From Jaapia argillacea MUCL 33604 (lineage: Eukaryota; Basidiomycota; Agaricomycetes; Jaapiales; Jaapiaceae): a stretch of 64,000 nt of DNA. Position 1 is the stretch's first letter. Each line of letters begins with the position of its first letter. Shown here in pieces: positions 1-64,000 of the stretch. The notes below the pieces were generated by a model. It did not search any database. It was not told the DNA's origin and was given only the letters and a program-made list of their open reading frames with translations. A program made the position numbers and the translations under genes. Location of the stretch: assembly GCA_000697665.1 (NCBI GenBank), contig KL197709.1, forward strand, positions 519,597 to 583,596, read 5' to 3'.

Positions 1-1249
1 AATGCAACCCAGAGAGCAGAGAACATGAGCTGGCTAAGACACTAGAGCCAAATATCTAAAGTACTCACAGTCCAAGGGTACCAACTTAATGCCCTTTCAA
101 CCCATTTCATCAACACAAATTTTTCCTGATCCTTACATCCTTCATATACCAAATTACAAGCTCTGCATCTTGTGTTAGTTAAGACTAGTAATATATAAGC
201 TTCTCACCTTTTAACTGCCCATTTTGTCCATAAATCCAAATTATTCCTTTGAATACACACAAATAGCTGTCTTAATGCATCACCACCAAGGGCATCTGCT
301 GTTTTCTCAAGCAACTCATCACATTTTGCACCTGTCTTGTCCATATCTGTATAAGATGTGAATGATAAATCCTATAGGGAGAGGAATAATCCTTTCCTTG
401 AAGTTGAACATCTCTTTTAGGTGGAAACCTTGTTGTATTGACAACTTTTGCATATTTTTCAGTGAAACAATTCAATGCAGATCTAGATGCCTCGTCAAAG
501 GCATCATCCTCATCCCATCCTTGACTTGTCAGGAATTGCTGAGTCTGCAACACAAAATCATCAAATTTTGTGTATATTGCAATTACCGGAACTATAAACA
601 GTTCACTCATATTTCCTCACAGAAGAGCAACTATTACTCACCTGCACCAGGATCACACTCCTGGAAAAATCTTGCCTCTGCTCCAGTCAAGAGACGACTG
701 GCATTATCAGCTGGAAGACAATACCTTCACAGTCATGCTATCAGTGTCAGGTTGTTAGATGTCAAGCAAGCACCTACCAAATTGCATGTAACTGCTTTGA
801 GGATTTTGTTGCCTTCCCTCGCTGTTCAATAAAGTCTTGTACAATCTTGAATTCCTCGATGGATCCACATTCAAATCCACGGGAATCATGAAAAACATAT
901 CGGGAATTGGCCTTGAATATCATCTCATTCTCGATGTTGTGTTCACCCCGCTGTCACTCAGCATTGGCTCCAGATCAACTGATCAAACTATTTGTTACAT
1001 ACCTCCCTGCTTGGTGCAATGGCTGAGAGGTTAATCTGGAGGGCCGATACTGTGTGATCAGAGACAGCTCCTCGCTGCGAAGTCTGATTCGCCAGTCACC
1101 TTCTCTCCTTGACCGTTGTAGATCACTGGCTGATCGGTCGTGTTACAGACTTTTTGGAGAATCGTCGTTTTGCCTGCGTTCGCCTTGCCCATCACCAGAA
1201 CGCGGAATTGGCGATACTTCTGCCTAAGTCGAACGGTTTGGTCGTCCAT
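1..1249 (-). CDS. P-loop GTPase (G-domain protein), cut by left window edge
   Basis: This is a GTPase of the P-loop type that is expanded in mushroom genomes; its cellular role is not known to me. I see the Walker A/G1 motif GKANAGKTTILQKVCN close to the N terminus, a G3-like switch FHDSRGFECG in an exon near 840-960, and a G4 motif PVIAIYTKFD near 580. Later exons read LFVCIQRNNLDLWTKWAVKR (near 210-260) and then run on to the left edge, so the C terminus is outside the window. I chose the ATG at 1249 because the reading just upstream has a stop before any other in-frame ATG and because MDDQTVRLRQKYRQFRVLVMG is a typical short lead-in. Several 50-60 nt introns separate the exons; the junction after VIYNGQGEK is unresolved. 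GTP binding is well supported, function is not. Confidence 0.8.
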
Positions 1250-2289
1250 GGGATGGTGGTACTGGTGAGAGTTCCGAGGATGATCGATAACGATGAGCGC
1301 CTGTGAGTCACATATTGTCACACTGGTGATTGGGACACCTCGACGAGACGTCTGGCTCACGTCGACTCGCAAGTCATCCGCGGCTGCCTCTGGCGCTCAC
1401 ATCCTCCGCCACCAGTTCCTATCTACGCTGAATGTTTCTCCCATTTTGTCTTTCCAATCATTTCGGATTGCGACTGCAGCGGGACTATTGGACATTCCAA
1501 CTCGCACACCATCCATTTCGATGCCTCCGACTTAGTCAACACTCTGTCTGGTTGTCTCGCGAGTGGCCTTCGGAGGGGAATGCAACTGGTTTCTGGTGAG
1601 CTGTCTTCGCTGCCCTTCCACTCCAAAGTCTTCGCGCCCACCATCCCGTCCTCAATCAATAAACCCAGCTCTACTGGACTCCCAACCCGACTCCTCGAGG
1701 CCGGAGCCAACACCAGTCCAGCCTACGAAGGCAAGTGCAGCGGATCCAATATCTCAGCATGCAGGGTCCCCTCTACTCAATCAACTACGATTGCTCCGAT
1801 GATGACGATGGCTGCGTCTGCAGGATTCTGTAACGCGATCGCAGACCCGAATCCTATCCAAACTCGCAAGCTGGATGGATAGGAAGCGACAGGCCGTTGG
1901 ATGCAACTGTCGCGCTTGGTTACAGGGGCTTTTTCGATGTCGTGAAGGATTTTCAGAGCCACTGGTGTGTCCGAAACCCCTCTACTGTCGTCTTTCTTAC
2001 GATGACGGCCGAGTTTTTCGTCCGATCAGTATCATCGACACCCCAGGAGCAACCAAATGAGTCTCGAACCCTGTTCCGTGGCCACCCAGCCAACCCAAGG
2101 CTTCGACATTCAAGGGCAATGCGTCAGATTCACCACCGTAGCCACGACTCCTAGACAACGGCACTGTTGAGTAAGGTTCCTACTCTCGGCGGTGGCTACA
2201 TGCGTTTTACCCGAGCCCATGGCTTCACCTCCGCATATAGGATGGAGCGCCAGATGAACGGCCATCCGTACCTCCAGGATCAAGACCTT
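1250..2289. other. No resolved gene; possible decayed N-terminal half of the sedolisin
   Basis: Reading frames here are short and interrupted on both strands. The stretch lies directly upstream of the sedolisin-like remnant and has the length expected for a sedolisin propeptide, but I could not match it residue by residue. I do not support any functional gene here. Confidence 0.4.
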
Positions 2290-3483
2290 GTCATACACCA
2301 TAACGCAACATTGATGCCTACAGGTGCATCGAACCTCAGTTTCCAGCTAAACCTCGGTGTATATCAGCCATTCTTGGTCACTCTCCGCCCAGACCTAAAC
2401 TCGTCCACGACATTCAGTTTCCAATCTGTCGACGGCGGTATTAATCCGCAAAACGCTAGTTTAGCGAGTGCTGAAGGAGTATGTGTCGAGTCTTATCTCT
2501 CTGTCTTCCATCCTGATCATGTCTGATGTCAGAACTACGAGACCCAATATATCGTTAGACTCGCGTCTGGTGTATCCACCACCTTCATATCCGTGGGACC
2601 CAACCGCACCGATATCATCCCCTATCTCGCCGCAATGGATCAACCCACTCAAGCGCTCACCGCGAGGTATTGTTTCGACGAGTTTCTTCTCTCCCTAGAG
2701 TTACCTACGTACGTCCACATCCTCTGCCCGTTTGGACGTGGCTCATGGAAGTTACTCGTTGGGAATTTGAGCAGTGCTTACGCACAACGTGGAGCCGGGG
2801 TCGTTCCCATTTTGTTCGGATCGGGAGACGGAGGTGTTGCCGGCTGTGCGCAACAACATGAACCTTTCCATTCGTCAACCTGATTCCTTGCCTTACTTCA
2901 GCGTCACGTCTGTCGGAGCAACCACCGGAACGAACCCAGAAGCCGCTACGACCTATCCATCCGGCGGCTCCTCAAACAACTTTACCATGCCCTTATATCA
3001 GTCCGCCGCAGTGACCGAATACCTCGACACCATCGGTCCATTGAACGCCGGCAGATCCAATGCTACGAGCCGTCCATTCCCAGCGTCTCTGCTCAAGGAA
3101 CAAATGTTGCATTCGCCTTCGACGGAGCTGCGAACCTTTGGACTGGAACAAGTTGCTCAACTCCAAGTTTCTCGGGCGTTATTGCTCTTTGAACGACCGT
3201 CTTCGAGCCGTTGATCGACTCCCTCTCGGATTTTTGAATCCATTCATTTATGCGAACCCAGGTGTGTTCAACGACAGCACGCCTGGTGCGTTCTTTTACC
3301 TTCATGACCGATTTTCCATACACGAAATCTATGTGGTTCGACCAGATTTCCGTCAGATGTCGGTTGGGATTCTGCAAGTCCACACCTACCCCAATCCCGT
3401 TCTCTCTCGGAACTGACATCCTTCTCTGTCAGGTTACTGGTCTTCGTAATCCAAACTTTACCTTGAATGTACTCGGACTCTGA
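2290..3483 (+). pseudogene. Decayed sedolisin (peptidase S53, tripeptidyl-peptidase type)
   Basis: Sedolisins are secreted acid serine-carboxyl proteases with a Ser-Glu-Asp triad. In order, the plus strand shows FRPDLNSS-like FLVTLRPDLNSSTTFSFQSV, then ETQYIVRLASGVSTTFISVG, then NLSSAYAQRGAGVVPILFGS followed by GDGGVAG, then VTSVGATTGTNPEAA and YPSGGSSNNF, then the serine motif TGTSCSTPSFSGVIAL, then LNDRLRAVDRLPLGFLNPF and finally VTGLRNPNFTL. These match the family end to end, but they lie in different frames: shifts fall between GDGGVAG and VTSVGA (near 2840-2890), near 3080-3095 and near 3185. The family's ExxxD at the catalytic Glu/Asp appears as EGNYE, so the Asp seems replaced. I infer a non-functional copy of a host gene. 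Confidence 0.75.
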
Positions 3484-4080
3484 GCGCAGTCTCAATAATA
3501 TTCACTGTGATAGAACTGTCTGTAAGAGAAGGTGGTTCCGAATAAATAGCGCCCAATGCCCGGAGGACGGAGTTTAGGGATTGAGAGGAACGTGGAACGT
3601 GGTTAGTTGGTTAGATGGGGAAGCTTGGTGGAGGTTGGTGGTTAGGCTGAGCTTTGTAGGAGTGGACGTCATGTATGTGTCTCGAAACTGTCTGGATGAC
3701 GTTGGACGTTTGGTTTGGGGTGAAGTCCATGTGGGAAGCTCAGTGAACAACACATGTGCGTTTCGTGAAGGTGTATCATCGGATGGTTGCGAGAGGGGAC
3801 GTTCGGACGCGGGTCGGGTGATCCTTGGTTGGTGATTGCTTCAATCGCTTCGCTTATTGGCCCCCATCACTGGCCTTATCGATCATCGCCCAGCGCTCTC
3901 CAGCAATGCTCTTGGTTGAATCATATCTGACTGGCCAACCCAGTTTTCACCAAGCTTCCATCACCATTATCACGTCGTGCACTCCAAAGACGCCACGTAC
4001 TTACTATTCACTCTACAACACTAAGCGCTTGCGTCAAGCGTCAACTGGGTGGTCCGGATAACGAGGTTTGTATTCGATTC
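3484..4080. other. Intergenic, nothing recognised
   Basis: No reading frame here resembles a known protein on either strand. The first 350 bases are G-rich on the plus strand, then the composition becomes C-rich; I see no repeat or RNA gene. Confidence 0.5.
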
Positions 4081-4082
4081 AT

Positions 4083-4640
4083 AATGCCAAGTGAGCTCTC
4101 CCTTCCTATCTTTCTTTCGTCAAACCAATCGCCTCGCAGGTTCCGTCCCCCGTCCTCAAGATCCTACCCGATTCTCTCATCGTTGCCAACATCTCCACCC
4201 AACAAGCCCCCGGCTCTCGCCTGCCCAACATCACCGAGCTCTATATGCAAGATGAATACGACTCCACTTCGAGACGAGTTCAAGAAAAGTGAAAGCGTTT
4301 CTGTCATGGTGGTGGTATAGCTCAAGTGCTCCTGCATGCATGGGGCAGAGAGGAGGTCGGCGCGTGTTTAGTTTGGAACACGTGTCGAGACTCTCGACTT
4401 CAATCGTCTTCAATCCTTCGGAAGGGTCCTGCCTGGCTTCCTTCATTATCATGTCTCTCAGAACCCTCAGACTCCGGAGTAAGTATTATCCACACATTAA
4501 TGGTATTTCTAAATTAAACGTATTGATAGGCTACAAGCAAAGCTCCGGTACTAACGCATTCCTGAAGTACAACGAGGCTGAGAATTCGCCCCAACTTGAA
4601 GCATATGGGGTATCCATCCACAAATCGTCAGATTCTCCTC
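4083..4640 (+). pseudogene. Unrecognised coding remnant with frame breaks
   Basis: Plus-strand segments with protein-like composition follow one another but do not join in one frame: VPSPVLKILPDSLIVANIST and LPNITELYMQDEYD near 4140-4270, then FNRLQSFGRVLPGF and LHYHVSQNPQTP near 4395-4480, then a clean-looking intron (GTAAGT at 4480 to TAG at 4530) and YKQSSGTNAFLKYNEAENSP near 4532-4600. The frame needed downstream of the intron does not fit the frame upstream, so either an exon is missed or the gene is broken. I do not recognise the family. Confidence 0.3.
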
Positions 4641-4687
4641 AGCACCTAAATCCGCCCCTTCCATCCATCGCAAGCTATTCGCCCACT

Positions 4688-6115
4688 CTATACCACCGCC
4701 AATGCTCCAACAACGACCAGAACGGCCCCGACGGCCAACTTCCATCGAACACTCCCGTATATCCTCCCTCCGCCACTTGCTCCCTTGCTACCGCTTTGTA
4801 CCCAATCCCTCCAAGCACTCTGCATCTCGATTACAAACGCCAGCGACTCTGGACTTTGAGTCCCTTGTTGACCGACGTTGCACGGGTCTACGACCGGCGT
4901 CAACCACATATCTTGCGTGAAATGGGCCAGCGGAGATCCGTTGTTTGGCATGCCAGAAGAGGGGAAGAGCGAAGTGAGGACTAGTGGATAAGGAGATGGG
5001 GGTGGTCGAATGAACGCACCTGGAGTTGGCAGCAGCGCTAAGCGTCTGTCGACACGGCTCCGCCTCAGGTATGTACGTATGCGTTCCCCACAAGTTCGCT
5101 AACCGATAGACAGTCGCAGCTAGAAGAGCTGTACTAGCCGCATCGTCAAAACTCGTATTGGAATTGGCGTAGTTTTTGAAGAGATTCTTGGGTTGCTGTT
5201 CCGTTGCGCATGGTCGAGATAGATAGTAGATGCGAGAGATAATCCCAAGGTCAGCACATTGTACCCCGCGAATGGAATAACAATGATCACTTACGAGATG
5301 CGAATACATAGCTCCGTGGATCTCCCTAACCCAATTCGCAAGATCAATCTGTTCGTTCTTCATCCTATTCGCAAACGACGAACGCTGGATCGTAGCAAGC
5401 ACCCTCAACATCCCCGCCGCTGCCCATCCATTGCCTATCAAACCCGATCAGCTCTTCGCCCTCTATCCACACGCTACAGAACCTAGTCAACTCACCAGTC
5501 GACCAATACCCCAAATCCTGTCCACTCCCCAAAATGACCTATGTCCACAGCCCCCCAGCACTTGCATCCCTCAAATAATTCCGATATAACTTCACATGAT
5601 TATGCGCGTCCTCGACCACCGTCCTATTCCCACTCGTCACACCATAATACGCCAGAAACGGTGGTACCATATAAACGAAATCGGACGATAGTTGGAGTTG
5701 GTCCGTACGATGTTAGATGGCTCCGTCCGACGTTCGAGGGACGTCGGTATAGAGGAAGTCTAGTTGGTTGGTAGCTGCTTGGTTGTATTGAGCGTTCGTG
5801 TTGTTGGAGGAACCATCGCCTGTCCAGTTGGCGAGAAGGACGGCAACGCCGATGCTTGCTGGGTCACTCGCCACTCCGTCGTTTGAGACTAGAGGTTGAG
5901 GACTGGTACCGACTCCGCCGAGACTGGATACGGTCGACTGGCAATCGCTAGGACTTCGCCTAAGGATCCCGGGACAGAAGAAGAGAATAGAGATGATTAG
6001 AGTGGGAGTTTCTCAGAGGAGAAGACGGAGGATTGAGGTGAGTCGTATTCGAGAAGTGCTTGGGCTCGTGTACCGATTTCCCAACTGTAGAAAAACGTGT
6101 TTCGTTGAATGTGAT
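4688..6115 (-). pseudogene. Six-hairpin glycosidase-like (GH105-type fold) pseudogene
   Basis: The family is a secreted or anchored alpha/alpha-barrel hydrolase, related in fold to unsaturated rhamnogalacturonyl hydrolases. On the minus strand I read GTRAQALLEYDSPQSSVFSS (near 6070), PLVSNDGVASDPASIGVAVL, LANWTGDGSS, DFLYTDVPRTSDGAI, SSDFVYMVPPFLAYYGVTSG, VKLYRNYLRD, then across an intact intron TGNGWAAAGMLRVLATIQRS, later NTSFDDAASTALLAATVYRL and a last exon with LTPVVDPCNVGQQGTQSPES ending in a hydrophobic tail LAVGAVLVVVGALAVV that looks like an anchor signal. Splice sites still look good, yet there are two in-frame stops (TAA at 5713-5715 after DGAI, TAG at 5539-5541 in GLWT*VILG) and a frame shift near 5930. 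It is therefore a recent pseudogene, or the stops are assembly errors. Confidence 0.78.
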
Positions 6116-6911
6116 GCCCTAGAAGGTAGTCGGTGGCATGTAAAGGTAGTTCCTCAGGTCCACCAAGGTTGATAAGAATAACTCAGCACGCGCACCGTCA
6201 AACCTTGAGGCGCTCCGCTCGAGTATGAACACTACGTCGTTGAGCCTTGCGAAAGCTGTAGCTGGCGTGTAAGTTGCCGTATCCACGTTGAAGGTGTATA
6301 TGTGCGCATGCTCGCACAACCGAAGATGCTGCCAGGGCGCTACACGAATCTGTGGGTCGTCTAAGAGAGAACGGGGCTTCGTTCAATGGAGAGATGGGCA
6401 CCTCAAAGCATTGTAGAGGCAGAATTCGAGGGTTGTAACGAAATAGGCAAGTGTTGTTCGAGTCGAACGAGCGCTAGCCCTCATCCTTCCTTCCCTCGGC
6501 GTGAACTACGGACTGTGGTTTGCCCTTGTACTTTTGGCTCTAAAAGAGGAACGTATAATTGCTCGTCTCATGGCCGTCTCGTTTCGACTCCTAGACAACA
6601 CCTGACAATCTCGCTTTGGTCTGATGAATCACACCGCGGACCAGTTGTGAATAGCAGATGATGGGCGCGTATCTGTTGATCTAAATGCTTCTTGTTGTTC
6701 TCAACCTGGGTACTACTGCGACGGGAACTTTGTCAATCCAAATACGAACTTGCGGCTTCCCACTGCCTTTGTATCGTCTCCAGCAACGTTGCGTTTCGTT
6801 TCCTCGCCGTCGACGTTTTTACTTATGCATAAGACCGGACCAAGCATGGTGCTTGCCTCCTTCAAACTCTCTCCTCTAGTTCTCTCTAGTCTTTGGAGCT
6901 GTTAGCAAAGC
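6116..6911. other. Intergenic with one unassigned minus-strand reading frame
   Basis: A minus-strand reading of about 66 codons (6119-6319, with AHIYTFNVDTATYTPATAFA) has ordinary composition but no family I recognise, and it is not in frame with the glycosidase relic. The part from 6660 to 6911 is the probable promoter and leader of the next gene; a pyrimidine-rich stretch lies at 6868-6893. Confidence 0.35.
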
Positions 6912-9089
6912 ATGTCGACGTACTCTTTCCCGCAGACGACGGAGGCCGAGGAAACGGCTTGGAGGGAGGCGCTCAAGAGTGGTAAATTCAAGTTTGTGGC
7001 GGATGGGAGTACTGCGAGCAAAGTGTCACAGGCTCCTCTTTATCTGGCTCCGCAAGTGCACATGTCACAGGAAAGGCGAGACAGGTTGTTGATCGAACAG
7101 GGTGATCGTCTGCGGTGAGTCTATCCCTGAACATTTTGCACGTTGTATTCGATTAAAGGCCACCTACAGTCTCTTTTATCCTCATCTAACCGACTGGAAA
7201 ATGTACATCAACATGGAAGGCGTCCCTTATTTCCGGCTCATTAACGACGACATGTGTGTATTGACGATGGACGATATACGAGTTCAAAGGATACATGACG
7301 CAGTCATGGAGAACGTTGAGGGTTTCCTGAGTGGTTTAGATGAGGATGGTTTTATGGATGTCCTGCCTGATGATTGGGAACTTTTCATGGGGCGGTTGGA
7401 CGGCGATGATGATGTCCCCCCACTTGAGTTCTTAATCTCATGGGAGAAGGGGTGGAAATTCACAGTGGATGATTATGGTGGTCAGTTTGACGATTATTCC
7501 TTTTTTTTTGGCGTGGATCCTGATGTGTTGTGATAGATATCAAGCTCGAATATAAGGGCGGCTATTGGCTCCAGGCCGCTCAAATGACCATGCATCTGGA
7601 AGAGGTGCCCCCTGGGTTGGAGGAAGAGTTTTTGGCAATGGTTGCTTTCGAGGCGAACGGTATTTCATATTCGAAACTCATAGGAATCAACGCTTACTCG
7701 TATTATTTCAGAGCGTGCTCTTTTCCCAAAAAGTAAGAGATACTGCTTAAATGACGGACAAATCGAACAAATTTTGGAGGTTTATCGTGATCTCAAAGGT
7801 TCGTATCTATCATTGAGAATGACAGCGCCTGAATTAAGCTCCATACCATAGCTGCCGGGCCCGAGTCTGCTCCAAAGTTGACTTGGCACATGATGCGTTC
7901 ACTGGCGTTCATGCCGGGAGGTTTAAGCGACAAGAGCAACTTGAGAGACTCCCTTGTCGTTCCCCTCCCACCGCCCGAACCCATCCCGACCTGGACATGG
8001 GTTGATTTCCTTCTCGCATTCTTTCTTTTCGGGGCGCATAGGTCGGTATTTCTAGATTTTATGCTCTCGTATTTGTACGCTGACTATTGGATCTAGAACC
8101 TATCAAAAGCGGATTCAAGATGCTCGAAGCCGGAAACCTGCCGAATATCTCGCATTTTTGGCCATGATGCAGAGCTTTCTTTTGGAATGGGCAGGTTAGT
8201 AAAACCCTCGTCACCTGGATTTGATCGTCGCTGACCACAATCCAAAAGATTCTAATCTCCTGGTGAGTCGTCGACCTGGGTTGTCGAGACACAGTTTATT
8301 CACTGATATCCTCGGGGTACCATAGGCGACCGTGTTTGTTCTGTGGGCATCTTCAACCAATCATAAAGTCAAAGTCGCTCACTTTTTTCTGTTTAGCGCC
8401 AACGTCACCCTTCTCACTCTGCCGGTACGCCTTTTCATTTGCGGGACGGTCACAGACAATCCTAATTCATCCTGGTAGGACATAGGCCGAGTTGCGGGTG
8501 TGGCATCTCTCGCCTCCTCGATCTTTGGGGTCACGAGCATCGCAGCAGGCGTTTACCAGACATGGCTCCATCGCGGAAAGGATGAAGCTGAGTATAACGA
8601 GAGGGTGAGTCTACTTAATTTCCATGGTTAATGTCAGACCTTATCGTGATTCGATAGCGGGCTTATACCCGTCACTTTGATGGGTTTGGTGAAGAATCTG
8701 GAGTGAAGATCATGGCATGCTTCTTGTCATTGCCCCTAGTATGCATGCTGTGGTCTGTGATGTGGTTCACAGTCGCTATTGGCGCATATTGCATCCAGCA
8801 ACCTGGGCTGGTGGGGAAAGTACTCCTTGGCACCACGTTCATGATCGGCTGCGTTGCGATAATCTTGGTATTCGTGTGTTCACGGAACATCTGGGATGGT
8901 AAAGCTAAGTCTGGTGTGACGCAGAACGATGAAGAGAAGACCGAGAACATAGACACAGACAAGACATTGGCTGGACGAGCGAGAAGTGTTTCTCGATGGC
9001 TCCACCTGGAAGGGTGGCGCACGTCGCCACAGGATGGAAGGAATAGGGAACACACTGTCGCCAATGAAGATCGACAAGTCTCTGGCTGA
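6912..9089 (+). CDS. Multi-pass membrane protein with degenerate WW-like N-terminal part
   Basis: I reconstruct ten exons coding about 560 residues: 6912-7114, 7170-7480, 7537-7659, 7712-7798, 7852-8041, 8097-8194, 8249-8262, 8326-8424, 8479-8604 and 8658-9089. All phases agree, which supports the model. The N-terminal half is soluble and acidic; WKMYINMEGVPYFRLINDD has the spacing of a weak WW domain. The C-terminal half carries about five or six hydrophobic segments, such as WTWVDFLLAFFLFGA, VAGVASLASSIFGV, ACFLSLPLVCMLWSVMWF and LLGTTFMIGCVAIILVFVC, followed by a charged tail. This layout recalls a family of uncharacterised mushroom membrane proteins; I cannot give a function. One exon is only 14 nt. 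Confidence 0.8.
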
Positions 9090-9220
9090 TGATGGTTACA
9101 TAGGAGATTGAGGGATAATCGATCATGGTCGCAAGGATACCGAGGAACTGTCACTTAGTGTACAACTTGTCCATAGCGAAACACCCAGAACTAATACAGC
9201 GGCGGAGGAGATAAAACGAA

Positions 9221-10986
9221 TCATCTCAGCTCCTTGGGTGGAATCCATTCCGGTATAGAACCCCATTCAAACTTCGTTCCCTCAAACGCGTCTCTCGCAA
9301 CTTTCGGCAATAGCTGAAGATAGTTATCGGGTAGGAGCGCGTCATACTTGTTTGTGCCCGGCTTGTACGAAGATTTGGCGTTGAGGAAGTCTGGAGGCGC
9401 ATCGTCAAGTTTCGTTTGTGGCGCTGCGGTTCCAAAAGGTGATGTGGAGGCTTGACTGGATGGTTGGCCAAAACCGGCGGGTAACTTGGGGGCACCGAAG
9501 ACTGACGACACCTGGCCTTGTGCCGTGCCGGGAGCAGATGGTTGACCGAACACTGACACTGAACCACCAAAAGGAGATGGCGCAGGTGGTTGTTGTGGTT
9601 GCGACGGTACGCCAAAGACCGAGGTGGGCTGCGTAGGCTGTGAAGGCACACCAAAGACTGATGTAGCAGCGGGAGCTGGCGTTGGTGCCCCAAAAACTGA
9701 CGTTGTGCTCGCTTGTGCTGGCGCAGCGAATACCGAGGTTGGAGCGGGGCCACTGAGTGCAGGGGCTGGAGGTTGGCCGAAGGATGATTGACCGAATACA
9801 GACCCCGATGGGGGAGCCGCCGAGCCTGTTGCACCCAACCCAAAAGCGGTAGGTTTCTGGCCTGCAAACGCTGAGAATCCACCTCCAGTGCCAGGCGTTG
9901 CACCGCTGGTGCCGGGACCGATTCCGCCAAATGCGCCAGATGTTGCAGGTTTGATGAGAGGTGTCTGTGTTTGTGATGGTTGGGCGAAAACAGATGTAGG
10001 CTGAGATGGTTGGCCAAAGACAGAGGTAGGCTGGGACGGTTGTCCGAAGACGGAGGTAGATTGGGTTTGTTGGCCAAAGGCAGATGTAGGCTGCGATGGT
10101 TGCCCGAACGCAGATGGGGCGCTACTACCAGTCAGACCGCTGAACGCTGATTGTCCGAACGACGACTTTCCAAAAGCTGATGAAGGAGCATTTGGGACAA
10201 CTGTCGCCAACGTGGATGCCAAGTTGGATGTCAAGGGACCGCCAAACGCAGACTGTACACCGCCCAGAGCTCCGAAAGCAGACCCTGGAGTAGCCCCAAA
10301 CGCCGACGACGCTGTAGGAGCTGATTCAGACTCGGAACCTCCGCTTGCTTTCACAGCCTGTGCATATGCGTTTCCGACGTTTGCTAGTGCGTCAGCAATG
10401 GTTCGATCGGAGGTAGCTGTTTGGTTGGCTTCATATCTGATCTTCAGCCATATCAACGACAGTGACGAGAGAACAAAACAAATTGGACGCACATAGTCAT
10501 CAAATGCACCAGACTTTGTGGCTAGTAAAGCTTTGACACGTAGTTCCTCGAAAGACTCGTCGAGATTAGGGATGAGGTTGGGCTCGTGCTTTGCCGGACC
10601 GTAGGACGAGAGCGGCCATTGAGGTTTATCTTGGAGAGGGGTCAAATCTTTGGCCATCGATTCTACGCTGCGACTGACTTCAGCAGGTGGATATTGAGGT
10701 CCATTCTGCGAGATAGCCTACCTGAAGGGCACTTGTTTCTGAGGTGTGTTGGTATTGGCATTTCCAGCCGTCCACGACTGACCTGAGAATGGGAAATGAA
10801 TGAGCTGGGACAAAAGATATTGAGAAAGGACCAACTGCCAAAGCCTCCTTGTCGCTGACCCTGTGGGTGTTCATTCTTGCAGTTGTCCCCGAATCTGCAT
10901 GTACCACGCAGAAAATACTGACAGACCACCTACAACCCAATATATGAGACTGTCGAACACATTTAGTAGATATGATAGCTTACCAT
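9221..10986 (-). CDS. NUP42: CCCH zinc-finger FG nucleoporin, NUP42/AMO1 type
   Basis: NUP42 (Amo1 in fission yeast) sits on the cytoplasmic face of the nuclear pore and helps mRNA export with Gle1 and Dbp5. The protein starts with a CCCH finger, VVCQYFLRGTCRFGDNCKNE, then QRQGGFGS. A middle conserved block reads LTPLQDKPQWPLSSYGPAKH. After it comes a long low-complexity region full of SAFG, SVFG and FGQ repeats (about 9420-10330). The C-terminal segment FEWGSIPEWIPPKELR is the expected Gle1-binding-like end. The start ATG (10984-10986) appears to be an exon of only three bases followed directly by GTAAGC; other introns lie near 10800-10850, 10670-10720 and 10445-10494. The gene is head-to-head with NUP188. 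Confidence 0.88.
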
Positions 10987-11087
10987 GGTCGATCAAGATA
11001 TAGGTACGGTGCGGTGAGGAAGTTGAGTCTAATTCCACGATTCGCACGCAACGCGTCTCTTTACTGCCACTTCAACTTTCCAAGGTC
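10987..11087. promoter_or_regulatory. Shared bidirectional promoter, NUP42/NUP188
   Basis: Only 101 bases separate the start codons of the two divergent nucleoporin genes. The stretch contains ACGCGT at 11051-11056 (MluI cell-cycle box-like) and pyrimidine-rich sequence next to the NUP188 start. Co-regulation is inferred. Confidence 0.6.
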
Positions 11088-14000
11088 ATGTCTGCAGGCC
11101 CTTCAAAACGTTCAAACCTGATTGATGTGTGCGTTGCCTAGGTTTCTGGAACACAATCTTGTTATTCATACTCTTCTTCGCTTAGAACATATCAACAAAT
11201 TCATGCCAATCTCATCGGTGGTTTAGTGGTGACCAGCCCGGATCAGACTATAGAGGTCCTTCGCCCCCGCGTGTCACAGCTTCGAAACCTCTCTGAGCCG
11301 TACGGGAAACCCTCAGGCGTGTCCAGGAAAAAGATTGAGAGTGGTTCTGCGACATTACGGGATGGAGTATCGATTACCATCGAGGAGGAGGAGAAGCAGT
11401 TCATTTTCGCCATCAGCAAGAAATTTCAGATTGACGAAGTGGAGGCACTCATACTCTTTCGATCTTATCTCTACAATGAAGGCTTTCCCGCCCCAGCTAT
11501 CGCAGATTCTGACCTATCGCTCATGGAGGGAGTTGTGGAGGCCATAACACCCTTCTTCTTTGCCGAATGCCTCTCCCGTCTTCGCGTCCTTATCCCCCTC
11601 TTCCGCGCCCATGAAAGCTCCGAAGACCCTGCCCATGAAGCCGCAGCCACCCTCCTACCAGAAATCATACCGGACGGACGCTCTTTTGCCGATAGCGTCA
11701 TCTCTGAATACCTGCAGAGGACGAAGATAGAACTATGGGATAGTGTGAGGATCGAACCGCGGACTGCGTCACGATGGGCAAAGCAGAATTATCGCGAGCA
11801 GGTGGTGCTGTTGGAAGTCTTGTTCTGGACGATGTGGAGTGTTGTGCCTTGTGAAGGTCCGCTGGTAGTGAGGATATTCGAGGCCGCGTACGACACGAAC
11901 CTCGGATCTCTTCAGCACAACTCCACTCTCATGATGGACGAAGAAGGTCTCCACCTCCAGAACGACAACGCGGCACTGTGGATCCTCATTACAGTCGAGG
12001 TCCTCGAACTGGAGAGAGTCGCCGATCCAGGTGGTATTGAGATGTCAGATGATCCAGTGGATAAAGACATCTATACCTCATCCCCGGAATGCCTCAAACG
12101 AATCCACGAAATTGTCTCCTCGAATGGGAACAGTCAGTTCGCATGCGCATACATGGCTTGGACTTTTGTCCTATCTCGCCTAACAGCAATAGCTGCGGAA
12201 GTGAAGGACATCCCAGACGACTATCGCTCTTTTTTGCAGTCGACCCTTCAACACGAAGGAAGACCGTATTCCAAGAGTGGCGAGCCAGTGCACCTTCTCA
12301 TGGCGAAGACCTGTCTGAACCCCGATGTTGGGTTCTTCAAGCTGCTCTTAAACCTCTTGACGGATTCCCCCGTGTTTGTATGTTCGGTAGCCTGGAAAAC
12401 CGACCGTGTCATCACGGATCCAAACGCTCTTGCCTTCCGTTCCGTCATGAAAGGTCAACTCATAATTGCGTACCCACAATTCAATTCTGACTTGAGTTTT
12501 CTAGGTTTGCTCATCGCTGTCCTTGAGCTCGTTCCTGTGGAGCTCGTGCCAGACTTGGATGTCTTGGTGGAAGTTTGGATTGCCTTGTTCAGCCGAAGTG
12601 AGAGTGCATCGGTTACGGGGATCTGCAAACAATATTGGCAGAATGACTGGAATCGTGGCATTGCTCGCCGAGCGATCTTCGACCTTGCTCGTTCACGTTT
12701 CCCCGTCCAACCTAGACCTCTTATCCGCCTCCTACAAGCCATGACAGCGTTCGGCTTCCTCGACACTGATCCTTTGTCAACGACAGACGATCCCGAGGGA
12801 GACTTCGCGGTGGTCGAAGAAAGAGAGATCTGTTCCCGCCACGTGTTCTCCTACCTTCAGAAACTCCCCACCTACACTCAGGTTGTCCCAATATCTGCTT
12901 GTACTGGCGCTCACGCTTTGTACGAGAAGATTCCTGAACGATACGGATCTTCGTCGGCGTCACTAGGCTTCAACTATTCGAATCAACGCCCATTACGACT
13001 ACCAGGTGGCTCTACGCTCCCTCCAAAAACCCTTGGACGCTTGCTTAGTGGGGAGGGCGCTGACCTTGTTGTCATTTGCTGGCAGCATGAGCACTCGGGT
13101 TGGAAGGTGTTGTTGGAGATCTTGACGGATTACGTCTATCGCAAGCGTATGTACTCGAGTTCTGGGGGAGGCTACAAAGACGTATCCTTTGGTCCACGCG
13201 GGATGGCTCAGGTGGTCACCGTTCGTCTCGAGGATATCGGCATGGAACTGGGCCAGGCGGGCGATGATGGTGTTGTCACCGGCATCCTTGATCTCGTCCG
13301 GAGTGTGATCCAGGACAACCCGTCCCTCGTTCTCGATCTATTGCGCACCCTGGAGTCTGGCGATCCCGTAGTCTCACATACCATGACCGAAGCGCAACCT
13401 CCAGATTTGGTGCAACTCACGACTATGATCTTGGAGGAGGCCCTCACTCGATCCGCCTCTCAACCCAAGATTCGTCCCCGAGCCGAACTCATTACCTCAG
13501 CTATGAGCGTTCTGTCGGCCCTTCTTCAGTTGCCATTATACTCCAACAGAGTGTGGTTGTTCCTGCGTTCAAGTTCAGCGTTGTTTGGAACCGATCGTAA
13601 TGTCGGCTTCGCATCCGCCGTGCTCGCGGCAGAGAGGATAACCGGACATTACACTATGACTTTGGGGTTGCTCCATCTCGTCCAGCAGCTATTCCGAGAG
13701 GCTTCATCCTCTCTCTTAACCGTGCTGCCCGAGAACGCTCGATTGCAGCAGGTCAAGGAGGAAGTTTTGCTCCGTGCCGCTCGCTTCGTGCATGCTGAGA
13801 TCTGGATCGAGTATGTTGGGTGGAAGTACGCCCAGATCGGTGATAGGTTCGAGATTGGGAAACGAGTTGCGGCTTTCTACGCAGAGGTCCTGGAACACTC
13901 GCCACCTTCGATCAAGGATATCCCATTCTCTGCGCTGAGTCGCGCGGTTGCAGACGCCCTGCTTTACAAGGCAACCATGTCCACCATCAATCCCTTAGTC

Positions 14001-17000
14001 TCATCTATGGCCGGCGCCGGTGTTGTCCTTGGACAACTTTATGCCTCGCACCGCTACGGTGATGCTAAGCGACTGAATTACTTGTTGGAATCTCACCTGC
14101 GCCTCATTCGGGTTGTACTCAACTGCAAACAAAAGACGTCGACGTCCGGAACATGTTTGCTGGAGCAAGTCCTATGTAGCTCAGGGAACGCCAGTGCTTC
14201 GATGAGCCGATCGAAGTCAGACCCCATTGACGTGTTATTCTCATACGTGGGGGACAGAGGCTCTGGCGTCGTCGTGCCTCTGGAGGCCACACGAGTCCTT
14301 TTTGCTCTTTGTTCGTCTCTTCGATCGACTCCGCAACCCCCAAGCTTCATCGCCCACCTGTCAAACCCGGAAGCAGTTGTTGCATCCCTTGTCAGAATCG
14401 TTCAGCACCCTTATGATGAACTATCCCTCCGGAATGGCGTATGGAGTTTCATCTCGTTGGCGGTGGTCAGTGATCCTGCACTAGCGAGTCTCTTCGTTAC
14501 AGGGAAATTCCGCCTTCCAGATATCAAGGGGAAGGGGAAGGTAACGGATGCGAATAAATCGTCGGAGCCCAAGGACACGTCAACATCTTCGAATGCCACG
14601 AAGCCCGCTAGCGCCATTGAGGCTGCGTCAGAAATGCTTGGAAATTGGCATGAGCTATGGGAGATGAATCCGCAGTTGTTGGCGTCCGTTCTCCGGTTTT
14701 TGAACGTGGTATGGCAGCACGGGCTGGAACATCGATCTGTCCTCCAACCGACAAGACAAGATCCCAAATTCTGGGAGCGGCTAGTCTTGATCATCGTAGA
14801 AGAACTCGGGCCACATCCGGACTGCCGAGTTGACAGTTTTCTACAGGTTGACGGTGTTCGCCGATCTCGATTCCACGAAGCTGTGTCTGCTCATGCCTAC
14901 CGCACCGTCGTCAAGGCCCACGTCCTCCAAATAATTGCATTGGACATGGAACTGGATGCGAAGTTCAACGGCGCCGCATCGTCGACTGAGAAGCCTCACA
15001 GTTATCGCGCCATCGAGAATGTTTTGAAGAACGAAGATCAAGTCTCGGAATACGTCGCTGAGGCGGCTTCATGTGTTTTCGACCCAATCCTCCACGACGA
15101 GTTTACGGAGCTCGTCAAAGTCGACTTCCCGGCCTTGACAATGGATCAACTGCAATCTCAGGAGCCCATTCTCGAACGCGAGTTTGGAGACGACTTCACA
15201 TTCTCTACATATCTTCTACGATTCCGCTTGCAGCCATTCCGCTTTCCCAGGGATGCGCTTGCTGAGCAGGCCGACGAGATCGAAAAGATCGTATCATCGA
15301 TTAACCTCAATCTATCCCTCTCCCATTCGCAAATTGGCCTCGCCCAAGCGTGGCAGCTGCTACTAAGGCGAAGCACTCCATTCCTTCGCGGGGTTGATTC
15401 GGTTCGGTCAGTTTTCCTCGGTATGGTTGCGACCATCTCAGGTGACGCTGCTGCCGAGAAACGATCAGGCGACATGATGGCAACAATGCACGGTGAACGA
15501 CTGTCCTTGCTATTGTCGTTGATTGAAGTGGCTTGGTTTTCGACCAATGACAAGAAGGAAGAAGTTCAACATTTCATCACTTTCGTGAAGAACCTCTCTG
15601 GGATCATCCAAAATCAAACATTGTCGCCAGCAAGATCCTTCCTCGGGTCGTTTACGGTTCCATTTCATCGCGCCGTCCTACAGATGATATACTTCTGCGC
15701 CAGACATTGTCGCAACCTTGCCCGACGACCAAAGGTTCTCCAAGCTGATCATCGCCTTACAATTGCGTCGTTCTTGGAAGCGAGCTTGGCACTCACGATT
15801 GATGCCCTGCGGGTCGTATTCGACCTGGCTCGCAGCAGGCTTGATGTCGAACTTGACCAGGACATGGAACTTTTGGTGGCCGCATTTGAACAGTGTATTG
15901 GTCCAGAAATCAGCCCGTCGTCCACATTCTGGTTAACGCGTTGTCAAGAAACAGACGTCATTCGAGCCAGTTTCGAACTATTCGTCAAAATGGACTTCAG
16001 CGGTCTCTCAGAACTGGCTCTCCTCAGAGCCCGCCGACGACCTCTATATGCAACTCACGTTCTCGGCTTCCACACGGCTTTGGCAAGTACTCAATCCGGG
16101 GCGGAACGTCTAGCGAGTGAAGGTCTCCTTGTAGCCTACACCAACAATCAGTTGACTACTACGATCGGTAGAGGTCTCATCGACGTCGTCATACCCGAGC
16201 TACCAGTGGATAGAAATCCCGCACATCGCTCGTACTGTGCCATGATGTCAATCGTTGCGGGTGTCACCACCTCCCTCAGCCGACAAAATCACTACCTGGA
16301 CGCAGAAGTTTGTGGTTTCGTGCAACTCTTCGGCGACCAAATCGCCAGGACGTTGTCGTGGACAGTTGGAGATCCCCTCACACTCGCGTTGGTGGAAGAA
16401 ATGGAAAAGACCGTCAATCTATTCTACGGTTTAGCGGCGAGTGTGTCTTCGGCGAATAATGACACCATCGAGAAGGTGCTTCGTGGCTTCAGCACCAGTG
16501 CACTCCTACTGCTGCAACAACTAAACTACGCCCTGACACATCCAAACCACCTTGAAAGTCTCCTCGAGCCAATCACGGCGGAGGAGCGTCAGCAACTCGA
16601 GAAGGATGCTAGGACATCAACTTCGCAAGCCTCAGAAGTCATCGATCCGACCAAACGACCGTTTCTCACTAGCGTCGTTCACAAGCTCTTCAGGCTGACA
16701 AGTTCCTTACTGTCGACATTGATCACGATCAGTAACGCTGAGAAAGTCTTAATTGGAGATCAAGAAGATTGGCCAGTGAAAGAGGCTCTCGTATATCCGG
16801 TGGGTCTGGATCCCTGGCTTCCGTCCATCACCTTACTCAACGCATCATCTAGCACTCGAAGGTCGTCGTCGGTGAGCGGGCATCTTTAGGAACTTTGCTG
16901 GAGCTTGGCAACTGTACCTTGGACGTTCTTCGACTGCTGTCAGGGCATCCTGCGGGGCAGGCCATCACGTCCGCGTCGTTCTCTTTGTCGACGTATGACA

Positions 17001-17386
17001 AGCCACTTGACGTGCGAGACGCTATCCGGACCGCTCGCCAAAATCTTGAGGGGGTACTATTCTACGCCGTTACTCAGTTAGCGATGTGGTTGTCGAAACC
17101 TGAGTTCGATCCCCGATCCGGAGATATGGATATGGAGGACGCTACGATTGTGGACAGAGACGACCGGTCGGTGAATGAGAGGAGGTCGGTGCGGAGGACG
17201 TCATTGACGTTGGCAGAGCGGCTAAGGCGAGGGATGACAGGGGAGATGGTGGCGGACTTGCAGTCCCTGCTGAATAAATCCAAGCCGGTTATCGTGAAGA
17301 CAGACGAGGTTTTAGGTGTGAAAGGTATTGACTTGACTCCCATTTTATCTGTATTTCTCCAGCAGAGGATTGTCGCGCCAGTGTAG
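11088..17386 (+). CDS. NUP188: Nucleoporin NUP188 (inner-ring scaffold)
   Basis: This is a very large alpha-solenoid nucleoporin, about 2,062 residues over three exons (11088-11128, 11186-16799, 16853-17386). Nup188 and its paralogue Nup192/Nup205 build the inner ring of the pore. I favour Nup188 because of REQVVLLEVLFWTMW near residue 210, VFSYLQKLPTYTQVVP and the SH3-like insertion region with TLGRLLSGEGADLVVICWQH and EHSGWKVLLEIL. The short second intron restores a good reading: EALVYP joins HSKVVVGERASLGTLLELGN. The start ATG is followed by SAGPSKRSNLID and fits the phase of exon 2. The length exceeds that of yeast Nup188 (about 1,655). Nup192 remains the alternative. Confidence 0.75.
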
Positions 17387-17528
17387 TAGGAACCATCGGA
17401 TAGTGTTCTATTGTTATTATTGTCTCTTCTTACCTTGCTTTCCTTTCCCTCTTGTCTTCGCAACGCATATATCAGTAGGATAGTGGGGGAAAACATAGCC
17501 TAGGAGTAATGAAAATTTGCACTCAGGG

Positions 17529-17584
17529 ACGCGACGCGACGCGTTGAAGCTAACAACAAACCATGTGACCTGTACGCGACGCGA
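17529..17584. promoter_or_regulatory. Cluster of MCB-like ACGCG repeats upstream of sirtuin
   Basis: The sequence holds three overlapping ACGCG units ending in a full ACGCGT (17539-17544), and two more ACGCG units at 17574-17583. MluI cell-cycle boxes bind MBF-type factors in fungi. They lie about 155-210 bases before the sirtuin start. Function is inferred. Confidence 0.5.
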
Positions 17585-17738
17585 TTAGGGGTTTTGAAGT
17601 TGAATGCAAGCGAAGCAATCGGTGCTCAGGCCACAGCGTCTCTTCCTCTCCGGCGACCACGACCACCTCACCGCCTCCAACGCTGGCCTGACTCTACCAT
17701 ATTCATTCCACTCGCACGTATTTTTATTCTTCTATTGC

Positions 17739-19562
17739 AATGACTATAACTTTGGACCTCGAGTCCCCTACGAGCCGACGCACTTTGAGCAACATTTCGC
17801 TTGCTGTTGCCAAAAGCAAAAAGATCGTCGTCATGACCGGCGCTGGTATATCTTGCTCTTGTGGCATCCCAGTACGTCTCCACATCATCATCTAAACACT
17901 ACCCGTCTCACATCTGCATAGGATTTTCGTTCCTCCGATGGGTTGTACAACCTCGTGAAGGAACAGTACCCCGACGTCGTCCTCAAAGGACGAGACCTCT
18001 TCGATGCCTCCCTCTTCCGCGACCCAACATCCACCTCAGTATTCTACACTTTCATCTCCCAACTCAAACGATCGATAGACGGCGCTACGCCGTCACCCAC
18101 CCACGCCTTCCTCAAAACCCTCGACACGAAACGTAAACTTCTGCGCTCGTATACTCAGAATATCGATGGATTGGAAGAGAGGTCGGGACTACTGGGAAGC
18201 TCCAGTAACGGTGCCAAGGCTGTTGGCGGGAAGGGCAAGGGGAAGATTCGGGTAAAGGAAGTGAGGAACGTACAGTTGCATGGCGACATCCACCGTGTGA
18301 GATGTACGTTCTGTTCGGCGGAGTTGGCTTGCACGGAGGAATATATGGAGGTTTTCGAACGAGGACAAGCTCCCGACTGTCCAGAGTGTTCGGCTCGTTG
18401 TAAGTTTCATCCTTCCCCCATCTATTTCATGATGTCTGTATCTGATTAACTCTACTCCTACAGCTCAAGCTCGTCTAGCACGCTCGGCCCGACCGTTAAA
18501 AGTGGGAACCCTCCGTCCTGCAATTGTCTTATATGATGAACCTCACCCACTTGGTGACGATATCGGTACGATCCAAACAACGGACCTCAATCGCAAACCC
18601 GACCTCCTCCTCATAATGGGCACGTCACTCAAAGTCCACGGGTTCAAGAAACTCGTCAAGGAGTTCGCGAAAGCCGTCCACGCTCACCCCTCGTCCTCTT
18701 CCTCACCATCGGCTACATCGAGGAAGAAAAGTGTCGCGAGTGGCAGTACGAGCAGTAGTAATCTAGCAGGCAAAGTGATTTTCGTGAACAAGACGGCTCC
18801 GAGTGGCAGTGAGTGGGAGGGGATTATTGACTATCATGTGATGGGGGGGAGTGACGAGTGGGTGACGAGGGTGTTGGAAGATTGGAAGAGGATGAGGCCT
18901 TCTGATTGGGAGATTCAGAAGACTTTGGTTGGGTCTGGAGAGCAAGGGATGAATTCGTTCAAGGTTGTCAAGGAAGTCGCTGGGCCGACTAAACCGACAA
19001 GTGAGTCTATCTGCTTTATCCACGGGATGGGAACATGGGAATTGATTTCGTTGGGTTTGGTATTACAGGTGCTACGAAGAAGAAGCCAGAGGACATGGAG
19101 AACATACCTCCCGCTCCTGAAGCTTTTGTCGAACCGACGAGATCCCTACCCACGCCTCCCTCATCCCCAAGCAAACGCCGCCAGACGTCTTCACACTACT
19201 GTGAAGGCGAAAACAGTCCTTCGAAGAAACGGTTATCGTGCGTACCGCACAACATCGAGTTTGCGGAGAGAGGGATGCTATTCGCTGATACCACGAATCG
19301 TGTTGATGTCGGTGGTGTGATTGATGACCGCGACGATGATTATGAGGATGAGGATTTGGAGATGGACTTGGGAGTGGGTAAGGCGAAGGCCGAGTTGAAG
19401 GTGGTTCGGAAACCTGGGGTTGGAGGGAAGGTCAAGAAGGTTGTGGTGGGCAAGGCGGCTGCGGCGAAGAAGATTGGGGGAGGGCAGGTTAAGACGACTC
19501 CAAGGATAAGAAAACCTAGGACGCAAGTATATGTCGAGTTGGAGTCGACGAGGAGGCGGTAG
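17739..19562 (+). CDS. NAD-dependent histone deacetylase, sirtuin of HST3/HST4 type
   Basis: Sirtuins use NAD+ to remove acetyl groups from lysines; the Hst3/Hst4 branch acts on histone H3 K56 and protects the genome. The protein has the NAD-binding start KIVVMTGAGISCSCGIPDFR, then SYTQNIDGLEERSG, the catalytic histidine in VQLHGDIHRVRC, and a zinc site of two Cys-x2-Cys pairs (CTFC and CPEC). Next come GTLRPAIVLYDEPHP, LLLIMGTSLKVHGFKKLVKE and IFVNKT. Three short introns interrupt it (about 17874-17921, 18402-18463 and 19002-19069). The tail after residue 400 is basic and lysine-rich (KAAAKKIGGGQVKTT), a possible nuclear signal. MCB-like sites lie upstream. Family assignment is firm; HST3 versus HST4 is not separable here. 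Confidence 0.92.
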
Positions 19563-19734
19563 AGTTCGATTCCTTCAGCTTGTAGCTGTGTCGTGCTGTC
19601 CGTGACTATCAATCACCGTGGGTGTGGTACTTTGACATGTCGACAAGCAAACATCGGAGCCCTTCCAGTACCGTAGTCTAAATAGCACACGTTCCCATTG
19701 TTATGCAGCCTCGACGGCACCCAGTCACAGACGA

Positions 19735-20844
19735 ATGATGAGAGGCATGAAGACAACCTCAGCAGTTCCATTGAAACGCAAGTACGACGAGGCCAAGCCA
19801 CAATCACCCACAGGTTCCTCTCCCTCTCTCCACGTGCACACCGCCATCCCGTCGCGAAACACCAGGCCCAAACCGATGGCACTATTAATTGATACCAACA
19901 TTCCCCCAACTGAAGAGGTACCAAGTCCTGTTCATTCGATCTTCGCGGATCTACCTCCAATCGATGACGGGGAATTGGATCAAGGGGATGACGAGAATTC
20001 CGACGTGGACTCTCTATTTGACGAGCCTCCATCTCCGATCACCACAACCACTCTAACGACTTCAACGTGTACCCCGTCTGCGACTTCATCACGATCTCAA
20101 ACCCCACCACGTCCAGTGCTACGCACAGCTCCACCCATCTCGGGTCTGTACTTTCCCAAAATCCTTCTACCACCCGATCTCGCACACGAAATATTCTGTC
20201 AATGCATCTCCACATTCTTCCCGCCCACTTCGGCCTCTAACCAAGTAATGCTTTTCACCCGCGCCAATTCTCCCTCCCCTTCCATCCCATCTTTCTTGAC
20301 CGACCTACTCGGCATAATCTCCGAGACGCTCGGACCGGTCGTCCCTGCCGACGTGTACAAACTCTTGTTCGATCCTTATGGGAACGGAGGTGGGGAGAGA
20401 GCGAGGCAGGTTATTGTGAATCTGTATGAGATCGGGGAGGGGATTAGCCCACATGTTGATTTGCTCGATCGGTATGGAGATGGGATCGTCGGAGTTAGTT
20501 TCGGGAGTGGGTGTGTGATGCAGTTTGAGGAAGTTAGCAGATGCCAAGGCGAAAGAGTGGAAGGGGGTAGGGAACAGTATGATGTGTATCTCCCTCCAAG
20601 AAGCGTGATCATCATGACAGGAAAGGCGAGGTATGAGGTGACACATGGGATCGAAGGCCGTTTGGCAGATTTCGTTGAACTTGCCGGGCAGGAGGGAAAT
20701 GAGAAGCCAGATGAAAGGGATGAAAGTCAGATGAGAGGAGAATGGCTGGAGAGGACGCGGAGGGTTAGTGTGACATTTCGGTGGCTGTTGCCAGGAGCAG
20801 ACGTCGTTGGGAAAATTGTAGATGAAAACTATGGTGATGATTAG
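19735..20844 (+). CDS. AlkB-like Fe(II)/2-oxoglutarate dioxygenase
   Basis: AlkB enzymes oxidise alkyl groups on nucleic acids or proteins with Fe(II), oxygen and 2-oxoglutarate. The single exon codes 369 residues. The first 130 are low-complexity, rich in Pro, Ser and Asp. The core shows NLYEIGEGISPHVDLLDRYG with the HxD iron ligands, then GVSFGSGCVMQF, VYLPPRSVIIMTGKARYEVT and the distal HGI, followed by RRVSVTFRWLLPG with the arginine that binds 2-oxoglutarate. This arrangement matches the AlkB homologue family. Which human AlkB homologue it corresponds to cannot be told. It follows the sirtuin on the same strand with a gap of 172 bases. Confidence 0.88.
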   Translation: MMRGMKTTSAVPLKRKYDEAKPQSPTGSSPSLHVHTAIPSRNTRPKPMALLIDTNIPPTEEVPSPVHSIFADLPPIDDGELDQGDDENSDVDSLFDEPPSPITTTTLTTSTCTPSATSSRSQTPPRPVLRTAPPISGLYFPKILLPPDLAHEIFCQCISTFFPPTSASNQVMLFTRANSPSPSIPSFLTDLLGIISETLGPVVPADVYKLLFDPYGNGGGERARQVIVNLYEIGEGISPHVDLLDRYGDGIVGVSFGSGCVMQFEEVSRCQGERVEGGREQYDVYLPPRSVIIMTGKARYEVTHGIEGRLADFVELAGQEGNEKPDERDESQMRGEWLERTRRVSVTFRWLLPGADVVGKIVDENYGDD

Positions 20845-21223
20845 CTTACCAGGTGTGGCTTTCGTTTGGTCACCTCCACCGAGGGGAGCCCAGGTTAGAA
20901 CTGCCTTACGACATCAAATGTTCATGTGTGGGCCATCATTCAGGAGCAATACTCCAAATTGCAACAGCAGCCGTTGATGTGCCAGTTCGCCGACTATAAA
21001 GGTTGTCTCCGTTAGTCGGGCGAGGAGATGGAGACAATGTTAGATCAACTCACCTCTTCCTTGAACCTCAAAGAGAGAGTGTGTGAAGGAAGGAAACAGG
21101 AAACAAGGAAACAAATTCGGTCTTGTGACTCAATTCCGGCCAAGGGCGCAATAAGGGATAAGGGATTGAAGCATTCTATACCTACGTGATAGTGGAGAAA
21201 CCAGAAAATTATACGCCTAAAAC
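20845..21223. other. Intergenic, nothing recognised
   Basis: No coding signal that I can support. The purine-rich stretch at 21060-21120 contains direct repeats of GGAAACA-like units. Confidence 0.5.
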
Positions 21224-21582
21224 ATGTCCTCGTCCCACATCCTCAGAACTACACAGCATCCTCCTTGTACGAATCCATCTGGCCTCCATCCGACCCCACC
21301 AGCCCAAATCGGTCAGGCGGCGTCTCAGCAGCCACCGCGAAGAGCGAGGACAAGATGCAGTACGGATCCAGCAGCGATGTTGAAATCCCTGGCTGTCTTA
21401 TCGTCAGGCCTACACAGCATCGCCCACGAACAAAGGAGAGTCAGCGTTGTGATAGGTGCGTGCGTTACGAGAACTTGACGAGTATCAGAACGTACATCTG
21501 TCTCCCACCAAAGATCAACCGTTGTTGTTGTGGAGGGACACCGGATTGCTCTTCTACTTTCTCTTTGATACGGGTGATCTGA
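21224..21582 (+). CDS. Possible small hypothetical gene, exon limits unclear
   Basis: A plus-strand reading containing [19 protein letters not shown] and [20 protein letters not shown] looks protein-like, and candidate introns with good borders follow (GTGCGT at 21450 to AAAG at 21510, leading to [20 protein letters not shown]). No clear ATG sits in the best frame: ATGs at 21224 and 21265 are in different frames. I do not recognise the product. It could be a relic. Confidence 0.3.
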
Positions 21583-23060
21583 AAGGATGACAGAGTGGCA
21601 CAAGATCAGTGACGGAGAACTCGAGTAACCTGACATGAAGTGAAGTGACTTGCCTGGTCATCCAAGTCGATGTCGAGCTCGATCTACAGGAGAAACATGG
21701 GCGACGTGAAGATCAGCGCCCTAGCCACTGCTTCCTATCTCACACATATCGTACCTCCTTGCCCGTTAGTGTCTAATCACAACCAAGTCAGCTCCCGACG
21801 CGTCCATAGTCGTGTGCAATATATCATCAGCTCACCTTGACCTTGATTAACATGATTGATAGTGAAAGATTACGAGCAAGCAGAGAGCGGGTGGTGGTTG
21901 GGGAGAAGAAGCAGATATGGCGTGGCCAAACAAAGCAGCGGAATGGCGAGATGGGATGAATCGATCCCGGCGATGAACGAGATGACTGGTTTCGACTCGG
22001 CCCTTGCGAACTTCATTGACACTGCTACTCAACTTGCTCGGACCTGGCTGTGTATCATGCATTCTGACTGCATTCCAATGATTGCGTGGGCAATGGAGGA
22101 GGTAACACGTATGGGCACCATTTGACAAGTCACTGGAACGGCGAACTCTACTGTCAACGAGCTGTACAACACTGACTCGATGTTCCTACAGAACGGCCCG
22201 CATCTGGAATTTTTCTTCACCCTGCATACTTGTTTAGCAGGTAGGAATGCACGAGAACCAGCCTTCTGAGCATGTCTATGACCTCTTCTCGGTACCGATC
22301 CGCTTTTGAACGGTTATAGACGCTTCGAGAAGTTGCGTTCTTGGCGTCGCTTCAATCAATCTGTGGACAGATGATGAACCTCTTCGTCCGTCTCCTGCAC
22401 ACCGAGGCACGACAATTGAATGCAATCTGCTACTCTGTCGACCTCATACATATTCCGGACCGCACAACAATCACGTACCTTTCCGGATATTCTCCTTATG
22501 GTGCCTCCTTTAGGTCTTGTGTTCTTGACCTACCTGTTCGCTTTGCGACGGTTCACTACAATCTTCTTCACCTCCCACATTCAAGAATTCCTTGCCTAGC
22601 TTATCAAACGCCGGGTGAACGTGGCTCTTGTTGCACGGATTTGCCAAGACATCATCTTTGGCTCACCCTGTCATATGATTCTGATTCCTTGCAGCCCGAA
22701 CTTCTCCCTTCTTGACAACGTTATCGCATAGGAGGAGCGAAATCGGCTTGAAAGACGCCACCCGTTCGATACCGTCACGGAACTTGTTCACGGGGCCTCC
22801 CCCGTGTGGGGTTTTGTGGGGTAAGAGTGCCAAAGAAGGGTGAATGAACGAACCCTCAATACCTCCACCTTGATCTCCTCCACTAGACTTGTTCTGGAGC
22901 AGGCAGAGGGCTACTTATAGCTGCTCTGGAGAAGACTTCTTGGACATCTTTCTTTCCGGCTTACGGACTGGAGGGTTCGGATCGGTATCTCGATTTTCAG
23001 CCTATCACTCAAGTCATCACGCCCAAGATTAATCCTGCTTGTCCCTTGACCACGTCTTAC
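21583..23060. other. Long stretch without a supported gene
   Basis: Both strands show only short, unrelated frames. A plus-strand frame at 22341-22715 has no start context or family that I recognise. The last 150 bases form the leader of the transporter gene. Confidence 0.45.
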
Positions 23061-25338
23061 AATGACTGTCGACGAAGGCCTTGATACTATCGTTACTCGT
23101 CTTGCACATCAAGACAAGGTTCCTTGGTACAAGAAACCTAACCTCAGAACACTTTACCTCGTCTTCCTTCCGACATGCCTCGGTGTGGAGATGACCAGCG
23201 GGTATGACTTTTATTGATATCATATTCATTGACTGAAGCTCGACTTATTGACAGCTTCGACTCCTCGATGGTCAATGGCCTCCAAGCCGTGGGCACTTGG
23301 GACACATGCACGTTTTGACATCATCGTTGCCTTCCAATTGATCTTGACTGAGATGTTTTGGTCGCTTTAGTTTTCAACCACCCGCGATCTGCAATCCTGG
23401 GTCTCATCTCAGCCATGTACTCGCTTGGAGCAGTCTGTGCGCTTCCCTTCGTTCCCATCATTAGCGACAGATTAGGCCGAAGGCGATCGATTGTACTTGG
23501 GAGTCTTTTCATGCTCATCGGAGCTATCCTCCAGGCAGCGTCCCAAAACTGTACGTGCTTTTCTTCTTCGGCTTGGTGGTATTAACTTGGTTTGTGGCGT
23601 AGTCGCCATGTTCATCGTTTCCCGATTTATTCTCGGGCTTGGTATACCCTTTGCAATCATCGCCGCTTCATCTTTGATTGGAGGTCAATCTTTTGCCTTC
23701 CTTTATCCGAAATATCCGGTACTGATTTTTTGTCTGGTAGAGCTTTCCCATCCTAAAGAACGTCCCATCGTCAGTTCCCTCTTCAATTCTTGCTATTTCA
23801 TCGGTTAGTTTCCTGGGTCATGCCGTCCACTTCCGTTTGCTGACAACCACAAATAGGATCCATCGTCGCCGCAGGTGTAACTCTGGGTACTTTTGCCATG
23901 CCCACGAATTGGGGTTGGCGAATTCCCTCAGTCCTTCAAGTCATTCCCAGCATTCTGCAACTCACATTCATCTGGTTCCTCCCCGAATCACCTCGATGGC
24001 TTGTATCCAAAGGTCGCGGTCCCGAAGCATTTGCTATCCTGGCTAAATATCATGCCGAGGGCGATACCAATTCGGAGTTTGTCAAGGCTGAATTTGCGCA
24101 GATTGAAAAGACACTGGAGTTGGAAATGGAAAATGCCAAGAGGAGTTGGAGAGAGTTGTTTGGTACGGCTGGGATGAGGAGGAGAGTTCTCATCGGATCA
24201 TTTTTAGGGCTTGCTACGCAGTGGAGCGGCAACGGATTGACTTCGTCAGTTTAATCTGCCGGAATTTTGATTTGGCTGACTAACGTTTTTCGCTCCCTCC
24301 AGGTACTTCTTGGCCCGTATCCTTGATAACATTGGAATCCACGACAATCGGACAAAGAATCTCATCAACGTGGCCATGTCATGCTGGAGTTTCGTCAACG
24401 GAACTACCATTGCCCTCACTGTCCCCCGCCTCAAACGTAGAACTGCATACATGGTGCGTCTGTTCGGTGATAGTGCCTCGATACCTTGGATATCTGATAT
24501 TGCGAAAGACTTGCACGATCTCCCTGTTGCTTATCTTCACCGGGTGGACGGTCGCCAGCGCTCGGTACGCAATTACCGGGGATAAGGCACCATCCCGCGC
24601 CGTCATTGCGTATGTCTATGCTCGTGCAACCCTTACAGTCGCTGATCGGATCCTATTCTTTGATCAGCTTTATTTTCTTGTACAGTCCTGCATACAATAT
24701 CGGTTACAATGCTATGTCCTATAGTGAGATGCTTGTTACCGCCCTAACACTTTTGACTGGCATTCTGATCCAGTGATGACTTGCAGCTTTCCTCGTGGAA
24801 ATCTTCCCATTCCATGTTCGATCGAGAGGACTTACGATCTTCCAATGGTTCAGTCGACTAGCTACTTTTTTCAACCAATTCGTCAACCCTATCGGGATTG
24901 CGAACGCAGGTGAGCAAACGCGACCATACTCAATGTCGACCAGGGTTCTCATGTCATCGTTTCGTTGATTGCATAGGGTGGAAATACTACATCAGGTTCG
25001 TCATAATCGGATTGTTTTCTGACATCTACGGCTAAGCCAAGGTCATCATAGCTATTGCGTCTTTCTGCTGTTTGAAGTCATCTTCGTCTACTTCCTGTTC
25101 CCAGAAACGTCCAACAGAACTTTGGAAGAATTGGCCTTCCGTACGTCGTGTCTTCGTCAAGCTTTTGATGCGATACTGATGTAGTCCATTAAACGTAGTT
25201 TATGAGGATGATAAACTCCAGGAGCAGCAGAAACGTGTTGAGCACGAAATCCATGAGATCCATGTCGAGGATCTGCAGCACAGAGAGAAGGAGGATGGGA
25301 TAGAGCATGCTTACATTGAGGACGTTCGGACCCGATAA
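23061..25338 (+). CDS. MFS sugar transporter (sugar porter family)
   Basis: A 12-helix plasma membrane transporter that moves hexoses or disaccharides, probably with protons. Signatures in order: MTSGFDSSMVNGLQAV, then SLGAVCALPFVPIISDRLGR and RRSIV (loop 2-3), SRFILGLGIPFAIIAASSLI, LSHPKERPIV, WFLPESPRWLVSKGRGPEAF, AFIFLYSPAYNIGYNAMSY, FPFHVRSRGLTIFQW, FVNPIGIANAGWKYY and PETSNRTLEELAFLYEDD. About eleven exons join cleanly; for example the junction ATTGC/CTTTATT gives AFIFLYSP and restores the family sequence. The first intron after GTWDT fits the frame only with a GC donor (or a frame break) near 23308. The C terminus is a charged tail rich in Glu and His. The substrate is not readable; lactose-permease-like and hexose porters look similar. 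Confidence 0.88.
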
Positions 25339-25755
25339 GGGGATACGGAACGTCGTGAAAGACGCATCTCTGTGGTTATGATGCATGTATTTGTACGGTT
25401 CCTCCAGGGGAGTATGGTTACAGTTGTTACAATTTGCATCGGGTCGTTCTGGGTCTGGCTTCGGTATGGTTTGACGTTCAACTTCCGTGTTCCTGCCATT
25501 CGCCAGCTGCCTCATGTACTTAACCTAGGGGTCCTGTTCATTATGGGATTGGTCGTTGGGACCAGTACATGCAAAGGCGTGATTTGTTTTAGGTCGAAAC
25601 CCAAGGATCGGCTTCCTCTGTTATTTGGGGCTGATCATTGACTTTCACATGAAATTCCCGACGGCTCGCCGGTTATCCTCTCAGTCATCGCTTGAACAGA
25701 ACATCCATCATGGTCTTTCCCTCCTCCATTCCCGGATCCCTGAAGATATCCCATC
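25339..25755. other. Intergenic, promoter side of thioesterase 1
   Basis: No gene is seen. Near its end lies the upstream element shared with other array members (25661-25680). The rest shows no recognisable structure. Confidence 0.5.
25661..25680 (+). promoter_or_regulatory. Shared upstream element, thioesterase 1
   Basis: The sequence CTCGCCGGTTATCCTCTC matches, with substitutions, the element in front of copies 2, 3 and 4. It lies about 80 bases before the start codon, closer than in the others. Confidence 0.4.
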
Positions 25756-26656
25756 ATGTCTCCACCTTCGTCCGAAACCTTTGACCCCAAAGAACTCCCG
25801 AGCCCCTATCCCCTCCTCCAACCACTATCCCCGTCCGAATCTTCGTTGATAGCAGGAAATGCCAAACCGGAAACGAAACGGGTCGTTACCCATTGGCTAC
25901 ATTTGTTCATGCATAGAGGGTCAGGATTTGCTGATAGTGTTGGGGGGAAAGTTGAGGTTACCGAGATTTCGGTCTATCCAAAGGCTGAGGAAGTGGAGAG
26001 GGTAGAAGGGAGGGTCGTTTGTGAAGTTACTGTCACTCCGGGTACGTCATTTAATTGATGAGATGTTGGTTGTAAACTCTGACTGGGCGTTTTTCGGTTC
26101 AGATATGTTGAACGCGATGGGAAATGTTCACGGAGCGTGTTACATTTATCTTATCGACATGTTCGTCCGATTGCTTCCCCTCGCGAAGCACCTGTCTTAT
26201 GAGTTCAAATCTTCCCCGTTTAGCTGCTCCTCTTTGCCGTTGTCTGTCATTGGAAAGGAAGCTGGTAGAGATGGACAACCCGGAGTCTCCCAAAGTCTCA
26301 ACACGGTGTTTCACGCACCGTCGCAACTGTGAGTGTAACACAGAGAGCCCTACGAGCCTCTACCTCTCATACAATGGCCGATTCGGCCACCCACTCATCG
26401 GCCATCCATTCCCCCTATTTTGCGTAGGGGTGATCGCTTGAAAATCGTGAGCACCTCAATAACTGTTGGTGTCAGGGTGATGTCAGCTCGTTGTGAGGTC
26501 AGTCCATTCTTTCAATTTACCTGCTCTGTAAACAGTTTCTGAACCTACGAGTGAACTGTCGTTTCCTTCCTAACTTAGGTTTGGAACGTCACACGCCATC
26601 GTCTGGTGGCGTCTGGTGTTCATGCGAAGATGGAAGCTTCCCCAGCAAAGCTATAG
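25756..26656 (+). CDS. Hotdog-fold thioesterase-like protein, array copy 1
   Basis: Hotdog thioesterases of the PaaI/ACOT13 branch cleave acyl-CoA or related thioesters as tetramers. Five exons: the first ends VVCEVTVTPG, the second reads DMLNAMGNVHGACYIYLIDM, the third SVIGKEAGRDGQPGVSQSLN and TVFHAPSQL, the fourth GDRLKIVSTSITVGVRVMSA and RCE, the fifth VWNVTRHRLVASGVHAKMEA up to SPAKL. The family HGG at the active site is HGA here; the following Asp is kept. Every intron sits at the same place as in the other copies, so the array arose by DNA duplication. It is the most diverged class I copy. Confidence 0.85.
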
Positions 26657-27378
26657 CAATATTCAATTGCGACCTCCGAAGTCCCCGACTTCGCGGGGGC
26701 AACCGTACATCGTTATCAGAATCGTTGCACTTTTACAACAAGTCCTTCTCTATACGAATAATCGCATTCCCATCCGATATTTGGGGACTGGCTCAGCTTG
26801 CCATACGCAGCCCGGGATCAAGTCATTAACCAGAAGCTGAATGGCGGTATTGATCTCGCAGTTCATTGATATATGCATGTCTCATCTACGCATGAGATAT
26901 CCACCTGCTCCGGGATCGCAGAGGCCGAGTCCTTGATCTACCACCTCGCATTCACCCATTATATGGCTGCTCTTGATTCGGGCTCAGGCTTCATATTTCA
27001 GCAAGCCCGATGGGAACTAAACCATGTCTTCGTAGGACGATAGGTGATGCAACTTCGCTACCGTTCGTCGTGACCCTGTACGACTTCAGAGAGCGGGGAA
27101 CCTTGCTTCCAGCTCGACTTTAGGGGCGTCGGGCTGACTATGGAGGGTTGGGAATGTGCGTTTACTTACTATCCTTCTGATCTCGATGCCCGAACATATT
27201 TGGATTTGTGCGCGCGATTGGGAGGATCGCGCGGTTATCTACCCCAAGTGTCCGAGCTGACCGGTGTTTCATCAACTGGTCTCCTCTCCTCTTTCCAGTA
27301 CCATCGTGCCCATTTATTAGGACAGCAGCTTCTCATTTAACTCCCCTCATTTTGAAGAACAGGAGGCCCAGGGATACC
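26657..27378. other. Spacer between array copies 1 and 2
   Basis: No supported gene. Frames are short on both strands. The shared upstream element lies at 27226-27243. Confidence 0.5.
27226..27243 (+). promoter_or_regulatory. Shared upstream element, thioesterase 2 relic
   Basis: TCGCGCGGTTATCTACCC resembles the element before copies 3 and 4 and lies about 140 bases before the lost start codon. Confidence 0.4.
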
Positions 27379-28262
27379 ATTTCCTCAAAGCTATCCTCCT
27401 CGAACCATACTTTCCCCTCGTCAAAACCTACCTCCATTCCGGAATCCGTCCCCTCAATCTCCCAAGCCTCCCAAATCCCTGGAAGTGCTTCACCAGAGGT
27501 TATGCAACTTACTCATTAATGGTTTCGGCTCATGCCATGGTTTGGAGTTGGGTGTGGAAGTTGGGAAGCGGTTGGTTTTGAGTGAAGTTTCGATTAGGAA
27601 GAATGGGGAGGGGAGGGTGAAGGAGGAGCGTAGGGTTGTTTGTGAGATTGATGTTAAGACTAGTGTGTGAATTTCTTTGGGCAGTGGGGAGTGCTTTGGT
27701 GTCTGAGAAACCGTTGTGTTGGGAATGAAGATATGTTGAATGGAGGAGGGAATATGCATGGGGCGTACTCTACTTATTTGGTTGATATTTACGTCTCTAT
27801 TAACGGTCTATGCATCGCTGATATTCATATTGATGGTACCAGGTGCACTTCACTACCTATAGTCGCTCTCAATAAACATAAAGGGAGTGAAGACCCCAGT
27901 TCAGGCGTCTCTCAAGCTATCAACATGATGTATCACTCCCCTGCTCGTCTATACGTATCATGTCTATCATCTATCTGTCGGCTGACTTGAGCTCATAACC
28001 AATATGGTTGGTGTTTACAGAGGCGACAGATTGAGAATTGTCTCGACGATAATCGATAACTATGGGTGCGGATGTCGTCTCGATACGAGGTACGTATGTC
28101 GCATTCATTCTCACTCTCGTTAATTCATCCGAGTTTGTTTTGCCTTGAGTCGGCGTGCTTACTTATTGAGCTTTCATAGATATGGAATACGACATATCGT
28201 CGTCCAGTGCATCTGGAGTACATATCAAGATGGAAGCATCCACGCCTATATCGAAGCTATGA
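27379..28262 (+). pseudogene. Decayed hotdog thioesterase, array copy 2
   Basis: The five-exon plan of the array can still be traced: SQASQIPGSASPEVMQLTH, KRLVLSEVSIRKNGEGRV, ERRVVCEIDVKT, then DMLNGGGNMHGAYSTYLVDI, CTSLPIVALNKHK, SGVSQAINMMYHSPARL, GDRLRIVSTII and ASGVHIKMEAST before the stop. The start codon seen in the sister copies (ATGTCCTC) is ATTTCCTC here, at 27379. Frames break near 27515, in the fourth exon near 28060 and in the last exon near 28225. I infer a dead copy, closest to copies 3 and 4. Confidence 0.8.
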
Positions 28263-28429
28263 TGTAGTTATGTCTGACTAGACTCTGGTTGCGATTGGGA
28301 TTCGCAGCTTTCGGAGCTCGTGTTTGCCTGCGCCCGACCATTAGTCTGGCGAGGGTGAGCTCCCTGTACACGAAGACGAACGGCTATCGAACTATTGAAT
28401 CCATTGATGTGAGCATTGAGAAGAGCAGA

Positions 28430-28458
28430 GAAATGACCACGCGGTTATCTAATCTTAT
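28430..28458 (+). promoter_or_regulatory. Shared upstream element, thioesterase 3
   Basis: CCACGCGGTTATCTAATCT sits 155 bases before the start codon. Together with the preceding GAAGAGCAG about 20 bases upstream it is nearly repeated in front of copy 4 at 29615-29652. Confidence 0.5.
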
Positions 28459-28594
28459 CCTGTCGGCATTCGACCTGGCGCCTTCCCATCCCACCAAAGA
28501 ACCCTGTCCATCCCATATCACTAGATTGAGCACCTAAGCCGTGCCCTCCCCCCCCCCATCTATCAATCATATCCTATATCCACCACGTGCACCA

Positions 28595-29449
28595 ATGTCC
28601 TCTAAGTTACGCTCCACTCCCAAGCCCATCCTCACCCTCGCTGCCGCCTCCCAAATCCCAGGCTCAGCTCCCGCCGAGATCAAACAAGTAACTCACCAAT
28701 GGCTTCGAATCATTTCCTCTCTTGGCGGGTTTGGAGGGAGTATTGCGAAGAGACTGGTTTTGAATGAGGTTGGGATTAGGAAGGTTGAGGATGAGGAAGG
28801 AAAGGAGGAGTGTAGGGTCGTTTTCGAGGTTGAGGTTACACCTGGTACGTGAATTTCTTTTGAATTGTTATCTCTATAGATTCTGGATGTTGGCTGAACT
28901 GGGATGTGGAGATATGTTGAATGGGTCGGGGAGTATCCACGGAGCGTGTTCTGCGTACTTGGTGGATACGTACGCAACGCTTTCATCGATTCAGAGTCCT
29001 CATAACGGTGTTTTGGTTCTTCTCATCTTCCTAGATGCACATCTCTACCCATCTCGGCTCTCAATAAATACAAAGGCAACATTCCTAGCCCAGGAGTCTC
29101 TCAAGCTATTAACATGGTGTATCACTCTCCCGCCGGGTTGTACGTCTCAACTCTTTTTTTACCATCTGGTTTTGCTCGTTGTACGTCCTCAGTTGGTGCT
29201 TACATTATGATCTCTTATAGGGCAGACAAACTACGAGTTGTTTGTACGACTCTGAGCGTAGGTGCGCGTGTCATGTCTTCTCGATGCGAGGTACGTGTCC
29301 ACCCACGATACCGACACATCGTTGGGCTTATGACCATCGGTTGAACACCCCTTACACGCGAATAGATATGGAACCAAACACATCATCGCCTCGTCGCTTC
29401 AGGTGTTCATATCAAGATGGAACCGTCTGCACCTACTCCCAAGTTATAA
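28595..29449 (+). CDS. Hotdog-fold thioesterase-like protein, array copy 3
   Basis: An intact five-exon copy. Exon 1 runs from MSSKLRSTPKPILTLAAASQ to EVEVTPG; exon 2 reads DMLNGSGSIHGACSAYLVDT; exon 3 CTSLPISALNKYKGNIPSPG and VSQAINMVYHSPAGL; exon 4 ADKLRVVCTTLSVGARVMSS and RCE; exon 5 IWNQTHHRLVASGVHIKMEP to PTPKL. The first intron starts GTACGTG and later ones GTACGC, GTACGT and GTACGT. The active-site motif is HGA, with the Asp of YLVD retained. An in-frame ATG at 28541 is possible, but copy 4 aligns from 28595, so I use that. Product of about 180 residues, a normal length for this family. Confidence 0.88.
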
Positions 29450-29614
29450 GGGGAGCGGTTTGCTGATTGCTGGGCTCTTTGGGCGGGTGGACGTTAGTAC
29501 TTACAGCAGACCGGGCACGCTTGGTGGACGGTCATAGGAATTCGGTATTATTGGTAAAGATGAGGTGAAAGGATACGACACTTGGTGTGAACGTCGATGC
29601 GCGATGTGACGAGT

Positions 29615-29652
29615 GTGAAGAGCAGGGAGTACCCACGTGGTTATCTAATCTC
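29615..29652 (+). promoter_or_regulatory. Shared upstream element, thioesterase 4
   Basis: GAAGAGCAG followed by CCCACGTGGTTATCTAATCTC; the core lies 136 bases before the start. In this copy the first half is a perfect CACGTG E-box, where copy 3 has CACGCG. Confidence 0.5.
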
Positions 29653-29774
29653 AGGACACCGGCATCTGTGCAACCGGAGTTCTTCCTCCCACCACATCGT
29701 GTATCATGTCCATCCCTCATCACTGACCTTCTCCTTCTCCACGTACCCTCTCCTTTCCTCCGCATCCTCTCCCC

Positions 29775-30588
29775 ATGTCCTCAAAACTACCCTCCAACCT
29801 CCCCATCCCCACCTCCGAAATCCCAGGCACAGCTCCCCCCTCAATCAAACAAACCACCTACCAATGGCTTCACACCATCTCCTTTCTCGGTGGGTTCGGA
29901 TCCGACATCGCTAAACGTTTAGTTTTGAGTGAGGTGGGGATTAGGAAGGTGGAGGATGAGGTGGGGAAGGAGGAGTGTAGGGTTGTTTGTGAGGTTGATG
30001 TGACACCTGGTACGCGGATTTCTTCTGAATGTCATCTCTTTGGAATTTGGAGGTTGGCTGAATTGTGGTGGTTGTGGAGATATGTTGAATGGAGCGGGGA
30101 ATATGCATGGAGGATGTTCTGCATATTTGGTTGATATGTACGCATCGAAGACGCTTTCACTCCCCCCCTTCCCCCCTCTTATCTGAATGACCTTTGTTCC
30201 ACCGCGTTTGCAGGTGCTCGTCGTTGCCTATATCAGCGTTCAACGAATACAAAAACAACATATCAAGTTCCGGCGTCTCTCAAGCTATCAACATGGTATA
30301 TCACTCTCCAGCCTCTTTGTACGTTACTCCCCTCAGTCGCGTTTGGGGTCGAGGCTAATTGGGTGGTGGATAGGGGAGATAAATTGAGGATCGTCTCTAC
30401 TACTATGAGTGTAGGCGCTCGTGTCATGTCTTGTCGATGTGAGGTAAGCAACCGCCGAACCGTTCTCTACTTATCCCAGTCGTTCATGCATGAGCCTTGA
30501 ATAGATTTGGAACGCGACTCATCGGCGGTTGGTAGCTTCTGGAGTTCACATCAAGATGGAGCCGTCGGTGCCTGCTCCGAAGCTTTGA
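29775..30588 (+). CDS. Hotdog-fold thioesterase-like protein, array copy 4
   Basis: Intact copy with the same five exons. It begins MSSKLPSNLPIPTSEIPGTA, goes on IAKRLVLSEVGIRKVEDEVG and VVCEVDVTPG, then DMLNGAGNMHGGCSAYLVDM, CSSLPISAFNEYKNNISSSG, VSQAINMVYHSPASL, GDKLRIVSTTMSVGARVMSC, RCE and IWNATHRRLVASGVHIKMEP to VPAPKL. This copy keeps the canonical HGG followed by an Asp eight residues on, as in ACOT13, so it is one of the two best candidates for an active enzyme. Introns are 50-70 nt. No targeting peptide is evident, so a cytosolic place is likely. Confidence 0.9.
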
Positions 30589-30932
30589 TTAGGATGGGTG
30601 GTTGCTTTGTTTGGTCGGGAACGTCGACCAGTGGGATCATTTGGATCACTTTGTGGACAATGGTAGGAAGTGGATGGTAGTAGACACCCGATCTTTGTAT
30701 GAGATCGTAGATCTAGAAAAATATATGCGGCCACTGGAGCGAAGACATGGCTGGCAGCCTGATAGCCTGACAACGACGAGACGTTAGAGACAGTGGCACT
30801 CGCAATGAATCGCCGAGAGGCAAAATTCTCGCATGAGTTCGAAACATTCTCTCGAATAAATTTCGTTGTCCACAATCTGGAACATCCTGAGATCCAATTG
30901 GGTATTATCATTATGCAAATGATACAGTGAGA
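30589..30932. other. Spacer between convergent copies 4 and 5
   Basis: Tail-to-tail spacer of 344 bases. I see no gene or repeat in it. Confidence 0.5.
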
Positions 30933-31749
30933 TTATAATTTTGAGGTAGGTGGAGCTGAAGGTTCCATCTTGATATGTACGCCGGATGCTACTAGTCGAT
31001 GGTGTGTCTGGTTCCAGATCTACATAAGCGAGAGGTACGGGTATCAGTTGGGATTTTGGATGATTGAGGGAGGGAAGGAAGGTTGACGGACTTCGCAGCG
31101 GGAAGACATTACGCGTGCGCCTACTGTGATCGTCGTGCTCACTATACGAAGATGGTCTCCCCTGAAGGACACGACAGATGAGATAAAGATTGGTTATGGG
31201 GAGGGGAGGGGAAGGTGAGACGTACTCTGTGGCGGGTGAATGGTATACCATGTTGATGGATTGAGAGACTGCCATGTTTACGAGGTTGTTTTTGTGTTTG
31301 CGGAGACCGGCGATGGGGAGGGAGGAACATCTGTGGAGTTGGAATCGTCGGTCGTTTAGTATGGAATGAGAAGGGACTCAAGAGGGAGGAACGTACGTGT
31401 CGACCAAAAAAGCTGAACAACCTCCATGTATACTCCCCGCTCCATTCAACATATCTTCACCTCACATCAACACTAGTAACCACCTTGAACGAAACCGCAC
31501 GGAAAACGTACCCGGAGCGACACCAATCTCACAAACAACCCTACACTCTTCCCTCCCCTGTTCTTCCTCCTTTTTCCTGATATCAACAGCGGTGAGAACG
31601 AGTCTGTTGGCGATGGAAGAAGCGAAGGAGGTTTGGGAGCCTGAGATGAAGGTTAGCCATTCGGAGGTAAGGAGTTTGACTTCGGGGGAGGCTGAGCCGG
31701 GGATCTTGGAGGCTTGTTCGAGGTCAGGGGAGGTGGGGGAGGTGGACAT
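30933..31749 (-). CDS. Hotdog-fold thioesterase-like protein, array copy 5 (inverted)
   Basis: The only array member on the minus strand. Exon 1 begins MSTSPTSPDLEQASKIPGSA and ends CRVVCEIGVAPG; exon 2 is DMLNGAGSIHGGCSAFLVDT; exon 3 CSSLPIAGLRKHKNNLVNMA with VSQSINMVYHSPAT; exon 4 GDHLRIVSTTITVGARVMSS and RCE; exon 5 IWNQTHHRLVASGVHIKMEP to PTSKL. All splice sites match the plus-strand copies. HGG and the Asp are both intact. The inversion places its promoter back-to-back with that of copy 6; a CACGTG lies at 31869-31874 in the shared 545-base spacer. Confidence 0.88.
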
Positions 31750-32294
31750 GATGGGGGGAGGACCTGGAGGAGAGGGAGGATTTGATTTTGGCGGGCATGG
31801 TTTAGAGGAGGAATATGAAAGACCGGAGGAGCGGATGTTGGAAAGCCGGAGTGGACGATAAGATGAGCACGTGGTTTAGTCTCGATATCCGACGGGATGC
31901 GGGGACCCTCGATGACTTGGATGCGTCCACAGCATTAATTTTGGAGCTGAACGTGACAGAAAAGTGCTGTATGATTTGCAGGACTTGTCGGCACAGTACT
32001 TTGTCAAGACACCAGGTGTCGGTGTTGACTTGCTCCTCGGATAGATGAACAATCCATCCCTGAGCCCGACCACCCGCTTACCTTTTCCACTGTGTTACCG
32101 TCCCTTTAGGACGTCTGTGTTCCGGTGCACACGATTACCGGAGGAAGGTCCTTGGGAAGAGCACTCACGAACCCAAGCTACTCTCACGAAACCCAGGCAC
32201 TACTTCTCCCGCCCAAACACACCCCGCAGCTCCCACCAACACCTTAAACTCTCCATCATAATCCTCTCGTAACCCTCATTCCTCATCAAACTTA
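31750..32294. promoter_or_regulatory. Divergent intergenic region between copies 5 and 6
   Basis: It separates two outward-facing thioesterase genes. It holds a CACGTG E-box at 31869-31874 followed on the plus strand by GTTTAGTCTC, which partly resembles the element of copies 3 and 4 but in the opposite sense to copy 5. No other gene is seen. Confidence 0.35.
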
Positions 32295-33197
32295 ATGTCC
32301 CCCCCACACCAACCCCCACTGGCATTCTTCCGCTCCTTACCCCAACCTTGCGATCCACCACCAACAGAAGTACGGAATATAAAAGGGAATATATCGGAGG
32401 GAGATAAACAGTTGAATGTGAACGTCTTGGCTCATTTCGTTAGTGGGGGGAAGCAGTTTGGGGTGGGTGTTGGGAGGGGTGTCAGGTTGGTTGAGATTTG
32501 GATCGGTGATGGGGTTGGTGGGGGTGAGAGTGGGATGGAAGTGGAGGTAGGCAAGGCGAAAGAGGCCAGAACGGTTTGTGAGATCGTCGTTACCGAAGGT
32601 GAGTCTTGCTTCCATATCCTAACATCATCCCCGCTTATTGTTGTTCGCCCGGAAGAGATGGCCAATTTATTTGGCGTGTTACACGGTGCCTGTGCAGCTT
32701 ACATCGTCGATCTGTCCGTCTCCCTCCCTCTCCTCCCTCTCCCCACCTCTAACGTGCATACTTATTCACCCAGATGTTCCTCCGTCCCCCTCATAGCCCT
32801 AGGTATAGCAAACGGCCTAGACTACTCTGGAATGTCCCAATCTATGCACCTAATATGGCATGACGCAGCTAAAGTGTACGTCCTTTCCCTTTCTCTTTCC
32901 TTCCCTCCGTACTTCGCTTAGATTTGGGGCAGGGGAACGACGTTGAAGGTAGTTGGGACGAATGTATCGGTTGGTGGGAGGATCATGGCTGCGCGATGTG
33001 AGGTCAGTTACCTTCAAGTCGGTGTGATGTTGAAACCTTTCGTGTTGTTCCTCTTTACACTACTCCCAGGTCAATGATTCTAACGTTTTGAATTTTTATT
33101 TAGATCCGTGACAAGGCAACGGATCGGTTATTCGTATCGGCGGTTCATACCAAGATACACCCCGGCGCGAAACGAAAGTCTACCGTCAAGTTATAGG
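32295..33197 (+). CDS. Hotdog-fold thioesterase-like protein, array copy 6 (class II)
   Basis: A second sub-type of the same family with the same intron positions but a different N terminus: MSPPHQPPLAFFRSLPQPCD and later LNVNVLAHFVSGGKQFGVGV. Exon 1 ends VCEIVVTEG; exon 2 has EMANLFGVLHGACAAYIVDL; exon 3 CSSVPLIALGIANGLDYSGM and SQSMHLIWHDAAKV; exon 4 GTTLKVVGTNVSVGGRIMAA and RCE; exon 5 IRDKATDRLFVSAVHTKIHP to STVKL. The motif is HGA with Asp kept. It shares AFFRSLP with copy 7 (PFFRSLP), so these two form one class. It is tail-to-tail with the first HAM1 gene. Confidence 0.85.
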
Positions 33198-33415
33198 CGA
33201 GATCAACGAATTCAAGTTGAGTCTGGGTAGATTCTGAACCCTATCATCATTTGGTATATCGGCAGAGTCGCTTCGTTTCGAATGTGGTACGGTGGGAGTA
33301 GTAAAAAAATGTATTCCGTCGATCTAATAACGATCCATCCACACATAAGATAATGTGCACTGGGCTATCACTAATTACTCTGCACCAAAAGCGTAACTGT
33401 CCGAGGACGAACCCA

Positions 33416-34237
33416 CTATGATTCTGCTTTTTTCTTCTCATCAAGAGATATGAGGTATTCCCTAACTTTAGCCAACGCTTTATACCGATGCGAAAGAGCA
33501 TTCTTCTCTTCAATATCCATCTCCGCATACCTACCCAAAGCACCCATCAGCGTCCCATCCACCACCCCCCTTCCCCCCAAAAAAAGGAAAGCAAAACTCA
33601 CGTCTTCCCAGTCCCCTCGACCTCAAAAATCGGATCCCACCCAAACGTCCCCCCGCCTCTAGCAGGCACGATCCTCCCCTCCGTCCTCCCCTCAAACAAA
33701 ACCACCTCCTCCCCAGGCCCCGGACAATACGCAAAAGTACATAACGCATAAGCTCTTTTGTCTTCAAAACCGGATAGGAGAGTGTTGAGGCCGGTGTGGC
33801 CTAGAGCTTGGAGGAAGTGTTTGATGTAGGGACCTGGGAGGTCGTGAAGGGCTGTGAAGCAGAGGGCTGTATCTTCTGTTAGGGTTGGGCAGGAGAGGTG
33901 GGTGGAGGCGGAGTGGGCTTTTGCGGTTGCGATTTGGGGGGGTGTTCCTTGGATTTCTGGGACTGGGGGCCGGGGGCCGATGGAGGGAGAGTGAGGTTAG
34001 TGGGAGGAGAATGTGAGTGAGGAGAACGCGTGTGAGTTGGTGTGCGAGTGAGGGATAAGGAGGACGTACGGTCAAGATCTCTCGATTCGATCTCGATTGG
34101 ATGACCCTTGGATAAGATGGCTTTGACTTCTTTCAGTTTGTTCGCGTTGCCTGTTACGAACACTATTCTCTTTTCTTAGTTGGTGGGGTGTGGGGTGTAG
34201 CGAGTGCCCAGGACGGACCTAGTGGTTTTGAAGACAT
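33416..34237 (-). CDS. HAM1: Inosine triphosphate pyrophosphatase (HAM1 family), copy A
   Basis: ITPase hydrolyses ITP, dITP and XTP to monophosphates and so keeps deaminated purines out of DNA and RNA. A short first exon gives MSSKPL, joined to [20 protein letters not shown], the substrate-binding start of the family. Next come [85 protein letters not shown] with [10 protein letters not shown], and after a last intron [19 protein letters not shown]. All hallmark residues are present, including the Asp of EDTAL and the FGWDPIF and SHR motifs. The length is about 190 residues, normal for the family. It lies between thioesterase copy 6 and its own paralogue. Confidence 0.92.
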
Positions 34238-34488
34238 GTTGGTGGGAGGAGTGAGATGAGAGGGAGATGGTGGTGGTGAGGGTGATGGTAGGAGATTGGG
34301 ATGTGTATCATTAATGGTTAGATGGGGCGTTGTTGAGATGACGAGATGGGTTTATTCTCGCTCGCAATCAATCCTCCCACAGGCTTCAAAGAAATCCCTC
34401 AATGTTGATATTTCCAGTGTATTAGTTATGAAGGCTGTATCTCGTCTGGGTATGGCATCCACATCCTCACAAGATCTAAAGAAGCAAA

Positions 34489-35384
34489 TTATACATCCAT
34501 AGACTCGAGATATCTCCTCAGTTTGACCAGAGCTCTATACCGATGAGAGAAAGGCATCTTTTCTTCAACTTCCATCTCTGCAAAGCTGTTAGATGCGACG
34601 AGTTTAGGTTAGAGGGTTGTGGTACGCGATCGGCAATACATGGGGGGTTGAAGAAGAAGGGTCGAAGACGAAGGTAGACTGGTGAAGGTGTGGAAAAGAG
34701 AGACGAGAGAGACGGGGTGAATTAAGAGAACTCACGTCTTACCAGTCCCTTCCACCTCAAAAATCGAGTTCCAACTAAACACATTCATTCCTCTCGCATG
34801 TACGATCTTCCCTTCCGTCCTCCCTTCGAACAACACCGGTTCACAATCCGGACCACCAGAGTAGGCGAATGTGCAAAGTGCGTGGGCTGTGGTTGTTTGG
34901 AAACCTTTGAGTAAGGTGTTTAGTCCTGGTTATGTGTGTGTGAGAGGCGTCAGGTCGGTGGTGGAGGGAAAGATGTACCGTCGTTCCCTAAACCCTGAAA
35001 GAAGTCTTTGATGTAAGGCCCCGGCAAACCACCCAAGGCATCGCAACAGAGAGCTGTATCTTCTATGATACAAGGTCCACCGATGGCTTCCGCAGCTCGG
35101 CTACATTTATCTCGGGCGACTTCCCGAGTCGTCCCTTGAATCTCAGGGACTATCCAGAGAGAAAACCCGTGTTGGTATCCTCTGCAGCATAGGCATGAAT
35201 GGGAAAGACCTACGATTGAGATTAACGGATTTGATTACGAGCGATGAAGTTGAGGAGAGGATGCGGTTGACTTGATGGAGTTTGGTTGAGTTGGTGGTTA
35301 CGAAGACTGGGGCGGGTGATGTTGATGAGTGGTTGGATGCATATGTTTGATTGGGCTGGACCGACCGATTGGTGTTGAGGACAT
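34489..35384 (-). CDS. Diverged HAM1/ITPase paralogue, copy B
   Basis: A tandem duplicate of the neighbouring ITPase with the same exon plan: MSSTPI joined to [20 protein letters not shown], then [40 protein letters not shown] with [15 protein letters not shown], then [40 protein letters not shown] with FEVEGTGKT, and [19 protein letters not shown]. It stays open and spliced, but two family signatures are altered: [10 protein letters not shown] has become [10 protein letters not shown], and FGWDPIF has become FSWNSIF, which removes the nearly invariant Asp. The catalytic Asp of EDTAL and the SHR motif remain. I infer a changed specificity or early loss of activity. Confidence 0.82.
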
Positions 35385-35659
35385 CGAGCGGGAGTGGAGG
35401 GCGAGTTGACAATGCCGAGCCGACGACGGGTAGCTGTCTGCTGAGTTGTTGAGATGGTGATGTTTGCGATCGACAGCAGGGGAACATCTCGACATCCTCC
35501 AACGCAGCTCCGGCTTGTTCTGAAAGTTTACGATCCATCCCATGCTCGCATATACTCCCTCGCAACCCCCCACCATACAAAAAAATAGAGCCACTCACCA
35601 AACGGCCAATTGTTTTTGTTCTTCAAAAGTACACACCTTCGGAGATATGGCCACGAGAA

Positions 35660-36380
35660 TCTGTGAACTCCGGAAACTCAATCGATTCTCTGGAAATGCT
35701 CAGTGTTGCTGCAGACCTTGGTTCAGAATATTAATGAAATCATCCTTCTTCGTCCTATCTAGTACAAGTACGACCGAAAGAACTCGTGGTATCCTCGTCG
35801 CGTTCTCATACGCCTCTCTCCTCCGGCCTAGCCTTAAAATTCATCTATTCCTTCCCAACGCTTCCTACCCCAACCGCAACGGAATTCAGTACGATAGAGG
35901 GGGATTAGGTTGATTTGGTGGGCGTGGTGTAGAGGGAGAGGACGGAGGCGGGTTATTGTGTATGAGATCTTGGTGACTGAAGGTATGCTTTCTCCGAATG
36001 TCACGCTTCAACCGACGTGCATATACTCGAGTTGTGTTTTCTTATCGATGATAGAAATGGAAAATAGCGTGTGCTGCGTACCTCGTCAACTTACCGCGTT
36101 TTGCCTGTTGTAAACGCGTTATGTACCAACGACTTTACACTCGACTTGGACTTGGTTTCGCCCGAAATGCTCCAACTATACTTAGCCATCACCTATTTTC
36201 ATCCACCACGACTACTTTGCATTTAAGGGAACGCGGATCCATGTATGTCCCCTTGCCCTTATCATATCTCCACCGGGACCGATCCGCGTTTGTTAGGAAC
36301 GAGAAGGTGTTGTGTTACGGGATAAGAAGGAAAGGAAGTTATCGGAGTTTGGCCTTCGCCGAATCCTCCAGATGGGAATA
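35660..36380 (+). pseudogene. Decayed class II thioesterase, array copy 8
   Basis: Weak but ordered traces: VYEILVTEG near 35958-35985, equal to VCEIVVTEG of copy 6 and followed by a donor-like GTATGC; then near 36050-36110 a stretch whose frames give an IEMEN start and AYLVNLPRF in place of the family AYLVD; then, near 36290-36380, G-rich sequence. Frames are broken throughout and no first exon can be made out. It is the most eroded member of the array. I place its limits only roughly. Confidence 0.45.
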
Positions 36381-36516
36381 GGATAGGGAGAATGGGGTGG
36401 GGTCGCTGGTTTGTTACCTCCGAGGACTGGGGACGATCAAAGGATGCAGTGTGTTCTATTTCTGATACAAGTCATTTTGAACGGGGGTCCAGCGGTTGAG
36501 TATCGTAACAAGCACC

Positions 36517-37369
36517 ATGTCACCCTCCGAGTCCACACCAGAACACCCCTTACCATTTTTCCGATCCCTCCCTCATTCACCAGTAAATGTCGACGCGATC
36601 AAGTCGAATATGAAGAGGGAGGATAAGGAGTTGTTAGGGAATGTACTTGCGCATTTTTTGGTTGGGGAGGGAGGGGAGACTTATGGGGATACGGTTGGGA
36701 GGAGGATTAGGTTGGAGGAGGTTTGGGTTAGGGGTGGAGGTGGGGAGGGAGAGGGAGAGGAAGCTGAGAGTGTTTGTGAGATTGTGGTTACGAGAGGTCA
36801 GTTGTGTCTTATTATCGTTTGGCGCGCCGAGCTTTGGTTGACTTGGGTGGTTGGGTAGATATGACGAATGTGTATGGGACGTTACATTCTGTGTGTGCGG
36901 CGTACTTGCTTGACGTGTAAGCCTCTTCTCTACGCCCAAAAATCGAATTGCTATTGGAGATCAGTTGATGAGGGACTTTTAGGTGTTCGTCGATCCCGCT
37001 GTTGGCGATGGGGATCTCGAAGGGGTTGGATTATATGTCCGTGTCGCAGAATTTGAATTTGGTTTGGCATGGGAGTGTTGGTGTGTACGTTTCGCTCTCG
37101 CTTTTTCGTCTTTGTTGGTTGTGCTGATGGGAGTGGGTAGGGGAGAGACTTTGAAGGTTGTTGGCAGGAGTGTGTCGGTTGGTGGGAGGGTTATGACTTG
37201 TCGATGTGAGGTGAGTAGGACTTTCGGAGGCTTTGATCAGTTCAACTTCGCCTGAGAACGGTTGTTTTGTTCTTAGATGTATGAGAAGAGAACGGGAAGG
37301 ATATTGGCGTCGGCGCTGCATACGAAGGTTAGGCCTGGGTCGAAGGGGAGGCCATGGGCGAAGTTGTGA
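36517..37369 (+). CDS. Hotdog-fold thioesterase-like protein, array copy 7 (class II)
   Basis: Open five-exon copy: MSPSESTPEHPLPFFRSLPH, then LLGNVLAHFLVGEGGETYGD, ending VCEIVVTRG; exon 2 DMTNVYGTLHSVCAAYLLDV; exon 3 CSSIPLLAMGISKGLDYMSV with SQNLNLVWHGSVGV; exon 4 GETLKVVGRSVSVGGRVMTC and RCE; exon 5 MYEKRTGRILASALHTKVRP to PWAKL. The active-site HGG/HGA is replaced by HSV, the largest change at this site in the array, though the Asp follows at its usual distance. It may be a catalytically changed or inactive member. It pairs with copy 6 in class II. Confidence 0.82.
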
Positions 37370-38208
37370 GTGTGGAGAGTAAGGTGCGTATTGTGAAAAA
37401 GTTAGAGGGGTTAGGGCGTTGATAAGAGGTGGGGAAATATACTTACAGAATTCCAGAGGCTGCCAGGGACGGAGAATGGCCGTGGAGATGTTGAAATGTC
37501 GACTTGCTAATGTGTATATGTTATCGCCCTCTCTAAATCTCTCGAGTTTACCTGCTCGGCCCTCCTTCCCTCGGACACACAGAGCGACAGTAAAAACCTC
37601 GAGAAGATATCGTCCACGGGATACATGCCTGACCTTCCTTGCCGCCTTCGAATTTCCAGCTGAATTCCCTCCATATTTTTGGACCGCTTCTTCTACGCCG
37701 CATGCCAGGTGCCACGACAAAGAGCCCTCACATGTTCACCGGAAAGTGACACCCAAGCTCAGGTGAACGGTTCGCATGTCGTACACACCCGTTCCCTAGT
37801 GTCTGCCCACCGGGACGAAAAGCCCCGCCTATCGGGAAAAGAAATTGGGGGGTGGCACACGTGGCGCGATAGAAGACCCAATTAGGATAGGCATTGTTTC
37901 GGTTTCCTTGCCTCGCAGCCGCCAACTGCGAACCTCGATCACCCCCGGCTCTCCCTCAGCACCTCCGCCTCGTTCCTTCCAGCCTCGAGGCCTTATCCCT
38001 TCCCCTTAACATCTACCCGCACTTTTCTTGCTTGTTTTCTACACACGTACCTTCGCAACTACTAGCTTGGCTTCTCACTCGGAACGACTTTGCCTAAGCT
38101 TAACTCCGCTAATATCGTTCCCAGATCGCCGCCCCACTCGACTTTGCTCTGCTTGAAAAGTTTGCTCTCAGCCGAATTGAAGGGGTTTAGGGTATCGCGG
38201 ACGGAGAG
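37370..38208. other. Intergenic and BOI leader
   Basis: No supported gene. Minus-strand frames that enter it are shadows of copy 7. From 37900 the sequence becomes rich in pyrimidines, as in mushroom promoters and 5' leaders, up to the BOI start. Confidence 0.5.
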
Positions 38209-41200
38209 ATGCCTGAATACGTTTATGCGCTACATGATTTCGCACCGGAACAAGAGGATGAGATTTCGTTCAAGGCTGGGGAGAGGATAGAGGTTGTTGA
38301 GAGGGACGATCAGTATGGGGATGGTTGGTGGCAGGTATGTTTTTGCTCTTGTCTTTCTTTCTTTGGATTGCTTTTCTTGCTTGGCTGGGTGGGAGGGAGG
38401 AATGGACGCTGGGATGGGTGCTGCGGCGTGGTGATATGGGCTGACAACCCAAATTTCTCCCGACCCACACCCTCCACTACGCCTCCGAGTACGAGTGTCA
38501 GTGCTCGTGCGGGGAAATCTCTCGTGTCATCCAAGAGAACCCGCCCTCCCCATATAGGAGTTCAATCATCCTATTTTCGTCTCAATCATCCCCCCCTTAC
38601 TCTATCCTCGTACCACCCTATCCCCTTTCGCTTACAATTCATCAATTATAGGGACGGAATCTAGCAGGCAAAACTGGTCTCTTCCCACAGAGCTATACAA
38701 CACCGGCTGTACCCTCCCCTGCTGTGCCTCCTCCCGCACCATCTACCACAACCACCGCCGCTGCGGGTCCAATTTCGGTTTCCACTGAGGCTTTGGCTTC
38801 GCAGCCGGTCGATTCGGCTTCGGAAGTAGAACCGACTTCGCCATCGATATCGTCCATGTCGTTCCCAGCTCCTCCAGGAGGGTTTGCTGGGGACCTCGCA
38901 AATCCTTTCGGGGCTTCCCCCACGACGTTTCCGAACCCTTATCCACCTACACCTATTACTTCTGTCACCGAAGACGGCGGCGCTGGTGGTGCTAGTGCAC
39001 CCGCTCTGCAAGTGCTATCGGAAGAACCAGAGTCGTTTGCGCTGCCTCCTTTTGAGAGGAGTGTTACGGTGAAGCCTGGTATGAACGGTTTGACTGTGGA
39101 AGGAGATGAAGAAAAGGGAAAGGAGAAGGAGAACGGACCTTACCCAAGTGAAGGAGCCTCAGTCATGCGCGCTACATTAACCGACGTCCAAAAAGCCATC
39201 GAACAACTCGGTCGTCCTCATTCCCGTTCCCCATCTCGTTCCCCCATACGTCTCAATTCAGCCGACGATGACGTACATGATGGGAGGAGTTTCTCGTTTG
39301 CTAGTACCCAAGATGGAGGGAGTGAGAGTGAGGTTGATTTGGATGTTGATGATAGAGATGATACTGAGGATTTTGGGGCTTGGCATAAGAGTGCTAGAGA
39401 GAGGTTGGCGGAGGAAGCTAGGAAGGCTAATGAACGTGCTGCGAGACAGAGGGAGAAGGAGAGGGAGAGGTTGGTCGTACCTCCCATTGAGGTGGAGGTT
39501 AGTGATGAGAGTGAGGGAGAGGAGGAGGAACAGCATGAACGGGATGTTGGTGGGGCGTTTAGGAGGAGGGAGAGCGATATTAAGGAAGAGGAGGAAGAAG
39601 GGAGTGTTCTTGTTGGTGCTGGTGGTGTTGGAGTTGGCGTTGCTCATGAGTTGTATTTGCCACCTGGAAGTGCGGGAGGTGAGGATGGAGGAACGGCTAC
39701 TGCTAGGAGGACAGAGTTCCCTGCTATTTACCCTCCTACCTCAAACCCATTGACGCCTACCCCCAACAAGAAGCTCGACGGTGGTGCGATGGGTATACCG
39801 ATGACCCCGACTTCGCCTACGACGTTCGTTGCTTCTCCTTTGGGTATCACACCTACTACACCTCAAGACCCGGCATCCGTCGCGGCCGCACATCGACTTT
39901 CGGGAGATAAAGTTTTCAAAAGACTTTCGGATGAACCTGTGACGAACCAGAAGTTACCTGCGCCGATTGATATTACGAATTCGTTGCCTAGTCCAGCTGC
40001 CAGTTCGGCTGGTGGGTTGCAGGCTTTTGCTGCTGCGAAGTTGGAACCTGAGTTGGTTTCGTCCGAGGGAGAGAAGAATGGTGGTGGTGGTGGGAAGAGT
40101 ACGGTGCATCCTAGTGAATGGAGTGTTGAGGAAGTTGTGGAGTGGTTGAAAGGGAAGGGGTTCGATCAGGGTGTTTGTGATAAATTCATCGGTGAGTAGT
40201 GTCTCTTTTTCTTCTTGTCTTGGGATCGTCGGTGTTGACGTGATGGTTTTAGAGCAAGAGATTACGGGAGATGTATTGTTGGAGCTCGATGCCAACGTTC
40301 TCAAGAGTGAACTTGGGATTATGGCATTTGGGAAGAGGGTTAGGATAGCGAATGCTATAACCGAACTTCGACGACCTCCTTCGGTTATGTATTCCGACCA
40401 AGGTCCTTCGACTCCGAATCACCCGAACCACCTGAACAACTTCAGTACTGGCTCATATCAAAGTCATCCCCAGACTCCCCATTCGCAATACGGCCAACAT
40501 CTAGGCCAGAACCCGCACGCACCAAGTCATATCATCACACAGAATATGATGCAAGTTAGTGGACACGCTCATTCATATTCTTTATCTTCTGGTGGTGGGA
40601 GCGTTCATCCTGGGTTTAGTCCGGGTGGGCAGAGTGGTCCTCCGGGTATGAATAATGGAGGAGGGACTAACCCGCCTAGTGCTGGTATATCGAGTTTTAT
40701 GAGTGGGGATAGTGGGTTGATTAGGAGTAGTACTAGTGCGAGTGCTACTACTACTCCGTTTGAGGGGAGTGTTGGGAAGGAGGGACATGTGAGGAGGGAT
40801 TCGGACCCTGGGACTGGGACTGGGACGGGAACGGGGACTGGGACTGGGGGAAGTAGCAGTGTGAGTGTGAATGTGATGGATGTGGATTCCGCTGTTGTTA
40901 GAGCTGGACTTGGGTTGGCTGCTCCTGCTGGTGGGATTAATGGGAAAGCGCTGGTGAGTTCTGCTTTTGGAGTGGTTGGGTTTGATCGTGGTGATTGATG
41001 TGTGGTTGGGTAGAAGAACAGGCCTGCGCAGTTGATGTTGTCGCCGAGTGATGGAGCGCTTGCGGGGAAGACTCTTACCAAGGCCGTTTCGCATGAACAT
41101 TTGCCTGGGGGTATGGCTCAGGAGAGGGCTGTTATGAGCGAGGTAAGTGTTTACGACCGTCTTGTCGTTTTGAGATCATCGCTGATTATGTGTCTTGATT

Positions 41201-43254
41201 GTAGAGCGAGACGACACCGTTATCCGAAGCCAAGAAACGTCGTCGTATGTTTGGTCGTTCCGATACGTCATCTATCAAGGGCAAAGACAAGGACGCCGAC
41301 GCTGCTAGTAAAAAATCTAGGGATTCGGGATCGACACCCTCGCCGAATGCTAGGCGAGAATCGACGGATGAGGCGCCGACTGTTGGTACTAGACATAGTC
41401 GTGGAAAGAGGAGTTTGGATGCTGGTGGGACGAATGGAAAGAGTGAACATAGTCATCGGTTGAGCTTGTTCGGTGGGGCGTTTGGAGGGACGTTGGGCAA
41501 GTCTAGGAAACCTCCTCCGAGGTATTCTTCGTATGTCATTTTCGTTTGTTGACCGCTTCCTGATTTGAGATGTGTTCGTTTCACAGGATCCATGAAGACA
41601 CGGACGTCGCTTCTGAAAAGTCTCCGATTAGTCTTTCCAAACTTTATGGAGGGTCCAAGAAATCCGAACGCCCTGGATCTAAGGATGGTTTACCTGCTTC
41701 GCGATCGGCCTCTACCAAGTCCGAGAGACCCAAGATCGAACACCCTCATCCTCTTCGCGAGACCGTGCGGAGTGGTAGCCCGGATAAGAGAGCGAACTTT
41801 GACAGGAAGTCGCCTGAAGTTCTGCGGAAACGGACGACTTCTGTTCATGAGCCTCTAGTTCGACCTGCTCCCGTTAGTGGTCCGCTTAGTCCTGGACAAA
41901 GCGTTTTCGACCAGATTGGTGAGCCGGATCATAGTGGGTGGATGAGGAAGAGGGGGGAGAGGTATAATACGTGGAAGTCGAGGTATTTCATTCTCAAGGG
42001 TCCTCATCTATATTGTTTGAAGAGCGACGACAAGACGGTGAGTCACCACTCGTGGAATTATTTTTGTGTTCCTTCTAATATTTCGCTTTCTGAACGTCAG
42101 GAGAAGAAAATCAAGGGTTATATCAACATCGTCGGATACAAAGTTGTCGCTGACGAGAATCTCGACCCGGGACGTTATGGATTCCGGATTGTGCACGATA
42201 CCGACAAACCGCACTTTTTCAGTTCGGGAGAGCAATCGGCCGTTAGGGAGTGGATGAAGGCTCTGATGAAGGCCACCATTGGGAGGGATTATACCAGTGC
42301 GTACTATCTGTCCTTCGTCGCTCCCATGTTGACCCGATTACATGATCAGAGCCTGTCATTTCCTCGTGCAATATCCCCACCATTCCTTTGACCGTGGCCC
42401 AAGCCATGAACCCCGCTCCCAGACCTCCCTCACCGACAGCTCGTGCCGCGACTCAAAAGGCACTGAGAAGGGAAAACCCCAATCAACTATCCACTCGCGA
42501 CGCTCGCATTCTGATGGGGATTCCTCAAGGGGGCAACAAGGAGCACGAGCGGGGCGGGCTTGACACGTTCTTCACTGATAACGTCTCCCTCGCTGATGAG
42601 CCCGAAATTGCGAAGCTTTCGGCCCATTCCCCCGCTCCACCTAGGCCTTCCAGGGAGCTACGTCGCTTGGATACCTCAGCGTCGTCTCTACCATCCGAGG
42701 TTGTTCATTTCTCATAATTTACACTTGTTGCTATGTTCTGAACTTGCTTCTTTTTGTTTTTTCTGTATGCTACCTGCATGTCACCCCCACCTTGCTCGCG
42801 CATATAATACCCAAACCGATAGCGTGGAGAAGTCGATCAGAATTTGATTGTTTGGGCGAATTCCCACCTCCCTGAGCACCTGAAGATCACCGATCCTTCA
42901 GTGTCGCTCTGCGGTGGACTTGGCCTACTTCGATTGGCAGAATCGATCAAGGGGAGGCCCTCTTCACCCCCTGTCCATGATTCGGCCTTCCCGACAGACC
43001 CCAATGACGACAAACTGGATGGTCTATTCCGACTCTTTGACTTCTTGCTGGACAATGATGTGAAGATGGGGACCGTCAGTATTAACGACATCCGACAGGG
43101 TAAACGGGACAAGATTCTACAACTCCTGAAGGCCTTGAAGGCTTGGGAGGATAAACGAATAGCCGTTGCAGAATCCCTCGTCAGCAAGGGAACAATGCCC
43201 CCTGGAGGATTTATGACACCTGGAGGCGGGCTGGTATGGGGACACTCACCCTAG
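38209..43254 (+). CDS. BOI1: BOI-type polarity scaffold: SH3, SAM, PH and C-terminal CH-like domain
   Basis: Boi1/Boi2 of yeast bind Cdc42, Bem1 and the exocyst at growth sites. Exon 1 holds an N-terminal SH3 domain, MPEYVYALHDFAPEQEDEIS, that continues across the first intron (38335-38651) into GRNLAGKTGLFPQSYTTPA. A long disordered part follows, with a coiled Glu/Arg-rich stretch near 39390-39480. A SAM domain, WSVEEVVEWLKGKGFDQGVC, spans the intron at 40192-40252. A PH domain, GWMRKRGERYNTWKSRYFIL to SAVREWMKALMKATI, lies at 41930-42290. The end, NLIVWANSHLPEHLKITDPS to ILQLLKALKAWEDKR (42840-43160), looks like a calponin-homology fold, which yeast Boi proteins lack. I count about nine exons and 1,400-1,450 residues. 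Domain calls are firm except CH. Confidence 0.9.
40810..40851 (+). repeat. GGGACT minisatellite in BOI coding sequence
   Basis: About seven tandem units of GGGACT/GGGACG encode an alternating Gly-Thr run inside the disordered linker. It stays in frame because the unit is six bases long. Confidence 0.85.
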
Positions 43255-43462
43255 TATTCCCCTGACTTTACGATAAGGGCGGACATTATTATTTAATCAT
43301 CTACTCACGTTGTGCATTCCATTCCCTCGCATTGTTCTGTTCAAGGATACTCTCGTTTTACATTTTGGTGTCGATTTGTTCTGTTCTATGCTGTACTTTC
43401 GTTGTAGATTTTGAATACGCTGTCATTTCGGGAAATTCCGACTGTCGATCTTCTTCACTACG

Positions 43463-46239
43463 ATGTCACAAGCTCTTGAGGCGATTGAAAAATCGCTACT
43501 GACTGGCCAATGGCTCACCAATGGATCTGATGGACACAGCAGCGTGTTTGATATTGCGCGGGATGTCGTTGACGGAGCCTTTCACAAGGCCCTGACCGCT
43601 CCCCTTTCGCAGCAAATTTTCTCCGTGCGTGCTACGTGCTCCTCAGAGATTCTCGATCACCCTTTAGACGATTGGCTCAACAAATCTGATCCATCACTCG
43701 ACGACGAAATCGAAGACGAACTTCTGCACCTCACCCTCGCCGTTGCATGCCTACACGCATTCGTGCAAATCAATTGGACGGGTCCTGATCTTGATGTCAA
43801 ACCCCTCAACGTCCTCGTTTTTGCCTCCGGATCTTTCGCTTCCCTGAACGAGGACACCCTAAACCAAAAGTCAATCGCTGAGTTGACATGCTGTGGGGAG
43901 CCCGCGTATCACCTTACGCAAGGTGCTACCTTTTTGCGGCTCGCACAGATCTTAATTTCTGGACCCTATCGCCATTGTCGATCTGTTCCATGGTGGAATC
44001 TGCGAGCTTCGATGCTCCATCAGCAGATATTGGACGAACCCGTTGCAGTGCCCGAGAGCGTGTTCTCCGCTGTGGAACCATTAACCAGCTCCATAGCGGC
44101 CGACCCTGACCTCGCTGCTCGATTGCACTTGGAATGTGGACTGTTCCAACACTTCCTGTCCGATAACAAATCGGCCGCAGACTATTTTCTGCGGGCTGCC
44201 AAAGCATCCGACCTGCAGTACGAGCTCACGGGGGCGCTCGGCAAGCGAACGAAATACCAGCAGAACGAGATTAGCCAACTGGTCTTGCTAGCCGAGAGTC
44301 GAAGCAGAGATAGCGATGGACCTCAATCTGATAACGGTCAAGGCTTCCAGGACGCCAACACCTCCGCTAACACCTTCACCAAACTCCCAGAAACATTCCC
44401 TCTCAACGATGACACTTTATTGGAACAAACTGAATACACTCCATCGTCCACAGCCCTTCCTCGCTCTCGACTAAGTCATCTCGATCCCTCATCTCAGCCC
44501 GCATTACATCCCCTCGACCAATGTATCCTTCTCTCCCTATGCCTTAATGTGAAAAATATGTCCCCCTCGCATGGCCTGACGAATGAGCAGATGTCCGCCT
44601 ACGTCGCCAGGGTCGTCTCACATCCACGAAACTGGACCGTCCATACCATGGCTCTCCTCCTTCGGTCTCGATTAGAATCTTCCCGAACGCGAACCGTAGA
44701 GCGATCGACTTTGCAGCTACAGGCCCTAGTGGAGCAGATGCCCACCGCTGACTCGGCACTATCGGAAAGACTTTTGTACGTTCACGATATTCCTTTGCCA
44801 AGCAAGTGGGAGATGGAAAAGGAGCTGGCTATCCAGTTCCTGTCCTTAGGCGTCGTTAGATCCGCCTTAGAGATCTTTGAGCAGCTGGAGATGTGGGAAG
44901 AGGTAGTAAAATGCTGGATGTCGATGGGGAATCCAGAAAGGGGGCTCGAGATTGTTCGTGACCTACTTGAAGGGCGAAAAGCCGAAGCCGAAGAAGTCCT
45001 CTCCCGCGCGAAGACGACGACGACCGAGAGGCGGGAGACCCATAGTGTGGCGCGAGATGCCAAGCTGTGGTGTCTGCTCGGAGACCTTGAGCTCGAGAAT
45101 GCACAGGCACATTACGAAAAGGCATGGGTGATCTCTCGCCAAACCTCAGGGCGTGCCATGCGGTCTCTAGGAGGCCTTCATTTCAACCGCGGAGAATACT
45201 CCCAGGCCATAATGTGCCTTCGTCGAGCCGTCGCCATAAATCCCCTGTTGCATCGATCATGGTTCGTGCTGGGTTGCGCTTGTGTGCGCGAAGAGGATTG
45301 GGAAGGGGCGAGAGTGGCCTTTAGCCGATGCGTGGCGATCGACGATGAAGATGGTGAGAGCTGGAATAATTTGGCTAGCGTCTACTTGCGGATGGGTGAA
45401 GGCGAGGCGCCCGCCGATGCGATCGATCAGGGGGTGAGTGAATGTCCAGAAATATTGAATGACTAGTTCGATATTAACAGTGAAATCAGGACCTCGACGC
45501 CAACACTGAGGCAAGGAATGGACACGAGATCAAGAGAGTGCCATTCTCGAACAAATTATTAGCATTTAGGGCGCTCAAAGAATGCATAAAATACCGCTAC
45601 GAAGACTGGCGGGTGTGGTCCAACTATATGGTCGTTGCTATTGACGTTGGGGAGCTATCTGAAGCTTGCCGTGCGCTCGCTCGAATTGTGGAAGAGAAGA
45701 GTGGGAAAGTGGGCGGCGAGTGTGTTGACGAGGATGTTTTAGAGCGCCTGGTCAACGCGGTGACAAGGACTCCACTGAATGCGGATGATGCGGTCGAAGG
45801 TGACATCTCGGCTCATCAAACGCCGGTGAATCCCAGCGAGGGACGGGGGCTCTTCAGACGGGTTTCCGACCTCTTTGAACGCACAATCCTGCCTCGCGTA
45901 TCATCGCCTCGCATTTTCCGTGCATACGGGAGATTATTAACCTGGCAGTCGCGGTGGGACGAGGCCATCCGCGCATATTTGGATGGGTATCGATGCAGCT
46001 TGGCAGGGACGATGGAGAAGGGCGAGACAGATGTGAAAAGATGGCAAGAGGCTGTGGGGGAAGTCGAAGAAATTGTGGACCTCTTGAGGAATTTCGGCTC
46101 CAGGGTGGAAGGATCTAAATGGCAGTTGCAGGCACGCAGCATCGTTCGGACTTTCATTGGGCGAACACGAGATTTTGAAGACGAACCGGAATGGAATCGG
46201 TTGACCGAGTTGCAGGATGAGTTGCGGAAGGAAGAGTGA
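43463..46239 (+). CDS. TTC27: TPR-repeat protein TTC27 / Emw1 homologue
   Basis: The yeast homologue Emw1 is essential and linked to cell-wall integrity; human TTC27 has TPR repeats. Two exons (43463-45433 and 45490-46239) give about 906 residues. The conserved N-terminal half shows HLTLAVACLHAFVQINWTGP, CGEPAYHLTQGATFLRLAQI, LHLECGLFQHFLSDNKSAAD and GALGKRTKYQQNEISQLVLL. The C-terminal half holds the TPRs: EKELAIQFLSLGVVRSALEI, GGLHFNRGEYSQAIMCLRRA, WFVLGCACVREEDWEGARVA, ESWNNLASVYLRMGEG and AFRALKECIKYRYEDWRVWS. The single intron joins ..DQG to DLDANTEARNG in phase. The match runs over the whole length, so the assignment is good. It is followed tail-to-tail by a small unknown gene. Confidence 0.9.
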
Positions 46240-46545
46240 GAAGGCGCTAGAGTTATGTTGCCGGTGCCGGGAATGAATTGCTTCTCGCCTCGTTGCCCTC
46301 GAATGCGCGAGCTACTGTCGTTTAATGTACGAGAATAGAAACAGAGCTTGACAGACATATCGCCAGCTTCGGTGAGGGAGATCTTGTGGTCGAGCCCGTG
46401 ACTGCAAGATTGATAGATACCAAGTCATTGAGACGAACGAAGCTGAGATATGTTACACACTCCATGATGGCCGATCCTACAAACGGGTAAGATCCTGATT
46501 GAACAAGGTCCGCTATATGCCACTGCCAAACTTCTCCATCCAGAA

Positions 46546-47308
46546 TCAACCCCAATTGAAATCTCGGGCCATGCGATTCAGCGTTAGAGTCGTCATGATC
46601 TCCGTAATGATAGGGAGGGCAGAATGCCTGAGAGTCAGCCGTGCAAAAAACTCGTCTTCAGGCCTGGCGACTTCCCACACGGCTATTGCTGTCCGACTGC
46701 TGTCAACAAGCTGTAAAAGAATAATGAGCGAGGAGGGCAGGCAAGTGACTGAAGTCTGCCCACCTCCATGCGTTCAACCCCCAATTTCCACTTGTACTCC
46801 CTTCCATTTTGGGCAACAAAATATCGTGAACTTGGCGGGGGAATGAGCATAATTCAGGATTCAGGGTTAGAAACATTGAGCCGAAGACTCACGCGCTGCC
46901 GTCTCTCCTCTGACGTATTGAGTTGAGCATGGGCTGCTCGGGTCCATTCCCATAGACAAGGTAGCCGGGCGTATTTGCCGGCCCAAAGTATAGGAATGAG
47001 TTGTTGGGACCCATGATATCTGGGTGCTGTTGGCACCATTCGGCTTCACGAGCGACCCGACAAACGAGGTTGGGGTGTCGGTCAGCCTGAGCGAAAGGGG
47101 CGCGATCAAAATTTAGACAAGGATAAGCAAACGATAAGCGATTACTTCAGAGCTAGGGTTCCATTATTGATGGTCACGATTGTGTTCGATGCAGCGGAAT
47201 AAAGAGGTGGGATACTCACATGGAAAAGGCAGCGCGGGCTTCAAGGTCCTCCAAGTTCGTATCGGCAGGATCTGAGCCAAACTGCAGAAGAACGTAGGTG
47301 TTGGCCAT
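46546..47308 (-). CDS. Small unknown basidiomycete protein
   Basis: Three or four exons. Exon 1 is MANTYVLLQFGSDPADTNLE to RAAFSM; exon 2 (about 46905-47095) reads LTDTPTSFVGSLVKPNGANS, TQISWVPTTHSYTLGRQIRP and ATLSMG; the last exon reads LVDSSRTAIAVWEVARPEDE, FFARLTLRHSALPIITEIMT and TLTLNRMARDFNWG. The middle exon between 46740 and 46850 is not fully resolved in phase. The pattern (short beta-rich protein ending in a hydrophobic segment with ITEIMTTL) resembles the small uncharacterised proteins common in mushrooms, perhaps DUF6593-like, but I cannot prove this. No transmembrane segment or signal is clear. Confidence 0.6.
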
Positions 47309-47654
47309 GGCAGCTATCGCAACGAGGGGGGGATTGGAAGAATTGGAGAAACATTGGTGTTTTTGTATTGCCTTTTGGATACAAGGGCACGGAAGCTCAG
47401 AGCGCGGAATCCGCCACAGTCTCCCGAAACTCCACGCGTCAGCCACGTTCTCGACACAAACCACGAGGGTCTCCGCCTTCTGGGAACATTAATTCCACGT
47501 GGAATTTCATCAAGATAACAAATATCCAAGAACCACCGAACTCACGTACACTGAACGTATTCTCAATGCGACGGTCGTCCAAATCATAAAGTATACGATG
47601 TTTTAGCATTTTCCCAGCCAGAATTGCAATGGATCTAGGGGGGGATCTGTCATA

Positions 47655-48560
47655 ATGAATTTTCTAACTCCCGCTGACCGCTACCGCCGTGGGTGTTCCG
47701 TACACGACCAGGGTTCGGCCAAGTATTCGTCCCAATACTTCCTTCCCGCAGAAGGAAGTTTGTGGGTCGTCGTCATGAGAGAACTCCAACATGAGCCGAT
47801 AATTGGCGGACCGTTTCTGTTCCTTGCCGCCGATCCAATGGCACCAAGCAATGGGCTTTCGAGAATGCACCTGACTCTAAGGCAGAAACGAATATCCTCC
47901 GCCGGGGAATGCCATCACCAGGGCGTCGTGAAACATCAATCGCGCATTGTCACCCCAGGAGGAAAAGGCCAGGAAATGAAAACCTATCAACCAAAGTTCC
48001 AAACTTCGCTTGCCGTCTGCCACGACAACCACGGAGGAGAGAATATTCTCACTGTGTCCCCATCGACCCTGGACGCTACTGGAGCTATTTCCGCCTGCAA
48101 CATAGCGCAGCAGGCGCTTGAGAATCGAGGACACGCGCAAAGTGGTGGGGAAAGATTTCAGCCAATCCGAGACCCCGAAACGATCGATGACCATGAAGGT
48201 AATCCAACCAACAAGGATGTGACGAAAAGCATATGCTGATGCGAATTCACGGAGAACAGGAACCAGATTCCTACGTGGAGGCAAACCAAACCGGCGGAAA
48301 TTCAAGTGGCAAGGTGATCACCCAATAGTATCGCGAGCCAAGGCGCCTCTTCGAAGGATGTGTTGGCCCAGGCGCGGGATGGCAAGATATCGATGCGACA
48401 AATATGGCGCGAACGTCGTTGGCAAGGAATAGCTCATATGTTGCTAGAAGGAGAGTTTATCAGGCATGACGGAAAGTACTTCTCTCGCAAACTTCCAGAT
48501 AATTAGCTTACCACAGATTATGCGAGCACCGGCGGCTATCAGAGTTCAGGATGATATGGA
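47655..48560 (-). pseudogene. Possible wax-synthase/MBOAT-like relic
   Basis: A minus-strand reading at 47877-48305 contains AYAFRHILVGWITFMVIDRF and further hydrophobic stretches, with an intron-like break and then traces such as TNTWPNPGRV near 47720, reminiscent of fungal membrane-bound O-acyltransferases. Neighbouring pieces upstream (TLPLEFPPVWFAS near 48310) are in other frames and I find no start. Either it is a many-exon gene that I cannot splice or a broken one. The assignment is tentative. Confidence 0.3.
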
Positions 48561-48860
48561 TGAAGAATTATATTGATACACAAAACTGTCCCGAAAATAC
48601 TGCCGCCGTAAGGTCTAAATGCCGCGGACCGAGCAACCGCAGCGAATACGCTCTGCGATCCCTCGTCCAGGAACGCCATGGATAATCATTTGAGGTACCT
48701 GGTGAACGGTAAACAAAATGAGAACCATGACGAAAGGGAGCGGGAGAAGAGACGGAAATAAACTGTAATGGCACCGCGGACCCGTCGAATAATATAGAGC
48801 ACTCACAAGACATGATGAGCAAAAATACACGCACCCAAGCATATCTTCGACGCATCTCAG
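48561..48860. other. No resolved gene
   Basis: Minus-strand frames here include a hydrophobic run LLPLPFVMVLILFTVHQV, which could be a membrane segment of an unrecognised gene that continues into the previous region. I could not build a spliced model. Confidence 0.3.
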
Positions 48861-49313
48861 TCATAGACTAGCAGAAGTATTCAGCTGCCGAAGGAGCCGT
48901 CATGAAGCATGCGTGCAAACCTACCATGAACGATGCCTGATACGCCCCACATTTTGGTCAGCTGGCTTGCTGCATGCCCGAGTAGTTTTCGCACGACGAT
49001 ACGCACCAAAGAAAAGTGTCCACAGTAACACGAATGAAAAGGCATTCTCTTGGCCAGGGTTGACCAATTCCCACAACCCTCCAGCAACAAACTTGGTGGG
49101 GCGTCCTTTGCAATTCACCACGTAGATTACAAAGGCTGTGAGAAGCGTGGAGGCAATGAATAGTGCAAAGCCAAGCCAGTTTTGGAGGCCCAGGATACCG
49201 GCGGCAGCACCAGCGAAGCAAGACGAGAAGAATTTGATTGTTGTCAACACATTATTATGCAGGACGTTGGGGGTATAGATGCGTTGAGCTGTATCATCAG
49301 GTGTGGTGGACAT
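48861..49313 (-). CDS. EMC6: ER membrane protein complex subunit 6
   Basis: EMC6 belongs to the ER membrane complex, which inserts tail-anchored and multi-pass proteins; it forms part of the groove in the membrane. Three exons code about 110 residues: MSTTPDDTAQRIYTPNVLHN, NVLTTIKFFSSCFAGAAAGI, LGLQNWLGFALFIASTLLTA, NAFSFVLLWTLFF and then, over two introns, GIVHVYD. The GAAAGILGL motif, the hydrophobic segments and the VHVYD end are those of the family. The middle exon is only about 12 nt (GCATCGTTCATG). Length is normal. The gene is divergent from HOM2 with 139 bases between starts. Confidence 0.9.
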
Positions 49314-49361
49314 GGTCGCTATCGAACCTGAACTGAGAAGTCAGACTTGTGAGCACTTCGG

Positions 49362-49373
49362 TGCCACGTGGCA
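49362..49373. promoter_or_regulatory. 12-bp palindrome with CACGTG E-box, EMC6/HOM2
   Basis: TGCCACGTGGCA is a perfect palindrome in the shared promoter, 80 bases before HOM2. CACGTG is bound by bHLH factors such as Cbf1 in yeast, which acts on sulfur amino acid genes; HOM2 feeds methionine synthesis. The link is inference. Confidence 0.5.
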
Positions 49374-49452
49374 ATCCTGGTCCCACGCGGAAACGAACTA
49401 TCGACCCCCGCTCCATGTCCCTTACTTGGTCGCCAAACTTCGTTTACGAGCT

Positions 49453-50619
49453 ATGCTGGAAGATCGCCAGGTTAAAGTCGGCGTGTTGGGCGCAACAGGT
49501 ACCGTAGGGCAGCGGTTCATCACCCTCCTTTCTGTTCATCCCTACTTCGTGATCCACGCCCTCGGGGCATCACAACGTTCTGCTGGCAAGTCATACCCTA
49601 ATGCCGTTAACTGGAAGCAGACGGTGCCCATACCGGCTTCAGTTCGAGATATCACGGTCCAGGAATGTCGTCCAGAGTTCTTTTCTGAGTGCTCAGTTGT
49701 ATTTTCTGGGCTAGACTCAGAGGTTGCTGGGGACATCGGTGAGTTGAATCTCCGGTACCTCTCCACCTATTGCACATAACTGAGGTACACTTCTGTAGAG
49801 GCCACATTCAGGGCTGCGGAGCTTGTCGTGTTTTCGAATTCAAAGAATTTCCGACGCGATCCAATGGTACCCCTTATCGTCCCCCTTGTGAACCCTTCGC
49901 ATTTGGCAATGATACCCCAACAACGAGCGCTGCACTCTCCGCCGCTCAAGAAGGGCTTTATCGTCACCAATGCGAATTGCTCGACGACGGGAGTTGTCAT
50001 CCCTCTTGCAGCCCTTGAAAAATCCTTCGGGCCAATCGAATCTTGCATGATCACCACGATGCAGGCCATCTCGGGCGCCGGTTACCCCGGTGTGCCCAGT
50101 CTCGATATTTTCGATAATGTCGTACCGTACATCAGCGGGGAAGAAGAGAAAATCGAGTGGGAGACTCTGAAAATCCTGGGGGAAGTGGTTGACGATGAAG
50201 GCACCAAATCTTTCGACATGCATTCTCGCCATCCTCTTCGAATATCGGCATCGTGCAATCGTGTCCCCGTCATTGAAGGTCACACTGAATGCGTCTCCGT
50301 CCGTTTCCATCGGAGACCCCCGCCGAGTCCTCAACAAGTTCGCGAGGCCTTGACAGCATATACATCCGCTGCGGTCGCCCTTGGATGTCCTTCTGCTCCC
50401 CATCAAACGATTTACGTTCACGAGGAGCCGGATCGGCCGCAACCTCGTCTAGATCGTGATTTCCAGAAGGGGGCCGGGGTTTCGGTTGGCAGGGTTCGAC
50501 AATGTCGGGTTTTGGACATCAAGTTCGTCGTGTTGTCCAATAACGTTTGCATCGGGGCTGCCACGAGTAGTATCATCAATGCGGAGGTGGCGATCGCGAG
50601 GCGTGTCATCGAGGTTTAG
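49453..50619 (+). CDS. HOM2: Aspartate-semialdehyde dehydrogenase
   Basis: The enzyme reduces aspartyl-phosphate to aspartate semialdehyde with NADPH, the second step towards threonine, methionine and isoleucine. Exon 1 begins MLEDRQVKVGVLGATGTVGQ with the nucleotide-binding GATGTVGQ, then VVFSGLDSEVAGDI. After an intron of about 55 bases the second exon reads EATFRAAELVVFSNSKNFRR, VPLIVPLVNPSHL, the catalytic cysteine in IVTNANCSTTGVVIPLAALE, MQAISGAGYPGVPSLDIFDN, the distal CNRVPVIEGHTECVSVRF and the end VLSNNVCIGAATSSIINAEV. The protein of about 370 residues matches fungal HOM2 over its length. An upstream E-box palindrome is described separately. Confidence 0.93.
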
Positions 50620-50813
50620 TCTCCTGTTGACACGACGAGGCCAGGAGTTTGGGGATTTGTGTTCGATATTGTTGGAAGTGCAAACGAAAATAATCTACTT
50701 GTAGTTTCTATTGTCACCTTTCCTTTCTGCGCCTTTGAAAGTTACGTTCACGATGCAGAACTGATGCATACACCAACGTGTGACCAGTCCGTGTCACACC
50801 CCTGAATCGTAAA

Positions 50814-51945
50814 ATGTCTGGTTCTGCCCCACCTCCATCAGTAGAACAGGACGCCCTCAAAGCTTCTACTTTTCAACGTCTCCACCCAAGAGTATACCTC
50901 GAACGCTTTATCGCAGAGAATGTCCGCCCAGATGGGCGGGAGTTTGATGAGTGGAGAGATATCACAGTGAACGTCGGTACGCATCCCATCGTCTCCAGTC
51001 AGGTTCATCTGCCTATGATGGTTCCCAATAGGCTCTATCTCAACTGCCGATGGGTCTGCACTCGTTAGAATGGGCGATACAACGATTGTATGCGGAGTAA
51101 AGGCCGAGATAGCCGAACCAGAGCTCGATATTCCAGGCGAAGGTTTTCTAGGTGCGTCCTGGGTTTCCCTTCCTCGTTGGCCTCTTAACCTGATTCCCTT
51201 TCTACTCTATAGTCCCCAATCTTGATCTTCCAGCTCTCTGTTCACCGAAATTCAAGCCAGGCCCTCCAGCAGAGGAAGCACAAGTCTTGTCAGACCGGCT
51301 GAACGAAGCCCTCATTGCGTCAGTCTTCATTTCCTACTCTATGACCCTTTGACCCATCGGTTGACGGAATCACCAGGGCAGGAGTGTTGGATCTGACCTC
51401 CCTCTGCATACAGAGTGGAAAATCCGTCTGGGTTCTGTACGTTGACGCCGTTTGCATCAACTATGACGGGAACGCTTTCGATGCGACCTTGATCGCCATG
51501 GTGGCGGCATTAAAAAACAGTGAGTCCAGTTCTGATATGCTTACCCAACCATTTTCTCAATCTATCAGCTCGATTGCCGAAAGCAACCTTCGACGAAGAG
51601 ACTGGCCGGACAATATGTTCCAGAAAAGAAATGACACCATTGCGACTCAATACGTTGCCCATTTCGATGTCGTTTGGGGTATTTGACTCGTAAGCACTCT
51701 CCGTCTTCGCCGTTTGGAAGGACCGAGCTTATTGACTTTCTAGGCAACACATACTCGCTGATCCCACCTCCTTCGAAGAACCACTACTGGATACCACTTT
51801 ATCTATCGTATTGAACGAGGCTGAAGCGCTAGTCTCGGTGACACAGCTTGGCATTGGAGCGACGGGTTCACAGGACGTTCTCCTACAGTGTATCGCTGCA
51901 GCCAAACGGCACTGGCCAGAAATTGGAACACAAATCTACAAGTGA
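50814..51945 (+). CDS. RRP43: RNA exosome subunit RRP43 (EXOSC8)
   Basis: RRP43 is a catalytically inert RNase PH-like subunit of the exosome ring, needed for rRNA processing and RNA turnover. It starts MSGSAPPPSVEQDALKASTF and goes on FIAENVRPDGREFDEWRDIT. Later exons give ISTADGSALVRMGDTTIVCG, VKAEIAEPELDIPGEGFL, VPNLDLPALCSPKFKPGPPA, LDLTSLCIQSGKSVWVLYVD, FDATLIAMVAALKN and ISMSFGVFDS; the last exon ends LLQCIAAAKRHWPEIGTQIY. Six or seven exons join in frame. RPDGRE and the VLYVD block are hallmarks of the exosome RNase PH family, and VRMGDTTIVCGVKAE points to RRP43. It ends tail-to-tail with SMC5. Confidence 0.9.
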
Positions 51946-52123
51946 TAGTATACTAATGCAACATCGCCTAATGGCATGAGGGATGTATTCTCTCATGATC
52001 ATGGACAGTCGACCAGGAAACCAAGGAAATCAGAGAATGAGGCCCGTACAATAAGATGAGTAGTGTGATCTCTAGGTTAAACAATATGTGAAGATTAGAA
52101 AATACAAGAAGACGTCGAGGTGA

Positions 52124-57408
<5,285 letters not shown>

Positions 57409-57430
57409 AAGCCCAGGTTTCAGTCTTTCG

Positions 57431-57446
57431 ACGCGTTTTGACGCGT
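57431..57446. promoter_or_regulatory. Two ACGCGT boxes before SMC5
   Basis: ACGCGT occurs at 57431-57436 and 57441-57446, 23 and 33 bases before the SMC5 start codon. They resemble MluI cell-cycle boxes. They may lie in the transcribed leader. Confidence 0.5.
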
Positions 57447-57782
57447 CGTGAAGGGGGATAATAGGAAAACGACCAAAGTTAATGAGTGTAATTGACAAAG
57501 GAAGTCGGTGGTGAAGCGCTGTAGTGCCTTGTTTGGTTCATTTCATTTAGGGTAGGCGCTAGTGGACTTCGACTGAAAGTGTAGGCCAAGAGGACCCTTC
57601 GTCCAACATTCGGCCTTGGAATCCTGTGTTGAGACCCCGTTCTCCAATCTACAAAGGCGGAACTGCGCCGGACCTCGTACACACGTCACATCGCTTGTTT
57701 TCTATGCAGTCTTCGCTCTCCAACTGTGAAATGCACAGTAAACTTGATTGGAACTCAGTGACGCAAATCTTTGGTTGGCCAA

Positions 57783-57904
57783 CCCTGGGCCAAAGGCCAC
57801 CCAAGCCAGGGGGCGATGCAACTAAGCTCTTGTTATCACTCCGTCGCTGTTTCCCATCGTTCGACTCAGACATTGGTTCTTAAAGCGCATTTCATTTTCT
57901 GCCA
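57783..57904 (+). repeat. Duplicated block A, copy 1
   Basis: Its partner is at 60730-60919. Both contain the run GCTGTTTCCCA preceded by similar sequence and end in AAAGCGCATTT..TTTCTGCCAT just before the F-box start. Differences are mostly transitions. A stretch of about 60 extra bases separates the two halves in the second copy. Confidence 0.75.
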
Positions 57905-58027
57905 TGCCGTACCGTACGTCCTTATCTCCGTTTTGGTTTTGTCAGGCGTTGTTGAGGGAGGTTGCTGGAGTGAACAGCCCGGTGCTCCATCGTTTGAGAT
58001 ACGCCTTCTCTCCATAACTTCCATGTG

Positions 58028-58215
58028 GGGGGCCCATCTGACGGCTGAAATCCCTCCACTATCACCTGACCTGGCTGGGCGTCTACCCATATCAGGGCGG
58101 CCAAATCTTTGGGGATCATATCCCGTCGTTTGTCGAGTGAACGCCGCCAAGGGATTCACCTCATCGTCTCCAATTGGCTATCTGCTGAAGTGAAGATTGT
58201 GAGAACACTTCAGCA
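58028..58215 (+). repeat. Duplicated block B, copy 1
   Basis: Partner at 61478-61685. Both copies hold GCTGGGCGTCTA, GGAGATCATAT-like sequence and CTCATCGTCT-AATTGG, coding the same F-box C-terminal segment. Confidence 0.75.
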
Positions 58216-58797
58216 TCTGAATGGGTTTTGGATAAGAACTTCTGTTTTCTTCTTGACAGCAATGACACATTCTCTCGTACTTGGAACTCTACACACTGCA
58301 ACCACCATAGCCCCCTCGCACCATATTCCATGATTTCTTTCTCTTGGCTTTCCACCTCCCCAGCCCTATTCCAGATCTCAGGCTAAGCATCACCCTGTGC
58401 TCTTCGTTGGGCGGACATCCTTCACTGGTGATAGGCTTCTCTTCATCGTTCTGGCCATCTCCAAGCTAGGACGGGTGGGCCGCACCACTGCTATGTACAG
58501 ACCTCATGTCCTCGTGCCAAGCGGTACACATGGGTCAGTCTTCTCAACCTGCCTCGGGCGCGATCTCTGTTTCGCATGGCTGAGGTGGTTCTAAAGGCCC
58601 ATCCTGATCTGAAAATATATGCTGAGCACTTCCGGCAGCCCTCGGCTCTCTGAAGCTGACATGTGTTGTCGCGAGGATCTGTCCTTCGCAGGATGGGACA
58701 CCGATATATTGTCTTTCTATGAACAGGTAAAATACATAGGTACTGATAGCATAATAAGAAAGATCACAACACAACGGGTGCAAGTGCCACAGGGGAA

Positions 58798-59451
58798 TTA
58801 ATCAATGTTATTGCCAAGTTGATTTCGATATAAGAGAACCATCGCAACGACACAATGCTCCAACATGAAAGGCGTGGCGAGATGCTCGAGGATTTTGAAT
58901 TTCACTCTGGTTGCATCCCCTTCTGTGCGAACCAGATCTTGGGTGCGTCCATCAACGGATGTTCTCAGCTGGAAGAAAGAAACGATAGTGGTGATGCAAT
59001 TGGAGGGAGGAAGGAGGTCAGAGTGCCAACGTACCACAAAGCCAAGGCCGTGCGGCAGCCAGTAGTAGACAAGTCCATTAAGGGTCATCTTCCGAATGTC
59101 AGGCCTTGGAGTAACAAGTCAATTTAAGTCTACGATCAAGGCTGAAGATACATGGACCAACCTATATTCCAGCGGGGGAAGCCACTGGTTCATCCATCCT
59201 TCCCCGGGAAAGTGGACGCGCGGACGATCAATTTGATGAATCCCTTGAGGAACCCACAAGATCGAAGCTAGAAGATCCCCTTGCAGATCAAATACTTTGG
59301 TCTCCCACGTTTTGAGGGGGGCTCCTGGGACACTTGAGTCCACTAGGTATGCGATGCTTGGTCCGCGTTCTCCGGTCTGAGCTTTGTAAACTTGGAAGCT
59401 GGTAAAATTTCTATTCCGATGGAACTCATAAGTGACGTAATTATTCGCCAT
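58798..59451 (-). CDS. Small two-exon unknown protein, DUF6593-like pattern
   Basis: Exon 1 starts MANNYVTYEFHRNRNFTSFQ and contains GPSIAYLVDSSVPGAPLKTW, LLASILWVPQGIHQIDRP and WLPPLEYR. Exon 2 follows after an intron at about 59095-59160 in phase: PDIRKMTLNGLVYYWLPHGL, GFVVRWHSDLLPPSNCITTI, FKILEHLATPFMLEHCVVAM and VLLYRNQLGNNID. The product of about 190 residues is beta-rich, without signal or membrane segment. The late LEHLATPFMLEHCVVAMVLL resembles the end of the small DUF6593 proteins that are numerous in mushrooms. The start at 59451 is the first ATG in the frame with good context. Function unknown. Confidence 0.65.
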
Positions 59452-60923
59452 TTTCGGTTTCGAGGTTTGAGAATACGGGGTCGGCGGACAGGAGCTGAGA
59501 TGCTCGGGCGCAACGAGGTTGTTACTTGAGGATCGAATGGGTGGAATTACTCGAGAGACAGGCAAAGAGCACGAAGGAGCTGAGAGGGCTTGATAGGGTG
59601 GCTTGATAGGATGCTTTGTAGACTGAAGGGGATGAAGACGACTATGGGGAGCGTTGGTTGACGAATTCGAGGCTGGGAGATGATGGTCAAACCCCAGTGA
59701 TTTCAGCCGTTATATACCCGCTGAGAGTTTGCATCGTGGCACAGAATTTCGTGAAACTTGCCCGTCGAACGAAGGAGTTGTTCGCCACAACCGCAATACG
59801 TAGCCGCGAAGTACGCTTTGTGTTATGAAGGCAGAACACAGAAGCAGCTGGAATAGGTGAATTGACGCTAGAAGCAGAGAGCTCCGGATGAAAAGCAGAG
59901 CTACAACAAAGAGGCCTTAGGCGAGGTGAATTCGGCTGGGAGAAGGGACAACGCTGGCGAATGTTGTGGCGACAAGTGTAGAATGTTCGTCCACGACATT
60001 CCCATGTACATTCACAGTAATCGTGCAGGAGGTTTGCAGCGTCGTGTAGCCCAGGGATCAACGGTAGACAGGACTGGCACAGACCTCAGAAGGATACACG
60101 ATAGCAAGTCTGCCCAGGTTATCGACGGTGGCGCTGGGCCCCGTGGCGAGTGCACCGCTTTTTTTGAATCAAATTCCAGAGGAAGACAAGATTTTGATGA
60201 GGAATGAGGAAGAGCAAACACTGAAGCAAATGTAGCGACTCGGGTCTGTCGATCGCAAGGTTTCGGCCATTGCGAGGCGAGTACAGAAACAAGTTACAAT
60301 TGTTCATAATCGTCAGATAGATTGGGCCGGATAGACCCCTCGACTCAGTGCTGGTCGGACAGTGGTCTATACTGGCAAGTGGGTAAACACAAGTGTGTCT
60401 CCAGTGGACGGCGACCAGCCTCGGGGGTTCCTGCCACACAAGGTCACCACATCGGGATACTTGGTCAAGCCTCCGAGTTAGCGAGTATCGTTTGTTCCGT
60501 AGTGGGCATCAAGTTCGTCCCAGAAGGTACCGACAGTGAACGTTTGAACATCGGAGGCAAGTTTGATGTGTCGAATTCGAACTTGACGGGTTGGATAACT
60601 TGGATTGACAGAGGAATTCGAAGTGTTTCTCGGAGATTGCCGCGGAAGCATCCCTCTGCCACTGCATACATTCGGTCCCGTCGGTCAACACCACGTCCTG
60701 CATACTGTGCCTCGCCTTTTTGCTTGTCCAACCCAAAAGGCCACTCAAGCCAGAGGGCGATGCAATCAAGTTCTTGTTATCATTCCATCGCTGTTTCCCA
60801 ACGATCGACTCGGACACTGCTCTGAAATCCATAGACAGAACATTGCTCGTCTACGAATTCTGTCTATGAGAGACGCCGTAACAAGTTTCGCTCCGAAAGC
60901 GCATTTTGTTTTCTGCCATAGCC
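59452..60923. other. Region without supported gene, ends in duplicated block A copy 2
   Basis: Only short frames on both strands up to 60729. The repeat partner of block A occupies 60730-60919 and forms the leader of the next F-box relic. Confidence 0.5.
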
Positions 60924-61770
60924 ATGCTGGACACACTACCCGCAGAGCTCCTTGTGGAAATCATGGGTGAATTTGATATATCTAGCCTTTCAGGTGCCAC
61001 CAAGTCTTACCGCCACCTGTGAACGATCATGGAAGGGTCGGATGATCTGCAATACAAGAATGAATTAGTTCTGGCTGGCACAGCGGAGGTGGCGACGAGA
61101 GCATCGCGGTCCGTCGCCAGAAGTTAAACGAGTACGTCCAATCTTGGGAGGAGTCCGAGTTGACAAGGTTGATGTTAGATCGTATTTCAGACCTTATCCT
61201 TAATGCACACCGCCGGATACGAATCCACGGTGGAGCGCTTTGTGATTTTCCTCCTTGTCACCGTCCCTGGGAATTTCATTGGGCTACCCTTGTTTAGGCG
61301 TGTTGTCGCGGAGCATTGATGGTCACTGGTCAGTGGGTGTCGGTAACTGATGTTCCGGCTATGTCGTAGATCCTGTCCCTCTCAGAATTGTTTTGTCGCT
61401 GTGTAGCAAATTCAATGCCATACGTGTTGTCTCCCTGTTGATTTTGGCATATATTGACGAGGGAGGTTTCACCTTCTCCCCCTAGTTTCCAAGGGGGCAT
61501 CATCCGACGACTGAGATCCCCTCAATATCGCCCCACCTCGCTGGGCGTCTATCTCTACGAGGTGGTCAAGTCTTCGGAGATCATATTCCGTCCTATGTCG
61601 GGCGAACACCGCCGAGCGTTCCAGCTCATCGTCTGGAATTGGTTATCAACTGACGTGAATATTGTGAGGACTCTTCGGCATCGAAGTGGCGATGTAGAAT
61701 GCGTGGGCCGAGCCGCAGAGAGAATGAACCTGTTTACCCCAGCCTTTCGACTCTTGCACCTCTTGTAATT
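60924..61770 (+). pseudogene. F-box protein pseudogene
   Basis: F-box proteins recruit targets to SCF ubiquitin ligases. The start is typical: MLDTLPAELLVEIMGEFDIS, then SLSGATKSYRHL. The next codon is TGA where relatives have an arginine codon; CGA to TGA is the simplest change. After it the frame continues TIMEGSDDLQYKNELVLAG, then shifts to RRQKLNEYVQSWEESELTRL and FPPCHRPWEFHWATLV. Further traces are VPLRIVLSLCSKFNAIRVVS and FQLIVWNWLSTDVNIVRTL. This order matches a common mushroom F-box family of about 450 residues. At least one stop and two shifts make it a pseudogene. Confidence 0.7.
61478..61685 (+). repeat. Duplicated block B, copy 2
   Basis: Partner of 58028-58215; it lies inside the F-box pseudogene and codes its C-terminal segment. 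Confidence 0.75.
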
Positions 61771-62191
61771 GTGAGTTGGCAGGAGGCACGTCAGTAGTGG
61801 ATGCTAACGGTTCGTCAAATCCCTTCTATTTTAGTGAACTTGTGTACCAGTGTCATCATTGTCATGGCGGCCGTTATATGCGTAGATAATCCGATGTACA
61901 ATGTCCCAAAAATCTGGCCTAATATTAAATGGAGAGGCAAGAAAGTCATTTCCATCACGCAAGGAACTTACAGCCTCCAAGACGTCGGAGTGGCCGAACA
62001 GAAGGCTGCGGAGGATAAGTACATTTCAGATGGGACTCGGAGACGCCGCGAGGACCCGGTGCTACTGAGGAAGAGCTGGAGAATTGATAAGTCCATCTTG
62101 TCGAGAGGCTCGGTTCACCAGTAGGCTACTCGTAAGCTACGAGGTGAAAGGAAGTACCACAAGTGGTTAAGACGGCGAAGAACTCCTGACC
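61771..62191. other. Intergenic, nothing recognised
   Basis: A plus-strand frame at 61801-62124 opens with a hydrophobic stretch (LVNLCTSVIIVMAAVICV) but has no start codon context or family that I recognise. Confidence 0.4.
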
Positions 62192-63207
62192 CTAAACCTG
62201 TTCACCAAAGACGAAAGCGTATATCTCCTCCATCGATTCCCGCTCCGAGTCGTCCAAATTGGCCGCCTCCAATCTGAGGGCTTCCTTGACCGCCATTTTA
62301 TCCACTGAGCAGGGCTCGCTTGGCTCAAAGATGAGCTGCATGGCTTCGGGGGACAACGGTTTCTTCATTTTTGAGGAAATGAAGAGCTCGAGTTCTCTGG
62401 TGGACTTTCCGGAACTGATACGGTCCCAGGAATCAGGTGAAAGCTCCTCGTCGAGGATTGAATCACGGGCTTCGTCTAGGAGGGCGCGAAGGCAAATCCG
62501 ATCCTGTGCGTCTATGCGCTGAAAACACGCATGTGTAAGTAATAGTGACTCTGGAGCGATGCACGTCTCACCTCTTGAAGAAGTCGAAAGTTTTCGGTGT
62601 TCGCGTTTACAAGGGACCATACCTCATCAAGCTGCTTCTGAAAGTCGTCCTTCAGATCCGCCAAGCTGTCCTCTAAATCCACCCGTCCGTCCTCTAAATC
62701 CACCCGTCTGTCCTCCAAATACACCGACCGTGCTTCACTGGCAGAAGCCATTCCCTCCAGCTTAACACGGAGTCTCCGTACCTCCTGTGTGTCAGCCTTC
62801 GTTTCTTCAATCACATCACGAATTTGTTCCCCAAGCGCATCGTACAGCGCCTGGCGCTCAATCTTGGATTTCTTTTTCTCGGCACGGAACTCTCTCTTCC
62901 TTGCATTTCTACTGGCTTCAACCCAACAAGGGAGTGAATACCGATGAGCGCGTGATATTGGTAAGATTAAGAACGTACCCCACCTTGCTCTATCGCTTTC
63001 AAGTTGAGAGTCGGCAGCTGGGAATTGATGCAATGAGGATGGTCCACATCACTCACAAGACGAATTCACTCACGAGGGCGGGGGAGGATTGACAAATGGG
63101 ATGGTTCGAGGGAGCTGTGGAGAGGGGTGGTCCCCTCCCCTGTGATGACGTTCCCGGGCCCAACTGTGGCTGGTTTGCGTGCTCTGGCCTTGCGCGATTT
63201 GGTCATG
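62192..63207 (-). CDS. Unknown coiled-coil protein
   Basis: Four exons. Exon 1 is MTKSRKARARKPATVGPGNV to ILPRPR, basic and perhaps a nuclear signal. A short exon LPAADSQLESDRAR follows. Exon 3 is a coiled coil: KREFRAEKKKSKIERQALYD, IEETKADTQEVRRLRVKLEG, then a heptad-like repeat VDLEDGRVDLEDSLADLKDD, and WSLVNANTENFRLLQE. Exon 4 reads RIDAQDRICLRALLDEARDS, SPDSWDRISSGKSTRELELF and LSPEAMQLIFEPSEPCSVDK, ending AFVFGEQV. The RALLDEARD block recurs in uncharacterised mushroom proteins that I remember, but no function is known to me. Its start codon overlaps the stop of the upstream frame (ATGA). Confidence 0.65.
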
Positions 63208-63634
63208 GTGCTGTCGGCGAGAAAAGCAAGGACAAGTTGACTGGGGAGTTTTCTGCGATGTCGAGCGGCTTGAAGTTCGTTTTGATTGACTCCTCATGAT
63301 CGACAACTGCGATCGGGGCCGAAAGAAGCCGACCGCAATAGAGACGCCAAAGTTGCTCATCAATATTTATGCTGTGGTCGGGTGTGTTGGACAACACCTT
63401 CTGGATGATCTCCGGCAGACCGGTCGCCGGACCCATTCCAACATGGGTAACTTTTGGAGTGCGCTGTAGAGTAACGAAGACATACCTTCGGAAAACAGAA
63501 GGAAGATTGTGCCGTTTATGGTGAGGATAGACATGCCCTCCGAGACACACCAGGCAGCAGTTTCTGCACGGTTGACAGATGGTCGGTGGCGACTCGGATG
63601 CAGATTCCAGATGCAGATGTGGAGCGAAGGTCAA
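63203..63634 (-). CDS. Unassigned open frame just upstream of the coiled-coil gene
   Basis: A frame containing LPSVFRRYVFVTLQRTPKVT, LPEIIQKVLSNTPDHSINID and LWRLYCGRLLSAPIAVVDHE ends in TGA that overlaps the ATG of the next gene. The composition looks coding, but I find no clear ATG and no family. It could be an upstream exon of the coiled-coil gene with a missed splice, a separate small gene, or a relic. Confidence 0.35.
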   Translation of the reverse strand: MTFAPHLHLESASESPPTICQPCRNCCLVCLGGHVYPHHKRHNLPSVFRRYVFVTLQRTPKVTHVGMGPATGLPEIIQKVLSNTPDHSINIDEQLWRLYCGRLLSAPIAVVDHEESIKTNFKPLDIAENSPVNLSLLFSPTAP

Positions 63635-64000
63635 TCACATGAATCGAAGAAAAGTGGTGTAGATCGCCAGCTGGTAAACGGAGACCCTAACGGCCCTCTC
63701 CGTAAGCGCTTTCCTGGTTAGCAGGCATCGAGTTTCGGCTGCAAGTCTGTTGGCATGATCGGGTTGAAGCACACTCTTATGACTACGGAGAGAAAACTTC
63801 AAGTAGTGATAGATACAGTATGTGGATTTCTAGTAATATAATAAATACTAGTCCGTGTAGATGATGGATACAGTCATTCGAAGCCAACGAAACATATTTA
63901 CTAGTGATACAACTCTAGAGTCCGTATTGCTACAAAATGTTATGAGAGAGAGGATGAAGGACGAAATTATCGATACAGTGGTGCAAGCGTGGCTCAGGCG
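63635..64000. other. Window end, nothing recognised
   Basis: From about 63780 the sequence is A/T-rich compared with the rest and holds loose repeats of GATACA-like and ACTAGT-like words. No gene is seen. Confidence 0.45.

Follow-up and report, generated by a model that had tools for sequence, protein, structure and literature searches.

What is the function of a tandem block of thioesterase genes in the basidiomycete Jaapia argillacea, and how did the block arise? The locus was studied in a window of 64,000 nucleotides, the whole stretch of contig KL197709.1 that was analysed. An earlier note had placed the array at 25756-37369, with six readable and two decayed copies, and these coordinates proved exact, the ATG of c1 lying at 25756 and the stop of c8 at 37369. 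The array itself is real: c1, c3, c4, c5, c6 and c8 are intact, and c2 and c7 are decayed. The genes and upstream elements, with their positions in the window, are as follows.

c1, 25756..26656, plus strand: intact class I thioesterase gene, five exons, 198 aa, C-terminus AKL
c2, 27416..28262 (ends approximate), plus strand: decayed class I copy; final readable frame ends SKL
c3, 28595..29449, plus strand: intact class I thioesterase gene, five exons, 188 aa, C-terminus PKL
c4, 29775..30588, plus strand: intact class I thioesterase gene, five exons, 183 aa, C-terminus PKL
c5, 30933..31749, minus strand: intact class I thioesterase gene, five exons, 185 aa, C-terminus SKL
c6, 32295..33196, plus strand: intact class II thioesterase gene, five exons, 208 aa, C-terminus VKL
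Ha, 33416..34237, minus strand: intact HAM1/ITPase gene, four exons, FGWDP motif
Hb, 34489..35384, minus strand: intact second HAM1/ITPase gene, five exons (one extra intron), FSWNS replacing FGWDP
c7, 35897..36117, plus strand: exon 1/2 region remnant, nearest copy c8
c8, 36517..37369, plus strand: intact class II thioesterase gene, five exons, 200 aa, C-terminus AKL; Ser at the THEM2 Gly57 position
Upstream element of c1, 25665..25678, plus strand: weakest match of the elements
Upstream element of c2, 27227..27240, plus strand
Upstream element of c3, 28437..28450, plus strand: CCACGCGGTTATCT
Upstream element of c4, 29633..29646, plus strand: CCACGTGGTTATCT
Upstream element of c5, 31861..31874, minus strand: CCACGTGCTCATCT

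The six intact array copies all have five exons, GT-AG introns and intron phases of 1,2,2,0; c5 is the sole intact thioesterase gene of the array on the minus strand, an orientation that the earlier note does not mention. The claim that the copies share five exons therefore holds for the intact genes and largely for c2; all that is left of c7 is a piece of the exon 1/2 region. Because the intron positions have been kept identical, the proposed origin by DNA duplication is supported. Comparison of c2 with c3 and c4 showed that its start codon has been lost; exon 1 carries an in-frame stop and a frame change, and there are more frame changes in exons 4-5. The best tblastn match of c2 was c3 (E 1e-24). 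By tblastn c7 was weak (E 0.23), and its local score against c8 was 31.0, compared to a mean of 14.2 and a maximum of 18.0 for 60 dinucleotide shuffles; this test is lenient, since one control stretch scored slightly above its shuffles (17.0 vs 16.5), the other being at chance (13.0, maximum 16.5). The presence of two decayed copies indicates birth and death in the array.

The HAM1 duplicates reported inside the array are indeed two intact genes, both on the minus strand, and they are the only HAM1/ITPase genes found in the genome. With PF01725 (cut-off 22.5 bits), the main exon of Ha scored 110.4 bits and Hb scored 51.8 and 40.4 bits; Hb matched PDB 4f95 at E 4e-49, and Hb and Ha are 59% identical. 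A literature search for HAM1 duplication in fungi found nothing.

The identification of the array genes as thioesterase genes is supported. At E 0.01, PF03061 (4HBT superfamily) matched all seven intact proteins, i.e., the six of the array and a dispersed copy, d1, with scores of 39.3 bits for c4, 37.2 for c1 and 27.4 for c8 against a curated cut-off of 20.6 bits, and the THEM2 match agrees. TIGR00369 likewise matched seven of seven at E 0.01, with c4 at 35.0 bits where the family asks for 36.6. Bacterial PaaI is of one superfamily with the present proteins, six of which matched TIGR02286 (PaaI) at E 0.01, but the c4 score, the one compared, was 28.1 bits, far under the equivalog cut-off of 118.9, and the proteins were not filed as members. 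The PDB matches of the family profile at E 0.01 or better were four THEM2 sequences, the best at E 3e-14. Judged from sequence, the array proteins belong to the hotdog-fold thioesterases, and THEM2/ACOT13 (PDB 2f0x, 3f5o, 2h4u, 2cy9, 4ord) is their closest relative of solved structure. The active-site residues of THEM2 are listed as Asn50, Gly57, Asp65 and Ser83 in Table 4 of PMC13114782. The Asn and Asp equivalents are kept in all seven proteins, Gly in six (c8 has Ser) and Ser in six (d1 has Thr). The copies have a common gene structure, belong to one thioesterase fold family and retain the catalytic residues, c8 excepted at one. The residues just past the Ser83 position are VYHSPA in c3, c4 and c5, IWHDAA in c6, VWHGSV in c8, VFHAPS in c1 and FFHSPA in d1. 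The likeness to THEM2/ACOT13 lies in the hotdog core and in the Asn50, Asp65 and, for the most part, Gly57 and Ser83 equivalents; the differences are that the present proteins end in a PTS1-type tripeptide, that six of the seven are encoded in a tandem array, and that c8 is without the Gly57 equivalent.

A PTS1-type C-terminus is found on each intact copy, dispersed d1 included (AKL in c1 and c8, PKL in c3 and c4, SKL in c5, VKL in c6 and SRL in d1), a shared signal that was absent from the earlier note. The PTS1 expression applied was that for the basidiomycete Ustilago maydis, as given in the available portion of PMC11842775. It fits the terminal tripeptide of seven of seven intact proteins, which are not seven independent events, the tails being homologous, but perhaps represent four old lineages. 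As background, the expression fits 26 of 1374 non-terminal tripeptides in the same seven proteins and 5 of 382 tripeptides in Ha and Hb, whose own C-termini do not fit it; among 526 open stretches of the window, 4 fit. The narrower consensus [SAC][KRM][LM], as in the accessible text of PMC8140964, fits four of the seven (c1, c5, c8 and d1). Because PKL (c3, c4) and VKL (c6) fall outside it, half of the six array proteins may enter the peroxisome inefficiently or have a dual location.

To count relatives elsewhere, protein searches of the 43.7 Mb genome were done with c4, d1, c8 and c1 as queries. One further clear relative was found: d1, on contig C8, with intron phases as in the array copies. 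The census rests on these protein searches since a whole-genome PF03061 profile search, in which the array exons were scored apart, gave two matches, the array genes not among them. Two weak matches, C17:82369 (E 0.6 genome-wide) and C6:1330534 (E 0.6), were left out of the count. In prokaryote and viral contig collections, 9, 13, 39 and 7 pattern stretches were obtained, none of which was confirmed as a relative. Pex14_N, part of peroxisomal import docking, had two matches in the genome, in keeping with a peroxisomal role for the array. The idea that the TPR protein encoded at 43463-45463 might be a PEX5 close to the array was rejected on reading its translation; the protein is probably TTC27/Emw1-like. 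PF11895, searched regarding a white-rot lifestyle, had one genome match, which is not decisive for lifestyle. No report of a mushroom array of such thioesterases was found by titles and abstract starts among the literature matches listed, subscription journals being mostly outside the scope.

Our preferred explanation, to which we give a probability of roughly 0.7, is that these genes are a long-standing, constrained tandem family encoding acyl-CoA thioesterases of the THEM2/PaaI hotdog type that act in peroxisomes. The proteins would be imported by the PTS1 receptor, would assemble as hotdog oligomers and would hydrolyze acyl-CoAs produced or metabolized there to free CoA and acid, releasing CoA in or after beta-oxidation. 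In THEM2, Asp65 drives attack on the thioester and the Asn50/Gly57 region binds its carbonyl; by analogy, the equivalent aspartate and Asn/Gly region would do the same here. The Ser of c8 at the Gly57 position counts against this explanation. The copies may have been kept because acyl-group preference diverged among their lineages, as suggested only by the differing residues after the Ser83 position.

The final K/R-L is constant in seven of seven proteins, although the stretch between fold and tripeptide varies in length and sequence and the terminal Leu codons differ (CTA, TTA, CTT, TTG). This constancy, and the fit of AKL, SKL, AKL and SRL (four of seven) to the narrow consensus, argue against the alternative that these are cytosolic or mitochondrial THEM2-like enzymes of general acyl-CoA housekeeping, in which K/R-L is an inherited tail feature and no import signal. 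That alternative, which we consider unlikely, draws on THEM2 being the nearest solved relative and, to our knowledge, not known as a peroxisomal protein, on PKL and VKL being weak signals, and on the amino-terminal part of d1, which is longer by about 40 residues.

In Aspergillus niger, according to the available portion of PMC8140964, CoA-dependent beta-oxidation genes with peroxisomal signals are tied to hydroxycinnamic acid degradation, as are four induced thioesterases, TheA-D, acting alongside beta-oxidation of aromatic and fatty acids; TheC has the PTS1 SKL; the other three (TheA, TheB and TheD) are without a recognised signal, which counts against the preferred explanation. Single mutants seldom showed a phenotype, the cases being theB on m-coumaric and crotonic acid and theD on erucic acid; the authors put this scarcity down to redundancy (PMC8140964). 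That portion of PMC8140964 describes no tandem array, and we liken TheA-D to the present genes by description, not by sequence homology. A more specific form of the peroxisomal reading, in our view decidedly doubtful, is a division-of-labour set of peroxisomal paralogues that differ in acyl preference and whose import signals range from strong (SKL/AKL) to weak (PKL/VKL). Such a set would free benzoate-type acids from CoA as a last step in basidiomycete beta-oxidation of plant aromatic acids.

The age of the array bears on an alternative that builds on the lineage-specific selection suggested in the earlier note: a recent lineage-specific burst under positive selection, e.g., for detoxification of acyl-CoA or other thioesters. 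Eight copies within 12 kb, two of them decayed as in birth and death, would fit such a burst. However, dS was 1.10 for the closest pair, c3/c4, 1.40 for c6/c8 and above 1.5 (four values infinite) in the remaining 19 of 21 pairs. The intact copies are under purifying selection: dN/dS was 0.13 for c3/c4, 0.12 for c5/c3, 0.15 for c5/c4 and 0.27 for c6/c8, and was below 0.5 in every computable pair. In most pairs dS is saturated or nearly so, and the dN/dS values of those pairs, up to 0.42, are rough; all are whole-gene averages that would miss selection at few sites. The two proposed classes were recovered in the tree as c1, c3, c4 and c5 (class I, 95/95) and c6 and c8 (class II, 97/97); c7 was assigned through c8 alone, as it scored 25.5 against c4 and just 21.5 against c6. 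Class I and class II are 34-37% identical, and each is about equally far from d1. With the THEM2 outgroup the root was not fixed and one of five inner branches was starred; without it, two of four were. A clade of c1 and d1 was disfavoured, marginally (p-AU 0.039). With the two classes and dispersed d1 about equidistant, and synonymous sites near or at saturation, a single local burst is not upheld, and the recent-burst explanation is very unlikely. An assembly artefact, i.e., a collapsed or chimeric repeat, is extremely unlikely, given that even c3 and c4 differ at 19-27% of aligned exon bases (73-81% alike), that 15 of 16 intron pairs, intron 1 of c3/c4 being the sole exception, were no more alike than shuffled ones (200 shuffles per pair, splice-site bases excluded), that there is no N in 25000-38000, and that the contig is 3.4 Mb.

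In sum, the first reading of the locus is altered by two points: the PTS1-type ends, and an origin other than one recent burst. The sequences permit a narrower reading than "detoxification". A tandem set with PTS1-type ends on all intact members would make thioesterase redundancy testable by block deletion; c1-c6 lie together, and c8 is separated from them by the interleaved HAM1 genes. More generally, conservation of the last three residues can hint at where in the cell a family acts when its domain annotation says only "thioesterase".

The window (C1:519597-583596 of a 43.7 Mb genome in 95 contigs) is eukaryotic, since its genes carry short GT-AG introns; like the earlier note, we take its source to be a fungus, probably a mushroom. 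Gene models rebuilt from the sequence give six intact hotdog-fold thioesterase copies in the array. Five of them (c1, c3, c4, c6, c8) lie on the plus strand; c5 is on the minus strand. All six consist of five exons, with introns of 55-101 bases in phases 1,2,2,0, and encode proteins of 183-208 aa. The common intron positions claimed in the earlier note were thus borne out for these six. Two further copies had been called decayed, and both are broken: c2 has, by comparison, lost its start codon, and a stop and frame changes disrupt its reading, while c7 is only a remnant, whose highest-scoring alignment is to exons 1/2 of c8 and their surroundings (score 31.0; 60 shuffles: mean 14.2, max 18.0). 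The class of c7 is uncertain, however, because it also scored 25.5, 21.5 and 21.0 against c4, c6 and c1, and because one of two control stretches slightly exceeded its own shuffles (17.0 vs 16.5). While modelled window genes have three or four introns each, a 1887-residue open frame matching Nup188 (11226-16889, plus strand) is uninterrupted.

Whole-genome protein searches with queries c4, d1, c8 and c1, whose counts are lower bounds, recovered the array exons and at least one other clear locus, the only clear dispersed relative found with these queries:

C8:360227-361173 (L009 4428-5374), minus strand: d1, 233 aa, intron phases as in the array genes, ends SRL

The amino-terminal part of d1 is about 40 residues longer. 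Two hits, to C17 and C6, were weak (E about 0.6) and were left out of the family count. The former, C17:82369-82479 (L012 1870-1980, plus strand), is a stretch of 37 residues resembling c8 exons 4-5 (46%, E 0.6 genome-wide) that runs without an intron through the c8 intron position; it is either a decayed retrocopy or a chance match. Two further 4HBT matches were found in the genome. C84:51605-51838 (L010) is a different 4HBT gene, matching 4HBT_2 in the same frame, and is possibly another peroxisomal thioesterase, because its readable frame ends SKL; C1:2900908 was judged, from its translation alone, to be of a different type. Scans of prokaryote and viral collections gave no relative.

PF03061 (4HBT) matches all seven intact proteins, i.e., the six from the array and d1, and a profile of the seven, run against the PDB, had four matches at E 0.01 or better, all of them THEM2 sequences. 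PMC13114782 names THEM2 residues Asn50, Gly57, Asp65 and Ser83. By residue mapping, the equivalents of Asn50 and Asp65 are present in 7/7 proteins and those of Gly57 and Ser83 in 6/7 each, c8 having Ser at the former and d1 Thr at the latter. Because these residues are retained, most copies are likely catalytic, with c8 the doubtful one.

The earlier note had framed the copies as a local burst. Identity is 78% for c3/c4, 66.5-67.8% for c5 against c3/c4, 48-49% for c1 against the rest of class I (c1, c3, c4, c5), 54% for c6/c8 (class II), 34-37% between classes and 34-38% for d1 against all others. By NG86, c3/c4 has dS 1.10, dN 0.14 and ratio 0.13, and c6/c8 dS 1.40 and ratio 0.27; in the other 19 of 21 pairs dS exceeds 1.5, infinite in four, so that only rough ratios can be given for them (0.12-0.42 among the finite values). 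Introns, minus their splice-site bases, and exons were compared in four gene pairs, with 200 shuffles and a threshold of z 2. All 20 exon pairs were related (z 6 to 21), and 15 of 16 intron pairs aligned no better than shuffled; c3/c4 intron 1 was clearly related (z 9.9, 0/200 shuffles). This control lowered slightly further the already small odds of a recent burst, which we regard as very improbable. Tree support was 95/95 for class I and 97/97 for class II, upholding the two classes proposed earlier, and was weak within class I (bootstrap 60, 66). Identities, dS, introns and tree therefore argue that the array is not one recent burst: two or more old lineages are represented in it, some tandem copies were added later, and two copies have decayed.

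Last residues of the intact proteins:
c1: AKL
c3: PKL
c4: PKL
c5: SKL
c6: VKL
c8: AKL
d1: SRL

The last readable frame of c2 ends SKL. An expression for the peroxisomal import signal PTS1, applied to Ustilago maydis in PMC11842775, fits 7/7 intact C-termini; the narrower consensus [SAC][KRM][LM], from PMC8140964, fits 4/7. Background for the former was 26/1374 non-terminal tripeptides of the seven proteins, 5/382 of the two HAM1 (ITPase) proteins of the array, Ha and Hb, and 4/526 open stretches of at least 60 codons in the window; the C-terminal ends of Ha and Hb do not fit it. The stretch preceding the tripeptide is of variable length and aligns poorly, and Leu codons differ between copies, so the tripeptide end seems to have been kept through protein-level selection. 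As the copies are homologous, the seven tripeptides perhaps represent four old lineages rather than seven independent events. Pex14_N has two matches in the genome.

Each of c1-c5 is preceded, at a distance of 91-191 bases (for c2, counted from the lost start), by a CCACGTGGTTATCT-like element:

25665: element of c1
27227: element of c2
28437: element of c3
29633: element of c4
31874: element of c5

We take it to join E-box-like and GATA-like sequence. GGTTATC, of whose nine occurrences in the window four are ahead of c1-c4, was spotted by eye before testing, which covered three lengths and four gene sets (12 combinations, 60 shuffles each). For c1-c5 the best shared 14-mer scored 45 of 56 (shuffle max 42), the 20-mer 60 of 80 (55) and the 30-mer, using another c1 site, 74 of 120 (73). 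The c3/c4/c5 set exceeded shuffles at all three lengths, and c1/c3/c4/c5 did so by a small margin, its best 14-mer lying at other sites and its 20-mer and 30-mer using another c1 site; c6/c8/d1 never gave a shared upstream element above shuffles at any of these lengths. Sharing of the element by c1-c5 weakly suggests common regulation of class I, and shared descent could partly explain it.

All six PF01725 exon matches genome-wide fall within Ha (33416-34237) and Hb (34489-35384), both on the minus strand, so no HAM1 gene was found outside the array. The second copy, Hb, is intact; it shares 59% identity with Ha (112/189; dS 1.56, dN 0.35) and has one intron that Ha is without. It reads FSWNS vs FGWDP in Ha and in PDB 4f95, an entry with the name inosine triphosphate pyrophosphatase, Asn replacing the Asp of the motif. 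Neighbourhood is all that connects the HAM1 genes with the thioesterase genes; no observation links their functions.

What the sequences show is the structure of the genes, their family, the residues of the active site, the tripeptides at the C-termini and constraint. With a probability of roughly 70%, the array represents peroxisomal THEM2-like acyl-CoA thioesterases retained as a set and differing in acyl preference: the proteins would be imported into the peroxisome, would act there on acyl-CoA thioesters, and may split substrates among copies. More speculatively, by analogy with A. niger (PMC8140964), the array may be linked to aromatic acid degradation.
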